Assembly: GCF_001679925.1 (NCBI RefSeq)
Contig: NZ_LYUZ01000147.1
Location: 1-64,000, forward strand
Direction: 5' to 3'
Length of the DNA: 64,000 nt
Source of the DNA: Leisingera sp. JC1
GTDB taxonomy: Bacteria > Pseudomonadota > Alphaproteobacteria > Rhodobacterales > Rhodobacteraceae
The notes below the pieces were generated by a model. The model saw nothing but the letters and a program-made list of their open reading frames with translations, made no database searches and was not told where the DNA came from. Of the stretch, positions 1-64,000 are shown piece after piece (position 1 is the stretch's first letter; each line of letters opens with the position of its first letter). The position numbers and the translations under genes were made by a program.

Positions 1-247
1 TTACACGACCAATGCCATTGAAGCGCTGAACTCGAAAATCCGCCGCGCGGTCCGAACCCGCGGCCATTTCCCCAGCGATGAGGCGGCGGCCAAGTTGATC
101 TATCTGGCGCTGAATGCTACCTCAGCGGAGTGGAAGCGGTCAGTGCGCGAATGGCATGCGGTGAAAAGCCAGCTCGCCATCATGTTCGAGGAACGCTTCC
201 CATTGGCGTAAGAAATGGCGCCGGGGCACAAAATTCCGCACAGTCTC
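1..247 (+). mobile_element. Right end of an IS256-family insertion sequence
   Basis: The left edge of the window holds the 3' part of an IS256 (Mutator-type) transposase, followed by about 35 bp of non-coding end. The stretch from about 220 to 247 (CACAAAATTCCGCAC then AGTCTC) looks like the right terminal inverted repeat of the element. Permease-like coding sequence starts directly after it, so the insertion boundary lies close to 247. The exact end and the target duplication cannot be fixed because the left end lies outside the window. Confidence 0.75.
2..211 (+). CDS. IS256-family transposase, C-terminal fragment
   Basis: The last 69 residues of a transposase are open from the window edge to a TAA at 209-211. 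The block beginning TTNAIEALNSKIRR, then VRTRGHFPSDEAAAKLIYLAL, is the conserved C-terminal region of IS256/Mutator transposases, and its Glu is expected to be the last residue of the DDE triad. The rest of the protein lies upstream of the window, so integrity of the whole gene is unknown. The element sits inside a polyamine transporter gene. Confidence 0.85.
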   Translation, partial: YTTNAIEALNSKIRRAVRTRGHFPSDEAAAKLIYLALNATSAEWKRSVREWHAVKSQLAIMFEERFPLA

Positions 248-703
248 GAGATTGTAACGGCGGTTGCCACGCTGATCTTCTTCAACGCGATCGGCTTCAC
301 CCGCGGCTACATGACCATTCTGGTCGCCCACATCGCCTTCTGTATACCCTTTGCCTATCTGCCAATCTCGGCCCGGATGCAGGGGATCGAAGACAGCTAT
401 GAACAGGCGGCGATGGATCTTTACGCAACCCGCAGGCAGGCCTTCACCAAGATCCTGATGCCGCTGATGGCACCGGGCATCATCTCCGGCTTCCTGCTGG
501 CCTTCATCGTCTCGCTCGACGACTTCATCATCACCAACTTCGTCAAGGGCGCGGGGGTCGAGACACTGCCAACTGCGATCTTCGGCTCGGTCAAACAGGG
601 CATCAAACCCAATATCATGGCGATCTCGACCATGCTGCTGAGCATCTCAATCGTGATGGTCACCATCAGCTACTTCGTCAGCAAATCCGACAACACAAAA
701 TGA
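248..703 (+). pseudogene. potC-like polyamine ABC permease, 5' part removed by IS insertion
   Basis: This frame encodes the C-terminal 151 residues of a PotC-type inner-membrane permease of a spermidine/putrescine-type ABC transporter. It starts at [12 protein letters not shown] and keeps the EAA-type cytoplasmic loop ([25 protein letters not shown]) that contacts the ATPase, followed by two hydrophobic segments. E. coli PotC is about 264 residues, and by eye alignment roughly the first 107 are missing. An ATG at 215 reads into the frame from within the IS end, but the product would lack the first membrane helices and is unlikely to work. potD follows after about 20 bp, so the transporter operon is broken here unless another permease copy substitutes. 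Confidence 0.8.
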
Positions 704-723
704 TCCAACCTGGAGGGAAACAC

Positions 724-1761
724 ATGAAAAACCTGCTGAAATCCAGCGCTGCGGCACTCGCGCTGAGCGTTGCAGCCAATGCAGCGGCCGCCGAGGGGAA
801 ACTGGTGCTGTACCACTGGTTCGAATACATGCCGCAGGAAGTGCTGGACAAGTTCACCGCCGAGACCGGCATCGAGGTGACTATGGACACCTACGATTCC
901 AATGAATCGATGCTGGCAACGCTGAAGGCCGGCGGCATGGGCACCTATGACCTCGCAGTGCCGGGCGACTACATGGTCAGCATCATGGCGGGTGAGGGCC
1001 TATTGGACACCATTGCCGATGGCGAGCTGGCGAACAAAGGCAACATTTCCCCGGAGTGGGCCGACCCCAGTTTTGATCCGGGCCGCGCTTCCTCGATCCC
1101 CTATCAGTGGGGGTCCACGTCCTTCGCCGTGAACCGCGATGCCTACAGCGGCGACATCCAGACCACCGATATCCTGTTCAATCCGCCGGCGGAGCTGTCG
1201 GGCAAGATCAATATGCTGGACAGCCAGGGGGAAGTGATGGCGATGGCCTCGCTGCATATGGGTATCCCGCAATGCTCCACCGACCGGGAACAACTGAAGG
1301 CGCTGAATGCGATGCTGCAGGATGCCAAGCAGCATTGGGCCTCCTTCAATTCCGACACTGCCAAGGAAGTGCTGGTGTCGGGAGATGCGGCGGTCGGGCA
1401 GATTTATGACGGTTTCGCTGCCAAGGCGCGGGAGGAAGGCGCTAATGTGGAATACGCCTATCCGACCCAGGGCTATGTTGCCTGGATGGACAATGTCGTG
1501 CTGCTGAAGGGCGCGCCGAACCGGGAAAACGCGCTGAAGTTCATGGACTTCCTGCTTATGCCGGAAAACATCGCCGCAGTCACCAACTACGCGCAGTATA
1601 ATGCTGGGGTTACCGGCGTCGCAGAGCACCTTGATCCGGCACTGGCCGCGCAGCCGGAAAAGAACCCCCATGCAAATGCGGGTGAGGGCGTGTTCATCGA
1701 GGTTTGCAACCAGGAAACCCAAGCGGTTTATGACCAGATCTGGACCAACCTGAAGAAGTAG
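724..1761 (+). CDS. potD: Periplasmic spermidine/putrescine-binding protein PotD family
   Basis: A 345-residue extracytoplasmic solute-binding protein of the PotD/PotF family, which captures polyamines in the periplasm for an ABC transporter. A Sec signal peptide is visible (MKNLLKSSAAALALSVAANAAAA), followed by KLVLYHWFEYMPQEVLDKF, typical of the mature N-terminus in this family. The ATG at 724 is chosen because GGAGGG lies 7 nt upstream; an ATG at 700 gives an unlikely extension. It directly follows the truncated permease gene, so its native partner is disrupted. Ligand specificity (spermidine, putrescine or another cation) cannot be told from sequence alone. A G+C-rich hairpin follows the stop codon. 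Confidence 0.88.
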   Translation: MKNLLKSSAAALALSVAANAAAAEGKLVLYHWFEYMPQEVLDKFTAETGIEVTMDTYDSNESMLATLKAGGMGTYDLAVPGDYMVSIMAGEGLLDTIADGELANKGNISPEWADPSFDPGRASSIPYQWGSTSFAVNRDAYSGDIQTTDILFNPPAELSGKINMLDSQGEVMAMASLHMGIPQCSTDREQLKALNAMLQDAKQHWASFNSDTAKEVLVSGDAAVGQIYDGFAAKAREEGANVEYAYPTQGYVAWMDNVVLLKGAPNRENALKFMDFLLMPENIAAVTNYAQYNAGVTGVAEHLDPALAAQPEKNPHANAGEGVFIEVCNQETQAVYDQIWTNLKK

Positions 1762-1787
1762 TGCCTCTGTTTCCTGGCAAAACTGAC

Positions 1788-1812
1788 TGCCCCGGGCGAA
1801 TTGCCCGGGGCA
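1788..1812 (+). terminator. Hairpin after potD
   Basis: Perfect 10-bp inverted repeat TGCCCCGGGC / GCCCGGGGCA with a GAATT loop, 27 bp after the potD stop. There is no clear T-run, so it may be a weak or Rho-assisted terminator or an mRNA 3' stabiliser. Confidence 0.6.
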
Positions 1813-1920
1813 TGAGCCGAAATTTCTGCCTTGAACAACCACTGTGAAAGAGTTTCCCAGACGCTTGGAAAGAGGCCGGAGCAATGTGCGGTCCTGTTTG
1901 CGATTTAAATACGACTTTAC

Positions 1921-1960
1921 AATACCTATTTTTTAATACATGAATGCGGCGTGCATGTAT
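1921..1960 (+). promoter_or_regulatory. Candidate NsrR-like operator and dyad upstream of the truncated haemoglobin
   Basis: The AT-rich stretch at 1921-1941 reads, on the minus strand, ATGTATTAAAAAATAGGTAT, which resembles the NsrR consensus half-site ATGYATT followed by AAAA. A separate dyad, ATACATG (1936-1942) and CATGTAT (1954-1960), overlaps it and reaches the ribosome-binding site GGAGGG at 1961. The match is weaker than at the two sites in front of norS. The functional assignment rests on the NO-related genes downstream. Confidence 0.35.
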
Positions 1961-1971
1961 GGAGGGTTGCC

Positions 1972-2391
1972 ATGAAGGATTCGCCGCACAAGCAGCCTTG
2001 GATATTCGAGGTGTCAGCCGATGAGATTGCCTTGCTTGTAGCCCGTTTTTATTCCCGGGTTCGCGCGGATGCTGTGCTGGGGCCGGTGTTCAATGCCGCG
2101 GTCACCGACTGGCCGGAGCATGAGGCGCGCATTGCTGCCTTCTGGCGCGGGGCGATCCTGCGCGAACCGGGGTATGCAGGCAATCCGATGCAGGTTCATC
2201 TGGCCAATCCGGAGATCCGGCCGGAGCATTTCCCGGTCTGGCTGGCCTTGTTCCGCGACACCGCGGAGCGGGAGCTGAGTCCGGAGACGGCCCAGGCCTT
2301 TGCCGCCTTGGCCGACCGGATCGGCAAGGGGCTGTCCTACGGGCTGGAAAATTTCCAGCGCGAAGCGGATGTGCCGCCGGTGCTTTCGTGA
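1972..2391 (+). CDS. Group III truncated haemoglobin
   Basis: A 139-residue globin of the truncated group III (P) class. The pattern AAFWRGAILREPGYAG, then MQVHLANPEIRPEHFPVWLALF, is characteristic; the His of EHFPVWL is the expected proximal haem ligand. Group III globins are linked to NO and microaerobic growth in bacteria such as Campylobacter, but their exact reaction varies. ATG 1972 is preceded by GGAGGG at 1961-1966. It is the first gene of a same-strand run with a DUF2189 protein and ccoNOQP, with gaps of only 73 and 53 bp. This suggests joint expression and a role in NO or oxygen-limited metabolism. An upstream AT-rich palindromic region may bind NsrR. Confidence 0.85.
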   Translation: MKDSPHKQPWIFEVSADEIALLVARFYSRVRADAVLGPVFNAAVTDWPEHEARIAAFWRGAILREPGYAGNPMQVHLANPEIRPEHFPVWLALFRDTAERELSPETAQAFAALADRIGKGLSYGLENFQREADVPPVLS

Positions 2392-2464
2392 CTTGGATGG
2401 CAGAGGCGGTGTGTGGAGTGTGCTATGCTGGCGGCACAGGCCGCAAGTGCGGGGGATAGCAGAC

Positions 2465-3211
2465 ATGCCTGATCCACTTTACTCCAAGGCCCGGATCATT
2501 GCAGAGCCGCCCGTCCGTGTTGTGCGGCGCTGGCTGGCGGCGGGCTGGGCCGACCTGCGCCGCAATCCCGGATATTCACTGAGTTACGGCGGCGCGCTGG
2601 TGCTGTTGGGCTGGTTGGCGGTCTGGCTGCTGTCCGCCACAGGCACCGGCTGGATGCTCTTGCCGCTGCTGGCGGGTGGGGTGCTGGTGGGGCCGGTGGC
2701 CACGGTTGGCCTTTATGCGGTGGCCCGCGGGCGGCGCGAGGTGGCCTCGAAAGGTCAGATCGCACTGGTGGGCGCGATCCTGATGGTGTTTGCCCTGACC
2801 TGGATCCGGGCCGCGACGGTGCTGTTCGCCATCGTCTATGGCCTCAGGCCATTTGCCGGTTTCGTAGAGACGCTGGTGCTGATGATCAGCACCCCGGCGG
2901 GCTGGATGCTGCTGATTTCCGGGTCCTTGACCGGCGGGCTTTTTGCGGCACTGGGGTTTGCGGTCTCGGCCTTCTCCTTGCCGATGCTGGTGGAGCGGCG
3001 GATCGACGGATTCTCTGCCATGGGGCTGAGCTTCAACGCCGCCACGCATAATTTCCGGCTGTCGGTCTGGTGGGGGGCGGCGATCACCCTGCTGACCGGG
3101 CTGGGAGTGCTGACCGGGCTGCTGGGGCTTGCGGTGATCTTTCCGCTGCTGGGCTATGCGACCTGGCATGCTTATGCGGATCTGTTTCATGGAGGCGGTG
3201 ATGAAAGTTGA
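2465..3211 (+). CDS. DUF2189 integral membrane protein
   Basis: A 248-residue membrane protein with about six hydrophobic segments after a short cytoplasmic N-terminus (VRVVRRWLAAGWADLRRNPGYSLSYG). This layout and the closing FPLLGYATWHAYADLF match the DUF2189 family. The function is not established, but DUF2189 genes are often found beside haem-copper oxidase genes. Here it lies between a truncated haemoglobin and ccoN on the same strand, which fits an accessory role in the cbb3 or NO-responsive respiratory unit. ATG 2465 opens the conserved N-terminus; the open frame extends upstream without support. Confidence 0.8.
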   Translation: MPDPLYSKARIIAEPPVRVVRRWLAAGWADLRRNPGYSLSYGGALVLLGWLAVWLLSATGTGWMLLPLLAGGVLVGPVATVGLYAVARGRREVASKGQIALVGAILMVFALTWIRAATVLFAIVYGLRPFAGFVETLVLMISTPAGWMLLISGSLTGGLFAALGFAVSAFSLPMLVERRIDGFSAMGLSFNAATHNFRLSVWWGAAITLLTGLGVLTGLLGLAVIFPLLGYATWHAYADLFHGGGDES

Positions 3212-3264
3212 CGGCTGGCGCCGGGGAAGCCCGGAGAGATGCCCCATGCTGATGGAGGCCTGTG

Positions 3265-4887
3265 ATGCAGCGTAGAGTTCCGCTCGAAGAAACCGCTATC
3301 CTGTGCGCCCTTTGCCTGGTGCTGCTGGGCGGGCTGGCGATCCTGGGCTGGGGTGTGCCGGTGGCCTATGTTCTGCATGGCTGGCTGATTGCACTGGCGG
3401 CGGGATGGGGCCTTATGTGGATGCTGAACCGGCTGGGCGAAACCCCGGCAAAGGTGCCGCTTGCCTATAACGACCGGGTGATCCGCTTTGGCGTGGTTGC
3501 GGCGCTGATCTGGGCCATCATCGGCTTTGCGGTGGGCGACATCCTGGCCTGGCAACTGGCCTTCCCGGCGCTGAACGGCGATATGGCCTGGACCAACTTC
3601 GGGCGCCTGCGGCCGGTGCATACCTCCGGCGTGATCTTCGGCTTTGGCGGCAACGCGCTGATTGCCACCTCGTTTTATGTGGTGCAGCGGACCTCAAGGG
3701 CACGGCTGGCGAGCGAGACCCTGCCGTGGCTGGTGTTCTGGGGCTATAACCTGTTCCTGGTGCTGGCGGCCTCGGGCTATCCGCTGGGCATCACCCAGTC
3801 CAAGGAATACGCGGAGCCGGAATGGTATGCGGATCTGCTGCTGCTGGTGGTCTGGGTCGGCTATCTGGCGCTGTACCTGAAAACGCTGGCCCGGCGGGCG
3901 GAGCCGCATATCTATGTCGCCAACTGGTATTACCTGGCCTTTATTGTGGTGATTGCGATGCTGCACACGGTGAACAACCTGTCGGTGCCGGTCTCGATCG
4001 CCTACCCCAAGAGCTATTCGCTGTTTGCGGGCACCCAGGATGCGATGACGCAGTGGTGGTACGGGCATAATGCGGTGGGCTTCCTGCTGACCGCCGGCTT
4101 CCTCGGGATGCTCTATTACTTCCTGCCCAAGGCGGTGAACCGGCCGGTCTATTCCTACCGGATGTCGATAGTCGGCTTCTGGGGGATCACCTTCCTGTAC
4201 CTGTGGGCCGGCTCGCACCATCTGCATTACACGGCGCTGCCGGACTGGGTGCAGTACCTGGGCATGACCATGTCGATCATCCTGCTGGTGCCGAGCTGGG
4301 CCTCGGTCTTCAACGGCATCCTGACCATCAACGGCGCCTGGGACAAGGTGCGCACCGACCCGGCAGTGCGGTTCATGATGGTGGCGGTGCTGTTCTACGG
4401 GCTGGCGACGTTTGAGGGGTCCTTCATGGCGATCCGCCCGGTGAATTCGCTGAGCCATTACACTGACTGGACGGTGGGCCATGTGCATGCAGGCGCGTTG
4501 GGCTGGGTTGCCTTCATCACCTTCGGGGCGATGTACAAGATGGTGCCGTGGGTGTGGAAGCGCGAGGGCGTCTATTCCTTGAAGCTGGAGGCCTGGCACT
4601 TCTGGCTCGCCCTGTCCGGCACGCTGATTTACGTCGGCGCAATGTGGAACAGCGGCATTACTCAGTCGCTGATGTGGCAGACCTATGATGCCGATGGCGC
4701 TTTCCTCTACTCCTTCCTCGACAGCGTAGTGGAGATGCACCCCTATTACGCCGCGCGCGCGGTTGGCGGGCTGCTATATCTGATCGGCGGCTGTATCGGT
4801 GCCTACAACATCTGGATGACGGTGAGCGGGCCGAAGAAGGCCCAAACCCGGCAAGCGGGGCCAATCCCCCGGCAGCCTGCGGAGTGA
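3265..4887 (+). CDS. ccoN: cbb3-type cytochrome c oxidase subunit I
   Basis: The 540-residue catalytic subunit of a C-type haem-copper oxidase, an inner-membrane proton-pumping terminal oxidase of high O2 affinity that can also reduce NO slowly. Expected metal ligands are visible in order: low-spin haem His in [15 protein letters not shown], CuB His in [10 protein letters not shown], the His pair in [12 protein letters not shown], and the helix X motif [12 protein letters not shown]. About 12 transmembrane segments are expected. ATG 3265 is preferred over GTG 3262 because GGAGG lies at 3254-3258. It heads ccoN-O-Q-P. No ccoGHIS assembly genes are nearby, so this is probably a second cbb3 copy relying on maturation genes elsewhere. 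Confidence 0.95.
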
Positions 4888-4893
4888 TCAGCC

Positions 4894-5625
4894 ATGAGCA
4901 CACAGCATCAGAAGCTTGAACGGAATTCTATCGGCTTTGCCCTGGCAATCCTGATGGTGGCCTCGATCGGCGGCCTTGTCGAGATCGCGCCGCTGTTCAC
5001 CATCGAGAACATGGTGGAGAAGGTGGAGGGGATGCGCCCCTATACGCCGCTGGAGCTGGCCGGGCGTGACATCTATGTGCGCGAGGGCTGTTATGCCTGC
5101 CACAGCCAGATGATCCGCACCTTGCGGTCCGATGTGGAGCGCTACGGGCACTACAGCCTGGCGGCCGAAAGTATGTATGACCATCCGTTCCAATGGGGTT
5201 CGAAACGCACCGGGCCGGATCTGGCGCGGATCGGCGGCAAGTATTCGGATGCCTGGCACGTTGCGCATCTGGAGGCCCCGCGGGAGTTTGTGGAAGGCTC
5301 GGTGATGCCGGGCTATGCCTTCCTGTCGGACACGCGGCTGGCAACCGGCCATTTGCCCGCGGCACTGAAGGCGCCGAGCCGGGCAGGGGTGCCCTATAGC
5401 AGAGCGCAGATCGAAAACGCAGAGAAGGACGCGGTCTGGCAGGCGGATTTCGAGCAGAACTACGAAAGCGAGCTGCAGGAGAGCTATGGCGCAAAGGTGC
5501 AGGTGCGCGATTTCGACGGTCAGCCCGGGCGGCTGACGGAAATGGATGCGCTGGTCGCCTATCTGCAGATGCTGGGTACGCTTGCCGACCTGGACACGCT
5601 GGACCCGGAGGAGGTGAACCGATGA
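4894..5625 (+). CDS. ccoO: cbb3-type cytochrome c oxidase subunit II (monohaem cytochrome c)
   Basis: A 243-residue protein with one N-terminal membrane anchor (about residues 12-32) and a periplasmic cytochrome c domain. The haem-binding motif CYACH is at about residues 68-72, and the axial Met is probably in EGSVMPGYAFL. It passes electrons between CcoP and CcoN. It starts 6 nt after ccoN and its stop codon overlaps the ccoQ start (ATGA), the usual tight coupling of this operon. Confidence 0.94.
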   Translation: MSTQHQKLERNSIGFALAILMVASIGGLVEIAPLFTIENMVEKVEGMRPYTPLELAGRDIYVREGCYACHSQMIRTLRSDVERYGHYSLAAESMYDHPFQWGSKRTGPDLARIGGKYSDAWHVAHLEAPREFVEGSVMPGYAFLSDTRLATGHLPAALKAPSRAGVPYSRAQIENAEKDAVWQADFEQNYESELQESYGAKVQVRDFDGQPGRLTEMDALVAYLQMLGTLADLDTLDPEEVNR

Positions 5626-5789
5626 CCCATGACGCCGTTCTTGTGTTCTCCAAGACCTGGGGGGCGGTTTACCTGCTGGTGGTGTTCCTGGCGGCGGTGC
5701 TTTGGACCTACTGGCCGTCGCGGCGTCGGATCTACGACGATGCCGCGCAATCCCCGCTGGACGGGCGGGAGGACCAGCCATGGCAGTGA
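5622..5789 (+). CDS. ccoQ: cbb3 oxidase small subunit CcoQ-like
   Basis: A 55-residue protein with one membrane helix (about TWGAVYLLVVFLAAVLWTYW) followed by a charged tail (PSRRRIYDDAAQ). This matches CcoQ/FixQ in size, topology and position between ccoO and ccoP. CcoQ stabilises the oxidase complex. The start overlaps the ccoO stop by 4 nt and the end overlaps the ccoP start by 10 nt. The RRRIYDDAA-type tail after the helix is the most family-specific part. Confidence 0.88.
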   Translation: MTHDAVLVFSKTWGAVYLLVVFLAAVLWTYWPSRRRIYDDAAQSPLDGREDQPWQ

Positions 5790-6652
5790 AGGAAAAGGAC
5801 CCGGTTTCGGGCACTGAGCTGACCGGCCACGAGTGGGACGGGATCAAGGAAATGGACACGCCTGTGCCCTGGGCCTCCCGCTGGGCGCTGTGGATCAGTA
5901 TTGCGGTATCGGTGCTGTTCTGGCTGCTGTACCCGTCGTTTCCGCTGGTCACCGGCTATGCCAAGGGGCTACTGGGCTATTCCACGCGGGCGGAGGTGGC
6001 GGCTGCGGTGGATCAGGCGGAGGCGGAACGGGCGCAGGCCTTTGCACCGTTCCAGTCCGCGGATATTGCAGCACTTGCGGCGGACCCGGCGCTTGAGGCG
6101 CGCTATGGCCAGGCGATTGGCAAACTTTATGCCGACAACTGCGCCGCCTGCCACACGGCGGAGCTGACGGGTCAGACCGGATTCCCCGATTTGACAGACG
6201 GGCATTGGCTGTGGTCCGGCAGCCCGGAGGAGATTGAGTACAGCATCCGTTTTGGCATCAACGCGGCCCATGACGACACCCGCAGCGCCCAGATGCTGGC
6301 CTTTGGCGCCGACGGGATGCTGGACAAGGCGCAGGTCAAGGAGGCAGTGGAATTTGTTCTGTCGCTTTCGGGGCAGGCGCATGACGCGGATTTGGCTGAA
6401 GCGGGCAGGATGGTGTTTGAGGACAACTGCGCTGCCTGCCACGGCGATGATGGGCGCGGCGGGCTGGAGAACGGCGCGCCGGATCTTGGGGATGGCCAGT
6501 GGATCTATGGCGGCAGCCGTGACGACGTCTACCGCAGTGTCTACTATGGCCGAATGGGCGTCATGCCCGCATGGGAGGGCAGGTTGAGCGATGCCCAAAT
6601 CCGTATGCTGACACTTTATGTGCTGTGGAATGGCAATGATGCCGCCGACTGA
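5780..6652 (+). CDS. ccoP: cbb3-type cytochrome c oxidase subunit III (dihaem cytochrome c)
   Basis: A 290-residue membrane-anchored dihaem cytochrome c that accepts electrons for the cbb3 oxidase. The N-terminal TGHEWDGIKEMDTPVPWA segment is a CcoP signature. One or two membrane segments follow (about residues 34-60), then two cytochrome domains with CAACHTAEL and CAACHGDDGRG haem motifs. ATG 5780 lies within the end of ccoQ. A longer in-frame extension to 5702 overlaps ccoQ fully and is not supported. Confidence 0.94.
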   Translation: MAVKEKDPVSGTELTGHEWDGIKEMDTPVPWASRWALWISIAVSVLFWLLYPSFPLVTGYAKGLLGYSTRAEVAAAVDQAEAERAQAFAPFQSADIAALAADPALEARYGQAIGKLYADNCAACHTAELTGQTGFPDLTDGHWLWSGSPEEIEYSIRFGINAAHDDTRSAQMLAFGADGMLDKAQVKEAVEFVLSLSGQAHDADLAEAGRMVFEDNCAACHGDDGRGGLENGAPDLGDGQWIYGGSRDDVYRSVYYGRMGVMPAWEGRLSDAQIRMLTLYVLWNGNDAAD

Positions 6653-6818
6653 GAATAAAACGCCAGAGGAAAACCCGCGTTTCCGCAGGTCAATGTACCT
6701 GCTGATACTGGCGCTGCTGACAGGCTACGCCGGGTTCAAGGCCTGGCATCTGTCGGTGGCGTTTGAAGCCTGGAACGGGCAGGTGCTGGAGGGTACGGTT
6801 TCCGGCGCTGCCAAGTGA
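6636..6818 (+). CDS. Small single-pass membrane protein at the end of ccoNOQP
   Basis: A 60-residue open frame overlapping the ccoP 3' end. It has a proline- and charge-rich N-terminus, one hydrophobic helix (MYLLILALLTGYAGFKAW) and a short tail ending EGTVSGAAK. It does not look like CcoS or CcoH. Position and topology suggest an extra small subunit or assembly factor of this cbb3 oxidase, which is inference. Start choice among three close ATGs (6630, 6636, 6639) is uncertain. It converges with nsrR. Confidence 0.55.
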   Translation: MMPPTENKTPEENPRFRRSMYLLILALLTGYAGFKAWHLSVAFEAWNGQVLEGTVSGAAK

Positions 6819-6859
6819 GGAGCGGCTGAAGCGGCCGAGGCCGGGCATGCGGTCGAAGC

Positions 6860-7315
6860 CTATTTCAAGGCTTGTTCCGCCTCCAACGCCCGGATCAGGT
6901 TCCTCATGCCGCGGTTGCCCACCAGCACGTCCTGCAAGGTCTTGCTGTCGAGCGCGGCAAAGAACGCCTCCTGGGCCTCGTTGAGAATCGGCAGCAAGCC
7001 GCAGGCTGGGGTCATGACGCAGCAGCCTCCGTCCTCTTTCATGCACTCCACCAGCGGCGTGCCGTGTTCGGATTTCCGCAGCAGCCCGCCGATGGAGATC
7101 GCCTCTGGCGACACGGCCAGGCGCATGCCGCCGTTACGGCCGCGGACTGATTCCACATAACCCTCGTGGGTCAGCCACTGGGAAATCTTGGCCAGGTGGT
7201 TGAAAGGCAACTGCTGCATCCCGGCAATTTCGCGAGTGGTCATCAGCCCGTCCTCGTGGGTGGCGAGGTGGATCAGGATGCGCAGGGCGTAATCGGAAAA
7301 CTTGGTGATCTGCAT
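6860..7315 (-). CDS. nsrR: NO-sensing Rrf2-family repressor NsrR
   Basis: A 151-residue Rrf2-family regulator. The N-terminal winged helix begins MQITKFSDYALRILIHLA; Asp8 and a C-terminal cysteine cluster (C91, C98/C99, C105, in VECMKEDGGCCVMTPACGL) match the [4Fe-4S] ligands of NsrR. Nitrosylation of the cluster releases the protein from DNA. NsrR is preferred over IscR or RirA because of the cysteine spacing and the ACGL..L.EA.EAFF.ALD block. The gene is divergent from norS; the shared 108-bp region holds two near-identical 23-bp operator-like sites, implying control of norS and probably of itself. An extra adjacent cysteine (C98 and C99) is unusual. Confidence 0.9.
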   Translation of the reverse strand: MQITKFSDYALRILIHLATHEDGLMTTREIAGMQQLPFNHLAKISQWLTHEGYVESVRGRNGGMRLAVSPEAISIGGLLRKSEHGTPLVECMKEDGGCCVMTPACGLLPILNEAQEAFFAALDSKTLQDVLVGNRGMRNLIRALEAEQALK

Positions 7316-7334
7316 AAGCGTTCATCCCATAATT

Positions 7335-7357
7335 AATATGCATTGAAAAGACGTATT
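7335..7357 (+). promoter_or_regulatory. NsrR operator-like site 1
   Basis: A 23-bp site beginning AATATGCATTGAAAA and ending GACGTATT. It differs from site 2 (7386-7408) at only 4 of 23 positions and fits the NsrR consensus, which is an ATGCATT half-site, AAAA, then an inverted half-site. It lies immediately upstream of the -35 element of the norS promoter. Confidence 0.7.
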
Positions 7358-7360
7358 TTG

Positions 7361-7388
7361 TTGACACGCATTTGCGGTGTCCAATAAT
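7361..7388 (+). promoter_or_regulatory. Predicted sigma-70 promoter of norSY
   Basis: Consensus TTGACA at 7361-7366 and AATAAT at 7383-7388, spaced 16 bp, 35 bp before the norS start codon. Operator-like site 2 overlaps the -10 element, which fits repression by blocking RNA polymerase. Confidence 0.65.
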
Positions 7389-7408
7389 AGGCATTCAAAA
7401 TACTTATT
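7386..7408 (+). promoter_or_regulatory. NsrR operator-like site 2
   Basis: A 23-bp site starting AATAGGCATTCAAAA and ending TACTTATT, 51 bp downstream of site 1 (start to start, about five helical turns). It overlaps the predicted -10 box and transcription start of norS. The ribosome-binding site GGAGG follows at 7413-7417. Confidence 0.7.
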
Positions 7409-7423
7409 AAATGGAGGCAGCGC

Positions 7424-7933
7424 ATGCAGCCAGTTGTTCTATTAATCTCGCTGATCCTGATGGCGGCGCTGTCAGCGGTCTTTGTTCTGGCGGTGAGGGC
7501 TGCGCGCGACCCGGCGCCGGGTCCGGGCGCCAACGCAAAACGCACCGGGCTGATCTGGGCGATGACAATTGCGGGTGTGATTGTCTCCGTTGCCTCGCTG
7601 CGGGAGTGGCCGCACGCGCTGGCCAGCACCGGTGATGCGCTGGAGGTGAATGTCAGCGGCGGCCAGTGGTGGTGGGACATCGACACCACGGAAATCCCGG
7701 CTGGCAAGCCGGTCAATTTCAACGTCACCACCGAGGACGTGACCCACGGGATGGGCATCTATGACAGCAGCCTTACGCTGCTGACCCAGGTGCAGGCGAT
7801 CCCCGGCTACACCACGCAGATCACCTATACGTTCGAGGAACCGGGCAGCTACCAGGTCCTGTGCATGGAGTTCTGCGGGGTGGCGCATCATGACATGGTC
7901 AATGAATTCGAAGTTGTAGCGGCGGAGGAGTAA
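7424..7933 (+). CDS. norS: sNOR-type nitric oxide reductase, CuA subunit
   Basis: A 169-residue CoxB-like subunit II with two N-terminal membrane helices (about residues 4-25 and 42-60) and a periplasmic cupredoxin domain. The CuA ligands are complete: H108, C147, E149, C151, H155 and M158, in CMEFCGVAHHDM. It would accept electrons from a cytochrome c and pass them to NorY. It is shorter than typical CoxB. Together with the next three genes it reproduces the norSY-senC-orf1 order known from Nitrosomonas. GGAGG lies 6 nt before the ATG. Expression is probably NsrR-controlled. Confidence 0.85.
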   Translation: MQPVVLLISLILMAALSAVFVLAVRAARDPAPGPGANAKRTGLIWAMTIAGVIVSVASLREWPHALASTGDALEVNVSGGQWWWDIDTTEIPAGKPVNFNVTTEDVTHGMGIYDSSLTLLTQVQAIPGYTTQITYTFEEPGSYQVLCMEFCGVAHHDMVNEFEVVAAEE

Positions 7934-9394
7934 ATGAGCACTGCATCCGAAAATTATATCCCCGGGCACGCGGCGGCTGCGCCGCAAGCGGGGGCGGTCA
8001 AACTGACAATGATCCTGTCCGGTGCAGTGTTTGCGCTGATGATGGTCTTCGGCCTGATCATGCGCGCGGCGCAGGGCCAGTGGATTGAGCTGGACGCGGC
8101 GCTGTTCTACCAGTTGCTGACCGCACATGGCGCGGGCATGGTGGGTACTGCGGCGCTGTCGGGGGCGGCCATCATGTGGTACTTCGGCGGCCGCCATCTG
8201 GTGCTGACAGGAGGCATCTTCTGGGCCTTCCTGGGGCTGTTTCTGCTGGGTGTGGTGCTGATTCTCGGTGCCATCTTCATCGGCGGCTACGGCGGTGCCT
8301 GGACTTTCCTTTTTCCGCTGCCGGCTCTGTCCGGCGGTGCTTGGGAGGCAGGCGCGGCGGCGGCCTTTATGCTGGGCTATACCGCCATCGGCGTCGGCTT
8401 CCTGCTCTATTACCTGGAGTTGGGTCGCCGGATCCATACCCGTTACGGCAGTCTGGCGCGGGCGCTGGGCTGGAACCTGATCCTTGGGCGTGAGGACAAT
8501 GATCCGCCGCCGCCCGCCATCGTGGCGGCCGCGGCAGTGACCATCTTCAACTCGATCGGCATCATCCTGGGCGCGGCGGTGCTGGCGGCAAGCCTGGTGC
8601 ATCTGCTGGTGCCGGGGTTCGAGGTCGATGCACTCCTTGCAAAGAACCTGATCTATTTCTTCGGTCATGTGTTCATCAACGCGTCGATCTACATGGCGGT
8701 GACGGCGGTCTATGAGATCCTGCCGGAATACACCGGCAAACCCTGGAAATCGAACCGGCTGTTTGCGATCGCCTGGAATGCGGTGCTGATCTTTGTGATG
8801 GCGGTTTACTGGCACCATCTGTTGCAAGACGTGGTGATGCCGCCCTGGATGCTGGTGGTGGGGCAGCTGGTCTCCTACTTCAGCGGCATCCCTCTGATTG
8901 CGGTCACCGCCTTTTCAACCTTCCTTTATGTGCGCGGCTCCAACATGACCTGGGACCTGGCGTCGGCGTTGCTGGTGCTGTCGGTTGCGGGCTGGTCGGT
9001 GGGATCGATCCCGGCCTCCATCGACGGGATGATCAGCGTTAACAAGGTGATGCACAACACCATGTGGGTGCCGGGGCATTTCCACACCTACCTGCTGCTG
9101 GGTGAGGTGGCGATGGCTTTTGGTTTCATGGCCTGGCTGGTGCGCGGCAAGACGATTGCCAGGATGAACGGTCTGGACCGGGCGGGCTTTGCCGTCTACC
9201 TGGCGGGGGCTGCCGGTTTTGTGACGGTGTTCCTGTTCTCCGGCGCCGCCTCAATCCCGCGCCGCTGGGCGGTGCATTACGAGGAGTGGCTGACCCATGA
9301 CCGCATCGGCACCTTGTTCAGCGTGCTGGTGGTGCTGGGGACGCTGATCTTTGTCCTGCGCTTTGTAGCGCGGCTGGGGCGGAGCGAAGGCTGA
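7934..9394 (+). CDS. norY: sNOR-type haem-copper nitric oxide reductase, catalytic subunit
   Basis: A 486-residue haem-copper superfamily subunit I with about 12 membrane helices. Metal ligands are visible: low-spin haem H65 (LTAHGAGM), CuB H245 (YFFGHVFIN), CuB H294-H295 (YWHHLLQD), and helix X H382/H384 (VPGHFHTYLL). The position four residues after H245, which is the cross-linked Tyr in A- and B-type oxidases, is N249 here. The paired CuA subunit and the downstream senC and orf1 identify the sNOR family, which is thought to reduce NO to N2O. It directly follows norS with no gap. General annotation pipelines may call it cytochrome c oxidase; O2 reduction cannot be excluded from sequence alone. 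Confidence 0.85.
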   Translation: MSTASENYIPGHAAAAPQAGAVKLTMILSGAVFALMMVFGLIMRAAQGQWIELDAALFYQLLTAHGAGMVGTAALSGAAIMWYFGGRHLVLTGGIFWAFLGLFLLGVVLILGAIFIGGYGGAWTFLFPLPALSGGAWEAGAAAAFMLGYTAIGVGFLLYYLELGRRIHTRYGSLARALGWNLILGREDNDPPPPAIVAAAAVTIFNSIGIILGAAVLAASLVHLLVPGFEVDALLAKNLIYFFGHVFINASIYMAVTAVYEILPEYTGKPWKSNRLFAIAWNAVLIFVMAVYWHHLLQDVVMPPWMLVVGQLVSYFSGIPLIAVTAFSTFLYVRGSNMTWDLASALLVLSVAGWSVGSIPASIDGMISVNKVMHNTMWVPGHFHTYLLLGEVAMAFGFMAWLVRGKTIARMNGLDRAGFAVYLAGAAGFVTVFLFSGAASIPRRWAVHYEEWLTHDRIGTLFSVLVVLGTLIFVLRFVARLGRSEG

Positions 9395-9993
9395 TGCTGG
9401 CCCGCGCTCTCCCCTCGGTTCTCGCCGCCGTGGCCGGCGGCGGGATCCTGTGGCAGGTGACTGACGGGGCGCAGGCCTTCACCAGCGAAGCGGCGCGGCG
9501 GCTGGATGTGGTGCAGTCGCCCCGCCAAGTGCCCGAGGTGCTGCTGGAGGATATGGTCGGCCGCCAGGTGCCATTGCTGCCGCAAGCGGGCGAGGTTGTG
9601 CTGGTCGAGTTCATCTACACGGTCTGCGGCGATATCTGCCAGATTTCTGCCGCGGACTTTGCCGAAATCCGCGACCGACTGCGGGCGCAAGGGGCGCGGG
9701 TCCGGCTGCTGTCGGTGAGTTTCGATCCTGAGCGCGACACGCCGGAGCAGATGGCCATCTACGGTGATGCCCATGAGGCCGACGGTGTGATGTGGACCGT
9801 CGCGCGGCCCAGGCAGAAGGATCTCCCGGGCCTGCTGAAGCTGTTTGATGTGACGGTTATCCCGGATGAATGGGGCGGTTTTCAGCACAATGCAGCGATC
9901 CATGTGATCTCGGGCGACGGAAGTTTCTCTGCCGTCTATGACACCGACGCGGTGGAGGCAGTGCTGGCCCATCTCGACGGAGGGCAGCCATGA
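9394..9993 (+). CDS. senC: SCO1/SenC-family copper chaperone
   Basis: A 199-residue thioredoxin-fold protein with an N-terminal membrane anchor or signal. It has the SCO copper motif as VCGDIC (C78 and C82) and a candidate third ligand H165 in FQHNAAIHV. SCO proteins load copper into CuA sites, here most likely into NorS. It overlaps the norY stop by one base (TGATG). The middle block LLSVSFDPERDTPEQM is typical of the family. Confidence 0.88.
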   Translation: MLARALPSVLAAVAGGGILWQVTDGAQAFTSEAARRLDVVQSPRQVPEVLLEDMVGRQVPLLPQAGEVVLVEFIYTVCGDICQISAADFAEIRDRLRAQGARVRLLSVSFDPERDTPEQMAIYGDAHEADGVMWTVARPRQKDLPGLLKLFDVTVIPDEWGGFQHNAAIHVISGDGSFSAVYDTDAVEAVLAHLDGGQP

Positions 9994-10550
9994 GGATGAT
10001 CTGCCTGGGCCTGCTGGCCATGGCGGAAGCTGTGGCCCTGCGCGAGGCGGCGGCGGCCAGCCCGGTTCAGCATGTGCTGGTGCAGATGCCGCTGCTGGTG
10101 CTGGCAGGCGTGCTTCTGGGTTGGAACCTGCGCGTGCGGCGCGATTGGGCGGTTCCGCTGTTGCTGACGGCGCTGACGGCATTTCTCTTCTGGATGCTGC
10201 CGCGCAGTGTGGACTGGGCGCTGACACCTGCAGGAGAGGCCGCCAAAAACCTGAGTCTGCCGTTGCTGCTTGGCGTGCCGCTGCGCTTGAGCTGGCCCTG
10301 GCTGGGTCCGGTCCTGCGCGGCTTTCTCAAGGCCAATGCGCTGTCGATGCTGGGCGTTCTGGGATTCCTCTATACCCATGCCCCGGTGCGGATCTGCAAT
10401 TCCTACCTGGTGTCTGCTCAACAGGAGCTGGGGTTTGCCTTTCTCTATCTTGCCGCGGCGCTGGCCTGTCTTTGGGCTATCCCGGTTTTGTTCGGGCATC
10501 CGAAGTGCGGGTCGTTTGGCACCGCAGGATGTTCCAGATGCGGAGTGTGA
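9990..10550 (+). CDS. orf1-type membrane protein of the norSY-senC cluster
   Basis: A 186-residue membrane protein with about five hydrophobic segments, overlapping senC by 4 nt (ATGA). Its position matches orf1 of the norSY-senC-orf1 clusters, whose function is unknown; a role in assembly of the reductase is inference. The tail ends HPKCGSFGTAGCSRCGV, with three Cys in 14 residues, which could bind copper or iron. A further Cys lies in VRICNSY. Nothing in the sequence indicates catalysis. Confidence 0.7.
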   Translation: MRMICLGLLAMAEAVALREAAAASPVQHVLVQMPLLVLAGVLLGWNLRVRRDWAVPLLLTALTAFLFWMLPRSVDWALTPAGEAAKNLSLPLLLGVPLRLSWPWLGPVLRGFLKANALSMLGVLGFLYTHAPVRICNSYLVSAQQELGFAFLYLAAALACLWAIPVLFGHPKCGSFGTAGCSRCGV

Positions 10551-10556
10551 CGTGAC

Positions 10557-11372
10557 ATGACCCATGCTGAAACAGTTCTGAGTTTCGCGCAGCTGGCGCA
10601 GAAGAAAAGCCGTCACTTGCGCGCTGATCCGCTGGCCTTTCTGATCCTGGCACTGAAGGCCGGGGCGTTTGTCGGGGCCGGAATCCTGCTGATCTTCTCG
10701 GTGGGGCAGGGCATCGAAGGGGCGTTCCGCCCGATCGTCATGGGGGCAAGTTTCGGTATCGCGCTGACGCTGGTGGTATTTGCCGGTGCCGAGCTGTTCA
10801 CCGGCCACACCATGTACATGACGCAGGGGCTTCTGACCGGGCAAACCGGCTTCTATGACCTGCTGCGCTGCTGGGCGGCCAGCTGGGGCGGCAACCTGGC
10901 CGGGGCGCTGCTGCTGGCGGCCTTGTTCACTGCGGGCGGCGGCGGCCTCATTCTGGGCGCAGGCGAGGACGCATTGCTGCACAAGGTGGCTGCCAAGAAG
11001 ATGCATGGTCCTGCGCTGCAGCTGTTTGCCAAGGCGGTGCTGTGCAACTGGCTGGTGTGCCTGGCCTTGTGGTGCTCGGCACGGGCCAAGGACGACGTGA
11101 GCAAGTGCATCATCATCTTTTGGTGCCTTTATGCCTTTATCGCGGCCGGTTTCGAGCACAGCATCGCCAATATGACGGTGTTTTCGGTGGCACTGATGTC
11201 GGACCACCCGGACAGCATCTCGATCACGGGGGCGGCCTATAACCTGATCTTTGTCACCCTGGGCAATACCTTTGCCGGGGCTGTGATCATGGGCTGGGGT
11301 TACTGGCGCGCAGCCTCCCGTCCGGAGGTCGAAGCCGCTGTTAGGTGCGGCTCTGCTTCAAGCCCAGGCTGA
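10557..11372 (+). CDS. Formate/nitrite transporter (FNT) family protein
   Basis: A 271-residue inner-membrane channel of the FNT (FocA/NirC) family with six expected helices. Typical blocks include AGAELFTGHTMYM (first re-entrant loop), KAVLCNWLVCLALWCSARAKDD and AGFEHSIANMTVFS. FNT proteins pass formate, nitrite or related monovalent anions. Seven base pairs separate it from orf1, so it is probably cotranscribed with norSY. Nitrite is the likelier substrate in this context: NO arises from nitrite reduction, and NO dioxygenation or oxidation returns nitrogen oxyanions. Substrate assignment is inference. Confidence 0.85.
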   Translation: MTHAETVLSFAQLAQKKSRHLRADPLAFLILALKAGAFVGAGILLIFSVGQGIEGAFRPIVMGASFGIALTLVVFAGAELFTGHTMYMTQGLLTGQTGFYDLLRCWAASWGGNLAGALLLAALFTAGGGGLILGAGEDALLHKVAAKKMHGPALQLFAKAVLCNWLVCLALWCSARAKDDVSKCIIIFWCLYAFIAAGFEHSIANMTVFSVALMSDHPDSISITGAAYNLIFVTLGNTFAGAVIMGWGYWRAASRPEVEAAVRCGSASSPG

Positions 11373-11538
11373 ATGGGTGAAAGGTAATAACTCTAAGCGT
11401 GTACCGGCGTGAATACGGGAGCCTCTCAGGCCTTTTCCAGTGGTGGAAAGCGGCGGAGAACGGGCTGGAACTGTGAGGTAATGCAATTTCAAAAAGCGCC
11501 CTGAATGACGCTCGTTGGTGCGGATCTTTTGGGGAAAG

Positions 11539-11613
11539 TGGCAGCCCGTAGGGGAATCGAACCCCTCTTTCCAGGTTGAAAACCTGGCGTCCTAACCGAT
11601 AGACGAACGGGCC
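11539..11613 (-). tRNA. tRNA-Glu (anticodon TTC)
   Basis: On the minus strand the sequence begins GGCCCGTTCGTCTATCGG. The anticodon stem CCAGG/CCTGG encloses TTTTCAA (anticodon TTC), followed by GGTTCGATTCC in the T arm and acceptor ACGGGCT, G73 and an encoded CCA. The cloverleaf is complete at 75 nt including CCA. It lies 100 bp downstream of recJ on the same strand. Confidence 0.97.
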
Positions 11614-11717
11614 ACTCTGTGCGTGAGCGGGTATTTAGTTGTAACCGCCGGAACCCGCAAGAGAAAAAATACGCCTTTGTGAAATTTCTTATCCACAGGC
11701 GGCAAGCCATTGATAAC

Positions 11718-13457
11718 TCAGGTTTCTGCGGCGTCCTCCAGGCGCAGCTGCGGGCTTTGGCGGCCGCCCCATGTGTTGATTTCCAGCCGTCCGGCAAAAT
11801 GGAAGCGCGCGCCGCCATGCTCCAGCAGCCGCGGGCCCAGAGCCGTGTCGAAGGCGCCAAAGCAGATTGCGTCAACACCGCCGCCCATGCCGTCGCTGAG
11901 GGAGAGCTTCAGGTGGCTTTCGCCCACCTTCTTGGCGAACCTCACCTGCAGATCCGGCAGCGCATAGCGCGGTGCAGGGGCGCCGGCGCCAAACGGGCCA
12001 GCCTGTTCGATCTGTTCAATCAGATTCACGCTGGCAGCCCCCGGCATCAGGGCGCCGTCCAGTTTCAGGTCGGCGGGGCCGCCTTCGCCCGCACCTTGTT
12101 TGGCCAATAATTCCGTCAGCCGCGCCATCGCAGGTTCCAGCTTATCGCGCATCACGGTGAGGCCCGCCGCCATCTTGTGGCCGCCGCCCTTGACCAGCAG
12201 GCCCTCGGCGGCCAGCCGCTGGATTGAGGCGCCGAGGTCGACACCCGAGACCGACCGGCCAGAGCCCTTGCCCTCTTCGCCGTCGAAGCCGATCACGATG
12301 GCCGGGCGGTTGGCGCTTTCTTTCAGGCGGGAGGCAACGATGCCAACCACGCCCGGGTGCCAGCCCTCGCCCGCGGCCCAGACCAGCGGGGCCTCCAGGC
12401 CGCGTTCCTCCGCCTGTTCCAGCGCGGCGGCGCGCACGGCGTTTTCGATGTCGCGGCGTTCTGTGTTCAGCTCATCCAGCCGTTCCGCCAGGGCAGCGGC
12501 TTCATGCGGATTGTCTGTCGACAGCAAACGCGCGCCAAGGTCGGCCTTGCCGATCCGCCCGCCGGCATTGACCCGCGGGCCCAGCAGGAATCCGAGGTGA
12601 TAGGTGGAAGGTGCCGAATCCATGCGGGAGACGTCGGAGAGCGCCACCAGTCCGGGACGCCTGCGGGCGCTCATCACTTTCAGACCCTGGCGCACCAGCG
12701 CCCGGTTGGCGCCGATCAGAGGCGCCACATCCGCCACTGTGGCCAGCGCCACCAGGTCCAGCAGGGCCATCAGATCCGGCCCCTTAGCAGCAGCTTCGCG
12801 CAGCTGGCGGCCGGCCTCGACCAGCATCAGGAACACCACGCCCGCTGCACAGAAATAGCCGAGGTCGCCGCTTTCGTCCTGACGGTTCGGGTTCACCACC
12901 GCCACGCAGTCCGGCAGCGTTTCGCTGCCCAAGTGGTGGTCCAGCACGATCACGTCGGCGCCTTTCGCAGCGGCAATCGGTTCGTGGCTCAGCGTGCCGC
13001 AATCGACACAGATGATCAGGTCATGGGCGGCGGCAAGCTCCTGCATGGCCGGAACATTGGGGCCATAGCCCTCGTCGATGCGGTCGGGAATATAAAGCGT
13101 TGCCTCCAATCCCATTTGCCGCAGCCAGACAATCAGCAGCGCGGCCGAGCTGCCGCCATCAACGTCATAGTCGGCAAAGACCGCAATCCGCTGTTTGCGC
13201 CGCACCGCTTCAAGGAAGCGGGCAGCGGCAGCCTCCATGTCCTTCATCTCGCGCGGGTCGGGCAGCAGCTCTTTCAGCTTTGGCTCAAGAAACCCCTTGG
13301 CCTCCATCGCCGGCACGCCGCGCCGGGCCAGAACCTGGCAGACAGAGCGGGGCAGGCCGGTCTGCTGCGCCATCATCTCGGACGCGCGGTCCACCTCGAC
13401 CCCGGGGCCGACCCAGCGGCGGCCGGTCAGGGACTGCTCAACACCCAAAAAGCTCAT
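11718..13457 (-). CDS. recJ: Single-stranded-DNA-specific exonuclease RecJ
   Basis: A 579-residue 5'-3' ssDNA exonuclease of recombination and mismatch repair. The DHH phosphoesterase motifs are present: FADYDVDGGSSAAL (motif I), VDCGTLS, and DHHLGSETLP (the DHH motif). The DHHA1 domain follows with KGGGHKMAAGL, then an OB-fold C-terminus. ATG 13457 is chosen because GAGGG precedes it at correct spacing; an upstream ATG at 13490 would add 11 residues without a ribosome-binding site. It lies downstream of glpX and hom on the same strand, an order common in Rhodobacteraceae. Confidence 0.95.
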   Translation of the reverse strand: MSFLGVEQSLTGRRWVGPGVEVDRASEMMAQQTGLPRSVCQVLARRGVPAMEAKGFLEPKLKELLPDPREMKDMEAAAARFLEAVRRKQRIAVFADYDVDGGSSAALLIVWLRQMGLEATLYIPDRIDEGYGPNVPAMQELAAAHDLIICVDCGTLSHEPIAAAKGADVIVLDHHLGSETLPDCVAVVNPNRQDESGDLGYFCAAGVVFLMLVEAGRQLREAAAKGPDLMALLDLVALATVADVAPLIGANRALVRQGLKVMSARRRPGLVALSDVSRMDSAPSTYHLGFLLGPRVNAGGRIGKADLGARLLSTDNPHEAAALAERLDELNTERRDIENAVRAAALEQAEERGLEAPLVWAAGEGWHPGVVGIVASRLKESANRPAIVIGFDGEEGKGSGRSVSGVDLGASIQRLAAEGLLVKGGGHKMAAGLTVMRDKLEPAMARLTELLAKQGAGEGGPADLKLDGALMPGAASVNLIEQIEQAGPFGAGAPAPRYALPDLQVRFAKKVGESHLKLSLSDGMGGGVDAICFGAFDTALGPRLLEHGGARFHFAGRLEINTWGGRQSPQLRLEDAAET

Positions 13458-13500
13458 GCGTCTGCCCTCATGTGCAAAGGCCGGACCCAAGCGGATCCGG

Positions 13501-13545
13501 CCCTTTCATCTTTCCTGAAATACTCCCGCCGGAGGCAGCGGCGCA
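13501..13545 (+). repeat. Short interspersed repeat, copy A
   Basis: Contains CATCTTTCCTGAAATACTCC, then CGCCGGAGGC. Related copies occur at about 28962-28996 (inverted) and 48396-48437. All three lie in short intergenic gaps. The CTCC..GGAG part can form a small hairpin. It lies between glpX and recJ. Confidence 0.6.
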
Positions 13546-13570
13546 AGCCGCTCCCCGGCCGCTGGCCAGT

Positions 13571-14557
13571 TTACTTTTGGTGCGGTTCCAGCGGCGTGCG
13601 GTAGGACATGCGGCGCACGGAACCGGTTTTCGAACGCATCAGCAGGGTGGTGGTTTCGACCCAGCCCGGAGTGCGCTTGATCGACGGCAGCAGCGAGCCG
13701 CCGGTCACGCCGGTGGCGGCAAAGATCACGTCCTGGGTGACCATTTCGTCGCGGGCATAGATCCGGTCCAGGTCGGTGATGCCGGCCTTGGCGGCGCGGG
13801 CTTTCTCGTCATCATTGCGGAACAGCAGGCGGCCGAAGATCTGGCCGCCCATGCACTTCAGTGCCGCCGCTGCCAGCACACCCTCAGGTGCACCGCCCTG
13901 GCCCATATACATGTCGATGCCGGTCACATCGCTTTCGGCGCAATGCATGACCCCTGCCACGTCGCCGTCGGTGATCAGGCGGATGGCCGCGCCGGTTTCA
14001 CGCACTTCGGCAATCATCGCTTCGTGGCGCGGGCGCTCCAGGATGCAGACGGTGATGTCGGACGGGGCGCAGCCTTTGGCCTTGGCCAGCGCCTCGACAC
14101 GCTCGCGCGGCGACATGTCCAGCGAGACGACGCCTTCGGCGTAACCCGGGCCGATTGCCAGCTTGTCCATATAGGTGTCCGGCGCGTGCAGCATGGAGCC
14201 GCGCGGGCCCATGGCGATCACGGTCAGCGCATTCGGCATGTCCTTGGCGGTCAGGGTGGTGCCTTCCAGCGGGTCCAGCGCGATGTCGACGCCGGGGCCG
14301 TTGCCGGTGCCGACTTCCTCACCGATATACAGCATCGGGGCCTCGTCGCGCTCGCCTTCGCCGATCACCACCACGCCGGCGATGTCCAGCAGGTTCAGCT
14401 GCTCGCGCATGGCGTTGACGGCGGCCTGGTCGGCGGCTTTCTCGTCACCGCGGCCGATCAGCGAGGCAGAGGCCAGCGCGGCCTGTTCGGCAACGCGGGC
14501 GAGGCCCAGCGACAGCATACGGTCATGAAAGGGCGCGTCAGAGGTGTTCGATGTCAT
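13571..14557 (-). CDS. glpX: Class II fructose-1,6-bisphosphatase GlpX
   Basis: A 328-residue lithium-sensitive phosphatase acting in gluconeogenesis (fructose-1,6-bisphosphate to fructose-6-phosphate). GlpX signatures are visible: IGRGDEKAADQAAVNAMR, VVIGEGERDEAPMLYIGEEVG, the metal-binding DPLEGTTLTA, and GQGGAPEGVLAAAALKCMGG. Length is normal for the family. It sits between hom and recJ on the minus strand. The start ATG at 14555-14557 opens directly into the conserved N-terminus. Confidence 0.95.
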   Translation of the reverse strand: MTSNTSDAPFHDRMLSLGLARVAEQAALASASLIGRGDEKAADQAAVNAMREQLNLLDIAGVVVIGEGERDEAPMLYIGEEVGTGNGPGVDIALDPLEGTTLTAKDMPNALTVIAMGPRGSMLHAPDTYMDKLAIGPGYAEGVVSLDMSPRERVEALAKAKGCAPSDITVCILERPRHEAMIAEVRETGAAIRLITDGDVAGVMHCAESDVTGIDMYMGQGGAPEGVLAAAALKCMGGQIFGRLLFRNDDEKARAAKAGITDLDRIYARDEMVTQDVIFAATGVTGGSLLPSIKRTPGWVETTTLLMRSKTGSVRRMSYRTPLEPHQK

Positions 14558-14713
14558 ACCGGAAATCCTGTCTCAACGGGTCAGATGTGAATGGGCGTTC
14601 CAAGCCGAATAGCGCGGGGCGGGGCAGGCTCGCAAGAGGCGATAGGGGGCACGGCGGCAGGAAATCCCAGCCGCAGCGCGTAAATAGGCTCAAAATTGCC
14701 CCTTTGGCGCAGA

Positions 14714-16000
<1,287 letters not shown>

Positions 16001-16115
16001 GGCTGGAGGTCCTTTGTCCGAAACTTGTCCGCCCCGCCTTAGCGGGTTCGGCGCAGGCGTGCAACGCCGCCGCGAAACAAGGCCCTTCAGGGCAGGCAGG
16101 AATGCCGCGGAGAGG

Positions 16116-16370
16116 TCAGAGTTCGGCGTTTTTGACGGCTTCTGCGCGGCGCTTCAGGCGGTTGCTGCGGGCGTCGAGCTCCTCCTGCAGGTCCTGGCTG
16201 GCCTGCTGCGGCGGATCCAGCGGTTCCAACGCGTCATCCAGCGGCAGGAGGTCGGGATATTCCGCGCCGCGCAGGTCCGGGGTCAGCCGGTCCTCCAGTT
16301 CAGGCACCCGGGTGCAGGCGGCGGCTGCCGTCACGGCCAGAAAAATTGCGATCTGTGTCCAAAGCTGCAT
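16116..16370 (-). CDS. Small predicted lipoprotein
   Basis: An 84-residue protein with a short signal peptide (MQLWTQIAIFLAVTAAAAC) ending in a lipobox-like TAAAAC, so Cys19 is the likely lipidated residue. The mature part is acidic, then becomes a probable helix (QQASQDLQEELDARSNRLKR). No family is recognised. ATG 16370 is chosen over an upstream start at 16496 because it gives a proper lipoprotein signal. It may be cotranscribed with hom, but the two functions show no obvious link. Confidence 0.65.
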   Translation of the reverse strand: MQLWTQIAIFLAVTAAAACTRVPELEDRLTPDLRGAEYPDLLPLDDALEPLDPPQQASQDLQEELDARSNRLKRRAEAVKNAEL

Positions 16371-16508
16371 TGCCCAAACCCCATGCTCTGCTGGGCCGGT
16401 TGTAGGAGGTCCGGCGGGCTGGCACAATTGAATTCCCGCAGCGTTTGCGGCATGTTCCTGCAGCCGCGGGCTGATAGAGGCAAGGGGCGGCGGCATTCGC
16501 TCTTTTTT

Positions 16509-16524
16509 CTGAACATCTGTTCAG
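16509..16524 (+). promoter_or_regulatory. Putative TetR-family operator
   Basis: Perfect dyad CTGAACA-TC-TGTTCAG, 13 bp before the start codon of the TetR-family gene. Dyads of this kind at this position usually serve autoregulation. Confidence 0.5.
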
Positions 16525-16537
16525 TTATTGTCGGCCC

Positions 16538-17125
16538 ATGGCACGCACCCAAGGTTCCCACTCCGATATCACCGGCCCCCGCATCCGCGAGGCGGCCCTG
16601 CGGCTGTTTGCGCAGCATGGTTATGCCGCGGTTTCGATGCGCCAGATCGCCAAGGAGGTCGGGGTGCAGGCGGGGGCGCTGTACAATTACACGCCCGACA
16701 AGCAGAGCCTGCTGTTCAATCTGATGGCAGGCCACATGGAAGAGCTGCAGGCAGCCTGGGATGCAGTGCCGCAGTCGGACAGCGCGCTGGAACGGCTGCG
16801 TGCCTTCACCGGCTTTCACATCCGTTTTCACCTGGAGCGCCCGGATGCAGTGTTCATCGCCTATATGGAGCTGCGCAATCTGACGGAGGAGAATTTCACC
16901 GTCATCGAATCGCTGCGCCGGGACTACGAGAACGGCGTAGAAGGGATCCTGAAAAAAGGGGTCGAGCAGGGCGTGTTCGCCATTCCCGACACCAAGATCG
17001 CGACGCTGGCGGTGATTGCGATGCTGAACGGGGTCAACACCTGGTACCGCTCAGAAGGGCGGCTGTCGCTGGACGAGGTGGAGCGGGTCTATTGGGGAAT
17101 GGTGCAGAAGGCGGTCAGCACATGA
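16538..17125 (+). CDS. TetR/AcrR-family transcriptional regulator
   Basis: A 195-residue repressor. The N-terminal helix-turn-helix spans about residues 16-60: IREAALRLFAQHGYAAVSMRQIAKEVGVQAGALYNYTPDKQSLL is the classic TetR pattern. The ligand-binding C-terminus (about 80-195) shows no motif that identifies the effector. The gene overlaps the next GNAT gene by 4 nt (ATGA) and carries a perfect dyad just upstream, so it probably regulates its own small operon. The target pathway is unknown. Confidence 0.88.
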   Translation: MARTQGSHSDITGPRIREAALRLFAQHGYAAVSMRQIAKEVGVQAGALYNYTPDKQSLLFNLMAGHMEELQAAWDAVPQSDSALERLRAFTGFHIRFHLERPDAVFIAYMELRNLTEENFTVIESLRRDYENGVEGILKKGVEQGVFAIPDTKIATLAVIAMLNGVNTWYRSEGRLSLDEVERVYWGMVQKAVST

Positions 17126-17601
17126 GCCTGCTGGATCTGAAAACCGGCCGTCTGCGGGCCGCCCCCTGGCAGGATTTGACGGCGGCGGAGCTGGCGGGCC
17201 TGTTTGCGCCGAAGGTGGTGCAATGGCTGCCGGACGGGTTTCAGGCACAGGGCAGCGATCAGAGCCGCCGCGAATTCCTCGCGGCGGTGTCGCAGCAGGC
17301 CGAAGTGGCGGCCCTCTGCAATGCGGCGGGCGAAGGTGTCGGGCTGATCATCTTGTCCTTTCCGGAAGAGGGCAGCAGCATCCGGAACCTGGGTTATCTC
17401 TTTGCCGAATCCGCCTGGGGGCAGGGGCTGGCCAGCGAACTGATTGGCGGATTGCAGGCACATTTCCGCGGCAGCGGCGTCACGCTGTCCGGTGGGGTCA
17501 TGCAGGAAAACGCGGCCTCGGCCCGGGTGCTGCAGAAATCTGGTTTCACGCCGGAGCCTGCGGGGGCGGAGACCGTGTACAGCTGGTTTTCCGGCGTCTG
17601 A
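17122..17601 (+). CDS. GNAT-family N-acetyltransferase
   Basis: A 159-residue acetyltransferase-like protein. The acetyl-CoA binding block GYLFAESAWGQGLASELIGGL and the C-terminal ENAASARVLQKSGF motif are typical of the RimJ/RimL-like GNAT group. The substrate is unknown. It is translationally coupled to the TetR regulator, so the regulator's ligand may relate to the acetylated compound. A frame spanning both genes from 16528 is a reading-frame coincidence. Confidence 0.8.
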   Translation: MSLLDLKTGRLRAAPWQDLTAAELAGLFAPKVVQWLPDGFQAQGSDQSRREFLAAVSQQAEVAALCNAAGEGVGLIILSFPEEGSSIRNLGYLFAESAWGQGLASELIGGLQAHFRGSGVTLSGGVMQENAASARVLQKSGFTPEPAGAETVYSWFSGV

Positions 17602-17609
17602 CGGCCTGA

Positions 17610-17912
17610 TCAGCTCAGCAGTCCCAGCATGTCGTAGTGGTCGATCTGACGGCTCAGCACCATCGGGTCCTCTTCGGGCAGAACATGCGGCTGTTCCCAA
17701 TCCTCGCCGGCAAAGGCTTGCAGCGCTTCGATGCTTTCCCAGACCATCACTACACAGAATGTGGCGGGGGATTCGGGTCGCGGAAGCCCTGCGGTGACAG
17801 AGACAAGCCCTGGTTGGCGGCGCACATGCGGCACAGCGGTATCGGTCAGAAAATTCTTGAATTCTTGGACCTTGTCGTCGCGAACGGTGGCACGGAACAC
17901 CCGTATGATCAT
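17610..17912 (-). CDS. Antibiotic-biosynthesis-monooxygenase (ABM) domain protein
   Basis: A 100-residue dimeric alpha/beta-barrel-type protein. MIIRVFRATVRDDKVQEFKNFL, then QPGLVSVTAGLP and CVVMVWESIEALQAFAG, match ABM-domain proteins, small oxidases or stress proteins with varied substrates. The start at 17912 gives the usual MIIRVF opening; 17924 is the alternative, and neither has an ideally spaced ribosome-binding site. Specific function is unknown. It converges with the GNAT gene across an 8-bp gap. Confidence 0.75.
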   Translation of the reverse strand: MIIRVFRATVRDDKVQEFKNFLTDTAVPHVRRQPGLVSVTAGLPRPESPATFCVVMVWESIEALQAFAGEDWEQPHVLPEEDPMVLSRQIDHYDMLGLLS

Positions 17913-17982
17913 CACTCCCCCCATCGGTCATTGGACAGGGGGAGTATAGCACATCAAGCGTGCGTTTGGCGGGCCGATGCAG

Positions 17983-18894
17983 TCAGTGCGCAGGCTTGAT
18001 GAATGTGCCGTTGCGCAGGTCGCGGAAGGCCTGTTGCAGTTCGGCCTGCGTGTTCATCACGATCGGCCCGTGCCATGCCACTGGCTCGTTGATCGGCGCG
18101 CCGGAGATCAGCAGGAAGCGCACGCCCTCCGGCCCGGCCTGCACGGTGATCCCGTCGCCGGTGCCAAAGCGGATCAGGGTGCGGTCGCCGGATAGGTCGC
18201 GGATGTTGACCTCCTGGCCTGCGACTTCCTTCTCCAGCAGCACGCCTTGCGGAGCGGAGGCATCGGCAAAGGCCGCTTTGCCTTCGAACACATAGGCAAA
18301 AGCCCGGCGGTAGGTGTCGATCGGCAGAGTCTTTTTCACCCCTGCCGGGATGAAGACGTCCAGATACTGCGGGTCGGCGGCGATGCCGTCGACCAGGCCG
18401 CGCTTGCCCCAGAAATCGCCGGCGATCACTTTTACCCGGGTTCCGTCGTCATCGATAGTCTCGGGTATTTCGGTGCCTTTGATGTCCTGGTAGCGCGGCG
18501 CGGTCATCTTCTGGCTGGCGGGCAGGTTGCCCCACAGCTGGAAGCCGTGCATCTGGCCCTTGGCGTTGCCCGCGGGCATCTCCTGATGCAGGATGCCCGA
18601 TCCCGCGGTCATCCATTGCACGTCGCCTGCGCCCAGGGTGCCCTCGTTGCCCAGCGAGTCTCCGTGCTCCACCGTGCCTGCCAGCACATAGGTGATGGTC
18701 TCGATGCCGCGGTGTGGATGCCAGGGGAAGCCGCGCAGGTAGTCCTCCGGGTTTTCGTTGCGGAAATCGTCGAACAGCAGGAACGGGTCCAGTTCCGACG
18801 GATCCTGAAAGCCGAAGGCGCGGTGCAGTTTGACGCCCGCGCCCTCCGTATGGGGCTGGGCGGCGCGGGTTTCGAGGATGGGTCTGAGGGACAT
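17983..18894 (-). CDS. Pirin family protein
   Basis: A 303-residue bicupin protein. The pirin metal-binding motif is seen as FPWHPHRGIETITYVLAGTVEHGDSLGN, with further HQEM and the MHGFQLWGNLPA block. The C-terminal cupin runs from about residue 180. Bacterial pirins are iron proteins, and some act as quercetinases or redox regulators. ATG 18894 has AGGAGG 7 nt upstream, better than the start at 18915. The 183 bp before the next gene hold only short G+C-rich inverted repeats. Confidence 0.9.
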   Translation of the reverse strand: MSLRPILETRAAQPHTEGAGVKLHRAFGFQDPSELDPFLLFDDFRNENPEDYLRGFPWHPHRGIETITYVLAGTVEHGDSLGNEGTLGAGDVQWMTAGSGILHQEMPAGNAKGQMHGFQLWGNLPASQKMTAPRYQDIKGTEIPETIDDDGTRVKVIAGDFWGKRGLVDGIAADPQYLDVFIPAGVKKTLPIDTYRRAFAYVFEGKAAFADASAPQGVLLEKEVAGQEVNIRDLSGDRTLIRFGTGDGITVQAGPEGVRFLLISGAPINEPVAWHGPIVMNTQAELQQAFRDLRNGTFIKPAH

Positions 18895-19077
18895 ATCAAT
18901 GCCTCCTGTAAACATTGATTGCGGCTAAGATAGGGTGTGCAGAGCCGCGAGGGAACCGGGGCGATCTCACGCGCCCTGTGCGCGGGTGAACAGAAAGCCG
19001 GGCAGCCCGAAGGGCTAACCGGCCCAACGGGGCGCGGTGCCGGAGGCGCCAAGGACGGGCGGGCGCCCTCGCGCTTG

Positions 19078-20265
19078 TCAGTCCTGAGCGGGAGAGGATG
19101 CCGCCCACCAGTCAGCGGGTTTGCGCCGGCCGCCATGCCTTGCGGCCAGCCGCAGGGCCAGCTTGCGCAGCGGGCCAAGCGACAGTTTCAGCCACAGCCG
19201 GTTGCGGAGCCTGGAATAATCCCGGTTGAACGGGCAGACCCGCATGCAAATGGCGCAGTCCGAGGACATCTTGGCCCAGAAAGAAAAACACTTCTCGGCG
19301 TCAGAGGTCCATTTCTTCACACCCTTGATCGCTGAGACATTGGCAGTTTCAGTGGAGGGCGGCCCGTAGGGCAAAGCCTTCACCGGGCAGGCGTCGGCGC
19401 ACTTGGTGCAGATGTTGCAAAACTCTTTCACACCAAGAGGTTGCGGCACATCATGTACCAGCGGCAGATTGGTGAAGATCTTGGAGAAACGAAGGCGCGG
19501 TCCGAACTCAGGCGTAATCACCATCTGGTTGCGGGCGTATTCGCCGAGGCCTGCCTTCACCGCGTAGGGGATCACTAGGCCGGTATCGTTCATAGACGGA
19601 ACCGCCTCGTAGCCCAGATTGCGGATATAGGCAGCAAGCTGCATCACGATGGAGGCTTCGTGGCTGTATTCCCGTCCCGTTGCGGCGCCGGCCAGGGCGG
19701 AAGGGTAGGTGGCCACCAGGTCCTTGTCCATCTCATGGCCCAGCACGATCACGCTGGTCAGCCCTTCGGGCAGGTCATGCGGCGCCTCGGACATATCGCG
19801 GGCATCGACGCGGGAAGTGTAGATCCAGCGGTCATCCATGTCAGTGATGCCGCACAGGTTGGCGCCGAAGAACATGGCAATGCGCTTCACCTCGGCGGAC
19901 ATCTTTGCCGGATCGTCGATCTCCACCGCCTCCTTTGCCACCGGGGTGTCAGGGCGGATGGCGGCCTGGAACCCTTCGCGGATGCCATCCTGCGCCCGGC
20001 GGGAGGAGACCACGTCGGAAATCAGCCAGGCCGCGTTGCGCAGGGCAAAATCGCGCTGAGTGAACCCGTCGCCGCGCCGGGGGGCGGCTTCCATCCGGTA
20101 GGACGAGAAGAATTTTGCTGTGTGCTTGGACTTCACCCGGTCATCCCAGAACGCACGGGTGAAGATGTCGTTGCGTTGCGTGAACCGCTCAAAATCATCG
20201 GTGACTTCGATTCCTGCGGCTGCATCGCCGTCGCGCTGGGGCGGGTTGTTCTGGGGCCAGGGCAT
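19078..20265 (-). CDS. Reductive-dehalogenase-like corrinoid/iron-sulfur protein, stand-alone
   Basis: A 395-residue protein resembling RdhA reductive dehalogenases. It carries two ferredoxin-type clusters: C283, C286, C289, C293 (EFCNICTKCADACP) and C326, C337, C340, C344 (CAICMRVCPFNRD). Upstream blocks AVKAGLGEYARNQMVITPEFGP and FTNLPLVHDVPQPLGVKEFC match the RdhA core better than QueG. There is no twin-arginine signal peptide and no fused reductase domain, so it should be cytoplasmic and need a separate electron donor. RdhA enzymes bind cobalamin and remove halogens from organohalides. Related genes occur in marine Rhodobacteraceae; the substrate here is unknown. Confidence 0.7.
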   Translation of the reverse strand: MPWPQNNPPQRDGDAAAGIEVTDDFERFTQRNDIFTRAFWDDRVKSKHTAKFFSSYRMEAAPRRGDGFTQRDFALRNAAWLISDVVSSRRAQDGIREGFQAAIRPDTPVAKEAVEIDDPAKMSAEVKRIAMFFGANLCGITDMDDRWIYTSRVDARDMSEAPHDLPEGLTSVIVLGHEMDKDLVATYPSALAGAATGREYSHEASIVMQLAAYIRNLGYEAVPSMNDTGLVIPYAVKAGLGEYARNQMVITPEFGPRLRFSKIFTNLPLVHDVPQPLGVKEFCNICTKCADACPVKALPYGPPSTETANVSAIKGVKKWTSDAEKCFSFWAKMSSDCAICMRVCPFNRDYSRLRNRLWLKLSLGPLRKLALRLAARHGGRRKPADWWAASSPAQD

Positions 20266-20318
20266 GGGCGGACGCTAGCGGGCAGTCCGCGTTCCGGCAA
20301 GGGGCGCAGCGCAGGCAA

Positions 20319-21194
20319 TCAACAGAACAAGGAGACGACCCAGTCCCGCACCATGGCAACCTCAGCGCTGTTGGGGGCTTCGCCGGCGGCTGGCATCAGA
20401 TAGTGGCCCTGGCCCATCGGGATCTCTGCGCCCGCCACAGGCGCCAGACGGCCCAGCGACAGCGGCAGTTCGGCATAGCGGCGCATCAGCATGGCAACAC
20501 CGGCGCCGGAGGCTGCCATTTCAATCGCGGCCAATGAAGTATCGACATAGAGCGGTGCGGAGCGGTCCTTGAGCGGAACGCCCGTCTGTTCGGACAGGCG
20601 CAGCCAGTGATCCTGGTAGCCGTGGATGTGAATAAGCGTCTGGCCAAATAGCTGGTCCACCGATTTCAGCTGCTCTGCCAGTTGCGGTTGTGCCACGGGA
20701 ATCACGCTTTCGGTTGCCAGCAGATGCGCGCGGCGGTCGAACCAGCCAGACGGGCCCAGCCGCAGGTCTATTTCAACGTCCTCGTCCTGGGTGCTGTCGG
20801 CCCAGACGGCGGAGATCAGCCGGATGCGGATATGCGGATGAGCGCTGTGAAAGGCGCCCAGCCGCGGCGCTAGCCACAGGACCGCGGTGGAGACCGGCGC
20901 CCGCAGGGTCACGGTCCGGGTCTGGGCATGGCCCAGCAGACCGCGGGTGGAATAGGCGATGTCGGTCAGCGCCTGCGCTACCGAGGGGTAGTAGGCGTGG
21001 CCCAGTTGCGTCAGCTCCAGGTGCCGGGCGCGGCGGATGAACAGGGTGATGCCAAAGCTTTTCTCCAGGCTGCGGACCTGGTGGCTGACCGCGGCCTGTG
21101 TCAGGCCCAGTTCCTCCGCCGCGGCAGTGAAGCTTTGCAGGCGGGCGGCGGCCTCAAAGGCGCGCAGCCAGACGAGGTTGGGCAGATCGGACAT
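20319..21194 (-). CDS. LysR-family transcriptional regulator (GcvA-like)
   Basis: A 291-residue LysR regulator. The N-terminal helix-turn-helix (WLRAFEAAARLQSFTAAAEELGLTQAAVSHQVRSLE) and the sequence after it resemble the GcvA/AmpR branch. The periplasmic-binding-like effector domain spans about residues 90-291. It is divergent from the dehydrogenase at 21303 with a 108-bp gap, the usual LysR arrangement, so that gene is the most likely target. Inducer unknown. Confidence 0.9.
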   Translation of the reverse strand: MSDLPNLVWLRAFEAAARLQSFTAAAEELGLTQAAVSHQVRSLEKSFGITLFIRRARHLELTQLGHAYYPSVAQALTDIAYSTRGLLGHAQTRTVTLRAPVSTAVLWLAPRLGAFHSAHPHIRIRLISAVWADSTQDEDVEIDLRLGPSGWFDRRAHLLATESVIPVAQPQLAEQLKSVDQLFGQTLIHIHGYQDHWLRLSEQTGVPLKDRSAPLYVDTSLAAIEMAASGAGVAMLMRRYAELPLSLGRLAPVAGAEIPMGQGHYLMPAAGEAPNSAEVAMVRDWVVSLFC

Positions 21195-21302
21195 TGTGTT
21201 GCAAAAAATCTTTGGGTCAGGACGCGTTATTATTCGTTTTTGTTTTGGCTTTGGTCAAGCTAGCCATTTCCCAAGCGATTACCCCGGAAGGAGAAACGGG
21301 AT

Positions 21303-22271
21303 ATGAAAACGGATATGAAGATCGGCTTTATCGGCCTCGGCAATGTTGGCGGCAAGCTGGCGGGCAGCCTGGTGCGCAACGGGCTGGATGTGGCGGTGCA
21401 TGACCTGGACGCGGCGCTGGTGGAAAAGTTTGTGGCGCGCGGGGCCAAGGCAGGCGGCAGTCCGGCGCAGATGATGCAAGACTGCGATGCGGTGATCACC
21501 TGCCTGCCCAGTCCGGCGGCCTCTGATGCGGTGGTCACCGAAATGCTGCCGCATGTGCAGCCCGGCAAGATCTGGATGGAAATGTCCACCACCGACGTGG
21601 CGGAGGTGAAGCGCCTCGGAGCCCTGATCGCCGAGCGCGGCGGCGAGGCTGTTGATTGCCCGGTCTCCGGTGGCTGCCACCGCGCTGATACCGGTAATAT
21701 CTCGATCTATGCGGGCTGCGAGCGGGCTACCTTCGACCGCATCCTGCCGATCCTGACCACCATGGGTCGCCGCATTCTGCATGTGGGCGAGATCGGCAAC
21801 TCTTCCACCCTCAAGGTAATGACCAACTACCTGGCCAACCTCAACCTGCTTGCCGTCATGGAAGCGCTGACGGTGATGAAGGCCTGTGGCATGGATCTGG
21901 GCATGACATTCGAGGCGATCTCGATGTCGTCGGGCACCTCCTTTGCGCATGAGACCGAAAGCCAGCTGATCCTGTCGGGTTCGCGTGATGTGAACTTCAC
22001 CATGGATCTGGTGATGAAGGACATTGGCCTGTTCCAGACCCTGGCCGACCGCCACAACGTCCCGCTGGAACTGTCGCCCCTGATGATCGAGATGATGAAG
22101 GACGGCCAGCGCCGCTATGGCGAGCGGGCGCAGTCCGACCGGATGATTGAGCGTCTGGAGGAAGCTACCGGCTTGTCGATCACCGCGCCAGGCTTCCCTC
22201 AGGAATTGATCGACGACGAGCCGGAAGAGCCGGGCTATGAGGTGGTCGTGCGCCGCGCTGCTGCGGAATAA
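21303..22271 (+). CDS. NAD(P)-dependent beta-hydroxyacid dehydrogenase family protein
   Basis: A 322-residue member of the 3-hydroxyisobutyrate/6-phosphogluconate dehydrogenase family. The nucleotide-binding motif GFIGLGNVGGKLAGSL opens the protein, the substrate-binding block reads VDCPVSGGCHRADTGNISIYAG, and the catalytic Lys lies in STLKVMTNYLANLN. Substrates in this family include 3-hydroxyisobutyrate, tartronate semialdehyde and sulfolactaldehyde, and sequence alone does not decide. GGAAGGAG lies upstream of ATG 21303. The family is usually about 290-300 residues; the extra length is a C-terminal tail rich in Glu. The divergent LysR gene is the probable regulator. Confidence 0.82.
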   Translation: MKTDMKIGFIGLGNVGGKLAGSLVRNGLDVAVHDLDAALVEKFVARGAKAGGSPAQMMQDCDAVITCLPSPAASDAVVTEMLPHVQPGKIWMEMSTTDVAEVKRLGALIAERGGEAVDCPVSGGCHRADTGNISIYAGCERATFDRILPILTTMGRRILHVGEIGNSSTLKVMTNYLANLNLLAVMEALTVMKACGMDLGMTFEAISMSSGTSFAHETESQLILSGSRDVNFTMDLVMKDIGLFQTLADRHNVPLELSPLMIEMMKDGQRRYGERAQSDRMIERLEEATGLSITAPGFPQELIDDEPEEPGYEVVVRRAAAE

Positions 22272-22298
22272 GTTTCCCCGAACAGCACGGCTGCATTC

Positions 22299-22330
22299 AG
22301 CCCCCGGTGTGCCGGGGGCTGTTTTCTTTT
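22299..22330 (+). terminator. Rho-independent terminator after the dehydrogenase
   Basis: Nine-bp perfect stem AGCCCCCGG / CCGGGGGCT with a TGTG loop, followed by GTTTTCTTTT. It lies 27 bp after the stop codon. Confidence 0.92.
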
Positions 22331-22375
22331 GCCGATCCGGTCTATGCCCGGCGGGGCAACAACGGGGAGCAGCAT

Positions 22376-22849
22376 ATGAGCAACGAAGTTCTGGCGACGA
22401 TTGAGGCCTCAGCCAGCCGGCGTGTGATGGGCACGGCGATGCTGGGGTTGACGGGCTGCCTGCTGGTCTATGTGGCCTTTGCTGCACCGCCCTCGCCAGC
22501 CTGGCTGGTGTTCCTGGTGGCGGTTGGCGCAGGTGCCCTTTGGCTGGCCCTTCGGATGTGGCAGGCGACTGTACACCGGATTGAACTGACGGCTGAGGAA
22601 CTGCGCTGCTCGGACGGGCAGGTTATCGCGCGGGTGGCGGATATCGAGGCCATCGACCGCGGCTTCTTTGCCTTCAAGCCGTCAAACGGTTTTCTGGTCC
22701 GCACCGGCACTCCCGGCAGCCGGACCTGGATGCCGGGGCTGTGGTGGCGGTCCGGCCGCCGGATCGGCATTGGCGGCGTGACGCCGGGATCGCAGGGCAA
22801 GGCCATGTCAGAAATTTTGGCCGCGATGCTGGTGCAGCGCGGCCAATAA
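22376..22849 (+). CDS. Two-helix membrane protein of unknown function
   Basis: A 157-residue protein with two close membrane helices (about residues 18-36 and 43-62). A cytoplasmic domain follows (IELTAEELRCSDGQVIARVADIEAIDRG...) that has the look of a small PH-like domain seen in bacterial membrane proteins. ATG 22376 is chosen because GGGGAG precedes it; upstream in-frame sequence runs into the terminator. It converges with the TadE-like gene. No function can be assigned. Confidence 0.7.
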   Translation: MSNEVLATIEASASRRVMGTAMLGLTGCLLVYVAFAAPPSPAWLVFLVAVGAGALWLALRMWQATVHRIELTAEELRCSDGQVIARVADIEAIDRGFFAFKPSNGFLVRTGTPGSRTWMPGLWWRSGRRIGIGGVTPGSQGKAMSEILAAMLVQRGQ

Positions 22850-22878
22850 GGTGCGGTTATGCTGTCTGGTGGACGGGC

Positions 22879-23499
22879 TTAGTCCGTGCCGCCAGTGTCG
22901 TCGTTGTGATCGCCACCGCCGCTGACGCTCCCTTCGAAAACAACCTGAGGCGCAAAGCGCGGGCGGGTGAAGACGAAGTTCTGGATGTCCAGAAGCGGAA
23001 GGCCGATATTGAAGACGGGATGGACTTCGTTCGAGGTTTCCACGACGATGACGCGTTCCTGATCCTGCATGGACGGCAGTTTTTCTTGGACGGTGCTGAT
23101 GGAACCGTCGTTCCATTCGGTGAAGGAAGTGCCGCGGACTTTGGACCAGTCCACATAGTAACGCTGATCGTCTTCGTCCCAGCGCACGACGGAAATACGT
23201 GTAGACAGGGAAGAGTCACCGCGCACGAGCTCGATAGCGAGCGAATGCATGCTGTCGATGTAGGTCTCGTTCACGTAGTTGGTTTCGCGCGAGATCAGGT
23301 CAGAGACCGTGTAGGCCGCTTTCAGATTGACGTTCTCCTGACGGAAGGCATCAAAGAAAGTGTAGATCGCAGCGAATGTGAACATCAGCAAAGGCGCGTA
23401 GATGGCGAACTCCATCGAGACGTTGCCCTTGGTGCTTTCTACGAAGCCGCGCAGCGGCCGCGGGGTCCGGTTGGACAGGCGGGAAAATAGCGTCAGCAT
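22879..23499 (-). CDS. TadE-like pilus assembly protein 1
   Basis: A 206-residue protein whose N-terminus has the TadE pattern: a charged stretch, then KGNVSMEFAIYAPLLMFTFAAIYTFFDAF, a prepilin-like single membrane helix after Gly/Glu. The C-terminal part is acidic and probably extracellular, ending in a Gly/Asp-rich tail. TadE proteins are minor pseudopilins of Flp pili. ATG 23499 has GAGG upstream; the longer start at 23538 overlaps the neighbouring gene. It is the last of three same-strand genes. Confidence 0.8.
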   Translation of the reverse strand: MLTLFSRLSNRTPRPLRGFVESTKGNVSMEFAIYAPLLMFTFAAIYTFFDAFRQENVNLKAAYTVSDLISRETNYVNETYIDSMHSLAIELVRGDSSLSTRISVVRWDEDDQRYYVDWSKVRGTSFTEWNDGSISTVQEKLPSMQDQERVIVVETSNEVHPVFNIGLPLLDIQNFVFTRPRFAPQVVFEGSVSGGGDHNDDTGGTD

Positions 23500-23503
23500 G
23501 GCG

Positions 23504-24040
23504 TTACCTCGGTTCCTGGACAAATGCGGAGGATGCAATCAGCTGAATGCGTCCATCCTCATCTTGTGCAATGTGAGAGGCCAGACCCCAGGTCGGGAAG
23601 ATCGGGTTGAACTTCATGCAGGCCCGGATGAACATCAGCTCATTGGACTGGCCGTTTTCAAAGCGGCGCACGGGCTGGACGTCGTCAATGACGTCGATGC
23701 AATCCGGTGTCGGATCGATTTCTGCCATGTCGAATGGGTCCAGGCGAAGCAATTCCAAGCGGAGTGAATCCGAGCAATCGCTGATGAAACCTGAGCGGGC
23801 GCAGATTGTATCGCGCAGCTGATCGTGCTGCATGTTGGCGCCCGTGTTCAGGCGGATGTCGCGGACAGTCTGATCCACGGCGCGTTCCAGCTGCGAATGG
23901 CGCAGGTTGATGATGCCCAATTCGACCGAAGCCAGCAGGATCATCAGGAAAGCGGGGATGATGATGGCAAACTCCATTGTAGCATTGCCATCCTCACGGT
24001 GCCGGAACCGGCGCAGGGCGGTTTGGATGCGGTGTGTCAT
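23504..24040 (-). CDS. TadE-like pilus assembly protein 2
   Basis: A 178-residue paralogue in type of the preceding gene. The segment REDGNATMEFAIIIPAFLMILLASVELGI is a TadE helix with the Glu+5-like motif of prepilins. Four cysteines in the outer part (CARSGFISDC, PDC, RACM) may form disulfides. The start overlaps the end of the VWA gene by 4 nt, indicating translational coupling. Confidence 0.85.
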   Translation of the reverse strand: MTHRIQTALRRFRHREDGNATMEFAIIIPAFLMILLASVELGIINLRHSQLERAVDQTVRDIRLNTGANMQHDQLRDTICARSGFISDCSDSLRLELLRLDPFDMAEIDPTPDCIDVIDDVQPVRRFENGQSNELMFIRACMKFNPIFPTWGLASHIAQDEDGRIQLIASSAFVQEPR

Positions 24041-25656
24041 TGGGTGAGCCTCAGCTGACGGATGGAAGTCGCAATGGATGAGAAGGCATCTGCAATTTCC
24101 AGTCCTTCCACATCAAAGAAGTGAGCCGGGGAACTGGCGCAGTCTTGCAGCACCGATACCCCGTCGCTGGGCGCTTCGAACCCGATGGTGTAGACGATGA
24201 TGCCCTGGTCTTTGGCGGCCTGGCAGATGCTGCGGGTACGCGCGTTCTTCGTCGAGTTGGAGTAGTAGTCGTAGACGCCGTAGTACCAAGCGTTGCGAGC
24301 GGAGCTGGTGCCCATCCAGTCGCGGTAAAGATTGTAGTAAAGGTATTTCAGCGACGTAAAGGCGAACAGGTCCGAATAGCTCAGCCGTTGCGGGTTGTCT
24401 CCGTAAGGCTCGTCCTTCCAATAGGAGGATACGTCGTGCCAATAGTACTTTCCGTTGGACGGATTGTAGGTAGAGTAGCGTTTGGTTGATGCGTCATACC
24501 AAACTTCGGAGTCGCCTTCGCGGTGATCGCTTTCGACGTAGTACTGCGATGTGTTCTGACCGTCGGTCATCAGCACGATAACCTTCACGGTGTCGGTGTC
24601 GGTGTAATCGGATGGCCGGGCAGAAAAGTCGCTGGGCACTGATGCATCCGAGCCTGTGGCCAGCGCATTGATGGCGGGCCGTGCAGACGGGTCAAGCAGG
24701 GTTGTGCCCCATTTCATGCCAATGTCGATTGAAGTGTTGCCGCCGCCCCAGAAACTGTCGATGTAGTTTTTGAGAACTGTAGCATCCTTTTGGTACGGCA
24801 GGATCTCGCGGGTCGGGTCGTCCTCGCAGACCGGTGTGCTCACCAGCCGGGGACTGGAATACCGGGTCCGGTTGTCATAGCTGGTGCTGTCCCAAGGTGT
24901 GAAGTGCATGGTGCCTTCCAGTTCCTCGGTCTGCGACAAGGATGCCGACTGAAAATCCGCAGCTGAGAAATTCACGCAACGGGAATACGTCGTGCTGCCC
25001 GGGGTGGATATGTTGTACTGGTTGTACAGATCTTCCGGCACAGAAACCTGGGTGGCGTACGGCACGATGGAAATCGACATCTTGCCGTCGGTTGTGTTGG
25101 CCTCCATCGTGTCGATGAATTCTTTCGCCGCGATTTTCAGGTTGGTCAGCCGGCTGTTGGACCTCATCGATCCGGAAACGTCCAGAACCATAGAAATTTC
25201 CACACCGTCGATGCTCTCTTCGGCGCGGGAGTGAGCGTAGATCGGCAGGTCGCCGAGGCCGGCGAATTGCGCAAGATGAACCGGGAACGTCGCATTCACC
25301 GTTGTTTCGACGCTTTTGTAACCCAGCGTCTCTTGCACTTCGGGGTCGCTGTAGTACTCGCCCAGACCTGCCTTGGCGAGGTAGTCTAGAACGACGGCTT
25401 CCGGCTCTTGCAATTGGTCCATATCTGCGGCGGCAAGCACTGCACGGTCCAGCGTGTACTGCAGGGTAGTGCGGTCCCGCTCCATGCGCATCAGGTCGAC
25501 ACCGAGGCCGCCTGCCGCAAGCATGATGAGCAGAGTGATAATCATCGGTTTTGCCAGAACGCCATCCTCTTCCCGAAGGAAGCCTTTGGCCTTGTTCAGG
25601 CAGCGCAACATGAGCGGATTGCTCAGCGCAGTTGAATTCTTGTGGTGCTTACTCAT
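24037..25656 (-). CDS. TadG-like protein with von Willebrand factor A domain
   Basis: A 539-residue protein with an N-terminal membrane helix (about MIITLLIMLAAGGLGVDLM) as in TadG, then a VWA domain. The MIDAS motif DVSGSMRSNS lies near residue 160, and further metal-site residues fall in MTDGQN. A Tyr/Ser/Asp-rich insertion (about residues 370-470) is unusual. TadG proteins anchor or assemble Flp pili at the surface. ATG 25656 is preceded by GGAAGGGGG. No tadABC, rcpA or flp genes are nearby, so this trio is detached from a main tad locus. Confidence 0.82.
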   Translation of the reverse strand: MSKHHKNSTALSNPLMLRCLNKAKGFLREEDGVLAKPMIITLLIMLAAGGLGVDLMRMERDRTTLQYTLDRAVLAAADMDQLQEPEAVVLDYLAKAGLGEYYSDPEVQETLGYKSVETTVNATFPVHLAQFAGLGDLPIYAHSRAEESIDGVEISMVLDVSGSMRSNSRLTNLKIAAKEFIDTMEANTTDGKMSISIVPYATQVSVPEDLYNQYNISTPGSTTYSRCVNFSAADFQSASLSQTEELEGTMHFTPWDSTSYDNRTRYSSPRLVSTPVCEDDPTREILPYQKDATVLKNYIDSFWGGGNTSIDIGMKWGTTLLDPSARPAINALATGSDASVPSDFSARPSDYTDTDTVKVIVLMTDGQNTSQYYVESDHREGDSEVWYDASTKRYSTYNPSNGKYYWHDVSSYWKDEPYGDNPQRLSYSDLFAFTSLKYLYYNLYRDWMGTSSARNAWYYGVYDYYSNSTKNARTRSICQAAKDQGIIVYTIGFEAPSDGVSVLQDCASSPAHFFDVEGLEIADAFSSIATSIRQLRLTQ

Positions 25657-25887
25657 TTAAATACCCCCTTCCGGCTGGGGAACGGGCCAGCTCGGCTTCT
25701 GCAGCGGAATTCCATTAATTAATGCTTGGTAAAGTAGGCGGAAATGGGGCGGAATTTGGCCGAAAACCCTCCCATTGTTGCGGTCTTTGACGCTAATCCT
25801 GCGTGATTTCCGAGGGTTGTGGTGCGGGGTTGGACAATCGCTGTTTGGATAACGGCGAATCATACGCCGCATGCCGGGAAATGATTC

Positions 25888-25911
25888 TTTTTGGCCGCAA
25901 ATGGTCAAAAA
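25888..25911 (+). promoter_or_regulatory. Imperfect inverted repeat upstream of the amino-acid dehydrogenase
   Basis: TTTTTGGCC and GGTCAAAAA are separated by 6 bp, with one mismatch in 9. It lies 82 bp before the gdh start codon in a 336-bp intergenic region (25657-25992), a natural place for an operator. That region also holds the promoter of the divergent tad-like genes and an AT-rich TTAATTAATG stretch near 25716. The binding protein is unknown. Confidence 0.4.
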
Positions 25912-25992
25912 GGTCGCACTCCTTAAGTAACTCTGCATAGAGTGAATCCATCATCGGCAGCGAGTCGATGTTTGAGCACGGAGAAATTTTTG

Positions 25993-27423
25993 ATGAGCAG
26001 CCGCACAGAGCCGAGCTTCCGCGAGAGCGTGGACCTGATGTTTAACCGGGCAGTGAAACTGATGGACCTGCCGCCGGGGCTGGAGGAGAAAATCAGGGTT
26101 TGCAACGCCACCTACACGGTGCGCTTCGGCGTGCGCCTGCGCGGCGCAATGCACACGTTTACCGGCTACCGTTCGGTGCATTCAGAGCATATGGAGCCTG
26201 TGAAGGGCGGCATCCGTTATGCCACGGGGGTGAACCAGGATGAGGTCGAGGCGCTGGCGGCGCTGATGACCTATAAATGCGCGCTGGTGGAGGCGCCGTT
26301 TGGAGGTTCCAAGGGCGGCTTGTGCATTGATCCGCGCGAATATGAAGAGCATGAGCTGGAGCTGATCACCCGCCGTTTTGCCTATGAGCTAGCCAAGCGC
26401 GATCTGATCCATCCGTCGCAGAACGTGCCCGCGCCTGACATGGGCACAGGCGAGCGTGAAATGGCCTGGATTGCCGACCAGTACGCACGCATGAACACGA
26501 CCGATATTAACGCCAAGGCCTGTGTGACCGGCAAACCGCTGAATGCCGGCGGCATTTCGGGCCGGGTCGAGGCAACCGGCCGCGGCGTGCAGTACGCATT
26601 GCAGGAGTTCTTCCGCCACGAGGAAGACAAAGCAGCTGCAGGCCTTTCGGGCAAGTTGGATGGCAAGCGGGTGATTGTTCAGGGCCTCGGTAATGTGGGC
26701 TACCACGCTGCCAAATTCCTGTCAGAGGAGGATGGTTCGCGCATCATTGGCATCATCGAACGCGATGGCGGTCTGTTCAATGCTGAAGGCTTGGATGTCG
26801 AGGCGGTGCGCAATTGGATTGTCAAACACGACGGTGTTTCTGGCTATCCTGATGCCCAGTTCCTTGAAAACGGTGCCGCACTTCTGGAAGAAGAGTGCGA
26901 CATCCTGATCCCGGCGGCCCTGGAAGGGGTGATCAATCTTTCCAATGCCGAGCGTGTCAAGGCGCCGCTGATCATTGAGGCTGCAAACGGCCCGGTGACT
27001 GCCGGCGCGGATGAGATCCTGCGCAAGAAGGGCTGCGTGATCATTCCGGACATGTACGCCAACGCTGGCGGTGTGACCGTGTCCTATTTCGAGTGGGTGA
27101 AGAACCTCAGCCACATCCGTTTTGGCCGCATGCAGCGGCGTCAGGAAGAGGCGCGCCACCAGTTGGTGATTGACGAGCTGCAGCGTCTGGACGACGTAAT
27201 GGGCAATACCTGGTCGATGTCGCCGGACTTCAAGGACAAGTACCTGAAGGGTGCAGGCGAGCTGGAGCTGGTGCGCTCCGGCCTGGATGACACCATGCGG
27301 GCGGCCTACCAGTCGATGCGCGAAGTCTGGCACAGCCGCGACGACGTGACTGACCTGCGCACCGCCGCCTATCTGGTGTCGATCGACAAGGTCGCGAAAA
27401 GCTATCACGCCAAGGGTCTCTGA
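25993..27423 (+). CDS. Glu/Leu/Phe/Val dehydrogenase (probable glutamate dehydrogenase)
   Basis: A 476-residue amino-acid dehydrogenase. The substrate domain shows MEPVKGGIRYATGVNQDEVEAL and the catalytic VEAPFGGSKGGL; the NAD(P) domain shows VIVQGLGNVGYHAAKFL. It would interconvert glutamate and 2-oxoglutarate plus ammonium; leucine or other substrates remain possible. ATG 25993 is preferred because GGAG lies about 10 nt upstream and it opens at the conserved N-terminus; 25942 gives an unsupported extension. It is followed by a strong terminator, so it is monocistronic. Confidence 0.9.
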   Translation: MSSRTEPSFRESVDLMFNRAVKLMDLPPGLEEKIRVCNATYTVRFGVRLRGAMHTFTGYRSVHSEHMEPVKGGIRYATGVNQDEVEALAALMTYKCALVEAPFGGSKGGLCIDPREYEEHELELITRRFAYELAKRDLIHPSQNVPAPDMGTGEREMAWIADQYARMNTTDINAKACVTGKPLNAGGISGRVEATGRGVQYALQEFFRHEEDKAAAGLSGKLDGKRVIVQGLGNVGYHAAKFLSEEDGSRIIGIIERDGGLFNAEGLDVEAVRNWIVKHDGVSGYPDAQFLENGAALLEEECDILIPAALEGVINLSNAERVKAPLIIEAANGPVTAGADEILRKKGCVIIPDMYANAGGVTVSYFEWVKNLSHIRFGRMQRRQEEARHQLVIDELQRLDDVMGNTWSMSPDFKDKYLKGAGELELVRSGLDDTMRAAYQSMREVWHSRDDVTDLRTAAYLVSIDKVAKSYHAKGL

Positions 27424-27449
27424 GGGGCGCAAGGCTTGGCAAGGGAAAG

Positions 27450-27485
27450 CGGGGCGGAGAGGAAACTCTCTGCCCCGTTTTCTTG
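27450..27485 (+). terminator. Rho-independent terminator after the amino-acid dehydrogenase
   Basis: Twelve-bp stem CGGGGCGGAGAG / CTCTCTGCCCCG (one G-T wobble) with a GAAA loop, followed by TTTTCTTG. Confidence 0.92.
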
Positions 27486-27554
27486 TGCCTGACCTCTATT
27501 ACGGCATTCACCGTCGCAAATAGAACTAGACACAAGTGAATAGTTCGTGTGTTT

Positions 27555-27638
27555 TGCGGCAAAGCCATGCTGAAGTGCCGCATACTGAGCCTTGGGGCTA
27601 GGAGCAGCACGCGAAAGCGGGTAGCAATGCCGCCAAGG
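27555..27638 (+). promoter_or_regulatory. Structured leader candidate upstream of soxB
   Basis: Two nested-looking elements lie in the 5' region of soxB. TGCGGCA (27555-27561) pairs with TGCCGCA (27576-27582). CCTTGG (27590-27595) pairs with CCAAGG (27633-27638) and encloses a GCGAAAGC mini-hairpin. A palindrome GGTCCGGACC and a T-rich run follow. It may be an mRNA leader with a regulatory fold, but no known riboswitch consensus was recognised. Confidence 0.3.
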
Positions 27639-27690
27639 TCCGGACCAGATTTTTCCGGGCGGCGGAAGTGATTTGACGGGGAGGGACGAC

Positions 27691-28944
27691 ATGCGGTTTT
27701 CGGGCTGGCGTGTGCTTCGCGAGGGGCTCACCGGGAACAAGGGGTGGAAGCCCCACTGGCGGGATCCTGAACCCAAATCCGAATATGACGTGGTAATCAT
27801 CGGCGGCGGCGGCCACGGGCTGGCAACGGCTTATTACCTGGCGCAGGAGCATGGCATCACCAATGTTGCGGTGCTGGAGAAGGGGTATCTGGGCGGCGGC
27901 AATGTCGGTCGTAATACTACTATCGTGCGTGCCAACTACTACCTGCCGGGCAACTCCGAATTCTATTCCCACTCCCTGAAGCTGTGGGAAACCATGGAGC
28001 AGGATCTGAACTACAACGCGATGATGTCCCAGCGCGGCATCATCAACCTGTTCCACAACGACGGTCAGCGCGATGCAGCCGTGCGCCGGGGCAACTCCAT
28101 CGTCAATCAGGGCGATGATGCCGAGATCCTCAGCCGGGAGCGGGTGCGCGAGCTGGCACCTTTCCTGAACTTTGAAAACAACCGCTTCCCGATCATGGGC
28201 GGGTTGATGCAGCGCCGGGCGGGCACCGCACGCCATGATGCGGTCGCCTGGGGCTATGCCCGCGGCGCCGACATGCGCGGGGTGGATCTGATCCAGAATT
28301 GCGAAGTCACCGGCATCGACGTCGAGAACGGCAAGGTGGTGGGTGTGCAGACTGCCCGCGGCCCGATCCGCGCCAAGAAGGTGGCTCTGGCGGCCGCTGG
28401 CCGATCCGGCCAGGTGGCCGCAATGGCGGGCCTGACGCTTCCGATCGAAAGCCATGTGCTGCAGGCCTTTGTCTCGGAAGGGCTGAAGCCCATCGTGGAT
28501 CACGTGATCACCTTTGCCGAGGGGCATCTGTATATCAGCCAGTCGGACAAGGGCGGCATGGTGTTCGGCAGCTATCTGGATTTCTACAGCTCCTATGCGG
28601 CGCGGGGGAACCTGCCGATGGTGGAGCACACGATGGAGAGTTTCGTGGCGATGGTTCCCGCGCTCAGCAAGGCGCGGCTGTTGCGCAGCTGGGGCGGCAT
28701 CATGGACATGACACCGGATGGCTCGCCGATCATTGACCGTTCGCCGATAGACGGCCTCTATCTGAACTGCGGCTGGTGCTATGGCGGCTTCAAGGCAACG
28801 CCAGGATCAGGCAGCGTATATGCGCATCTGATTGCCACGGACCGCCCGCACGGGGCTGCCACGAAACTGAAGCTGGATCGCTTCCGCAGCGGCGTTGGCC
28901 TGATGGATGAGGAGGGGACCGGTGCGCAGCATAATCTGCACTAA
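27691..28944 (+). CDS. soxB: Sarcosine oxidase subunit beta
   Basis: The 417-residue beta subunit of heterotetrameric sarcosine oxidase, which oxidises sarcosine to glycine with transfer of the methyl carbon to tetrahydrofolate. The FAD-binding motif is VVIIGGGGHGLATAYYLAQE. The covalent FMN-type His site is expected near the N-terminal NVGRNTTIVRANY region, and the C-terminal MTPDGSPIIDRSPIDGLYLNCGWCYGGFKATPGSG is typical. ATG 27691 has GGGGAGGG upstream. It heads soxB-D-A-G. Confidence 0.96.
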   Translation: MRFSGWRVLREGLTGNKGWKPHWRDPEPKSEYDVVIIGGGGHGLATAYYLAQEHGITNVAVLEKGYLGGGNVGRNTTIVRANYYLPGNSEFYSHSLKLWETMEQDLNYNAMMSQRGIINLFHNDGQRDAAVRRGNSIVNQGDDAEILSRERVRELAPFLNFENNRFPIMGGLMQRRAGTARHDAVAWGYARGADMRGVDLIQNCEVTGIDVENGKVVGVQTARGPIRAKKVALAAAGRSGQVAAMAGLTLPIESHVLQAFVSEGLKPIVDHVITFAEGHLYISQSDKGGMVFGSYLDFYSSYAARGNLPMVEHTMESFVAMVPALSKARLLRSWGGIMDMTPDGSPIIDRSPIDGLYLNCGWCYGGFKATPGSGSVYAHLIATDRPHGAATKLKLDRFRSGVGLMDEEGTGAQHNLH

Positions 28945-28961
28945 GCGTTTGGGGCACGCCG

Positions 28962-28998
28962 GGCATGCCTCCGGCGGGAGTATTTCTGTAAAGAAGAA
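28962..28998 (-). repeat. Short interspersed repeat, copy B (inverted)
   Basis: On the minus strand it reads CTTCTTCTTTACAGAAATAC, then TCCCGCCGGAGGC, matching copy A at 13501. It fills most of the soxB-soxD gap, and its edge supplies the AAGGAG ribosome-binding site of soxD. Confidence 0.55.
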
Positions 28999-29010
28999 GG
29001 AGCCCCGGTC

Positions 29011-29280
29011 ATGAGAATTACCTGTCCGCTCTGCGGCGAAAGAGACCGCCGCGAATTCTATTACAAAGGTGCGGCGCTGGTGCGCCCGGCGGAGGGCGCG
29101 GATCTGGACGCCTGGCATGAGTATGTGAACCTGCGGGAAAACCCGGCGGGGCCGCTGGATGAGCTGTGGTATCACGAGATGGGCTGCAATGCCTGGCTGA
29201 AAGTGACCCGCAATACCGCGACCCATGAGATTCTGGACGTGCAATTGGCCTCCGAGGCCGGGCTGGGAGGGGAAAAATGA
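29011..29280 (+). CDS. soxD: Sarcosine oxidase subunit delta
   Basis: An 89-residue zinc-binding subunit. The N-terminal CPLCGERDRREF and the later MGCNAWLKVTRNT are the family hallmarks; the conserved Cys and His residues (CPLC, HEMGC) hold zinc. It overlaps soxA by 4 nt. The ribosome-binding site AAGGAG lies at the end of an interspersed repeat. Confidence 0.95.
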   Translation: MRITCPLCGERDRREFYYKGAALVRPAEGADLDAWHEYVNLRENPAGPLDELWYHEMGCNAWLKVTRNTATHEILDVQLASEAGLGGEK

Positions 29281-32222
29281 GACTTCCCGGGAAAGGCCTG
29301 AACCAGGGTGCCAAGCCCATCACTTTTGCCTTCAACGGGCGCCACATGATGGGGCTGGAGGGCGACACGCTGGCGGCAGCGCTGTTGGCCAACGATGTGC
29401 ACCTGGTGGCGCGGTCGTTCAAATACCACCGTCCGCGCGGGGTGCTGACCGCGGGCAGCGAGGAGCCGAACGCGCTGGTGACCATCGGCACCGGCGGCCA
29501 GCAGGACCCGAACGTGCGCGCCACTCAGCAGGAGCTGTTCGAGGGGCTGGAAGCGCGCAGCCAGAACTGCTGGCCCACGGTCGAGCGCGACGTGATGGCG
29601 TTGAACGATCTTGCCGCGCCGTTCTTTGGTGCGGGGTTCTACTACAAGACCTTTATGTGGCCGGCGGCGTTCTGGGAGAAGATTTATGAGCCGATGATCC
29701 GCAACGCGGCAGGCCTTGGCGCGCTGTCAGGCGAGGCGGATCAGGACCGCTATGAGAAGGCCTTCGCCTTTTGCGACGTGCTGGTGGTCGGCTCCGGCCC
29801 TGCAGGCCTGATGGCGGCGCTGACGGCTGGCCGGGCCGGGGCGGATGTGATCCTGGCAGAGGAAGACAGCCGCATGGGCGGCCGCCTGCTGGCGGAGCGC
29901 GAGGAGATCGGCGGCAAGCCTGGCCATGTTTGGGCCGCTGAGGTGCTGGCTGAGCTGGAAACAATGGACAACGTGCGGCTTATGACCCGCACCGCAGTTG
30001 CCGGCGCTTATGATCAGGGCACCTATGGCGCGCTGGAGCGGGTTTCGCACCACTTGCCGCGGCAGCATTCTCTGAAGGGCAGCCACCTGCCGCGCGAATG
30101 CTTCTGGCGGATTGCGGCCAAGCACGCGGTGCTGGCGGCCGGCGCGATCGAGCGCCCGGTGGCTTTTCGCAACAACGACCGGCCTGGCATCATGATGGCA
30201 GGTGCCGTGCGCGCCTATCTGAACCGCTGGGGCGTGGCGCCGGGCGAGCGGGTCACCGTTTTTGCCAACAACGACCAGGCGCACCGCACTGCACGCGATC
30301 TGCATGACGCGGGCGTGCATATCGCGGCGGTGATCGACAGCCGCCATGAGGCGCCGGATGGCGGCCCCTATCAGGTGATCAAGGGGGCGCAGGTCTGTGA
30401 CAGTGCCGGCCGCCAGCGGCTGGAAAGCATCACTGTGCGTTCGGTCAAGGGCGAGGAGAAAATTCAGACCGATTGCCTGGCGATGTCCGGCGGCTGGAAT
30501 CCTTCCGTGCATCTGACCTGCCACCTGAACGGCCGCCCGGTGTGGAACCGCGAAGCGCTGGCATTTGTGCCAAGTGAGGGCGCGGTGCCAGGCATGGTCA
30601 CAGCGGGTGCCTGCAATGGCACCTTCTCCACCGCAGGCGCATTGCGCGAAGGCGCGCAGGCCGCGGCCAAGGTGCTGGAGGCGCTGGGCCTGAAACCTGC
30701 TGCCGCCGACCTGCCGCAAGCGGAGGACGATCCTTACCGCATCGCCGCGCTGTGGGCGGTGCCGGGCAAGGGCCGCGCCTGGCTCGACTTCCAGAACGAC
30801 GTCACCGTCAAGGATGTGAAGCAGGCGGCCACCGAAAACTTCCGCTCTGTCGAGCATATGAAGCGCTACACCACCCAGGGCATGGCAACCGATCAGGGCA
30901 AGAACTCCAACGTCGCTGCATTGGCGGTGCTGGCAGATGCGACCGGACGGACAATCCCGGAGACCGGCACCACCACCTTCCGCCCGCCGTTTGTGCCGGT
31001 GTCTCTGGGCGCGATCGGGGCAGGGGCCACGGATGAGGGCTTTAAGCCGCAGCGCTTCCTGACCTCGCATGGGGAGAGCGAAACCCGCGGGGCGCATCAG
31101 CTGGAGGTGGGCCTGTGGTACCGCGCTGCCTATTTCCCGAAGCCGGGCGAGACCAGCTGGCGCCAGTCCTGCGACCGCGAGGTGAATCTGGTGCGCAAGG
31201 CTGTGGGCATCTGCGATGTCTCCACCCTTGGCAAGATTGACATCCAGGGGCCGGACGCGGGCAAATTCCTGGACTTCCTTTACACCAACACCTTCAGCAC
31301 GCTGAAGGTGGGCAAGGTCCGTTATGGGCTGATGCTGCGCGAGGACGGTTTTGTCATGGATGACGGCACCACCGCACGGCTGGGCGAAGACCATTTCGTT
31401 ATGACCACTACCACCGCCGCTGCAGGTCAGGTGATGGCGCATATGGAGTTCGTGTCGCAGGCGTTTTACCCGGAATGGGATGTGCGCTTCACCTCAGTAA
31501 CGGAACAATGGGCGCAGTTTGCTGTAGCCGGACCGAAGTCGCAGGAATTACTGAACGGGCTGATCGACGAGGAGGTGAACGGCGAGACCTGGCCCTTCAT
31601 GGCCTGCGGCGCGGCGACCGTGCTGGGCGTGAAGGGGCGGCTGTTCCGGATTTCCTTCTCGGGTGAGCACGCCTATGAGGTCGCAGTGCCTGCGCGTTAT
31701 GGTGAGGCCCTGTTCCGCGAGTTGCTGAAGCGGGCGGAGGCGATGGGCGGCGGTGCCTATGGCATGGAGGCGCTCAATGTGCTTCGGATTGAGAAGGGGT
31801 TGATCACCCACGCAGAGATCAACGGTACCGTGACCGCCTTTGACCTGGGACTGCAGGGCATGATGTCCAAGAAGAAGGACTTCCTGGGCAAGGCCATGTC
31901 CGCCCGCGAAGGCCTGATAGCTGAGGACCGGATGCGCATGGTGGGGCTGAAACCCGTGGGGGCTGCCAAGGAGATCACCGCCGGTGCGCATCTGTTCACG
32001 CCGGGCGACCCGGTGGAGCGGATCTATGACCAGGGCTATGTCACCTCGGCCGGCTATTCGCCGACACTGGGGCACCCGATCGGGCTGGCTTTCCTCAAGG
32101 AAGGCCCGGACCGCATCGGCGAAACCGTGCGCCTGGTCGACCATATGCGCGGTGTGGATACGTTGTGCGAGGTTGTCTCGCCTGTGTTCTTTGACCCAGA
32201 GGGAGGGCGTGCCCGTGGCTGA
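29277..32222 (+). CDS. soxA: Sarcosine oxidase subunit alpha
   Basis: The 981-residue alpha subunit with a normal full length. An N-terminal ferredoxin-like region (FNGRHMMGLEGDTLAAALLAND) is followed by a dinucleotide-binding domain (LVVGSGPAGLMAALTAGRAG) for NAD. The C-terminal third (about residue 600 on) is an aminomethyltransferase (GcvT-like) domain where the imine reacts with tetrahydrofolate to give 5,10-methylene-THF. It ends 8 nt inside soxG. Confidence 0.96.
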   Translation: MRLPGKGLNQGAKPITFAFNGRHMMGLEGDTLAAALLANDVHLVARSFKYHRPRGVLTAGSEEPNALVTIGTGGQQDPNVRATQQELFEGLEARSQNCWPTVERDVMALNDLAAPFFGAGFYYKTFMWPAAFWEKIYEPMIRNAAGLGALSGEADQDRYEKAFAFCDVLVVGSGPAGLMAALTAGRAGADVILAEEDSRMGGRLLAEREEIGGKPGHVWAAEVLAELETMDNVRLMTRTAVAGAYDQGTYGALERVSHHLPRQHSLKGSHLPRECFWRIAAKHAVLAAGAIERPVAFRNNDRPGIMMAGAVRAYLNRWGVAPGERVTVFANNDQAHRTARDLHDAGVHIAAVIDSRHEAPDGGPYQVIKGAQVCDSAGRQRLESITVRSVKGEEKIQTDCLAMSGGWNPSVHLTCHLNGRPVWNREALAFVPSEGAVPGMVTAGACNGTFSTAGALREGAQAAAKVLEALGLKPAAADLPQAEDDPYRIAALWAVPGKGRAWLDFQNDVTVKDVKQAATENFRSVEHMKRYTTQGMATDQGKNSNVAALAVLADATGRTIPETGTTTFRPPFVPVSLGAIGAGATDEGFKPQRFLTSHGESETRGAHQLEVGLWYRAAYFPKPGETSWRQSCDREVNLVRKAVGICDVSTLGKIDIQGPDAGKFLDFLYTNTFSTLKVGKVRYGLMLREDGFVMDDGTTARLGEDHFVMTTTTAAAGQVMAHMEFVSQAFYPEWDVRFTSVTEQWAQFAVAGPKSQELLNGLIDEEVNGETWPFMACGAATVLGVKGRLFRISFSGEHAYEVAVPARYGEALFRELLKRAEAMGGGAYGMEALNVLRIEKGLITHAEINGTVTAFDLGLQGMMSKKKDFLGKAMSAREGLIAEDRMRMVGLKPVGAAKEITAGAHLFTPGDPVERIYDQGYVTSAGYSPTLGHPIGLAFLKEGPDRIGETVRLVDHMRGVDTLCEVVSPVFFDPEGGRARG

Positions 32223-32760
32223 ACTGATAGCAAAAAGCCCCTGTGACAGGCTGCTGCCGGTAACCCTCGGCGGCATGAGCCTGACTGAAGAGCAGCCCGG
32301 CAGCATGTGGGTCCTGGCACCGTTCAAAGGGCAGGATAAAGCGTTGAGCAAAGCCTTGGAAGCGGCCCACGGAATGGCCTTCCCGGCGGCGAACCGCGCA
32401 ACCGGCAAGGCGGGCAGCCGGGCTGTCTGGTTCGGCCGGGACATGGCGCTGCTAATGGGGGTGGAACCCGACACCAAGCTGGCCAAACATGCCGCCCTGA
32501 CGGATCAGAGCGACGCCTGGGCTGTTGTCCGGCTTGACGGGGCAGGGGCCGAGGATGTGCTGGCACGGCTGGTGCCGGTGGATTTGCGCCCCCAGGTTTT
32601 CAAACGCGGCCATACCGCGCGGACGGAGTTGAAGCACATGATGGCCTCGGTCACCCGCATTGGGCCGCAGGCGTTTCAGGTCATGGTATTCCGCTCGATG
32701 GCGAAAACGCTTGTGCATGATTTGAAAACAGCCATGGAAGCTGTCACGGCGCGGGGGTAA
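32215..32760 (+). CDS. soxG: Sarcosine oxidase subunit gamma
   Basis: A 181-residue gamma subunit. The GTG start at 32215 is chosen because GGGAGGG lies 8-14 nt upstream and it overlaps the soxA end by 8 nt; longer frames starting at 31984 overlap soxA fully. Conserved stretches are LDGAGAEDVLARLVPVDLRP and ARTELKHMMASVTRIG. It completes the heterotetramer with soxB, soxD and soxA. Confidence 0.92.
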   Translation: MAELIAKSPCDRLLPVTLGGMSLTEEQPGSMWVLAPFKGQDKALSKALEAAHGMAFPAANRATGKAGSRAVWFGRDMALLMGVEPDTKLAKHAALTDQSDAWAVVRLDGAGAEDVLARLVPVDLRPQVFKRGHTARTELKHMMASVTRIGPQAFQVMVFRSMAKTLVHDLKTAMEAVTARG

Positions 32761-32797
32761 CCTGCGGGGATCACCAACTGATTCCCGGAGCGCATCT

Positions 32798-33136
32798 ATG
32801 ATCCGCATCGCCCTTGCAGCCGCCTTGCTGGCGGCTCCGGCCTATGCTTCTGAAAGCAAAGAACAAAGCTGCAAATACCAGGGTCAGGTCATGGCCGCAG
32901 TGCAGCAGGCGCGGCTGGACCGGGTGAAGCAGGAAGAGGTGGAGCAGGTGATTCTGGACAGCAATCCGGAGTGGCCTGAAGCCTATTCCAATGCCATCCC
33001 GCAGCTCGCCAACCACGTCTATGCGATGAAGCGGCGCGACCTGAAGGAAGCGGACCTCGGCGCGCTGTTCGAGCAGCAGTGCCTGCAGAACTGGGATCAG
33101 ATCCAGGCGATGCAGAAACAGCTGAAGTCGAACTGA
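32798..33136 (+). CDS. Small secreted protein of unknown function
   Basis: A 112-residue protein with a cleavable signal peptide (MIRIALAAALLAAPAYASES) and a helical, charged mature part with two cysteines (SCKY and QQCLQ) that may pair. No family is recognised. Its stop is one base before the dnaG start, so the two genes may be cotranscribed. Confidence 0.75.
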   Translation: MIRIALAAALLAAPAYASESKEQSCKYQGQVMAAVQQARLDRVKQEEVEQVILDSNPEWPEAYSNAIPQLANHVYAMKRRDLKEADLGALFEQQCLQNWDQIQAMQKQLKSN

Positions 33137-33137
33137 T

Positions 33138-35129
33138 ATGTCCTTGCCGCCCGGCTTTCTGGATGAATTGCGCACCCGCATCAGCATTTCTGATGTTGTC
33201 GGGCGCAAGGTCATGTGGGACCAGCGCAAATCGCAGCCGGGCAAGGGCGACTTCTGGGGGCCGTGCCCGTTCCACCACGAAAAGACCGCCTCGTTTCACG
33301 TGGAGGACCGCAAGGGGTTCTATTACTGCTTCGGCTGCCACGCCAAGGGCGACGCGCTGAAGTTTGTCCAGGAGACCGAGAATGTCGGTTTCATGGAGGC
33401 GGTGGAAATTCTGGCAGGGGAAGCGGGCATGGAAATGCCCAAGCGCGATCCGCGTGCGCAGGAGAAACAGGACCGCCGGACGCTGCTGGCAGATGTGATG
33501 GAGCGGGCGGTGCAGTTCTTCCGCCTGCAGCTGAAAACCAATTCCGCCCAAGACGCCCGCGCCTATCTGCAGCGGCGGGGCCTGACGGCGCAGGCGCTGG
33601 ACCGCTGGGAGATCGGCTTTGCCCCTGACGGCTGGCAGAACCTGTGGGACGCTTTGCGCGGCAAGAATGTGCCAGAGGATCTGATCATCGGCGCGGGGCT
33701 GGCCAAACCGTCGAACAAAGGCGGCAAGCCTTATGACACCTTCCGCAACCGGATCATGTTCCCGATCCGCGATGCGCGCGGCCGGGCGATCGCCTTTGGC
33801 GGCAGGGCGATGGACCCGAACGACAACGCCAAATACCTGAACTCGCCTGAGACCGAGCTGTTCGACAAGGGCCGCAGCCTTTACAATCACGGGCCGGCGC
33901 GGGCGGCCTCCGGGCGCGGCTCCACGCTGGTTGTCGCCGAAGGCTACATGGATGTGATTGCGCTGTCGGAGGGCGGTTTCCAGTCCTCCGTGGCGCCGCT
34001 CGGCACCGCGATCACTGAAAACCAGCTGCAGATGCTGTGGCGGATGTCGGACGAGCCGATCATCGCGCTGGATGGCGATACTGCAGGTCTGCGTGCGGCC
34101 ATGCGGCTGATCGATCTGGCGCTGCCCCTGCTGGAGGCCGGCAAATCCTTGCGCTTTGCCATCATGCCGGAGGGCAAGGATCCGGACGACATGATCCGCA
34201 GCGAAGGGCCTGAGGCGGTGCAGGCGGTGCTGGATCAGGCGATGCCGATGGTCAAGCTGCTGTGGCAGCGCGAGACCGAGGGCAAGGTGTTTGACAGCCC
34301 GGAGCGCAAGGCGGCGCTGGACAAGAGTTTGCGCGAGAAGATCAAGCTGATCCGCGACCCCTCGATCCGCAAGCACTATGGCGAAGACGTCAAGGAAATG
34401 CGCTGGCAGCTGTTCCGCGGCAACCGTGACAGCGGCGGCTACCAGCAGCGCAGCGGCAAGGGCGGCGGGTTCCGCGATGGCGCCCGGGCATCATGGAAGC
34501 CGGGCAAGGGCTTTGGCCCGATCCCGCAGCCGCGGGCAACCACCCGGGCCTCGCTGGTGGCGGGAGCTGATGATGAATCCTTTGCCGCGATGCGCGAGGC
34601 GGTGATCCTGGCAACCGCTATCACCACACCGGAAGTGATTCCGGAATTCGAGACCAGCCTGGAGCGGCTGCAATGCGCCGACCCGGATCTGGCGGCGCTG
34701 CGGGACATGGTGCTGCGCCACGGCATCAGCGCGCCGGAGCGGCTGCGCGAGGAAATCGACTGGTCTTTGGGCCCTCATGCCCTTGAAAACCTCTTTGCCC
34801 TTCGCCACGTTGCAATCATCCCCTGCCTGCGCAAACCCGGTGACACCGAACTGGCCAGCATGACCTTGGCCGAAGAACTCGCAAAACTCGAAACACTGCG
34901 CGGGCTGGATGCGGAACTGGCAGAAGCCGAAGAGGATTTGCATGGCCTTGCGGATGAGGCGCTGACCTGGCGGCTGCGGCAGGCGGCGGAGGCCAAGAAC
35001 AAGGCCGTGCGCAGCGAAAACGAGGACAAAGCAACGTATGACGTGGGCAAGAATGGCGCGCGGCTCAACCGGGATGAGCGTGATGCCTTCGGCGCCCTTT
35101 TGGACCGGATCGGCTTCTCCGAGAAGTAA
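33138..35129 (+). CDS. dnaG: DNA primase
   Basis: The 663-residue replicative primase. The CHC2 zinc finger reads CPFHHEKTASFHVEDRKGFYYCFGCH (residues about 40-65). The TOPRIM catalytic domain contains VVAEGYMDVIAL and the metal-binding ALDGDTAG. The C-terminal DnaB-interaction region is less conserved. A low-complexity Gly/Arg/Gln linker lies near residue 435. rpoD follows, the classic dnaG-rpoD pairing. Confidence 0.97.
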   Translation: MSLPPGFLDELRTRISISDVVGRKVMWDQRKSQPGKGDFWGPCPFHHEKTASFHVEDRKGFYYCFGCHAKGDALKFVQETENVGFMEAVEILAGEAGMEMPKRDPRAQEKQDRRTLLADVMERAVQFFRLQLKTNSAQDARAYLQRRGLTAQALDRWEIGFAPDGWQNLWDALRGKNVPEDLIIGAGLAKPSNKGGKPYDTFRNRIMFPIRDARGRAIAFGGRAMDPNDNAKYLNSPETELFDKGRSLYNHGPARAASGRGSTLVVAEGYMDVIALSEGGFQSSVAPLGTAITENQLQMLWRMSDEPIIALDGDTAGLRAAMRLIDLALPLLEAGKSLRFAIMPEGKDPDDMIRSEGPEAVQAVLDQAMPMVKLLWQRETEGKVFDSPERKAALDKSLREKIKLIRDPSIRKHYGEDVKEMRWQLFRGNRDSGGYQQRSGKGGGFRDGARASWKPGKGFGPIPQPRATTRASLVAGADDESFAAMREAVILATAITTPEVIPEFETSLERLQCADPDLAALRDMVLRHGISAPERLREEIDWSLGPHALENLFALRHVAIIPCLRKPGDTELASMTLAEELAKLETLRGLDAELAEAEEDLHGLADEALTWRLRQAAEAKNKAVRSENEDKATYDVGKNGARLNRDERDAFGALLDRIGFSEK

Positions 35130-35214
35130 CACGCGGGGGTGATTCTGCGTTTTGCTAAGGAAGAGCACAGGAAAATTGGGTAAACGGGGTGACGAATCAG
35201 ATGATCGCGCTAAT

Positions 35215-35231
35215 GATTCGCTCAGCGAATC
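35215..35231 (+). promoter_or_regulatory. Short hairpin in the dnaG-rpoD intergenic region
   Basis: Perfect 7-bp stem GATTCGC / GCGAATC with a TCA loop, 30 bp before the rpoD start. There is no T-run, so it is more likely an mRNA processing, attenuation or binding site than a terminator. Confidence 0.4.
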
Positions 35232-35260
35232 GCCCCGCAGCCCCTGAGTAGGAGCATTTA

Positions 35261-37246
35261 ATGGCCGCCAAAGACACCGACGACCGCAAACCTGACGATC
35301 AGGACGCCGAAATCTCCCTCGACATGAGCCAGGCTCAGGTCAAGAAGATGATCGCGGAGGCCCGCGAGAAAGGCTACATCACCTACGATCAGCTCAATCA
35401 GGTTCTGCCGCCGGATCAGGTCAGCTCGGAACAGATCGAAGACGTGATGTCGATGCTCAGCGAAATGGGCATCAACATCATCGAGGACGAAGAGGCCGAG
35501 GAAGAAGAGAACAAGGGCACGACCGACCTTGTGACCACTGAAGGCCCGCGCGAGGTTGCGCTGGCGGGCGCCCAGACCGAAAAGCTGGATCGGACAGATG
35601 ATCCGGTGCGCATGTACCTGCGCGAGATGGGATCGGTTGAGCTGCTGTCCCGCGAAGGCGAGATTGCAATTGCGAAACGCATCGAGGCAGGCCGCAATAC
35701 GATGATCCTTGGGCTGTGCGAAAGCCCGCTGACCTTCCAGGCGATCACAATCTGGCACGACGAGCTCTTGTCCGAGGACATTCTTCTGCGCGACGTCATC
35801 GATCTGGAGGCCACTTTTGGCAATCAGATGGATGAGGATGGCGAAGAAGAGCCCGTTGTCGACACGTCTGCAGTGGCATCCGCCAAACCGGCCAAGGATG
35901 AAGGCCCGGAACTGGATGCGGACGGCAATCCGATCTCCCAGGATGACGACGATGACGACGACGATGATCAGGCCAACATGTCGCTGGCTGCTATGGAGGC
36001 TGCGCTCAAGGACCGGGTGCTGGTCACGCTGGAGCGGATCTCTACCGATTTCGCCGAACTGAGCGAAATGCAGGACAGCCGGATTTCGGCAACCCTGAAC
36101 GAGGACGGCTCCTTCAGCAGCGAAGACGAGGCACGCTATCAGTCGCTGCGCTCTGAAATCGTTGAGCTGGTGAACGGCCTTCACCTGCACAACAACCGTA
36201 TCGAGGCGCTGATCGACCAGTTGTATGGCATCAACCGCCGCGTCATGCAGATCGACAGCTCGATGGTGAAGCTGGCCGACCAGGCCCGCATCAACCGCCG
36301 CGAGTTCGTGGACGCCTACCGCGGCCGCGAGCTGGACCCGAACTGGCTGGCCGACATGGGCGAAAAGCCGGGCCGCGGCTGGCAGATGTTCATCGAACGC
36401 TCCACTGACAAGGTTGAGGAACTGCGCGCTGATATGGCCCAGGTGGGCCAGTATGTCGGCCTGGATATCTCCGAATTCCGCCGCATCGTGCAGCAGGTCC
36501 AGAAGGGCGAGAAAGAAGCCCGCCAGGCCAAGAAGGAAATGGTCGAGGCCAACCTGCGGCTGGTGATCTCGATCGCCAAGAAATACACTAACCGCGGCTT
36601 GCAGTTCCTGGACCTGATCCAGGAAGGCAACATCGGCCTGATGAAGGCGGTGGACAAGTTCGAATACCGCCGCGGCTACAAGTTCTCGACCTATGCGACC
36701 TGGTGGATCCGACAAGCGATCACCCGCTCCATCGCGGATCAGGCCCGCACCATCCGGATCCCGGTCCACATGATCGAGACCATCAACAAGCTGGTCCGCA
36801 CCGGCCGCCAGATGCTGCACGAGATCGGCCGCGAGCCGACCCCGGAAGAGCTGGCCGACAAGCTGCAGATGCCGCTGGAGAAGGTCCGCAAGGTGATGAA
36901 GATCGCCAAGGAGCCGATCTCTCTCGAAACCCCGATCGGGGACGAGGAAGACAGCCAGCTGGGCGATTTCATCGAGGATAAGAATGCCGTGCTGCCCTTG
37001 GACAGCGCCATTCAGGAAAACCTCAAGGAAACCACCACCCGGGTTCTGGCTTCGCTTACCCCGCGTGAGGAGCGGGTTCTGCGGATGCGGTTCGGCATCG
37101 GTATGAACACCGACCATACCCTGGAGGAAGTCGGTCAGCAGTTCAGCGTGACCCGCGAACGGATCCGCCAGATCGAGGCAAAGGCGCTCAGGAAACTGAA
37201 GCACCCCAGCCGTTCGCGCAAACTGCGCAGTTTCCTGGACCAGTAA
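35261..37246 (+). CDS. rpoD: Primary sigma factor RpoD (sigma-70)
   Basis: The 661-residue housekeeping sigma factor. Region 1.1 opens with [27 protein letters not shown]. Regions 1.2 and 2 include [21 protein letters not shown] and [22 protein letters not shown], and region 4 ends with [32 protein letters not shown] long acidic insert between 1.2 and 2 contains a run of nine Asp, common in alphaproteobacterial RpoD. The gene follows dnaG. Confidence 0.98.
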
Positions 37247-37252
37247 GTCAGA

Positions 37253-37280
37253 AGGCGCCCCACGGGGCGCCTTTGCATTT
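37253..37280 (+). terminator. Terminator after rpoD
   Basis: Inverted repeat AGGCGCCCC / GGGGCGCCT (9 bp, tight loop) directly after the rpoD stop, then a short TTTGCATTT tail. Confidence 0.75.
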
Positions 37281-37294
37281 CATGGAGATGTATT

Positions 37295-37780
37295 TTGAGG
37301 ATTTTCCTGTCCGTCCTCTTTCTATTGGCCAATATTGCGGCAGTTTTGGCATGTCCTGAGGGCGCCGAGACGCTGGTTTCCTGTACATTCAAGGACGGAG
37401 TAAAAACGCTGACGACCTGTTTGCAGGAGGAAAAGGCGACTTATGTTTTTGGGACACCTGGGCGGCAGCCGGAACTCGAAATGAAACGAGATGTGCGGGA
37501 CGTGGACATGACACCTTGGCCGGGCATCGGCGGGTCAATCTGGGAAGAAGCCATTTTCGTCAACGGCGATGTCCGCTACATCGTTTACTACAGTATTTCG
37601 AAGGATCCAGGAGCGCAGAACCCTATGGAAGGGGGCGTCGTCGTCGAACAGTATGGTGTGGAACTGGCGCACCTGCGGTGTGATGCGGGCAGTGTGCTCA
37701 GCGGCTACCCTATGCCGCTGTTTGACGCAAAAGTTGCGGCGGGTCAGGCATACTCTATGGAAACGGGGGAGTGGGAGTAA
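37295..37780 (+). CDS. Secreted protein of unknown function
   Basis: A 161-residue protein with a signal peptide (MRIFLSVLFLLANIAAVLA) and four cysteines in the mature part (ACPEG, VSCTF, TTCLQ, LRCDA), suggesting disulfides in the periplasm. The start is a TTG at 37295 with GGAG about 8 nt upstream; the nearby ATGs are out of frame. No family is recognised. The DCC gene starts right after its stop. Confidence 0.65.
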   Translation: MRIFLSVLFLLANIAAVLACPEGAETLVSCTFKDGVKTLTTCLQEEKATYVFGTPGRQPELEMKRDVRDVDMTPWPGIGGSIWEEAIFVNGDVRYIVYYSISKDPGAQNPMEGGVVVEQYGVELAHLRCDAGSVLSGYPMPLFDAKVAAGQAYSMETGEWE

Positions 37781-38224
37781 GTGACAGGCAAGGCGGCAAG
37801 CCTGGTTCAGGTGCCCCGGAACCTCATCGTTTTCGACGGCGAATGCGTGCTGTGTTCCGGCTTCTTCCGTTTCATGCTGCGCCATGACCGGGCCGGGCGG
37901 TTTTCTTTTGCCACCGCGCAATCGCCGCTGGGGCAGCGGCTGTACAATGAACTGGGCCTGCCTGCGGATGACTTCGAGACCAACCTTGTGATCTTTGACG
38001 GCCGCCCCCATCAGCGCCTTGATGCCTTTGCCGCGGCGATGCGGGCGCTGCCGTGGCCATGGCCGGCCTTGTCAGTATGCCGGTTTCTGCCGCAGCGCTT
38101 GAAGGATGCGCTCTATTTCAGTATCGCCCGCAACCGCTACCGCCTGTTCGGGCGGCGTGACACTTGCATGATCCCCAGTCCCGAAGTCCGCGATCGCTTT
38201 GCTTTGGGGGGCTATGGCGGATGA
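37781..38224 (+). CDS. DCC-family thiol-disulfide oxidoreductase-like protein
   Basis: A 147-residue protein (GTG start) of the DUF393/DCC family. The signature is FDGECVLCSGFFRFMLRHD, with the two cysteines spaced as in thioredoxin-like motifs, and the C-terminal RYRLFGRRDTCMIPSPEVRDRF is typical. The reaction is not established. Its end overlaps the DUF4166 gene by 4 nt, an association pointing to a two-gene unit. Confidence 0.85.
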   Translation: MTGKAASLVQVPRNLIVFDGECVLCSGFFRFMLRHDRAGRFSFATAQSPLGQRLYNELGLPADDFETNLVIFDGRPHQRLDAFAAAMRALPWPWPALSVCRFLPQRLKDALYFSIARNRYRLFGRRDTCMIPSPEVRDRFALGGYGG

Positions 38225-38766
38225 GGGACGCCTTTGGCGAAATCATCGCTGCGAAATCTCTGCAGGTGCCGCCGGCGCTGATGCGGTTTCATGCCGAGCC
38301 GCCTGAACGCAGTTTTGGCGTTGTTCGTGTCGAGGGCGGAAACCGCTGGGCGCAGCTGCTGGCCCGGCTGGCAGGCTTCCCGCCGCCGATGCCGCAGACC
38401 CGGTTCCGGCTGGACGTCACTCCACAGGGAAATGGTCACATCTGGCGGCGTGTTTTCGGCAAGCATCAGACCCGGTCGGTCCTCCGCTATGACGCGCGCA
38501 GGGGCCGCGCGCTGGAGCGCATTGGACCGGTCGAATTGGAGCTTTCAGTCCGGATGCAGCAGGGCGCGCTGAAGGTTTCGGTAGAAAAAGCCCGCCTGTT
38601 CGGGTTTCCGCTGCCCAAGGTTCTGTGTCCGGAAAGCGCGTCCATGGAGTATGAAACACAGCAGGGGCATTTGGGGTTCGACATCGCCGCCAGCCTGCCA
38701 AGGGTCGGCTTGCTGGTGCGCTACACCGGCCACATTGCGCTGCCGGAATTGAACCTTCGGCGTTAA
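38221..38766 (+). CDS. DUF4166 domain protein
   Basis: A 181-residue protein with the DUF4166 pattern (VRVEGGNRWAQLLARLAGFPPP, then FGKHQTRSVL and HLGFDIAASLPRVGLLVRYTG). Function is unknown. The ATGA overlap with the DCC gene suggests coordinated synthesis. No membrane segments or signal peptide are evident. Confidence 0.75.
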   Translation: MRDAFGEIIAAKSLQVPPALMRFHAEPPERSFGVVRVEGGNRWAQLLARLAGFPPPMPQTRFRLDVTPQGNGHIWRRVFGKHQTRSVLRYDARRGRALERIGPVELELSVRMQQGALKVSVEKARLFGFPLPKVLCPESASMEYETQQGHLGFDIAASLPRVGLLVRYTGHIALPELNLRR

Positions 38767-38779
38767 CCATTTGCTAACC
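38764..38779 (+). promoter_or_regulatory. Candidate CtrA-binding site
   Basis: TTAACCATTTGCTAAC matches the alphaproteobacterial CtrA consensus TTAA-N7-TTAAC with one mismatch and contains the preferred half-site TTAACCAT. It lies 71 bp before the next start codon. Confidence 0.3.
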
Positions 38780-38849
38780 GTGGCGTTGCCCGTTTGCGGC
38801 CAGGGTCATAAACTCGCGGCATTCGCATTTACCTTCCGGGGGGAAGAAG

Positions 38850-39146
38850 ATGTCTGCACATGCCGATTTGAACGGAGCGCTGGATGCGCTGCAGAGAAAG
38901 CTCCAGTCGCTGAATGACTTGGTGCGCGCCAACCAGTTCATGGTGGAGGCGATGGCCAGCCAGGGCGACGCTCTGAAACAGATGAGCAGCGAACACACCC
39001 GGAACATGCTGCGCCATCAGGCCCGGACTCGGTTTCATCCCGAAACCGGAACTGCACCTGATGCAGCGGTTCTGGCCATTCTCGAAGAAGTGCTGGCTCC
39101 TCAACAGGAGAGCGCAGAGATCATTCCTTTTCCTGTCCGGGCTTGA
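38850..39146 (+). CDS. Small helical protein of unknown function
   Basis: A 98-residue protein predicted to be mostly alpha-helical with a heptad-like N-terminal part (LDALQRKLQSLNDLVRANQFMVEAM). There is no signal peptide. GGGGGGAAG precedes the ATG at 38850. A candidate CtrA box upstream would fit a motility or cell-cycle link, but no family is recognised. Confidence 0.6.
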   Translation: MSAHADLNGALDALQRKLQSLNDLVRANQFMVEAMASQGDALKQMSSEHTRNMLRHQARTRFHPETGTAPDAAVLAILEEVLAPQQESAEIIPFPVRA

Positions 39147-39252
39147 CGCCTGCAGGCACACATCTGCGAGAGGTTGCGGTCAGGACGGTGATCGCCCCTT
39201 GGAGGCACTGCGGCTAGTCCTTATGTTGAGGCGAACAAAGGGACATTTCCGG

Positions 39253-39654
39253 ATGAAGAACCTCATCACTGCTGCTTTGCTGGCCTGTGCCTCAGGCGCC
39301 CCCGCTGCTGCCGATACATTTGTTGCCAACCGCGGAGTGCGTGTTCTGCCTGTCAACGACTACGTTTACGAGGTGGTGCCGGGACGCTCTGGCGGAACTT
39401 GGGACTATTGGTGTGCTGGCGCTCAATATGCCCGCCGGGTGCTCGGCGCGAACTGGACTGACCGGTATTATGTCGTTCGCGGGCGCGATGTCAGCGTCAC
39501 CACAGGGCGCCGGTCCTCGGTTCAATTTTCCCTTCACCCGGAACAGGCTGGCGTGCAGCCCAAGACGGGCTGGCTGTCGCTGGGGTTCCGTCCGGGTGAA
39601 AGCCTGTCAGTGCAGCAGGGCTATGGGTATTGCGTGCAGGCACCTGCGCTGTAG
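39253..39654 (+). CDS. Secreted paralogue 1 of a three-gene tandem family
   Basis: A 133-residue protein with a signal peptide (MKNLITAALLACASGAPAAAD). The mature part shares a pattern with the next two proteins: V.PV.D.VYEVV.R, then DYWCAGAQYARRVLGA, RYYVVRG, TGRRSSVQFSLHPE, LSLGFRPGESLSVQ and YGYCV. Two cysteines, in YWC and YCV, are conserved in all three and likely form a disulfide in the periplasm or outside the cell. Function unknown. The G at the first SD-like position is weak (TCCGG before the ATG). Confidence 0.75.
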   Translation: MKNLITAALLACASGAPAAADTFVANRGVRVLPVNDYVYEVVPGRSGGTWDYWCAGAQYARRVLGANWTDRYYVVRGRDVSVTTGRRSSVQFSLHPEQAGVQPKTGWLSLGFRPGESLSVQQGYGYCVQAPAL

Positions 39655-39972
39655 TTGCTCCCCGAAAGCTGAGCGGGTTCACAGGCGGCCACAGATTTTT
39701 GCGGCCGCAGCGAGGAGCGCGCAGGATGAGCTGGCAACAACCGTTTGGCAGGCTGCCCGCGGCAGGCGGCAGAGCGATGCCAGCTGAACCGCTTAAGAAT
39801 TTGCGATTATTCGGAGTTTCCAAAGCCTGTGCCGTGGCACCTTGCTGTGTCTTGGCTTGAAGCCTGAGAGCGGATCTGCCCGCACAGCAGTGTGTATGGT
39901 CTGTGTTTCAGAATTCCTTACCCTGAAAGCTGGGCCAGTGCATTGTGACTTGTTGAATGAAAGGGTGCCGCT
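39655..39972. other. 318-bp gap between secreted paralogues 1 and 2
   Basis: No convincing gene. A plus-strand frame at 39630-39860 overlaps the previous gene and shows no family features. GCGGCCACAGATTTTTGCGGCCGC at 39685-39708 contains a NotI-like GCGGCCGC and a partial inverted repeat. The promoter of paralogue 2 should lie near 39900-39950. Confidence 0.5.
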
Positions 39973-40383
39973 ATGAAACCTGTTTCCGCTGTTGTTATCA
40001 CCGCCACGGTCCTGACATTGGGGCTTTCCGGCAGCTCTGAAGCCAACGCCAGCCGCCACAGCATACGCGTCAATGAAATGCAGGACGGCATTTTTGAAGT
40101 GATACCAAGAACTGGAAACGGTTACTTGTTCTGGTGCGGTGCCGCTGACTATGCCCACCGTGTTATCGGGGCTCCCTGGAGTGCCGCCTTGCAAATATCG
40201 CGTGGTCTGGGGCCCAGTGAAAACACGGGGCGCAGGTCCGCAGTTCAGTTCACACTGGATCCAAATTTGGCCCAAACGCCTCCATCTGGCGGATACAGGT
40301 CTGTTAACAGCTTGCAAGCTGGTGATAGAATGAGTGTCCAGAGAGCTTTCGATTATTGTTTTGTGCCGTTCGGGCGGCCGTGA
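39973..40383 (+). CDS. Secreted paralogue 2 of a three-gene tandem family
   Basis: A 136-residue protein with a signal peptide ending near SEANAS. It shares with its neighbours DGIFEVIPR, LFWCGAADYAHRVIGAPW, SRGLGPSENTGRRSAVQFTLDP, LQAGDRMSVQ and FDYCF. The two conserved cysteines are retained. Divergence between copies is high, so the duplication is old. The gene has its own upstream space rather than an overlapping arrangement. Confidence 0.75.
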   Translation: MKPVSAVVITATVLTLGLSGSSEANASRHSIRVNEMQDGIFEVIPRTGNGYLFWCGAADYAHRVIGAPWSAALQISRGLGPSENTGRRSAVQFTLDPNLAQTPPSGGYRSVNSLQAGDRMSVQRAFDYCFVPFGRP

Positions 40384-40431
40384 AGGTATTGTAATCCACG
40401 GTCATTCCGGATGGCGGAGTAGGAGGTTGAG

Positions 40432-40857
40432 ATGACCTGCAAGAGACTTTGGCTGTCAGGAATTCTGGCATTGGTTTTGTCCGTACCGGTGCCTGCATCC
40501 GCATGGAGGGCGATCAACCGAAATGAAGTGCTGCCGGTCTCCGAAGGCGTTTGGGAAGTAGTAGCCCGGAGCCGCTCCGGCGCGCAGGATTACTGGTGCA
40601 GCATCGCCGATTTTGCCATCCGCCAGTTGCGGGCACCGGTGAACCAGCGGATTTATGTCTGGCGCGGAGAGGGGCCGTCGGTGAACCGGCCTGGCCGCAA
40701 AGCAGTCCAATTTGCCTTCGGCTTGCCGCCGGGTGTGCCTGACCGCTCCGGCAGCCTGTCGCTGAATGTGCGCGAAGCAGGGGACAGCCTGCGGGTAACC
40801 TCGGCGCAGAACTATTGCTATGACAGGCTGCCCGGGCGTGATCGCTGGCTGCCATAA
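40432..40857 (+). CDS. Secreted paralogue 3 of a three-gene tandem family
   Basis: A 141-residue protein with a signal peptide (about 24 residues, ending ASAW) and the shared core: NEVLPVSEGVWEVVARSRSG, DYWCSIADFAIRQLRAP, YVWRGEGPSVNRPGRKAVQFAFGL, SLSLNVREAGDSLRV and QNYCYD. AGGAGG lies upstream of ATG 40432. It ends 58 bp before the YjbQ gene. Confidence 0.78.
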   Translation: MTCKRLWLSGILALVLSVPVPASAWRAINRNEVLPVSEGVWEVVARSRSGAQDYWCSIADFAIRQLRAPVNQRIYVWRGEGPSVNRPGRKAVQFAFGLPPGVPDRSGSLSLNVREAGDSLRVTSAQNYCYDRLPGRDRWLP

Positions 40858-40915
40858 CAACAGCGGGCTCTGTTGCAGGGTTGCCTGAGCGGCCTGCACC
40901 GTCCAGAAAGGGCTT

Positions 40916-41332
40916 ATGCAGCATGATTTCAGCATTCCGACGCGAGGGCAGGGGCTCTATGAATTTACCCGCGAAGTGAAGGCCTGGGTGTCTGTCACCG
41001 GTTTTCAGGACGGGCTGCTGACGATGTTTGTCCGCCATACGTCCTGCTCCCTGCTGATTCAGGAAAATGCCGACCCGGAGGTGCAGGGAGATTTGAGTGC
41101 GTTTTTTGCCCGTCTCGTGCCACCGTCGTCCGACCCGTCCATGAGCTATCTGCGCCACACCTATGAAGGGCCTGATGACATGCCGGCCCATATCAAGGCC
41201 GCGATGATGCCTGTCAGCCTGTCGATTCCAGTCCGAAGCGGCACTCCAGCGCTTGGCACCTGGCAAGGTATCTACCTTTTTGAACACCGCGATGCGCCGC
41301 ACCAGCGGCAGGTTGCAGCGCATCTATCCTGA
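40916..41332 (+). CDS. YjbQ/UPF0047 family protein
   Basis: A 138-residue YjbQ-like protein. Family residues are seen in MFVRHTSCSLLIQENADPEVQGDLSAFF and LGTWQGIYLFEHRDAPHQRQVAAHL. The signature ends with GTWQGI.L.E.R..P..R. YjbQ proteins have weak thiamine-phosphate synthase activity; their main role is unsettled. No operon partner is evident. Confidence 0.88.
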   Translation: MQHDFSIPTRGQGLYEFTREVKAWVSVTGFQDGLLTMFVRHTSCSLLIQENADPEVQGDLSAFFARLVPPSSDPSMSYLRHTYEGPDDMPAHIKAAMMPVSLSIPVRSGTPALGTWQGIYLFEHRDAPHQRQVAAHLS

Positions 41333-41454
41333 ACCTCTTTATGTAGCGGCGGCAAATGCCCCCTACCCAAATTCTGGAGGGTCGCCTATAGTTGTGGATA
41401 ACCGGGACAACGCCGGCACTATAAACAGGCTGACAGGATTGAGGGAGCAGGCGG

Positions 41455-41922
41455 ATGCGCTGCCCATTTTGCGGAAATATCGACACTCAGGTCAAGGATT
41501 CACGCCCCGCCGAAGATCACGTTTCGATCCGGCGGCGCCGGTTCTGCCCGGCGTGCGGCGGCCGTTTCACCACATATGAGCGGGTGCAGCTGCGTGATCT
41601 GGTGGTGATCAAGACCAACGGCAAGCGCGAGGATTTCGACCGCGACAAGCTGGAGCGTTCAATCCGTATTTCGATGCAGAAGCGCCCGATAGAGCCGGAG
41701 CGCATCGACCAGATGATCTCTGGCATCGTGCGGCGGCTGGAAAGCATGGGAGAGACCGATATTCCTTCCAAGAAAATCGGTGAGATCGTGATGGAGGCGC
41801 TGGCCCGCATCGACACCGTCGCCTACGTGCGCTTTGCCAGCGTTTACAAGAACTTTCAGGCTGCAGACGACTTCGAGGATTTCGTCCACGAGCTGCGCCC
41901 GCCGGTGGCGCCGGAAGAATAA
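41455..41922 (+). CDS. nrdR: Transcriptional repressor NrdR
   Basis: The 155-residue repressor of ribonucleotide reductase genes. The zinc ribbon [17 protein letters not shown] ... [18 protein letters not shown] is complete, followed by an ATP-cone domain ([20 protein letters not shown]). Its stop overlaps the ribD start by one base, an order common in many bacteria. A perfect DnaA-box 9-mer lies 54 bp upstream. Confidence 0.97.
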
Positions 41923-43019
41923 TGGATACAGATCACCGCTACATGGCGCTGGCGCTGTCTCTGGGGCGGCGCGGGCAGGGCAACTGCTGGCCGAACCCGG
42001 CTGTGGGCTGTGTCATCGTGCAAGGAAGCCGTGTTGTGGGGCGCGGCTGGACCAAGCCGGGCGGGCGGCCGCATGCGGAAACCGAAGCTCTGGCACAGGC
42101 GGGGCAAGCTGCGCGTGGTGCCACCGCATATGTGACCTTGGAACCTTGTGCCCATCATGGCGAAACACCGCCCTGCGCGCAGGCGCTGATTGATGCCGGT
42201 GTGACCAGGGTTGTTGCTGCAATCGAGGATAGCGACCCCCGGGTTTCGGGTCATGGGTTCAAGATGCTGCGCGATGCGGGCATCGAAGTGACAACCGGTA
42301 TCTGGGGTGCCCAGGCGGCGCGGGATCATGCCGGGTTTTTCTTAAAGACTGAGCAGGGCCGTCCGCTGGTGACGCTGAAGCTGGCCAGCAGTTTTGACGG
42401 GCGTATTGCAACCGGATCGGGCCAAAGCAAATGGATCACCGGGCCGGAAGCGCGCCGTGCCGTGCATGCGATGCGCGCCCGCCATGACGCGGTTATGGTG
42501 GGCGGTGGAACCGCACGGGCGGATGACCCCTCGCTGACTGTGCGCGATCTGGGGGCCGGGCATCAGCCGGTGCGGGTTGTGATCTCGCGCCACCTGGACC
42601 TGCCGCTGATGGGCCAGCTGGCCCGCACCGCCAAGGACGTCCCTGTTTGGCTGTGCCACGGCCATGGAGCTGATCAAGAGCGCCTCCGCGCCTGGGAGGG
42701 GTTGGGTGCCAGGCTGATTCCCTGTGCGTCGCATGGGGTGCAGCTTGATGCCGGGGATGTTTTGCAGCAGCTTGGGGCGGCTGGGCTCACCCGGGTGTTC
42801 TGCGAGGGCGGCAGTGCATTGGCGGCGTCGCTGCTGGCATTTGATTTAGTGGATGAGCTGATCGGCTTCACCGCAGGCCTGGGCATCGGTGCCGAGGGGC
42901 TGCCGTCGATCGGCGCGCTGGGGATCGGAAGGCTGGAGGAAGCGCCGCGGTTTGAGCTGGTTGAGGCGCGCCCTGTCGGCAAAGATATCCTGCATCGCTG
43001 GACACGGGCTCTGCGGTAA
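41922..43019 (+). CDS. ribD: Bifunctional riboflavin deaminase/reductase RibD
   Basis: A 365-residue enzyme for two steps after GTP cyclohydrolase II. The deaminase domain shows the zinc motif PHAETEAL and LEPCAHHGETPPC. The reductase domain begins near residue 145 (RPLVTLKLASSFDGRIATG) and includes MVGGGTARADDPSL and FCEGGSALAASLL. It is separated from ribE-ribBA-ribH by a capsule cluster on the other strand. Confidence 0.95.
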   Translation: MDTDHRYMALALSLGRRGQGNCWPNPAVGCVIVQGSRVVGRGWTKPGGRPHAETEALAQAGQAARGATAYVTLEPCAHHGETPPCAQALIDAGVTRVVAAIEDSDPRVSGHGFKMLRDAGIEVTTGIWGAQAARDHAGFFLKTEQGRPLVTLKLASSFDGRIATGSGQSKWITGPEARRAVHAMRARHDAVMVGGGTARADDPSLTVRDLGAGHQPVRVVISRHLDLPLMGQLARTAKDVPVWLCHGHGADQERLRAWEGLGARLIPCASHGVQLDAGDVLQQLGAAGLTRVFCEGGSALAASLLAFDLVDELIGFTAGLGIGAEGLPSIGALGIGRLEEAPRFELVEARPVGKDILHRWTRALR

Positions 43020-43092
43020 TCCTTCTAATTTGCTCCGCGCTGGCTGGGCGCAGGCTGTGCATCCTGCGGGCGCGGGAGCGCCGCTGCTTCGG

Positions 43093-45105
43093 TCAGCGCC
43101 ACAGATGGGAGTAAGTTGCGAATAGTCCTTGCAGCTTTGATAGCAGCCGGTTGCTGAGGCCCGGATGCGGCAGATGACCCTGGCGTAAGCGCATCACCGC
43201 CACTTCCGGCGGGCAGGGCTGGCCGGTCACCGGGTCGAAATAGCGCGGATAGTCGATCAAAGCTGCGTGGGCGAGCCCCAGCAGCGGCACCTGCGCCCGC
43301 CGCCAGGGCGGAACCGGCGCCAGGTCGGTTGTCAGCCCCCAACCGGCATAGAAGGGGGTGCCAAGCGCAGTGACCTTAACCCCTCGCAGCAGCGCCTCGA
43401 AGCCCAGAAGCGAGGTTATTGTCCAGACCTCCTCAACGGCGGCCAGCAGCGCCATCGGGTCTGCCTGACAGGCGACAAGGTCCGCCAATTCCTCTGCTTT
43501 AATCTGCCCCTGCCGCAATCCCGCCTCCACATCCGGGTGCGGCTTGTAGATGATAACTGCATCCGGATTGGCTGCCCGCACAGCGCGTAGCAGATCCTGG
43601 TTGGTCCGGATCTCTCCGGCACCGCAGAGGATCGAGGCGTCGTCCTCAACCTGGCCTGGCACCAGGATGCGGCGGCCTTCGGGCAGGGCGGTGGCCGCGC
43701 CGCCTAGGTTGTACTTTGAAACACCGTCCCTGATCAGGGATTGCACAAGACGCTCCGCTCGCCGTTCCTCAGCCTGGGTCATCTCAACTCGCCGGGAAAT
43801 CAGCGCATCAAGGTCCGATGGCTGGCGCGGATCGTAGTAGATCCCTTTCCGATCGGTCACCAGCGACAGTGGCGGCACCAGTTCCGCCCCCAGCCCGCGG
43901 GAGCGCAGAAACCCGTCCTCTACCCGCGCCGCGTCTGCGTGGGTCTCTGCGGCCTTGCTAGCCCAGACCATCCGCCTGCGTCCGCTGGCCTGTGCCTTGC
44001 CCTGATCTTCAGTGAACAGAACCCGCCTTTCCGCACCAAAGAATTTTTGCAGTGGCTTGCGCTTCCAAAGCCGCATGCCCGAGGCTGCCCAGCCGCGGCA
44101 GTCTTCACGCCAGGCCCGTGCCCTGGCCTCAAGGTTGTCCAGAACCGTTTCAAGCTCGCACAATTCGTCCCGGAACGGATCGTGCCATTTGGGATAAAGG
44201 ATCATCGCCGCAGCAAACAGCTGCGCGCGGGTCAGCTGCCGCTGGCGCCGGGGCGGAGCATCTTCGTCGATGCTCAGCCCCCAGCCGGCATAAAAAGGCT
44301 GCCCGAAAACCCGTGGCTTGTGGCCCGCCAGGATCGCCTCGAAACCCAGTTGCGAGGAGACTGTGTAAACCCCGACCGCCCCCTCCAGCAGCGCCCATGG
44401 GGAGACGCTGCCTGTGAACAGTTCCACACGCCCATGCGCATCATCGGTGCCATAGTATCCCGCACGGTATCCGCGCAGCGTCTCGGGATGGGCCTTGATC
44501 AGCACCCGCGCGCCGGGATGTTCCTCCTGTGCAAACGCCAGCATTTCCAGAAACCGTGCCCGATTCGCGCGGGAGGCTCTAACGGAGGCATCGTCGCGCG
44601 CTTGATCTGCAACCAGCACATAGCCTGGCGCGGGAACTGTTTCGCCGGGATGAAACGCGCTGTACTTGCTGAGATGTGCTGACTTGAGGCGGGCAATGGC
44701 GTCGCGCGCCCGTTGCATCAGATGCGCGTCATCCAGAGGGTGGGCCGCCAGCATCTGTTCCAGGTCCGACGGCTCAGCCGCATCGAAATGCAGGCCTGAG
44801 CGGTCCAGCATCAGGCCCGCAGGCGGCTCTCCGGCGCGGCCTGGGTGAAGCGACCGCAGAAACGCGTCCTCTACCCGCAGCAGTCCGCAGCCGCGTTTTG
44901 CGGCGACGGCCTGCCCGCGATGCGCGGTGGGCGAGGCGCCCCAGATGCCGACGTGGTCCTCCGCCTGAGGCAGGCCCAAGCGGATGGAATAGCCGGACAG
45001 CTCAAGGATACGCCGCACCCGGGGTTGAGTCAGAAAGCCGCCGTTGTAGACAAAAAGCCGGGACGCTGCGCTCCCGGCTTCCTGGCGGCCTGCAGTCAGG
45101 CGCAT
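43093..45105 (-). CDS. kpsC: Capsule polysaccharide beta-Kdo glycosyltransferase KpsC-like
   Basis: A 670-residue protein with two homologous halves, as in KpsC, each with a VEDAFLRS or VEDGFLRS block, a KAHPE or YKPHPDV block, and a GFEAILAG or GFEALLRG block ending PFYAGWGL. KpsC and KpsS build the poly-Kdo linker that joins capsular polysaccharide to the lipid anchor in group 2 capsules. It is last in the minus-strand order kpsS, kpsD-like, kpsC. Confidence 0.9.
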   Translation of the reverse strand: MRLTAGRQEAGSAASRLFVYNGGFLTQPRVRRILELSGYSIRLGLPQAEDHVGIWGASPTAHRGQAVAAKRGCGLLRVEDAFLRSLHPGRAGEPPAGLMLDRSGLHFDAAEPSDLEQMLAAHPLDDAHLMQRARDAIARLKSAHLSKYSAFHPGETVPAPGYVLVADQARDDASVRASRANRARFLEMLAFAQEEHPGARVLIKAHPETLRGYRAGYYGTDDAHGRVELFTGSVSPWALLEGAVGVYTVSSQLGFEAILAGHKPRVFGQPFYAGWGLSIDEDAPPRRQRQLTRAQLFAAAMILYPKWHDPFRDELCELETVLDNLEARARAWREDCRGWAASGMRLWKRKPLQKFFGAERRVLFTEDQGKAQASGRRRMVWASKAAETHADAARVEDGFLRSRGLGAELVPPLSLVTDRKGIYYDPRQPSDLDALISRRVEMTQAEERRAERLVQSLIRDGVSKYNLGGAATALPEGRRILVPGQVEDDASILCGAGEIRTNQDLLRAVRAANPDAVIIYKPHPDVEAGLRQGQIKAEELADLVACQADPMALLAAVEEVWTITSLLGFEALLRGVKVTALGTPFYAGWGLTTDLAPVPPWRRAQVPLLGLAHAALIDYPRYFDPVTGQPCPPEVAVMRLRQGHLPHPGLSNRLLSKLQGLFATYSHLWR

Positions 45106-45111
45106 CTTCCC

Positions 45112-46245
45112 TTAGCCGCTAACCGCTGAGGAGGTGCTGGCCAGCGATCCCACCGGGGCCAGCAGCAGGGAGATCGTCTTGGTCCACTGAGCGTAGGGCG
45201 CTTCTGTGACATATAGCGTGTCGTCGTCGCGGATCACAAAGTCGCGGGCCATGAACAGCCCGTTCGGCTGGGTCAGGTTCAGCACATAGACCATCCGCTG
45301 TGCACCGATGAGATCATCGCGGCCCAGCACCTGGTTGGCAATCTCGGCCGGTTCGTTGCGCAGTACAAAGACGCCGGTTGGGTCTGCTGCGGTGGAGATC
45401 AGGCCGCCGACCTGGGCAATGGCTTCAAGCGCCGACAGATCTTGGCTTTCAAACGGTACCCGTGCCTGTGCGGATGTCGCGCCAAGTGCGGTGAATGAGC
45501 GTGTGTCTTCCTCGACCAGGATCCGGTCGCCGCCGCGCAGGGCCACGTCCAGCTCCGGGTGGTCAAACAGGTCCTGGAACCAGATCTTGCCCTTTTGCTG
45601 GCCCCGGATAACGGTGACTTGCGCAATTTCAGGTTGTATCGTCACGCCGCCGGCCTGGGCCAGCATCGCCGACAATGTGCGGGTCGGGCGCTCGATCGGA
45701 TAGACACCTTGTGCGCCCACAGAACCTGTCAGGCTGACCGTGGCACCGTCTCCTGCCAGCCGGCGCACCTGCACTTGCGGGTCGGGGGTCTGGTCCTCAA
45801 GCTTTCGGGTGATGGTTTCGCGCAACTGATCAGGGGTATTGCCAGAGGCGCGCAGGCGGCCTGCATAGGGCACGAAGATGTAGCCGGCGCTGTCGACCTG
45901 CACCTCCTCCAGAACAGTGGAATTGGTGGCTTCCGCTGCCAGCAGCCCGTCGTCGACGTTCTCCCAGACTGTCAGCCCGAGGACGTCGCCAGGGCGGATT
46001 GTGTCTGAAGTAAGTGTACCCGCCGAGGTGAACCCCGAGGAAAAGCCGAGTGCCGGGACCACAGCTGTGGCGCGGGCGACCCGGTCATTGACCGAAACGA
46101 TAAAGGCATCGCCTTCGCGCTGTACCGAACCGGCGAAAATCTGGCGCTTGTTAGGGCCGACTTTCGGCAGCCCGCAGGACGCCGCAAGGACCAATGCCGC
46201 CAGCATTGCCACGGGGCGCGCCCAGCGAAGGGGAACGGATTTCAC
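45112..46245 (-). CDS. Outer-membrane polysaccharide export lipoprotein, KpsD/Wza-like
   Basis: A 377-residue OPX-type protein. A lipoprotein signal (AMLAALVLAASCGLP) is followed by a polysaccharide export domain (DTIRPGDVLGLTVWENVDDG ... VDSAGYIFVPYAGRLRASG) and SLBB domains (TRTLSAMLAQAGGV). It would form the exit channel for capsule polymer. The GTG start at 46245 is preferred because GAGGAG precedes it; the 46281 start has no such site. It lies 6 bp upstream of kpsC. No KpsM, KpsT or KpsE gene is nearby. Confidence 0.85.
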   Translation of the reverse strand: MKSVPLRWARPVAMLAALVLAASCGLPKVGPNKRQIFAGSVQREGDAFIVSVNDRVARATAVVPALGFSSGFTSAGTLTSDTIRPGDVLGLTVWENVDDGLLAAEATNSTVLEEVQVDSAGYIFVPYAGRLRASGNTPDQLRETITRKLEDQTPDPQVQVRRLAGDGATVSLTGSVGAQGVYPIERPTRTLSAMLAQAGGVTIQPEIAQVTVIRGQQKGKIWFQDLFDHPELDVALRGGDRILVEEDTRSFTALGATSAQARVPFESQDLSALEAIAQVGGLISTAADPTGVFVLRNEPAEIANQVLGRDDLIGAQRMVYVLNLTQPNGLFMARDFVIRDDDTLYVTEAPYAQWTKTISLLLAPVGSLASTSSAVSG

Positions 46246-46340
46246 TGCTCGGTCTCCTCGACCAATTATTGTTTGCCTCAAGTTTTAGGGGCAACCTAAC
46301 CGGATGGCAGGGAAAAATCCAGTCTTAGGGCAGGTCTGCT

Positions 46341-47633
46341 TCAGGTCACCAGCCGCAACTGTTGCCGTGGTGCCGCTGTGCCCAGCCGCAGTGCGTCATA
46401 CGGGTCTTCACTTGCCAGCATCATGTCGGCAACCTGGCGCAGCAGCTGGCGCCGGCCTTCGCGGGAATAGTACCCGCCCGGCACCTGCGAGGTTTCCAGC
46501 AGGAAGCGCCGGTAATCCTTGTAGGCGCGGCTGTCAGGGCGCGCAGGGGCTGCAAAGAACTGGGCCAGCGGCTGTTCCGACACAAACTCCGGCTTGCCAT
46601 AGACCGCACGGCCGAACACCCGCAGTGGGATGCCGCGCCACAGCACTTGCTGGCCGGCGGTCGAGTTGACCGTCACCGCGCTGCGCGCCTCATTCAGCAG
46701 CTGTGCCAGCTTGCCGCCGCGCACATAATGCACCCGGCCTTCGACGCCATGCTCCCGCGCCAGCCGCCGCAGGGTGCGGCGCACCTGGGCGCGGCCATCC
46801 TCCAGCGGATGCGCCTTGATGACCAAATGGTGATGACGCGGCGCGCCTTCCGCAAAACCTGTAATCACTTCCGCCAGGAAATCGCCCATGCTGGTGAACG
46901 GGGAATGCATCTGGAAGGAGCTGTCATGCTCAAGCTGGAGCAGCGCCAGATGATAGGGAAACCCGCCATTGCGGATACGCCGCTCTGCCAGCCGCCGCTC
47001 CAGTGCTTGTACGGGCATCAGCAGCAGGCGCTTGAGGTAGAGCTGAAATTCCTTGGTCACTGGCAGCGCCCGGTGCGGCCGGAAATTGCGGTACTTGCGG
47101 TTCCGGAACATCACGAACCAATGGTACAGCGCGCCATAGAACACGTGCTGGCGCATGTCGCCCCAGTGGGCAGGTGGCAGCGGTGCCTCCATATCAGACA
47201 TCGCCAGCGCTTCCTGCATCCCGGATACGGTCATTTCCATAAGCCGCGAATGGCCATTGGCTCCGCCGCGTTCATAGGTGACCCAATAGGGGCGCAGATA
47301 ACCTTCTTCAAAGACATGCACGGTGATGCCACGCTGCCGCGCCGCCTCAACGGCGGCTGCGTGTATGGGGCGGGTATCCCCGTAAAGGACAATGTCCGTC
47401 ACCTCGCGGCTTTCCAGCAGTCCCGCCAGATAATCAGGCCAATCCTGCGGGTTGTCGTTATAGGGAAGGTAGCTGGCCTTGGGGCGCCAGAATGCCTCAT
47501 CGCCGGCATTGAACCCCACCCGCGCCACCTCGCATCCTGCGGCCATCAGCATCCGACCAAGCGCGGCAAAGAAAGGTCCATGAGGGCCTTGCAGGAACAG
47601 GAAGCTGCGGTGTTTCAAAGCGGCGTACGGCAT
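46341..47633 (-). CDS. kpsS: Capsule polysaccharide beta-Kdo glycosyltransferase KpsS-like
   Basis: A 430-residue protein matching KpsS: FLFLQGPHGPFFAALGRML at the N-terminus, then VFEEGYLRPYWVTYERGG, HLVIKAHPLEDGR and NSTAGQQVLWRGIPLRVFG. KpsS adds the first Kdo residue to the phosphatidylglycerol acceptor. ATG 47633 or the preceding GTG can start it; no strong ribosome-binding site is visible. It heads the capsule gene set and is divergent from ribE. Confidence 0.88.
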   Translation of the reverse strand: MPYAALKHRSFLFLQGPHGPFFAALGRMLMAAGCEVARVGFNAGDEAFWRPKASYLPYNDNPQDWPDYLAGLLESREVTDIVLYGDTRPIHAAAVEAARQRGITVHVFEEGYLRPYWVTYERGGANGHSRLMEMTVSGMQEALAMSDMEAPLPPAHWGDMRQHVFYGALYHWFVMFRNRKYRNFRPHRALPVTKEFQLYLKRLLLMPVQALERRLAERRIRNGGFPYHLALLQLEHDSSFQMHSPFTSMGDFLAEVITGFAEGAPRHHHLVIKAHPLEDGRAQVRRTLRRLAREHGVEGRVHYVRGGKLAQLLNEARSAVTVNSTAGQQVLWRGIPLRVFGRAVYGKPEFVSEQPLAQFFAAPARPDSRAYKDYRRFLLETSQVPGGYYSREGRRQLLRQVADMMLASEDPYDALRLGTAAPRQQLRLVT

Positions 47634-47796
47634 CACGAAGAGTATTTTAATGGAGCGGTTTCAGGATTTGATTAACATTTGACTGGGGCGAAACTATGGC
47701 TGGGCAGGTTGCAAACACAAGCCAGGGCTTGTGAAGACCGCGCGGCTTGGCTACCTCTGCGGCAGGAATGACATATGACCTGCGGGGAGCGCACCC

Positions 47797-48384
47797 ATGT
47801 TTACTGGCATCATCACCGATGTGGGCACCATTGCCGAACTGGAACAGCAGGGTGACCTGCGCGCCCGCATCCGCACCGCCTACGACACCGCCAGCATCGA
47901 CCTCGGCGCCTCGATTGCCTCGGACGGCGTTTGCCTTACGGTGATCGCCCTCGGCGATGACTGGTATGACGTGCAGATCTCGGCAGAGACCGTGTCCAAG
48001 ACCAACCTGGACAGCTGGGCCGTGGGCAAGCGGGTGAACCTCGAACGCGCCCTCAAAGTGGGGGATGAGCTGGGCGGCCATATCGTCTCCGGCCATGTGG
48101 ACGGCGTCGCCGAAGTGGTGGAGATGAAAGACGAGGGCGACAGCACCCGTGTTACCCTGCGCGCGCCTCAGGCTCTGGCCCGCTTCATCGCGCCCAAGGG
48201 ATCGGTCGCGCTGAATGGCACCTCGCTGACGGTGAATGATGTGGACGGCTGCGATTTCGGCATCAACTTCATCCCGCACACCAAGGAAGTCACCACCTGG
48301 GGCGATGTGAAGCTGGGCGACCGCATCAACCTGGAAATCGACACCCTGGCCCGCTACGTCGCCCGGCTGCAGGAAGCGGGCTGA
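47797..48384 (+). CDS. ribE: Riboflavin synthase alpha chain
   Basis: A 195-residue enzyme for the last step of riboflavin synthesis (dismutation of lumazine). Two tandem barrel repeats are visible, each with a conserved N-terminal MFTGIITDVG or GGHIVSGHVDGVAEV-like start, plus SLTVNDVDG. Length is normal. Gene order ribE-ribBA-ribH-nusB is typical of alphaproteobacteria. The frame is continuous with no odd features. Confidence 0.95.
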   Translation: MFTGIITDVGTIAELEQQGDLRARIRTAYDTASIDLGASIASDGVCLTVIALGDDWYDVQISAETVSKTNLDSWAVGKRVNLERALKVGDELGGHIVSGHVDGVAEVVEMKDEGDSTRVTLRAPQALARFIAPKGSVALNGTSLTVNDVDGCDFGINFIPHTKEVTTWGDVKLGDRINLEIDTLARYVARLQEAG

Positions 48385-48395
48385 ACGGGCCCGTC

Positions 48396-48437
48396 CCTTC
48401 ATCTTTCGAAAATACTCCGGGGTGAGGCCGGAGGCCG
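48396..48437 (+). repeat. Short interspersed repeat, copy C (diverged)
   Basis: Contains CTTCATCTTTCGAAAATACTCC within CCCGTCCCTTCATCTTTCG and a following GGCCGGAGGC. It lies in the 215-bp ribE-ribBA gap, which also holds a G+C-rich hairpin (GAGGGGCAGCGCCCCTC) at 48436-48452. No FMN-riboswitch consensus is seen in this gap. Confidence 0.5.
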
Positions 48438-48599
48438 AGGGGCAGCGCCCCTCAGCAACCCGTGCGTACCTGCACAGGACGCGTCCGGACGTCCGGTTGC
48501 CGTTTGCAGGACTGGCAATTGCCGCCGGCCTGGGCTATCTGGCTGGGAAAGAACCCGCAGTGCCAGGCGTGCTGCCCATGCGCATTGAAAGGCTGCCAC

Positions 48600-49727
48600 A
48601 TGAGCTTTGAAACACCGGGGCCGGTTGAGGCGCAACTGCGCGATGCCATCAGCCCGATTGAAGAAATCATCGAAGAGGCCCGCCAGGGCCGCATGTTCAT
48701 TCTTGTCGACCACGAGGACCGCGAGAACGAGGGTGACCTGGTGATCCCGGCGCAGCATGCCGATGCGGCGGCGATCAACTTCATGGCAACCCACGGCCGC
48801 GGCCTGATCTGCCTGACCATGCCGGCCGAGCGGATCGAGGAGCTGGGCCTGCCGATGATGGCGCTGCACAACTCCTCGCGCCACGAGACCGCCTTTACCG
48901 TTTCCATCGAGGCGCGTGAGGGCGTCTCCACCGGCATTTCCGCAGCCGACCGTGCACTGACCGTGGCCACCGCCATCGATCCGGAGAAAACCGCTGCCGA
49001 CATCGCAACCCCGGGCCATGTCTTCCCGCTGCGCGCCCGCCGGGGCGGGGTGCTGGTCCGAGCGGGCCACACCGAGGCCGGCTGCGACGTCGCCCGTCTG
49101 GCGGGCCATTACCCGTCTTCGGTGATCTGCGAGATCATGAAGGAAGACGGCACCATGGCGCGTCTGCCCGACTTGGTCGAATATTCGCAAAAACACGGGC
49201 TGAAGATCGGCACCATTTCCGATCTGATCACTTACCGCGCCCGCAACGACAATCTGGTGGTGGAGACCTCCCGCGAGACCGTGACCTCCGAAATCGGCGG
49301 CGAGTGGGAAATGCGGCTGTTCACCGATCAGACCCATGGCATCGAGCATGTGGTGATGATCAAGGGCGATATCACCACGCCGGAGCCGGTGCTGGTGCGC
49401 ACCCATGCGCTGCATGAGGCAACCGACATCCTGGGCCTCGGCCCCAAGTCCGCCCGCCAGCTGCCCCGCGCGATGGAGATCATTGCCGAAGAAGGCCGCG
49501 GTGTTGTGACCCTGTTCCGCCAGCCGCGCAATGCGCTTTACGCCAACGAGGACGAAGGCCCGCGCACCGTGACCATCAAGCAGACCGGCATCGGCGCCCA
49601 GATCCTGTCGAGCCTGGGACTGCATGAACTGGTCCTGCTGACCGACTCGCCCTCGACCAAATACGTCGGGCTGGACGCCTATGGCTTGGCCATCACCGGC
49701 AGCCGCCCCATTCTGAAGGACGCTTGA
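48600..49727 (+). CDS. ribB: 3,4-dihydroxy-2-butanone-4-phosphate synthase with degenerate GTP cyclohydrolase II domain
   Basis: A 375-residue two-domain protein. The N-terminal DHBP synthase domain is intact: FILVDHEDRENEGDLVIPA, HGRGLICLTM, RARRGGVLVRAGHTEAGCDVARLAG. The C-terminal domain resembles GTP cyclohydrolase II but has no cysteine at all; the usual Zn-binding Cys cluster is replaced by VRTHALHEATDILGLG. It should therefore not open GTP. Such RibBX-type proteins occur in other Proteobacteria. ATG 48600 follows a weak AAAGG. A true cyclohydrolase must be encoded elsewhere. Confidence 0.92.
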   Translation: MSFETPGPVEAQLRDAISPIEEIIEEARQGRMFILVDHEDRENEGDLVIPAQHADAAAINFMATHGRGLICLTMPAERIEELGLPMMALHNSSRHETAFTVSIEAREGVSTGISAADRALTVATAIDPEKTAADIATPGHVFPLRARRGGVLVRAGHTEAGCDVARLAGHYPSSVICEIMKEDGTMARLPDLVEYSQKHGLKIGTISDLITYRARNDNLVVETSRETVTSEIGGEWEMRLFTDQTHGIEHVVMIKGDITTPEPVLVRTHALHEATDILGLGPKSARQLPRAMEIIAEEGRGVVTLFRQPRNALYANEDEGPRTVTIKQTGIGAQILSSLGLHELVLLTDSPSTKYVGLDAYGLAITGSRPILKDA

Positions 49728-49728
49728 T

Positions 49729-50280
49729 ATGGCTGGACATGAAACCCACTACACCCTGGCGCGCGCGGAGTTCGACAAGCCGGTAAAGCTGCTGATTGTT
49801 GTCGCGCCTTACTACAAGGACATCGCTGACAACCTGGTCGCGGGCGCCGCTGCGGAGATCGAAGCCGCAGGCGGCACGTTTGAGATCGCCGAAGTGCCCG
49901 GCGCGCTGGAAGTGCCGACCGCCATCGCTATCGCTGACCGCACCTCCAACTTTGACGGCTACGTGGCGCTGGGCTGCGTGATCCGCGGCGAGACCACCCA
50001 CTATGACACCGTCTGCAACGACAGCTCCCGCGCGATCCAGCTGATGGGGCTGCAGGGCCTGTGCATCGGCAACGGCATCCTGACCGTGGAAAACCGCAAG
50101 CAGGCCGAGGTGCGCGCCGATACCGCCGACCAGAACAAAGGCGGCGGCGCGGCGGCTGCGGCCTTGCATCTGATCGCACTCACGCGTAAGTGGGGCGCCC
50201 AGACCAAAGGCATCGGCTTCAAGGCGCCCGCAGGGGCGTATCAGGTTGCCGGTTCAGACAACGGATCCACCAGCGCATGA
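49729..50280 (+). CDS. ribH: 6,7-dimethyl-8-ribityllumazine synthase
   Basis: A 183-residue lumazine synthase. Family motifs are seen in EVPGALEVPTAIAIA, ALGCVIRGETTHYDTVCND and GNGILTVENRKQAEVRAD. It condenses the RibD product with dihydroxybutanone phosphate. It starts one base after ribB and overlaps nusB by 4 nt. The 60-mer or pentamer form cannot be judged here. Confidence 0.95.
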   Translation: MAGHETHYTLARAEFDKPVKLLIVVAPYYKDIADNLVAGAAAEIEAAGGTFEIAEVPGALEVPTAIAIADRTSNFDGYVALGCVIRGETTHYDTVCNDSSRAIQLMGLQGLCIGNGILTVENRKQAEVRADTADQNKGGGAAAAALHLIALTRKWGAQTKGIGFKAPAGAYQVAGSDNGSTSA

Positions 50281-50759
50281 GCACCCAGGACAGCCGCCCC
50301 AAGGGCAACGGCAAGAATCAGATGAGATCGGCAGCGCGGCTTTACGCTGTGCAGGCGCTGTTCCAGATGGAACACAGCGGCCTCACCTTCGACAAGGTGA
50401 TCGTCGAATTTGAGGACCACCGTTTTGGCGCTGTCTATGAGGGCGACGAGATGGCGGAAGGCGATACTGCCGTGTTCCGCAAGCTGGTGCGCGAAGCGGT
50501 GAACCATCAGGCGCGGATCGACCAGATGACCGACCGCGCGCTGGTGGCGAAATGGCCGATTGCCCGCATTGACCCGACCCTGCGGGCGCTGTTCCGCGCG
50601 GCCGGTGCCGAGCTGACCCAGTCCGACACCCCGCCCAAGGTGGTGATCAACGAGTTTGTCGACATCGCGCGCGCCTTCTTCCCCGAAGGCAAGGAGCCGA
50701 AGTTTGTCAACGCCGTGCTGGATCACATGGCGCGCGAGGCCCGGCCGGAAGCATTCTGA
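50277..50759 (+). CDS. nusB: Transcription antitermination protein NusB
   Basis: A 160-residue NusB. The helical core shows RSAARLYAVQALFQMEHSGL, FRKLVREAVNHQARIDQM, IDPTLRALFRAAGAEL and KVVINEFVDIARAFFPEGKEPKFVNAVLD. It supports rRNA antitermination. ATG 50277 overlaps the ribH stop and is preferred over a longer frame at 50190. A strong terminator follows. Confidence 0.95.
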   Translation: MSTQDSRPKGNGKNQMRSAARLYAVQALFQMEHSGLTFDKVIVEFEDHRFGAVYEGDEMAEGDTAVFRKLVREAVNHQARIDQMTDRALVAKWPIARIDPTLRALFRAAGAELTQSDTPPKVVINEFVDIARAFFPEGKEPKFVNAVLDHMAREARPEAF

Positions 50760-50792
50760 ACCGGCGTTTGCTGCAGACGTAAATTCAAAAAC

Positions 50793-50820
50793 GCGCGCCT
50801 TTGGGCGCGCTTTTTTATTT
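50793..50820 (+). terminator. Rho-independent terminator of the rib-nusB operon
   Basis: Seven-bp stem GCGCGCC / GGCGCGC with a TTTG loop and a long T-rich tail (TTTTTTATTTT), 34 bp after the nusB stop. Confidence 0.95.
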
Positions 50821-50930
50821 TACTGGCAGGGAGAACGGAAAGGTGCGGCATATTCCGCTCATCCCATCTGGAAGTGCTGGACGGCGCTGCAAAGACTGCT
50901 AACCTCGTGTTGCTTTTCTGGAGGACTCAG

Positions 50931-51257
50931 ATGCCTGAACTGGTGAAAATGTACATCCGCAACGTGCTGATCGGCTTTGGGATCGCTGCGGCTTTTGTGG
51001 CAATGCTGCTGTGGTTCAATGTGATGAACCTTTGGGCTCTGGTCTCTACCTCTGACGTGGGGCTGCTGGCGGTGTTCCTGTTGTGGTTCATGAACGGCAT
51101 CGTGTTTGCTGGCGTGCAGTTTGCCTGGGCAGTGATGGCAATGGCCGAAAAACACGATGGCCCCCGCGGCGGCACTCCGGTGGCGCATGAATTTCGGACG
51201 GTGCGCGTCCCGGCTGAGGAAACCTCGCGGCAGCAGCGCCAACTGCGCCGCCGCTGA
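50931..51257 (+). CDS. Small two-helix membrane protein of unknown function
   Basis: A 108-residue protein with two membrane segments (about residues 10-33 and 42-70) and a basic tail (RTVRVPAEETSRQQRQLRRR). GGAGG precedes ATG 50931. Conserved-looking small membrane proteins of this kind follow nusB in several Rhodobacteraceae, but no function is known. Confidence 0.75.
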   Translation: MPELVKMYIRNVLIGFGIAAAFVAMLLWFNVMNLWALVSTSDVGLLAVFLLWFMNGIVFAGVQFAWAVMAMAEKHDGPRGGTPVAHEFRTVRVPAEETSRQQRQLRRR

Positions 51258-51581
51258 ACTGCGATACAACTGACCTTCTGCCGCGCTTTCCCCGGAGGGC
51301 GCGAATTTCGTTTGTACTAACGGGCGAAGAAGCGGCGGGACCACCAGTCAACCGTGCGGCTTTGATTCCCGAGGACCTGTATATACAGGTGGGCGCCAGG
51401 TAAACGGACCAGGATCCGGACAGAGCCAGCTCCCTCGGAATTGCTTAAGGCCACCGGAATGCTGCCTGTCACGAGAAGGGCAGAACCCGCCAAGCCCGTA
51501 AGTAAGCTGCCAGAGGCGCCGATACAAGGGGGCAAGGGCGTTGCGTGTGCGTTTCACAACGAAAGCGCTGCATTGCATTTT
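51258..51581. other. 324-bp region upstream of mmcB
   Basis: No firm gene. A minus-strand frame at 51317-51535 has a signal-peptide-like stretch and ends TVDWWSRRFFAR, but it lacks an ATG (TTG only) and a ribosome-binding site, so it is not called. CCTGTATATACAGG at 51377-51390 is a perfect 14-bp palindrome that may be an operator. Confidence 0.5.
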
Positions 51582-51596
51582 GTTCCCTGATTGTTC
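51582..51596 (+). promoter_or_regulatory. LexA (SOS) box of mmcB
   Basis: GTTCCCTGATTGTTC exactly matches the alphaproteobacterial LexA box GTTC-N7-GTTC. It lies 13 bp before the mmcB start codon, where bound LexA would block transcription or initiation. Confidence 0.85.
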
Positions 51597-51608
51597 ACAT
51601 TCATCTGC

Positions 51609-52091
51609 ATGATGGAAGATCTGCAACCAGGCCAGAAACTTGCCCGCGGGGTGTCGCGTTACTTGCGCTCGCTGGGGTTTGCGCCGCTTGAGGAATTCGT
51701 GCCGGCTCGCGGTTTGAGGGTGGACGTGATGGCACTGGGTCCCAAGGGCGAGCTTTGGGTGATCGAGTGCAAGTCCAGCCGCGCCGATTTTCAGTCCGAC
51801 AGCAAGTGGGAGGGCTACCTGGAATGGTGCGACCGCTACTTCTGGGCGGTGGACATGGATTTCCCAACCGAACTGCTGCCGGATGGCACCGGGCTGATCA
51901 TCGCCGACCCATATGATGCGGAAATCATCCGCATGGCACCTGAAGATAAGCTGGCGCCGGCCCGGCGCAAGAAGCTGGTGCAGAAGTTTGCCATGGATGC
52001 GGCCCGCCGCCTGCAGGCCTTGCGCGATCCGCGCCCGGGCAAGGATGGGCAGCTGCTAGGCGGAGCAGCTGAGGAACAGCCTGACTGGTGA
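51609..52091 (+). CDS. mmcB: MmcB-family DNA repair protein
   Basis: A 160-residue protein of the MmcB family (mitomycin C resistance, first described in Caulobacter). A PD-(D/E)xK-like nuclease pattern is visible: RVDVMALGPKGELWVIECKSSRADFQSDSKWEGYLEWCDRY. The start is one of two adjacent ATGs at 51609 or 51612. A perfect LexA box just upstream shows it belongs to the SOS response. The C-terminal helix region is basic. Biochemical activity is not firmly established. Confidence 0.88.
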   Translation: MMEDLQPGQKLARGVSRYLRSLGFAPLEEFVPARGLRVDVMALGPKGELWVIECKSSRADFQSDSKWEGYLEWCDRYFWAVDMDFPTELLPDGTGLIIADPYDAEIIRMAPEDKLAPARRKKLVQKFAMDAARRLQALRDPRPGKDGQLLGGAAEEQPDW

Positions 52092-52158
52092 TCCGGCGGC
52101 GCTCCCGCGCCTGCAGAGGCCCCGGCTGGGCCGGCACCTCCTGGCAGCCTTGGACCGG

Positions 52159-52181
52159 GCAGCGCACCTGCGGTGCGCTGC
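52159..52181 (+). terminator. Hairpin between convergent mmcB and the RTX-like gene
   Basis: Perfect 10-bp stem GCAGCGCACC / GGTGCGCTGC with a 3-nt loop. It lacks a T-run but sits between convergent genes, so it may end both transcripts. Confidence 0.6.
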
Positions 52182-52197
52182 TGATAGCTCTGCCGGC

Positions 52198-53733
52198 TCA
52201 GGCCGTTGCGTTCAGTGCTGCGGGCTGGTGCAGCAGCGCAATGGGAGCGTTGCGGCCGGTCGCTACGCCGATGGCGCCGCCTTGGGAAACGTTGGTGAAA
52301 GTGATGCTTCCGCCGGTGTCGAAGTTCAGCGTCAGCGTGTCGCCGTCGCGGGTGGAGCTGTAGGCGGAGGCACCCATTTCGCGCAGCTGCACGACGGCGT
52401 TTGCACCTTCTGTCAGTTCGACCGTGTCATGGCCGTCTCCTAGGCTGTACTGCAGTGCCACGGTGCCGCCCTGGAGGGTGAAGCGGTCGTCGCCGCTGCC
52501 GCCCCGAGCGGCCAGAGTCTCACCCACCTGCAGGGTGATCTGGTCATCCCCGCTGCCGCCGCTGACCTGGGCATAGCTGCTGAGCGCCTGGCGCATCTTC
52601 TCTGCCGCTGGGGCGTCGGCATTGTAAACTGGTGCGGCACCTTCGTTCGGGCCGCGCAGGGCGCGCTGAGCTGCGACCGAGATCACGTCGTTGCCGGCGC
52701 CGCCGCGGATCCGTGACACCAGGGTAGCGGCGACCGCAATACTGTCGTCGCCGCGTCCCGCCCGGACACCGCGCAGGGTGCCTGCCTGGATGGCGATGGC
52801 GTCATCACTGCCGCCAGTGCTGATATTGCGGGCATGTCGGGCGCGGATCGAGACCGAATCCGCATTGGAAAACTGTGCCTGCCTGCGCGCCTGGCCTGGC
52901 GCGTACTGGTGCCCGAGCGCAAGGCCTTGCATGCGGTTGAACCGGCGGCCATAGCCGAAGCCGGGGCCTTCGAAGGGGCGGGCGGAGGCGCGGTCGGTGT
53001 GAACGCCCTGCACGATGCGCCCTTCCAGCGCAACTGCATCGGCTCCGTCACCGGTGGCCACCCGGCGGATCACATCTGCACGCAGTTCAACCGTGTCGTC
53101 GCCTGCGGTGCCCGCCGTGTCCGTCACTATGGCTGGGATGTCCTGGGGAGGGGTTTGCGGCTGCTCTGCTGCAGGCTGCACAGGGGGTTCGCCCTGTTCT
53201 TCCGGCAGGCCGGTCAGCAGGATAAGAGCCACCGAATTGTCCGGCCAAGGCTGCGAGGCGAGAGTGTGCAGTGCTTTGGCCATTTCGAAAATGCGTTTCT
53301 CGTAATAGGAGGCTTCCGGGCTGGCGGCGCTGGCCTGGGTCACCTCCTGCGGCGGCAGAACTTCTACAGTTGGGCTCTCTGACAGAGTGGGCGCCGGCTG
53401 CAAGACGACGGTAGCTTCCGGGGCTGGCTGCTCAGCGGAGGGGGCGGACTGCGGCGCGGCGTCCGGTGCAGGGGCAGCGGGGGCGCCGCCCAGTTTCACG
53501 GCAGCAGTCTGGACCTGCGGCTTTTCCCATCCATGGGCGGCGGGCGGCAGGCTTTCCGCTCCGTGGCGGCCCTGGCCGCCAAACAGGGCATTGGCTTCCT
53601 GCTGCAATTCGTCGGCACTCATACCGAGGGCCGGGTTGATTCCGCCCAAGGTGGCGCGCGCGCCGCTGGTCGCAGCGGTCAATTGAGCCGAAAAGAAAAA
53701 GGGGTTGGCTGTGCTGCTCGTCAGGTTCACCAT
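52198..53733 (-). CDS. RTX-like repeat protein without a signal peptide
   Basis: A 511-residue protein. An N-terminal Ser/Thr/Ala-rich segment and a Pro/Ala/Gln-rich linker (about residues 75-200) lead to a C-terminal beta-type repeat region with degenerate RTX motifs such as GTAGDDTVEL, GRGDDSIAVA, GGAGNDVISV, GGSGDDQITL, GGSGDDRFTL and GDGHDTVEL. These normally bind calcium. No Sec signal is present, as in type I secretion substrates, whose signal lies at the C-terminus. No type I exporter is nearby. ATG 53733 with GGAGTGAG upstream is preferred. Confidence 0.75.
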   Translation of the reverse strand: MVNLTSSTANPFFFSAQLTAATSGARATLGGINPALGMSADELQQEANALFGGQGRHGAESLPPAAHGWEKPQVQTAAVKLGGAPAAPAPDAAPQSAPSAEQPAPEATVVLQPAPTLSESPTVEVLPPQEVTQASAASPEASYYEKRIFEMAKALHTLASQPWPDNSVALILLTGLPEEQGEPPVQPAAEQPQTPPQDIPAIVTDTAGTAGDDTVELRADVIRRVATGDGADAVALEGRIVQGVHTDRASARPFEGPGFGYGRRFNRMQGLALGHQYAPGQARRQAQFSNADSVSIRARHARNISTGGSDDAIAIQAGTLRGVRAGRGDDSIAVAATLVSRIRGGAGNDVISVAAQRALRGPNEGAAPVYNADAPAAEKMRQALSSYAQVSGGSGDDQITLQVGETLAARGGSGDDRFTLQGGTVALQYSLGDGHDTVELTEGANAVVQLREMGASAYSSTRDGDTLTLNFDTGGSITFTNVSQGGAIGVATGRNAPIALLHQPAALNATA

Positions 53734-53858
53734 CTTACTCACTCCGATAACTGGCTGAGCACAAAGGTGAGCCCTGGGGCTTTAGATAGATATAATAGCT
53801 AAAAATGCAGTTTCGAAAATTCGTCTGAAAACAGAGGCGGATTTTCTGAAAGCTGGTC

Positions 53859-54044
53859 TTATTTGACGGTGCGTGCCGCTTGCGCTGCCGCCCGCAGTTC
53901 GTCAGCGATCTCTTCTGCTTCTTCCGGGTCAAAGTCCATCGGGATCTCGACACCATCCGCCTCGATGAAGATCCGCACCATGCCCTGGTCGGTCGGCCCG
54001 ATCTGCATGTTTGCTTCAACGTCGCGTTCGGTATTGATGCCCAT
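53859..54044 (-). CDS. Small acidic protein of unknown function
   Basis: A 61-residue protein (MGINTERDVEANMQIG..., then VRIFIEADGVEIPMDFDPEEAEEIADELRAA). It is acidic with a likely beta-hairpin followed by a helix. Homologous small proteins seem common in Rhodobacteraceae. ATG 54044 has GGAG 6 nt upstream, and an alternative start at 54056 is less likely. Function unknown. Confidence 0.75.
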   Translation of the reverse strand: MGINTERDVEANMQIGPTDQGMVRIFIEADGVEIPMDFDPEEAEEIADELRAAAQAARTVK

Positions 54045-54134
54045 ATTGCACTCCACTGGCAGTCAGCCGCTTGAATGCCGGTGCTAGCCCGCCGCAGGCT
54101 GAAACGCAAGCCGGGTTTGCGTTACACTGCCTGC

Positions 54135-54635
54135 ATGATGGATGTAACGCTGCGCCGATTCGCCCCGACCGACATGCAATGGCTGGTGGCCCGCCACCAG
54201 GATCTCTATTCCCGGGAAGCCGGGTTCGACAGCAGTTTCGGAGTGCAGGTCGCGGAGATTCTGCACAGCTTCTGCGCGGCTCATGATCCGGCGTGTGAGC
54301 GCGGCTGGGTGGCGGTCAGCGGCAAGGAGCGCCTGGGCACGGTTTTCTGCATGAAGAAAGACCGGGAGACAGCACAGTTGCGCCTGTTCCTGCTGACGCC
54401 AAAGGCGCGCGGCAAGGGGCTGGGCAAACGGCTTCTGCGTGAGTGCATGGCCTTCGCCCGCTCCGCCGGATACAGCGCCATGATGCTGAAGACCCACGAA
54501 AGCCACCGCACCGCCTGCGCCCTTTACCGCGCTTTCGGATGGCAGCTGCAGGACAGCTGTCCAGTGCGTAATTATGGCCAGGAACTGGTGGAGCAGACCT
54601 GGCATCTTACTTTTCAGGAAGCTGTGGCATCATAA
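54135..54635 (+). CDS. GNAT-family N-acetyltransferase
   Basis: A 166-residue acetyltransferase. The acetyl-CoA motif is RLFLLTPKARGKGLGKRLLRECMAFARSAGY, and KTHESHRTACALYRAFGWQL is the typical C-terminal block of MarR-associated and related GNATs. ATG 54135 or 54138 are the likely starts. Substrate unknown. The minus-strand neighbour 53859-54044 is divergent. Confidence 0.82.
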   Translation: MMDVTLRRFAPTDMQWLVARHQDLYSREAGFDSSFGVQVAEILHSFCAAHDPACERGWVAVSGKERLGTVFCMKKDRETAQLRLFLLTPKARGKGLGKRLLRECMAFARSAGYSAMMLKTHESHRTACALYRAFGWQLQDSCPVRNYGQELVEQTWHLTFQEAVAS

Positions 54636-54810
54636 GGCGCAGGGGTGGAATTCTGGAGCAAATGCAAGCGGTTGCGGGTGACGCTCCGCGCCAGTTTGTG
54701 TGTCCTGCTGGGGGCATCGCCACGCGGGTTCTTATGAGGCGGATTTCTGAAACAGAAAGGTGAAAAACCTCTTGCACGCCTCTGGAGCGTGCTATAAATG
54801 CCCCCTCAGT

Positions 54811-54887
54811 GCCGCCTTAGCTCAGTTGGTTAGAGCGCTGGATTGTGGATCCAGAGGTCCCCCGTTCAAGCCGGGGAGGCGGTACCA
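54811..54887 (+). tRNA. tRNA-His (anticodon GTG), no encoded G-1
   Basis: GCCGCCTTAGCTCAG starts the tRNA. The anticodon loop TTGTGGA (anticodon GTG) is closed by CTGGA/TCCAG, the T arm reads GTTCAAG, the acceptor is AGGCGGT, A73 follows, then an encoded CCA. The base before position 1 is T, not G, so the usual G-1 is absent and the discriminator is A. This is the derived alphaproteobacterial form of tRNA-His. Confidence 0.96.
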
Positions 54888-55024
54888 TCTCCCCGCTGAA
54901 AAATGTATGATGCCTGCCTTTTCATCAGGGTGTTAGTGTCCGGTTTTTCGGGCATGGATTTGCCCGGTGAACACATGACGGGGGTTCCCTTATGTGCGGC
55001 CGCCAATCCTAAGCCTGCCTGCTC

Positions 55025-55375
55025 TCAGTCCGCTGACGTGGATGACGTGGTTGTACCTGCGGAGTCACTGTCGCTTGCAACCACTGCAATGAACAGTAAT
55101 CCGGTGATTGCCCCGGCGGCGGCTCCCGCTGAAAGCCCGGTGGCAGGCAGCGCCTGACCAGTGACACCGCTTATTGATTGGGCTCCCGCGGCCTGGCAGG
55201 TGACTTGCAGGGCGCCATCGGGCAGATAGCTGGCAGAGACTGGCGTTCCCGCTCCGCAGGCGAGCCGTCTTTTGGCTTCGTCGAGCGCAGATGGATCCGC
55301 CTGTGCCAGAGCAGCCTGTCCGGCAAAGATGATCGGCAGAATAAGGGGTATTCCCCGGAAAATACTGGTATACAT
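55025..55375 (-). CDS. Small exported protein with C-terminal membrane segment
   Basis: A 116-residue protein with a signal peptide (about MYTSIFRGIPLILPIIFAGQAALAQA), two cysteines (LACGAG and VTCQAAG) and a C-terminal hydrophobic stretch (AGAAAGAITGLLFIAVVASDS) ending in a Ser/Thr-rich tail. No family recognised. It is divergent from the next secreted-protein gene across 170 bp. A plus-strand frame at 54903-55157 over its end is rejected. Confidence 0.65.
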   Translation of the reverse strand: MYTSIFRGIPLILPIIFAGQAALAQADPSALDEAKRRLACGAGTPVSASYLPDGALQVTCQAAGAQSISGVTGQALPATGLSAGAAAGAITGLLFIAVVASDSDSAGTTTSSTSAD

Positions 55376-55545
55376 AGGTAAACAACCTCATAGGTTCGGA
55401 TGGATTAAGCTTAGGAAGTCATCTGTTTTTGAACAACATGATGGTGCTGTGTGATCCGTTTTCCAGCGAAATGCCGCCCAGCTGCGAACATCTGATCGGC
55501 GGAAAAGAGTTCTGTGATGCCTGACAGCGAATGGAGAGGGAAACT

Positions 55546-56127
55546 ATGTTCAGAGTGGTGTTAAAGAGTTTGACAGCGGGGGCTGCCTGTCTCGGTCTGG
55601 CGGGCGGGCCGGTTCTGGCTCAGGCTCCAGGGGGGCTCATCTATACTGTGGTCGTGCCTGCGGGGGAATTCGGCTCAGCCGCATTTCTAAGCGAGCTTTT
55701 GAGCACATTGGCAGCTGCCAAGGCTTTCTGCAGTTCCACCGGCGATTCGTCGCTGCAGGTTGACTGCTTGTCCGAACGTCTGGAGGCTGCGGCGGACGGG
55801 ATACCCGATGGCACCGACTACGAAGAGGTGCGGGAAGTCCTGCAGGACACTTCTCAGCAGCTGAAGCGGCTGGCCCGCCAGAACAGGGATCCGAACCGGG
55901 GGCGGGTGACGGTCACCAGTTCAACTGACCCGGCGCAAAAAACAAACCGTCCTCTGATCCCGGTCCGTGCGTCGGCGCAGGCTGCAGTCAACAGGGAAGC
56001 AGCCAAGATGTTTGAGGAGGCTGGCAAAGTGCTGCTGCGCAGTGCAGAGGCGGCACAGGAACGGCAGACGCAATATGCGCAAATCGCCGCGGCAATCGAT
56101 TCCAACAAAGTGCTGCTCAGGTCCTGA
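55546..56127 (+). CDS. Exported helical protein of unknown function
   Basis: A 193-residue protein with a signal peptide (MFRVVLKSLTAGAACLGLAGGPVLAQ). The mature part is helical, with two cysteines (FCSSTGD and DCLSERL) probably in a disulfide. ATG 55546 is preceded by GAGAGGGA. No family is recognised. It converges with the DUF6476-like gene. Confidence 0.7.
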   Translation: MFRVVLKSLTAGAACLGLAGGPVLAQAPGGLIYTVVVPAGEFGSAAFLSELLSTLAAAKAFCSSTGDSSLQVDCLSERLEAAADGIPDGTDYEEVREVLQDTSQQLKRLARQNRDPNRGRVTVTSSTDPAQKTNRPLIPVRASAQAAVNREAAKMFEEAGKVLLRSAEAAQERQTQYAQIAAAIDSNKVLLRS

Positions 56128-56136
56128 CCAGCCGGA

Positions 56137-56442
56137 TCACCGGGTGATCTGCACTTCCTGGCGCAGGTCTCCGGTCTCGCGGTCAAAAATCAGGATGCGG
56201 TTGTCCTTGCTGATGATGGCAATCCAGTCGCGCCCTAGGGTTACCGCTTCGGCCTCAACACCGCCGGGCAGGGCGATTTCCGCAGGCAGCGGCGTTTCGC
56301 TTGCCTGCAGGCGGATGACAAGCAGAGAGATTATCACTACAAGCCCGCCAATCATCACCACCGTAAGTGTGGTCACCAGCCGCCGCAGGAACCGGATCTG
56401 CGGCGGTTCCTGTTGGATTTCGGTCTTGGAAGGATCAGTCAT
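56137..56442 (-). CDS. Single-pass membrane protein, DUF6476-like
   Basis: A 101-residue protein with one membrane helix (about residues 23-45: LVTTLTVVMIGGLVVIISLLV) and a periplasmic beta-rich tail (LGRDWIAIISKDNRILIFDRETGDLRQEVQI) resembling one blade of a propeller. Its ATG (complement of 56440-56442) overlaps the rluD start codon on the other strand, so both genes share start bases. The family name is from memory and less certain than the layout. Confidence 0.65.
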   Translation of the reverse strand: MTDPSKTEIQQEPPQIRFLRRLVTTLTVVMIGGLVVIISLLVIRLQASETPLPAEIALPGGVEAEAVTLGRDWIAIISKDNRILIFDRETGDLRQEVQITR

Positions 56443-57466
56443 GGGCAGCCGCCGGATTGAGTTTGTCATCGCGGAAAACCCGCCTAAGCGGCTTGATAAA
56501 GCGGTTTCGCGCGATGTGCCAGAGGAGGCGTCTCTGTCGCGCACCCGGCTGGCCCGGCTGATCGAGGAGGGGGCGCTGACTGTGGACGGCGCTGTCGTGC
56601 AGGACCCCAAGGCCAAGATCGCAGAGGGCGCAGAGATCGCCATCCTGGTGGAAGAGGCTGAGGACAGCCACATCGGCCCCGAGGACATCCCGCTGGAGAT
56701 TGTCTACGAGGACGAAGATCTGATTGTTATCAACAAGCCCGCCGGCATGGTGGTGCACCCGGCGCCTGGCTCGCCTTCCGGCACGCTGGTTAACGCGCTG
56801 CTGCACCATTTCGGGGGCAATCTGTCAGGCGTTGGCGGGGTCAAGCGTCCCGGCATCGTGCACCGGATCGACAAGGAAACCAGCGGTCTCCTCGTGGTGG
56901 CCAAATCCGATGCCGCCCACCAGGGGTTGGCGGCGCAATTCGAAAAACACACGGTAGAGCGCTACTATAAGGCTATCTGCTATGGCGTGCCGGATGGCAA
57001 TGATCCGCGCCTGCGCGGGGTGAAGGGCGCCAGTTTTGAGCCGGGCAATATCCTCAAGCTCACCACCCAGCTGGCGCGGCACAAGACCGACCGCCAGCGC
57101 CAGGCGGTGCTGTTTCAGGGCGGCCGCCACGCGGTGACCCGCGCCCGCATCGTCGAAAGTTTCGGCACCCCGCCCAGCCTGGCGCTGATCGAGTGCTGGC
57201 TGGAAACCGGCCGCACCCACCAGATCCGGGTGCATATGGCCCATGCCGGCCACGGGCTGATCGGTGACCCCACCTATGGCGGCCGCCGCAAGCTGGCCGC
57301 GAAGACGCTCAGCGAGGCCGGGCAGGCGGCAGTGCAGGCCTTCCCGCGCCAGGCGCTGCATGCGGCGGTGCTGGGATTTGATCACCCGGTAACAGGCGAG
57401 GCCCTCAGGTTCGAGGCTCCGCTGCCCGCGGATATGGCCGGAATGCTGGACGCTTTGCGGCAGTAA
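56441..57466 (+). CDS. rluD: 23S rRNA pseudouridine synthase, RluD/RluA family
   Basis: A 341-residue enzyme. An S4 RNA-binding domain (RLDKAVSRDVPEE..LSRTRLARLIEEGALTVDG) precedes the catalytic domain with HRIDKETSGLLVVAKSD (catalytic Asp) and later TGRTHQIRVHMAHAGHGLIGDPTYG. The RluD subfamily is likely from the S4 domain and length. GGAAGGA precedes the ATG. The gene is divergent from a membrane-protein gene with overlapping start codons. Confidence 0.92.
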   Translation: MGSRRIEFVIAENPPKRLDKAVSRDVPEEASLSRTRLARLIEEGALTVDGAVVQDPKAKIAEGAEIAILVEEAEDSHIGPEDIPLEIVYEDEDLIVINKPAGMVVHPAPGSPSGTLVNALLHHFGGNLSGVGGVKRPGIVHRIDKETSGLLVVAKSDAAHQGLAAQFEKHTVERYYKAICYGVPDGNDPRLRGVKGASFEPGNILKLTTQLARHKTDRQRQAVLFQGGRHAVTRARIVESFGTPPSLALIECWLETGRTHQIRVHMAHAGHGLIGDPTYGGRRKLAAKTLSEAGQAAVQAFPRQALHAAVLGFDHPVTGEALRFEAPLPADMAGMLDALRQ

Positions 57467-57554
57467 ACTCCCTGCAAATATGTGTGTTCCGACCTGTGAC
57501 GCAATTCACAGACGAAAAGACTCGGGCTAACATAGAGGAATTCCTTAAGCGGTC

Positions 57555-57590
57555 CTTGAAAAGGGCTTAGCGCTAACACATATGCGCTAA
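57555..57590 (+). promoter_or_regulatory. Candidate heat-shock promoter and repeated motif upstream of rpoH
   Basis: CTTGAAA at 57555-57561, followed about 15 bp later by CACATATG, resembles a sigma-32-type promoter. GCGCTAA occurs twice (57570-57576 and 57584-57590), with TTAGCGC at 57567-57573 giving an overlapping dyad. Self-regulation by a sigma-32 factor or binding of a regulator is plausible. Confidence 0.35.
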
Positions 57591-57627
57591 TGTTAAGTCC
57601 TTATACATTTTGGGAGGGACACTTTAT

Positions 57628-58524
57628 ATGGCGAATTATGCAAACCTGCCTGCCCCGACACCCGAAGGCGGCCTGAACCGGTATCTCCAGGAAATCCGCA
57701 AGTTTCCGTTGCTGGAACCGGAAGAGGAATACATGCTGGCCAAGCGCTGGGTCGAGGAACAGGATGCGGCTTCGGCGCACAAGATGGTGACCTCGCACCT
57801 GCGGCTCGCGGCCAAGATCGCCATGGGCTACCGCGGCTACGGCTTGCCGCAGGCCGAAGTGATCTCTGAGGCGAATGTCGGCCTGATGCAGGCGGTGAAA
57901 CGCTTTGACCCGGAAAAGGGCTTCCGCCTGGCAACCTATGCCATGTGGTGGATCCGTGCCTCGATCCAGGAATACATCCTGCGGTCATGGTCTCTGGTGA
58001 AGCTCGGCACCACCTCGGCACAGAAGAAACTGTTCTTCAATCTGCGCAAAGCAAAAGCCCGCATCGGTGCGCTGGAGGAGGGCGACCTGCGCCCCGAAAA
58101 CGTCGCGCAGATCGCTCACGACCTTGGCGTGACCGAGGATGAAGTGATCTCGATGAACCGCCGCATGTCCGGCGGCGATGCGTCCCTGAATGCCACCGTC
58201 GGCTCTGAGGGCGAAGGCACCATGCAGTGGCAGGACTGGCTGGAGGATGAGGACGCAGACCAGGCCGGCGATTATGAGGCCCGGGATGAGCTGGAAGCCC
58301 GCCGCGAGCTGCTGGCTGAGGCGCTGGATGTGCTGAACGACCGCGAGAAGGACATTCTGACCCAGCGCCGGCTGATGGATCAGGCGGTCACGCTCGAGGA
58401 CCTGAGCACCCAGTATAATGTCAGCCGTGAACGCATCCGCCAGATTGAGGTGCGCGCGTTTGAAAAGCTGCAGAAGAAGATGCGCGATCTGGCGATGGAA
58501 AAGGGTATGCTGAACAGCGCCTGA
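57628..58524 (+). CDS. rpoH: Heat-shock sigma factor RpoH
   Basis: A 298-residue alternative sigma factor. The RpoH box QKKLFFNLRKAKAR is present, along with region 2 (YATMWWIR-type ATYAMWWIRASIQEYILRSW) and region 4 ([24 protein letters not shown]). It directs heat-shock transcription. ATG 57628 is preferred because GGGAGGG lies upstream; a longer frame starts at 57610. Rhodobacteraceae often carry two rpoH genes; this resembles the RpoH-I type. Confidence 0.95.
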   Translation: MANYANLPAPTPEGGLNRYLQEIRKFPLLEPEEEYMLAKRWVEEQDAASAHKMVTSHLRLAAKIAMGYRGYGLPQAEVISEANVGLMQAVKRFDPEKGFRLATYAMWWIRASIQEYILRSWSLVKLGTTSAQKKLFFNLRKAKARIGALEEGDLRPENVAQIAHDLGVTEDEVISMNRRMSGGDASLNATVGSEGEGTMQWQDWLEDEDADQAGDYEARDELEARRELLAEALDVLNDREKDILTQRRLMDQAVTLEDLSTQYNVSRERIRQIEVRAFEKLQKKMRDLAMEKGMLNSA

Positions 58525-58550
58525 TCCCCGGCTCTGGCAGTAAAGCAGAA

Positions 58551-58577
58551 AGGCGGTGCAGTGCACCGCCTTTTTTG
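58551..58577 (+). terminator. Rho-independent terminator after rpoH
   Basis: Inverted repeat AGGCGGTGCA / TGCACCGCCT followed by a T-run (TTTTTTGT), 27 bp after the rpoH stop. Confidence 0.93.
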
Positions 58578-58620
58578 TCTGCTGGCAATGACGCTGGCTT
58601 TACGGCAGTGGTTCTGCCGG

Positions 58621-58660
58621 AATGTTTCGCGCGCGAAACATTTGGTCAGAAGTTCTGACC
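58621..58660 (+). promoter_or_regulatory. Two adjacent perfect palindromes
   Basis: 58621-58642 is a perfect 22-bp palindrome (AATGTTTCGCG plus its reverse complement). Its TGTTTC..GAAACA arms recall parS (TGTTTCACGTGAAACA) but with 6 instead of 4 central bases. One base later, 58644-58660 is GGTCAGAA-G-TTCTGACC. They lie in an otherwise gene-poor 519-bp stretch and may bind a ParB-like or other dimeric regulator. Confidence 0.5.
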
Positions 58661-58764
58661 TTCTTTGCTGGCAAATGCTTTCGGGGATACCTGTCTAGCA
58701 CGGGCCTGGCAAACTGCTGGGTGCGCGGCTGAATGGGCGTGGGCTGGCAGAATTGCTGGCTGAG

Positions 58765-58902
58765 ATGTCTAGGCGCGGCTGGCTGAAATCACGCTGGTTG
58801 CTGGCGAGGCTTGCTGTCTGGCTGCCCTGGCGGGTGGCTGGAGCGCTGGCTGCTTGCGGCCTGGTGATTCTGGCTTGCTTGCAATTTCTGCATTCTGTGT
58901 AA
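58765..58902 (+). CDS. Possible 45-residue membrane peptide
   Basis: An open frame from ATG 58765 to TAA 58900 would encode 45 residues: a basic start (MSRRGWLKSRWLLARLAVWL), then a hydrophobic helix (VAGALAACGLVILACLQFL). In-frame sequence upstream also reads as plausible protein, so the true start could be earlier. No ribosome-binding site is evident. The surrounding DNA is rich in CTGGC repeats, which favours Leu/Ala codons by chance. Confidence 0.3.
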   Translation: MSRRGWLKSRWLLARLAVWLPWRVAGALAACGLVILACLQFLHSV

Positions 58903-59043
58903 CCGCCTGGGGCGAGGTGGTCAATGGAAAATCTAATGAAATCAAATAGTTGATAGATTTACTCGGAAATTGGAGCGGACTGGACCTAGTCAGGCCATCC
59001 GTACGGCCCTAAATTCATCTCCTCTGGCACAGGAGGAAGGACC

Positions 59044-59313
59044 ATGGCAGGCGGCTGGGCGCAGGACGGCGCGGTGAATGAACAGATCGAAGCCTCGATC
59101 AATGACGAACTCGCGCGGCTGAAGGCGCAGAAACGCCCCGTCGGCGAAAGCCTGACCCATTGCGCCGAATGCGAAGAGCCGATCCCGGAGAAGCGCCGCA
59201 TTGCCATCCCCGGCGTCAAGCTGTGCATTGATTGCCAGCAGGAGCGCGACGGCGCCCACCAGGCGCGCGGCGGCATTAACCGGCGCGGATCCAAGGACAG
59301 CCAGCTGAAATAG
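59044..59313 (+). CDS. DksA/TraR-type C4 zinc finger protein
   Basis: An 89-residue protein with the C4 zinc finger CAECEEPIPEKRRIAIPGVKLCIDCQQ in the middle and a short N-terminal helix. Small DksA/TraR-like proteins bind the RNA polymerase secondary channel or act as zinc-dependent regulators. AGGAGG lies upstream of ATG 59044. It lacks the long coiled-coil of full DksA. Its targets are unknown. Confidence 0.88.
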   Translation: MAGGWAQDGAVNEQIEASINDELARLKAQKRPVGESLTHCAECEEPIPEKRRIAIPGVKLCIDCQQERDGAHQARGGINRRGSKDSQLK

Positions 59314-59405
59314 CCCGGGTCTGGGCCTGGGGGTGTGAAACATCTTCCCCGGGCTCATTGCTGATGATATATCCAGCGCCGGGCTGACTGGCGATGGCGT
59401 CGCTG

Positions 59406-59505
59406 CAGAGCTGACTGCTCTGGCCCGCAACCCACGATCCTGTACGCCGGGACTTTCAATCGGGAGATTGAAGGCCCCGCCTTTGCCTCCCTAACAAAGG
59501 AGGCA
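59406..59505 (+). promoter_or_regulatory. Structured mRNA leader upstream of the amidinotransferase
   Basis: Three consecutive hairpins lie before the start codon. CAGAGC/GCTCTG (59406-59422). CTTTCAATC/GATTGAAGG with a GGGA loop (59453-59474), extended by CGGG/CCCG. TGCCTCC/GGAGGCA (59484-59505), whose 3' arm contains the GGAGG ribosome-binding site. The last hairpin would hide the ribosome-binding site, so translation could be switched by ligand, protein or temperature. Confidence 0.5.
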
Positions 59506-59508
59506 TTC

Positions 59509-60630
59509 ATGGCCTGGTCGCCGGAGAAAACTGAAGTCAAAAGCTGGAATGAATGGGACACGTTGCGACATGTGATCGTGGGCCGCGCCGATGATTGCCA
59601 TATCCCGCCGGAAGAGCCCGCGCTGGATGCCAAGGTGCCGGAAGACAGCGACATGCGCGGCCAGTGGGGGCGCCGTCCGCAGGAAACCATCGACCGAGCC
59701 AATGAACTGCTGGACAATTTCGCCAGCCAGCTGCGCGGCCGTGGCATCCGGGTGGACCGTCCGGTCTCCATCGACCATTCCCAGCCGGTGACGACCCCGG
59801 ATTTCCACACCGACAGCCAATTCGGCTGCATGCCGCCGCGCGACGTGCTGCTGACCGTGGGTCATGAGATGCTCGAAGCGACCATGTCCTACCGCTGCCG
59901 CTGGTTCGAGTATCTGAACTACCGGCCGCTGCTGAAGCAGTACTGGGAGGAAGATCCGAACTTCCGCCACGAGGCAGCGCCCAAGCCACGCCTCACGGAT
60001 GCGGATTACCACCCGGATTACCTCAGCGACAAGATCGGCGTGGCCAAGCGGCTGGAATGGGCAGCGGAGAAGTTCTTTGTCACCACCGAAGAAGAACCGC
60101 TGTTCGACGCCGCCGACGTGCTGCGTTTCGGCAAGGATCTGGTTGTGCAGCATGGCTTCACCACCAACCTCAAGGGCATTGAATGGCTGCGCCGCCACTT
60201 CCCGGACCACCGGGTGCACACGGTGAACTTCCCGGGCGATCCGTACCCGATCCACATCGACGCCACCTTCACGCCGCTGCGCCCGGGCCTGATCCTGAAC
60301 AACCCGCAGCGCCGCCTGCCGGAGGAGCAGCGCGCGATGTTCAGCAAGAACGGCTGGGACATCGTCGATGCGGCCCAGCCCGCCCACAACACCCCGCCGC
60401 CGCTGTGCTATTCCTCGACCTGGCTATCGATGAACGTGCTGGTGCTGGACCCGAAAACCGTCTGCGTTGAGAAATCAGAGGTCTACCAGGCAGAGCAGAT
60501 GGACAAGCTGGGCATGGAAGTCGTCGAAGTCGAGCTGCGCGACGCCTACGCGTTCGGCGGCGGTCTGCATTGTTGCACCGCGGATGTTTACCGCGACGGT
60601 GACTGCGAGGACTACTTCCCGCATCAGTAA
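59509..60630 (+). CDS. Glycine amidinotransferase-like enzyme
   Basis: A 373-residue amidinotransferase (AGAT-like). Motifs include PDFHTDSQFGCMPPRDVLL, FDAADVLRFGKDLV (candidate Asp203), YPIHIDATFTPLRPG (His249) and FGGGLHCCTADVYR (candidate catalytic Cys355). Such enzymes transfer the amidino group from arginine to an amine; glycine (giving guanidinoacetate) or inosamine phosphate are known acceptors. Acceptor identity is uncertain. A putative ribosome-binding-site-hiding hairpin precedes the ATG. A terminator follows. Confidence 0.85.
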   Translation: MAWSPEKTEVKSWNEWDTLRHVIVGRADDCHIPPEEPALDAKVPEDSDMRGQWGRRPQETIDRANELLDNFASQLRGRGIRVDRPVSIDHSQPVTTPDFHTDSQFGCMPPRDVLLTVGHEMLEATMSYRCRWFEYLNYRPLLKQYWEEDPNFRHEAAPKPRLTDADYHPDYLSDKIGVAKRLEWAAEKFFVTTEEEPLFDAADVLRFGKDLVVQHGFTTNLKGIEWLRRHFPDHRVHTVNFPGDPYPIHIDATFTPLRPGLILNNPQRRLPEEQRAMFSKNGWDIVDAAQPAHNTPPPLCYSSTWLSMNVLVLDPKTVCVEKSEVYQAEQMDKLGMEVVEVELRDAYAFGGGLHCCTADVYRDGDCEDYFPHQ

Positions 60631-60643
60631 GCCTTTTCAGAAG

Positions 60644-60667
60644 CCGCCCGCTCTAAGAAGCGGGCGG
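60644..60667 (+). terminator. Bidirectional hairpin between amidinotransferase and GNAT
   Basis: Nine-bp stem CCGCCCGCT / AGCGGGCGG with a CTAAGA loop. It overlaps the last codons of the minus-strand GNAT gene and can serve both convergent transcripts. Confidence 0.75.
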
Positions 60668-61141
60668 TTGACCCAACCCCATCCGCAGGATGTGCTGCGG
60701 GCCGGCGATGCCATGCGGATAAATGCCGCCGGTGTCCTGAAATCCGCCTTTCAGATAGCAGCGGACCGCACCGGGGTTTTGCATGTTGACCGTCAGCAGC
60801 ACAGCGGCGCGGCCTGTGTAGTGCCCTGGCAGGTAATTTCGCAGCGCTGCTACGGCTGCGGTCGCGTAACCTTTGCCCTGTTCAGCGCGATCCACCATGA
60901 AAGCGCGCAGGCCCAGGGTATCTGCATCCGCGAAATCATAGGTCTCATGGTAAAGGCGGTCTGTTTTGAAGAACCCGACCGCGCGGGTGCCGTTGAGGAT
61001 GGCGTGGAAATCCACGCCCTCCTCATCTTCTTCAAAGGCTTGCGCCACGGTCCCGGAAAAGCGGGTCTGATCCGGCTCCACCTGAATATGGCGCACCAGG
61101 TCAAACTCGCTGCGGGCCACCGGGCGCAGGCTGAGGGTCAT
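60653..61141 (-). CDS. GNAT-family N-acetyltransferase
   Basis: A 162-residue acetyltransferase. The acetyl-CoA region is LGLRAFMVDRAEQGKGYATAAVAALRNYL, and LLTVNMQNPGAVRCYLKGGFQDTG is the C-terminal helix block. It starts on the last base of the pepF stop, so it is probably cotranscribed with pepF. Substrate unknown. The last codons lie in a terminator hairpin. Confidence 0.82.
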   Translation of the reverse strand: MTLSLRPVARSEFDLVRHIQVEPDQTRFSGTVAQAFEEDEEGVDFHAILNGTRAVGFFKTDRLYHETYDFADADTLGLRAFMVDRAEQGKGYATAAVAALRNYLPGHYTGRAAVLLTVNMQNPGAVRCYLKGGFQDTGGIYPHGIAGPQHILRMGLGQPPAS

Positions 61142-62961
61142 TACTCCTCCATCGCCTCCAGCTCATCAATGAAGCCGGAGATCATGCTGAGGCCCTTGTC
61201 CCAGAATTTCGGGTCGGTGGCATCTAGGCCAAAGGGCGCCAGCAGCTCCTTGTGGTGCTTGGAGCCGCCCGCCTTGAGCATCTCGAAATACTTGTCCTCA
61301 AAGCCCTCCGCACCGCTGGCGTAGACAGAATAGAGCGCGTTGACCAGCCCGTCGCCGAAGGCATAGGCGTAGACATAGAAGGGCGAATGCACGAAGTGGG
61401 GAATATAGGCCCAGAAGGTTTCATAGCCTTCCATGTATTCAAAGGCTTCGCCCAAGGATTCCGCCTGCACCGACATCCAGATGGCGTTGATGTCATCCGG
61501 GGTCAGCTCGCCCTCGGCGCGGGCAGCGTGCAGTTTGCATTCGAAGTCATAAAAGGCGATCTGGCGCACCACCGTGTTGATCATGTCCTCGACTTTGCCC
61601 GCCAGCAGCACCTTGCGCTGCTGTTTGGTTTCGGCCTTGTCGAGCATCTTGCGGAAGGTCAGCATCTCGCCGAACACGGACGCGGTTTCCGCCAGGGTCA
61701 GCGGGGTGGAGGAGAGCATCTCGCCCTGTTCCGCCGCCAGCACCTGGTGCACGCCGTGGCCCAGCTCATGTGCCAGCGTCATCACGTCGCGCGGTTTGCC
61801 CAAGTAGTTGAGCATCACATAGGGATGCACGTTGGTGACGGTCGGGTGCGCAAAGGCGCCCGGCGCCTTGCCGGGTTTCACGCCCGCGTCGATCCAGCCG
61901 TCGGAAAAGAAGGGGGCCGCGATTTCGCCCATGCGGGGATCAAAGGCGTTATAGGACTCCATCACGGTCTTTTCGGCCTCATCCCAGCCAATGGTGCGAG
62001 AGTCTTCCAGCGGCAGCGGCGCGTTGCGGTCCCAAACCTGCATCACATCCAGCCCCAGCCATTTGCGCTTCAGCTCGTAATAGCGGTGGCTGAGCTTGGG
62101 GTAGGCGGCGACCACCGCCTCGCGCAGCGCTTCGACCACTTCCGGCTCCACGTCGTTGGACAGGTGGCGGCCGGTCTGCGGGCTGGGCATGCCGCGCCAG
62201 CGGTCAATGATTTCCTTCTCCTTGGCCTGTGTGTTGTGGACGCGGGCAAAGGTCTTGATGTTTTCAGCAAAGACGCGCGCCAATTCGCGCGCTGCAGCCT
62301 CGCGCATGCTGCGGTCCTGTTCGGTCAGAAGGTTCAGGGTGCCCTCGATGTTCAGCTCTTCGCCGTTCACAGTGAAGGTGAGGCCTGCGATGGTCTCATC
62401 AAACAGCTTCTCCCAGGCGTCGCCGACGATGCCGAGGTCGTGCATGAACCTCTCCAGTTCGTCAGACAGCTGGTAAGGCTTCATCGCGCGGATGCGGCGG
62501 AACACGCTGTCATAACGCCTCAGTTCCGCATTGGCGGTCAGATGCGCGTCCATCACACTGTCTTCGATCCGGTTCAGCTCAAGCGTGAAGAACACCAGCG
62601 GGGTGGTGGAAACGGTGACCTTTTCCTGGCAATCGGACAGGAATGCGGCGCGGTCCGCGTCGATGGTCAGCTGGTAATAGCGCAGGCCCGCAAAGGACAT
62701 GATGCGGCCGGCGATGTTGTTGATCTTCTCGTTGCGCTGCACGCAGGTCAGCAGCCCGTCCGCGTCCAGCTCCGCCAGCTTGCCCTCGTAATCGGCGGCA
62801 AAGGCGGCGCATTCCTTGTCCAGCCACTCCAGGTCGCGGGCCAGTTCGGGGGCGTCCTCAGACGCGTAAAGATCGCTGAGGTCCCATTCCGGCAGATCGC
62901 CGAGCCCGCCGGAACCGGCAGTTGCGTTTGCGTCGCGGACGGGGAAGGGAAGCTGGAACAT
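61141..62961 (-). CDS. pepF: Oligoendopeptidase F (M3 family)
   Basis: A 606-residue cytoplasmic zinc metallopeptidase that cleaves oligopeptides. The HEXXH site is in VMTLAHELGHGVHQVLA (residues about 400), with the third ligand downstream in TLAETASVFGEML. The N-terminal half is helical. ATG 62961 is preferred because GGAG lies 6 nt upstream; the frame extends to 62976. GNAT follows on the same strand. The antisense open frame of over 600 codons is a high-G+C artefact. Confidence 0.94.
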   Translation of the reverse strand: MFQLPFPVRDANATAGSGGLGDLPEWDLSDLYASEDAPELARDLEWLDKECAAFAADYEGKLAELDADGLLTCVQRNEKINNIAGRIMSFAGLRYYQLTIDADRAAFLSDCQEKVTVSTTPLVFFTLELNRIEDSVMDAHLTANAELRRYDSVFRRIRAMKPYQLSDELERFMHDLGIVGDAWEKLFDETIAGLTFTVNGEELNIEGTLNLLTEQDRSMREAAARELARVFAENIKTFARVHNTQAKEKEIIDRWRGMPSPQTGRHLSNDVEPEVVEALREAVVAAYPKLSHRYYELKRKWLGLDVMQVWDRNAPLPLEDSRTIGWDEAEKTVMESYNAFDPRMGEIAAPFFSDGWIDAGVKPGKAPGAFAHPTVTNVHPYVMLNYLGKPRDVMTLAHELGHGVHQVLAAEQGEMLSSTPLTLAETASVFGEMLTFRKMLDKAETKQQRKVLLAGKVEDMINTVVRQIAFYDFECKLHAARAEGELTPDDINAIWMSVQAESLGEAFEYMEGYETFWAYIPHFVHSPFYVYAYAFGDGLVNALYSVYASGAEGFEDKYFEMLKAGGSKHHKELLAPFGLDATDPKFWDKGLSMISGFIDELEAMEE

Positions 62962-63111
62962 GGGGGCTCCTATCATGAGAAATACATTGACCCAACATCT
63001 AAGGGCGGGCTTGCGGGATCACAAGCAGGCGGATGCCGGGCCGCAGGACAATGGCATATTCGGGTAAGGAGCGCGTAAACGGGGCGTGCGCAGCCCGCGC
63101 AACGGCCAGTG

Positions 63112-64000
63112 TCAGCCGCTGTGCTGATCGAACAGGCGGCACATGCTGGAAAACACATGGGCGCGGATTTCCGGGGTTTCCATCATCACCTCGTGCTGCC
63201 CCCCTTTGATCAGGTCCAGTTCACCGCCCGGCCAGCGGTCCATGCGGTCGTGGATCGCCTCCGGATTGACGATCTGCTCTTCGGAGCCGAGGAAGGTGAT
63301 GCAGGGCAGGACGGGTGAGGGCATTTTCTCCAATTCCGCGCATTCCTGCAGGCTGACCCGCAGCCATTGGATGGTGGGGCCTCCCAGCGCCAGATCCGGC
63401 TGTGCGGCCAGTTGGGCGTGCATCAGCTTGTACATCTCGGGATCGGTGGTCAGCGTGTTGCCCTCGAACGGGGTGATCTGCACGTATTGCTCCAACGCGG
63501 TGGTCGGCAGCAGCCGTTCGTCCAAGCGCAGCAGCGGCGCGATGCCGCCAAGGGCACGTACCAGCGGACGCAGCAACGGCGGGATCTGGATGCCCCACAT
63601 CGGGCCGGTAAAACAGCAGGAGTTGACGTTCAGGCCCTCAACCAGCGAGCGCAGGCCAATGGCGCCGCCCATCGAATGGCCAACCAGGTGCCAGGGCCGG
63701 GGCAGATCCAATTGCGCGGCCAGTGCGGCCAGCGCCTGCACGTCTTTCTGGAAATCGGTGAAATGGCCGACATGGCCCAGCCGCCGTTCTGCCAGCATCC
63801 GTCCGGCAAGCCCTTGGCCGCGCCAGTCCACGGTCAGCGTCGCATAGCCCCGGGCGGCGAACTCGGCCGCGGCAGGGCCATATTTTTCGATGTATTCCGT
63901 GCGCCCGGGGAACAGCAGGACGGTGCCCTTTGCCTCCCCCTCCGGGCGCCAGTGGCCTGCACGGATGCGCAGGCCATCGCAGGTGTGCACCCAGTGGGCT
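63112..64000 (-). CDS. Alpha/beta hydrolase (lysophospholipase-like), 5' end outside window
   Basis: At least 292 residues of a serine hydrolase of the monoacylglycerol lipase/lysophospholipase type (COG2267-like). The nucleophile elbow is HLVGHSMGGAIGL, and the oxyanion region is VLLFPGRTEYIEKYG. Catalytic Asp is probably in the SEEQIVNPEAIHDR region and His in KGGQHEVM. The frame is open to the right edge (AHW before VHTCDGLRIRAGHW), so the start codon lies beyond 64000; an internal GTG at 63990 is unlikely to be the start. Confidence 0.85.
   Translation of the reverse strand, partial: AHWVHTCDGLRIRAGHWRPEGEAKGTVLLFPGRTEYIEKYGPAAAEFAARGYATLTVDWRGQGLAGRMLAERRLGHVGHFTDFQKDVQALAALAAQLDLPRPWHLVGHSMGGAIGLRSLVEGLNVNSCCFTGPMWGIQIPPLLRPLVRALGGIAPLLRLDERLLPTTALEQYVQITPFEGNTLTTDPEMYKLMHAQLAAQPDLALGGPTIQWLRVSLQECAELEKMPSPVLPCITFLGSEEQIVNPEAIHDRMDRWPGGELDLIKGGQHEVMMETPEIRAHVFSSMCRLFDQHSG

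Follow-up and report, generated by a model that had tools for sequence, protein, structure and literature searches.

Organization of the locus

The window analysed here, a stretch of 64 kb from the marine bacterium Leisingera sp. JC1, contains a block of about 9.5 kb that runs from a haemoglobin-like gene to fnt, with ccoNOQP in its upstream part and the genes norS, norY, sco, orf1 and fnt at its downstream end. The five open reading frames of this last group were confirmed on the + strand at the positions originally reported, with stop/start contacts or overlaps throughout and a 6-base gap before fnt. The features are the following:

1972..2391, + strand: group III truncated-haemoglobin-like gene, opening the block (similarity to an annotated Ruegeria pomeroyi protein)
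2465..3211, + strand: DUF2189 membrane protein, start uncertain (PF09955, 67.1 bits)
3262..4887, + strand: ccoN, cbb3 oxidase (TIGR00780, 664.5 bits)
4894..5625, + strand: ccoO (TIGR00781, 314.2 bits)
5622..5789, + strand: ccoQ (FixQ, 64.8 bits)
5780..6652, + strand: ccoP, start taken as the ATG at 5780 (Cytochrome_CBB3 and FixP_N)
6630..6819, + strand: small ORF of 62 aa overlapping ccoP (from the sequence; no Pfam match)
6860..7315, - strand: Rrf2-family regulator, NsrR-like, 151 aa, divergent from norS (Rrf2 Pfam model, 114.6 bits)
7391..7403, + strand: NsrR-type palindrome GCATTCAAAATAC, 20 bases before the norS start
7424..7933, + strand: norS, CuA subunit II, 169 aa (Pfam COX2; ligands invariant)
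7934..9394, + strand: norY, haem-copper subunit I of sNOR type, 486 aa (Pfam COX1; Asn249)
9394..9993, + strand: SCO/SenC copper chaperone, 199 aa (SCO1-SenC, PF02630)
9990..10550, + strand: orf1, helical membrane protein, 186 aa (without a Pfam match)
10557..11372, + strand: fnt, NirC-like FNT channel, 271 aa (Form_Nir_trans, PF01226)
11539..11613, - strand: tRNA-Glu(ttc), bordering the block (ARAGORN)

Relatives were represented by the best 80 of 524 matches, a sample that leans to Alphaproteobacteria, and grouping at 85% identity reduced 81 loci to 55 groups. The Thermomicrobium locus (L108, 351 bits) contributes to gene order, which is counted over 82 loci, but not to the residue counts, which cover 81. 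The predicted order norS-norY-sco-orf1, with its SCO chaperone, is borne out by the ORF positions and Pfam and is shared by the relatives: norS lies directly 5' of norY in 81 of the 82 sampled loci (by the gap rule of the script), a SCO gene is present downstream of norY in 80 and orf1 is present in 78. For the SCO gene, presence is preferred over a strict count of immediate neighbours (61/82), which is too low because the neighbour script works on stop-to-stop ORFs.

NorS and NorY as members of the sNOR family

The CuA site of NorS is complete, as had been read from the window: an alignment of 18 sequences shows no variation at H108, C147, C151, H155 or M158, and the CxxxCxxxHxxM motif occurs in 81/82 sampled loci, the exception (L071) having an apparently broken NorS. 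In NorY, the haem-copper His ligands H245, H294, H295, H374, H382 and H384 are kept in 81/81 relatives, and H65 in 80/81, with one gap. At the position of the cross-linked Tyr, the predicted Asn was found at residue 249 in 80 of the 81 relatives (X in one), whereas this column holds Tyr in all nine A- and B-type references (five B and four A, the latter taking in a Halorussus protein grouped with A by the tree) and Glu in cNOR. Asn is tabulated as the sNOR active-site residue (PMC8756737).

In the phylogenetic tree, NorY and 22 relatives, the Nitrosomonas NorY among them, form one branch with Thermomicrobium (support 100/100), and all references (five B, four A, two C, five c/qNOR and three Gln-type, these last eNOR-like by residue) fall outside it. 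The tree program flags long branches for Thermomicrobium and one qNOR; when Thermomicrobium is omitted, the support of the NorY branch is 90/98, and its order relative to A and B is not fixed. The phylogeny suggested in the original prediction as a check on the 7934-9394 protein places it outside the A and B oxidases. An identity as a B-type (ba3) oxygen reductase is rejected, since NorY neither carries Tyr at column 249 nor branches with the ba3 enzymes, and a cNOR identity for NorSY is rejected because the Glu at column 249 and the haem c subunit are both lacking. Gene order, CuA ligands, the His and Asn residues and the branch shared with nitrifier NorY all agree with the proposed assignment and, as judged from sequence, the operon is a member of the sNOR family, with A, B, C, c/qNOR and Gln-type enzymes as sequence references and bNOR compared by description. 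The AF2 model of NorY (pLDDT 80.6) gives query-normalised TM values of 0.70-0.81 against the 50 solved subunit I chains listed. A scan of viral contigs found no relative.

Comparison with known systems

The sNOR of Nitrosomonas and Nitrosococcus shares the gene order, the CuA subunit and the Asn at the Tyr position with the Leisingera operon, and the NorY of three Nitrosomonas loci, placed in the same branch, is 51-53% identical to that of the window. Unlike these nitrifiers, Leisingera has cbb3 and haemoglobin-like genes upstream, and its FNT gene is co-directional, whereas that of Nitrosomonas lies on the opposite strand (L101, L103, L106). The same layout is seen in Ruegeria pomeroyi DSS-3, of a genus formerly named Silicibacter: from SPO_RS20795 to SPO_RS20740, the gene order from haemoglobin to FNT is identical and NorY is 87% identical, although the cluster is located on a megaplasmid, where a cytochrome c gene comes after it. 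The roseobacter Silicibacter already figures among the published holders of sNOR (PMC8756737).

According to its description, the bNOR (CuANOR) of Bacillus azotoformans also combines a CuA subunit with Asn in place of the Tyr and has a linked SenC and membrane protein, but its subunit I gene is longer, with 1707 bp versus 1461 in Leisingera (PMC3475470). Nearer in size to the Leisingera genes (510, 1461, 600 and 561 bp) is the 'type II' cluster of the same paper (519, 1482, 606 and 582 bp; PMC3475470). Finally, cNOR (NorCB) is likewise an NO reductase of the same superfamily, and is present in the Leisingera genome too; it differs by a haem c subunit in place of CuA and by Glu at the column of N249.

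Accessory membrane proteins

ORF1 is probably an assembly factor. The Cys-rich tail noted at the outset is present in the window's copy but is not conserved in the family, the last 45 residues having no Cys in 37/78 relatives and one Cys in 22/78, so that the tail is rejected as a copper-chaperone hallmark. A weak similarity to DUF1404 was seen in five of 20 ORF1 members at E<=1 (best 4.8e-6), the window's copy being without a match. The AF2 model of ORF1 reaches a pLDDT of 91.2, and a PDB fold search with it gave no match at E<=0.001. Profile comparisons with one assembly protein each from Thermomicrobium and Methylobacterium gave no support for homology to CtaG (probabilities of 0.85% and 0.09%, respectively; the Methylobacterium sequence is incomplete).

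The FNT channel gene follows orf1, as had been noted. Its best solved relative is NirC (4fc4, 231.8 bits), ahead of the next FNT (196.2) and FocA (71.9). Against the curated models it scores 261.6 bits for NirC (cut-off 293) and 219.8 for FNT (cut-off 232.3), and because the NirC score is under the cut-off the channel is named NirC-like only. These sub-threshold scores would also suit a formate or hydrosulfide channel placed beside sNOR incidentally. Such an alternative is unlikely, given that NirC is the closest solved relative, that an FNT gene lies near norY in 47/82 sampled loci (29/55 groups), including Nitrosomonas, on the opposite strand, and Thermomicrobium, and that the whole 5.2-Mb genome has only two FNT genes. 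The gene is absent in 29/82 sampled loci having downstream room, matches below 100 bits (L083, L087, L092) being scored as absent. By its similarity to NirC, nitrite transport by the window's FNT is plausible.

Putative NO-responsive control

The best NCBIfam model for the divergent Rrf2 protein is NsrR, with 104.4 bits, closely followed by RirA (95.0); since the curated NsrR cut-off is 182, the regulator is named NsrR-like only. An Rrf2 gene is found near norY in 46/82 sampled loci and is absent in 30/82 having upstream room. In Nitrosococcus oceani, the listed NsrR (Noc2967) and the SenC of the sNOR (Noc2969) are two locus tags apart (PMC3772326). The published NsrR motif is gATGyAT-N5-ATrCATc (PMC1274295). 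Within the 64 kb, GCATTCAAAATAC is the sole match with at most one mismatch, where 0.24 would be expected; at least one such match turns up in 23 of 100 shuffles. Across relatives, a palindrome of this type with at most one mismatch occurs in 23/39 rrf2-norS intergenic regions versus 0.2 expected; in the other regions the best palindrome has two mismatches (5/39) or three to five (11/39). Counted by groups without near-copies, it is present in 11/26 and absent in 15/26. A search of the 250 bases preceding the haemoglobin-like gene, in the window and in the four fetched relatives holding this gene (L107, L132, L133 and L134), gave no site with at most one mismatch; NsrR control is accordingly proposed for norS alone. 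Regarding FNR/DNR boxes, none with at most one mismatch was found near the sNOR operon, and just one two-mismatch match, at chance level, was found at cNOR.

Denitrification genes and distribution of the block

The original prediction that this organism reduces NO with sNOR and not with the usual cNorB was wrong: a canonical NorB operon is present in the same genome, where contig C96 encodes a haem c protein, then NorB, then an AAA ATPase, and replacement of cNOR by sNOR is rejected on this basis. No NCBIfam model names the C96 NorB, NorC or NorQ; NorB is identified by its place in the tree, by its Glu and by annotated plasmid relatives, and NorC and NorQ by a reading of the sequences. The genome also encodes NapA, NirK and NosZ. 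In the genus, cNorB is found in 9/10 sNOR carriers (as a fragment in G015) and 9/11 non-carriers (as a fragment in G007), and NirK above the cut-off in 9/10 and 7/11, respectively; with 10 carriers and 11 non-carriers, no association of sNOR with either is claimed. One carrier, G009, has neither a cNorB hit nor NirK above the cut-off. Relatives of NorB, NorC and NorQ were found near sNOR in none of the 55 groups.

Roseobacters appear to gain or lose the whole block. It is missing at the matching site in one of three non-carriers examined (G014), where the potCD and tRNA-Glu/recJ matches are 446 bp apart; in the other two (G005, G008), potCD was unmatched in the fetched stretch. In two carriers the block sits elsewhere. 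The haemoglobin-like protein has no Pfam or NCBIfam match and is 61% identical to the R. pomeroyi protein annotated as a group III truncated haemoglobin. Clustering of the other neighbours gave ten clusters found in at least four groups, and a Pfam scan of nine of them named no NO enzyme, two being matchless, the haemoglobin-like gene among them.

Proposed role

From these sequence comparisons, the operon is best explained as encoding a second, NO-induced NO reductase, under NsrR-like control, which would act beside cNOR in a genomically complete denitrifier and belong to a block that is apparently gained or lost in roseobacters (probability of about 0.7). Its most likely role would be the NO-induced reduction of NO to N2O. 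In the presence of NO, the NsrR-like repressor would leave its predicted site at 7391-7403; SCO, and probably ORF1 too, would aid copper loading, as family and linkage suggest. Electrons would pass from a c-type cytochrome to the CuA of NorS and on to NorY, whose haem/CuB site, devoid of the cross-linked Tyr, would convert NO to N2O by the chemistry expected of the family. The NirC-like channel may provide transmembrane passage for nitrite, whereby nitrite and NO would be handled together.

A narrower version, compatible with the above and having about even chances, is that denitrification depends on cNOR and the operon chiefly protects oxic or microoxic cells against NO. This version would fit the NsrR-like control, the haemoglobin-like gene in the block and the cNorB of nearly all carriers in the genus, but cNorB is about equally common in non-carriers, the CuA electron entry and linked FNT suit a respiratory and nitrite role too, and carrier G009 fits either role.

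It is improbable that the enzyme acts mainly as a high-affinity O2 terminal oxidase when oxygen is low and reduces NO in a side reaction. A high-affinity O2 role has been argued for the Nitrosomonas europaea sNOR on the grounds that it is induced when O2 is limiting and has a B-type affinity, and the evidence for NO reduction cited in the same paper is all indirect, from Nitrococcus (PMC6967387). The Leisingera operon, moreover, adjoins ccoNOQP, a low-oxygen oxidase. However, ccoN is near norY in just 20/82 sampled loci (9/55 groups), the Tyr kept by the A and B references is replaced by Asn, the palindrome beside norS is of NsrR type and a close FNR/DNR box is lacking.

Returning to the NO reductase, a broader proposal can be put forward tentatively, at odds well below even: sNOR, a NirC-type channel and an NsrR-type repressor might form an old unit coupling nitrite movement to NO clearance, which roseobacters would pack with cbb3 and haemoglobin into a transferable block, by which an aerobe might switch terminal acceptors on sensing NO.

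Significance

Among copper-containing nitric oxide reductases, sNOR is a kind already known but seldom studied; PMC11388526 lists four NOR families as biochemically characterised, sNOR being none of them, and the literature still disputes whether it acts as NO reductase or oxidase (PMC6967387). Annotation can mask it, as in the R. pomeroyi copy labelled 'cbb3-type cytochrome c oxidase subunit I'. The NO-reductase-or-oxidase question can be put directly in the roseobacters Leisingera and Ruegeria, and G009, if its draft is complete at cNorB and NirK, would offer a naturally occurring background devoid of the usual enzyme.

Family placement of NorY

The operon described here is a new member of the sNOR family, and well supported as such; the occurrence of that family in the clade of the host was known before. 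Its five genes are contiguous, with starts and stops that touch or overlap and a gap of 6 bases before fnt, and they lie downstream of a haemoglobin-like gene, ccoNOQP and an rrf2 gene:

1972-2391, haemoglobin-like gene
3262-6652, ccoNOQP
6860-7315 (-), Rrf2 (NsrR-like) gene
7424-7933 (+), norS (Pfam COX2)
7934-9394 (+), norY (COX1)
9394-9993 (+), SCO/SenC gene (SCO1-SenC)
9990-10550 (+), orf1 (no Pfam match found at E<=0.001)
10557-11372 (+), fnt (Form_Nir_trans)

The five operon genes stand where the original prediction had placed them, and residue checks and alignments confirm the ligands it had named, namely the complete CuA set of NorS (H108, C147, C151, H155, M158) and the histidines of NorY, with Asn (N249) where oxygen reductases have the cross-linked Tyr.

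In a tree of 43 subunit I proteins (LG+C20+F+G4), NorY, 22 relatives hand-picked from 81 (three from Nitrosomonas) and Thermomicrobium roseum form one branch against five other groups with support 100/100; the predicted sNOR placement, for which phylogeny had been proposed as the check, is recovered. Support is 90/98 without Thermomicrobium, the sister of the NorY branch (33% identity). The tree program flags long branches meeting, for example Thermomicrobium with the side of the A group, and a derivation from B-type oxidases is not claimed because the tree does not settle how A, B and sNOR branch relative to one another. For NorY, the AlphaFold2 model (pLDDT 80.6) has structural matches among solved subunit I chains.

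Column 249 of the alignment holds Asn in 80 of the 81 NorY proteins (X in the other) and in Thermomicrobium, Tyr in all nine A and B references, Glu in five c/qNORs, Gly in two C types and Gln in three plasmid proteins from Thermus and Defluviimonas. These residues fit the published active-site table, in which oxygen reductases have Y, c/qNOR has E, sNOR has N and eNOR has Q, and which includes Silicibacter among the sNOR holders (PMC8756737). Since this table also assigns N to CuANor, Asn alone is insufficient to tell sNOR from bNOR (PMC8756737).

Regarding the Gln-type proteins, those of two Thermus thermophilus plasmids (L115:1339-3024 and L116:2339-4021) present Lys at column 384, the second His of HxH in all other alignment references, and are adjoined by an Rrf2 gene, in L116 also by DUF542. 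The Defluviimonas plasmid protein (L122:1291-3021), eNOR-like by residue, is adjoined by cyoE and SCO genes.

Conservation of the neighbourhood

Gene order was compared in 82 loci, comprising the best 80 of 524 matches, R. pomeroyi and Thermomicrobium. SCO is present in 80 of them and ORF1 in 78. ORF1 has conserved stretches such as 'FWMLPR..D.A' and 'R.CN.YL', weak similarity to DUF1404 in 5 of 20 ORF1 members, and a confident, helical model for which no fold match among solved structures was found at E<=0.001; its linkage to SCO suggests a putative assembly function.

Of the 82 loci, 47 have FNT (downstream and co-directional in 41), 29 have none although there is room, and 6 are cut off. 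For Rrf2 the corresponding numbers are 46 (upstream and divergent in 39), 30 and 6. CcoN occurs in 20/82. With near-copies grouped, FNT is in 29, Rrf2 in 32 and CcoN in 9 of 55 groups. In Thermomicrobium, subunit II, subunit I and FNT adjoin. Because the FNT-NorY linkage is so frequent while the host genome has just two FNT genes in 5.19 Mb, we infer that it exceeds chance. Searches limited to open-licence papers found no literature on this linkage or on the roseobacter block.

Several genes show local peculiarities. NorS of HTCC2083 (L071:5429-5692) and FNT of two relatives (L035:8618-9623; L044:6204-7145) appear interrupted or frame-shifted. A small, c550-like cytochrome c, under the model's cut-off, follows FNT in L029 (9981-10382) and R. 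pomeroyi (L107:15443-15808), these two being 64% identical, and could be a candidate electron donor; similar ORFs occur anywhere in the neighbourhood in 7 of 55 groups. A small unnamed ORF (6630-6819) overlaps the end of ccoP, and a short hypothetical gene likewise follows ccoP in R. pomeroyi.

Predicted regulation

The NsrR-type motif GYATTTNAAATRC is found at <=1 mismatch in 23 of 39 rrf2-norS regions, against 0.2 expected from dinucleotide shuffles; 12 of the 39 are near-copies from one roseobacter group, and by groups the count is 11/26. The window's only such match is 7391-7403. At least one arises somewhere in 64 kb in 23 of 100 shuffles, which is not rare, and the informative feature of this predicted site is its place rather than its mere occurrence. 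The half-sites are contained in the published motif gATGyAT-N5-ATrCATc (PMC1274295). A link between NsrR and sNOR is not new in print, as their locus tags in Nitrosococcus oceani are near each other (PMC3772326). Separately, L016 has an FNR/DNR-like box at 1290-1303, some 200 bases ahead of its NirK match; the box has one mismatch, and 0.07 such matches are expected.

Location and distribution of the block

The block, from the haemoglobin-like gene to fnt, was compared by blastn of window 1-20000 with eight fetched stretches that represent seven places in six genomes, plus a second tRNA-Glu site. In non-carrier G014, the potCD match (to 1865) and the tRNA-Glu/recJ match (from 11419) are 446 bp apart, a gap whose counterpart in the window spans about 9.55 kb; for the non-carriers G005 and G008, the stretches fetched match on the tRNA-Glu/recJ side only. 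Carrier G011 is collinear with the window over 248-14104. For carriers G003 and G017, the block alone matches (about 1906-11340 and 2045-11318) and sits elsewhere, as no other part matches window 1-20000. The match of G018 covers 6342 to 13906 only, and since it starts at 6342, the cbb3 part does not adjoin sNOR there. Before recJ, tRNA-Glu is found twice in tandem in G005 and G008 and once in G014; the host has one copy at 11539-11613 and a second on another contig (C13).

Counting the host's own genome, sNOR is carried by 10 of 21 genus genomes, 6/248 in the family sample and 6/398 in the phylum sample. The R. pomeroyi copy is megaplasmid-borne.

Denitrification in the host

Five COX1-family genes exceed the cut-off in the host genome, with types assigned from the tree (ccoN from TIGR00780): an A-type (contig C99), a C type (C136), the C-type ccoN of the window, cNorB (C96) and NorY. 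The neighbours of NorB, both named by eye, are NorC, which is a haem c protein, and the AAA ATPase NorQ. The part of the original prediction that sets the CuA-type NOR in place of the usual cNorB therefore fails. As NirK, NosZ and NapA each exceed their cut-offs too, the host is, judged by gene content, a predicted complete denitrifier with two NO reductases. The genus supplies strains for settling which reaction the sNOR family performs.
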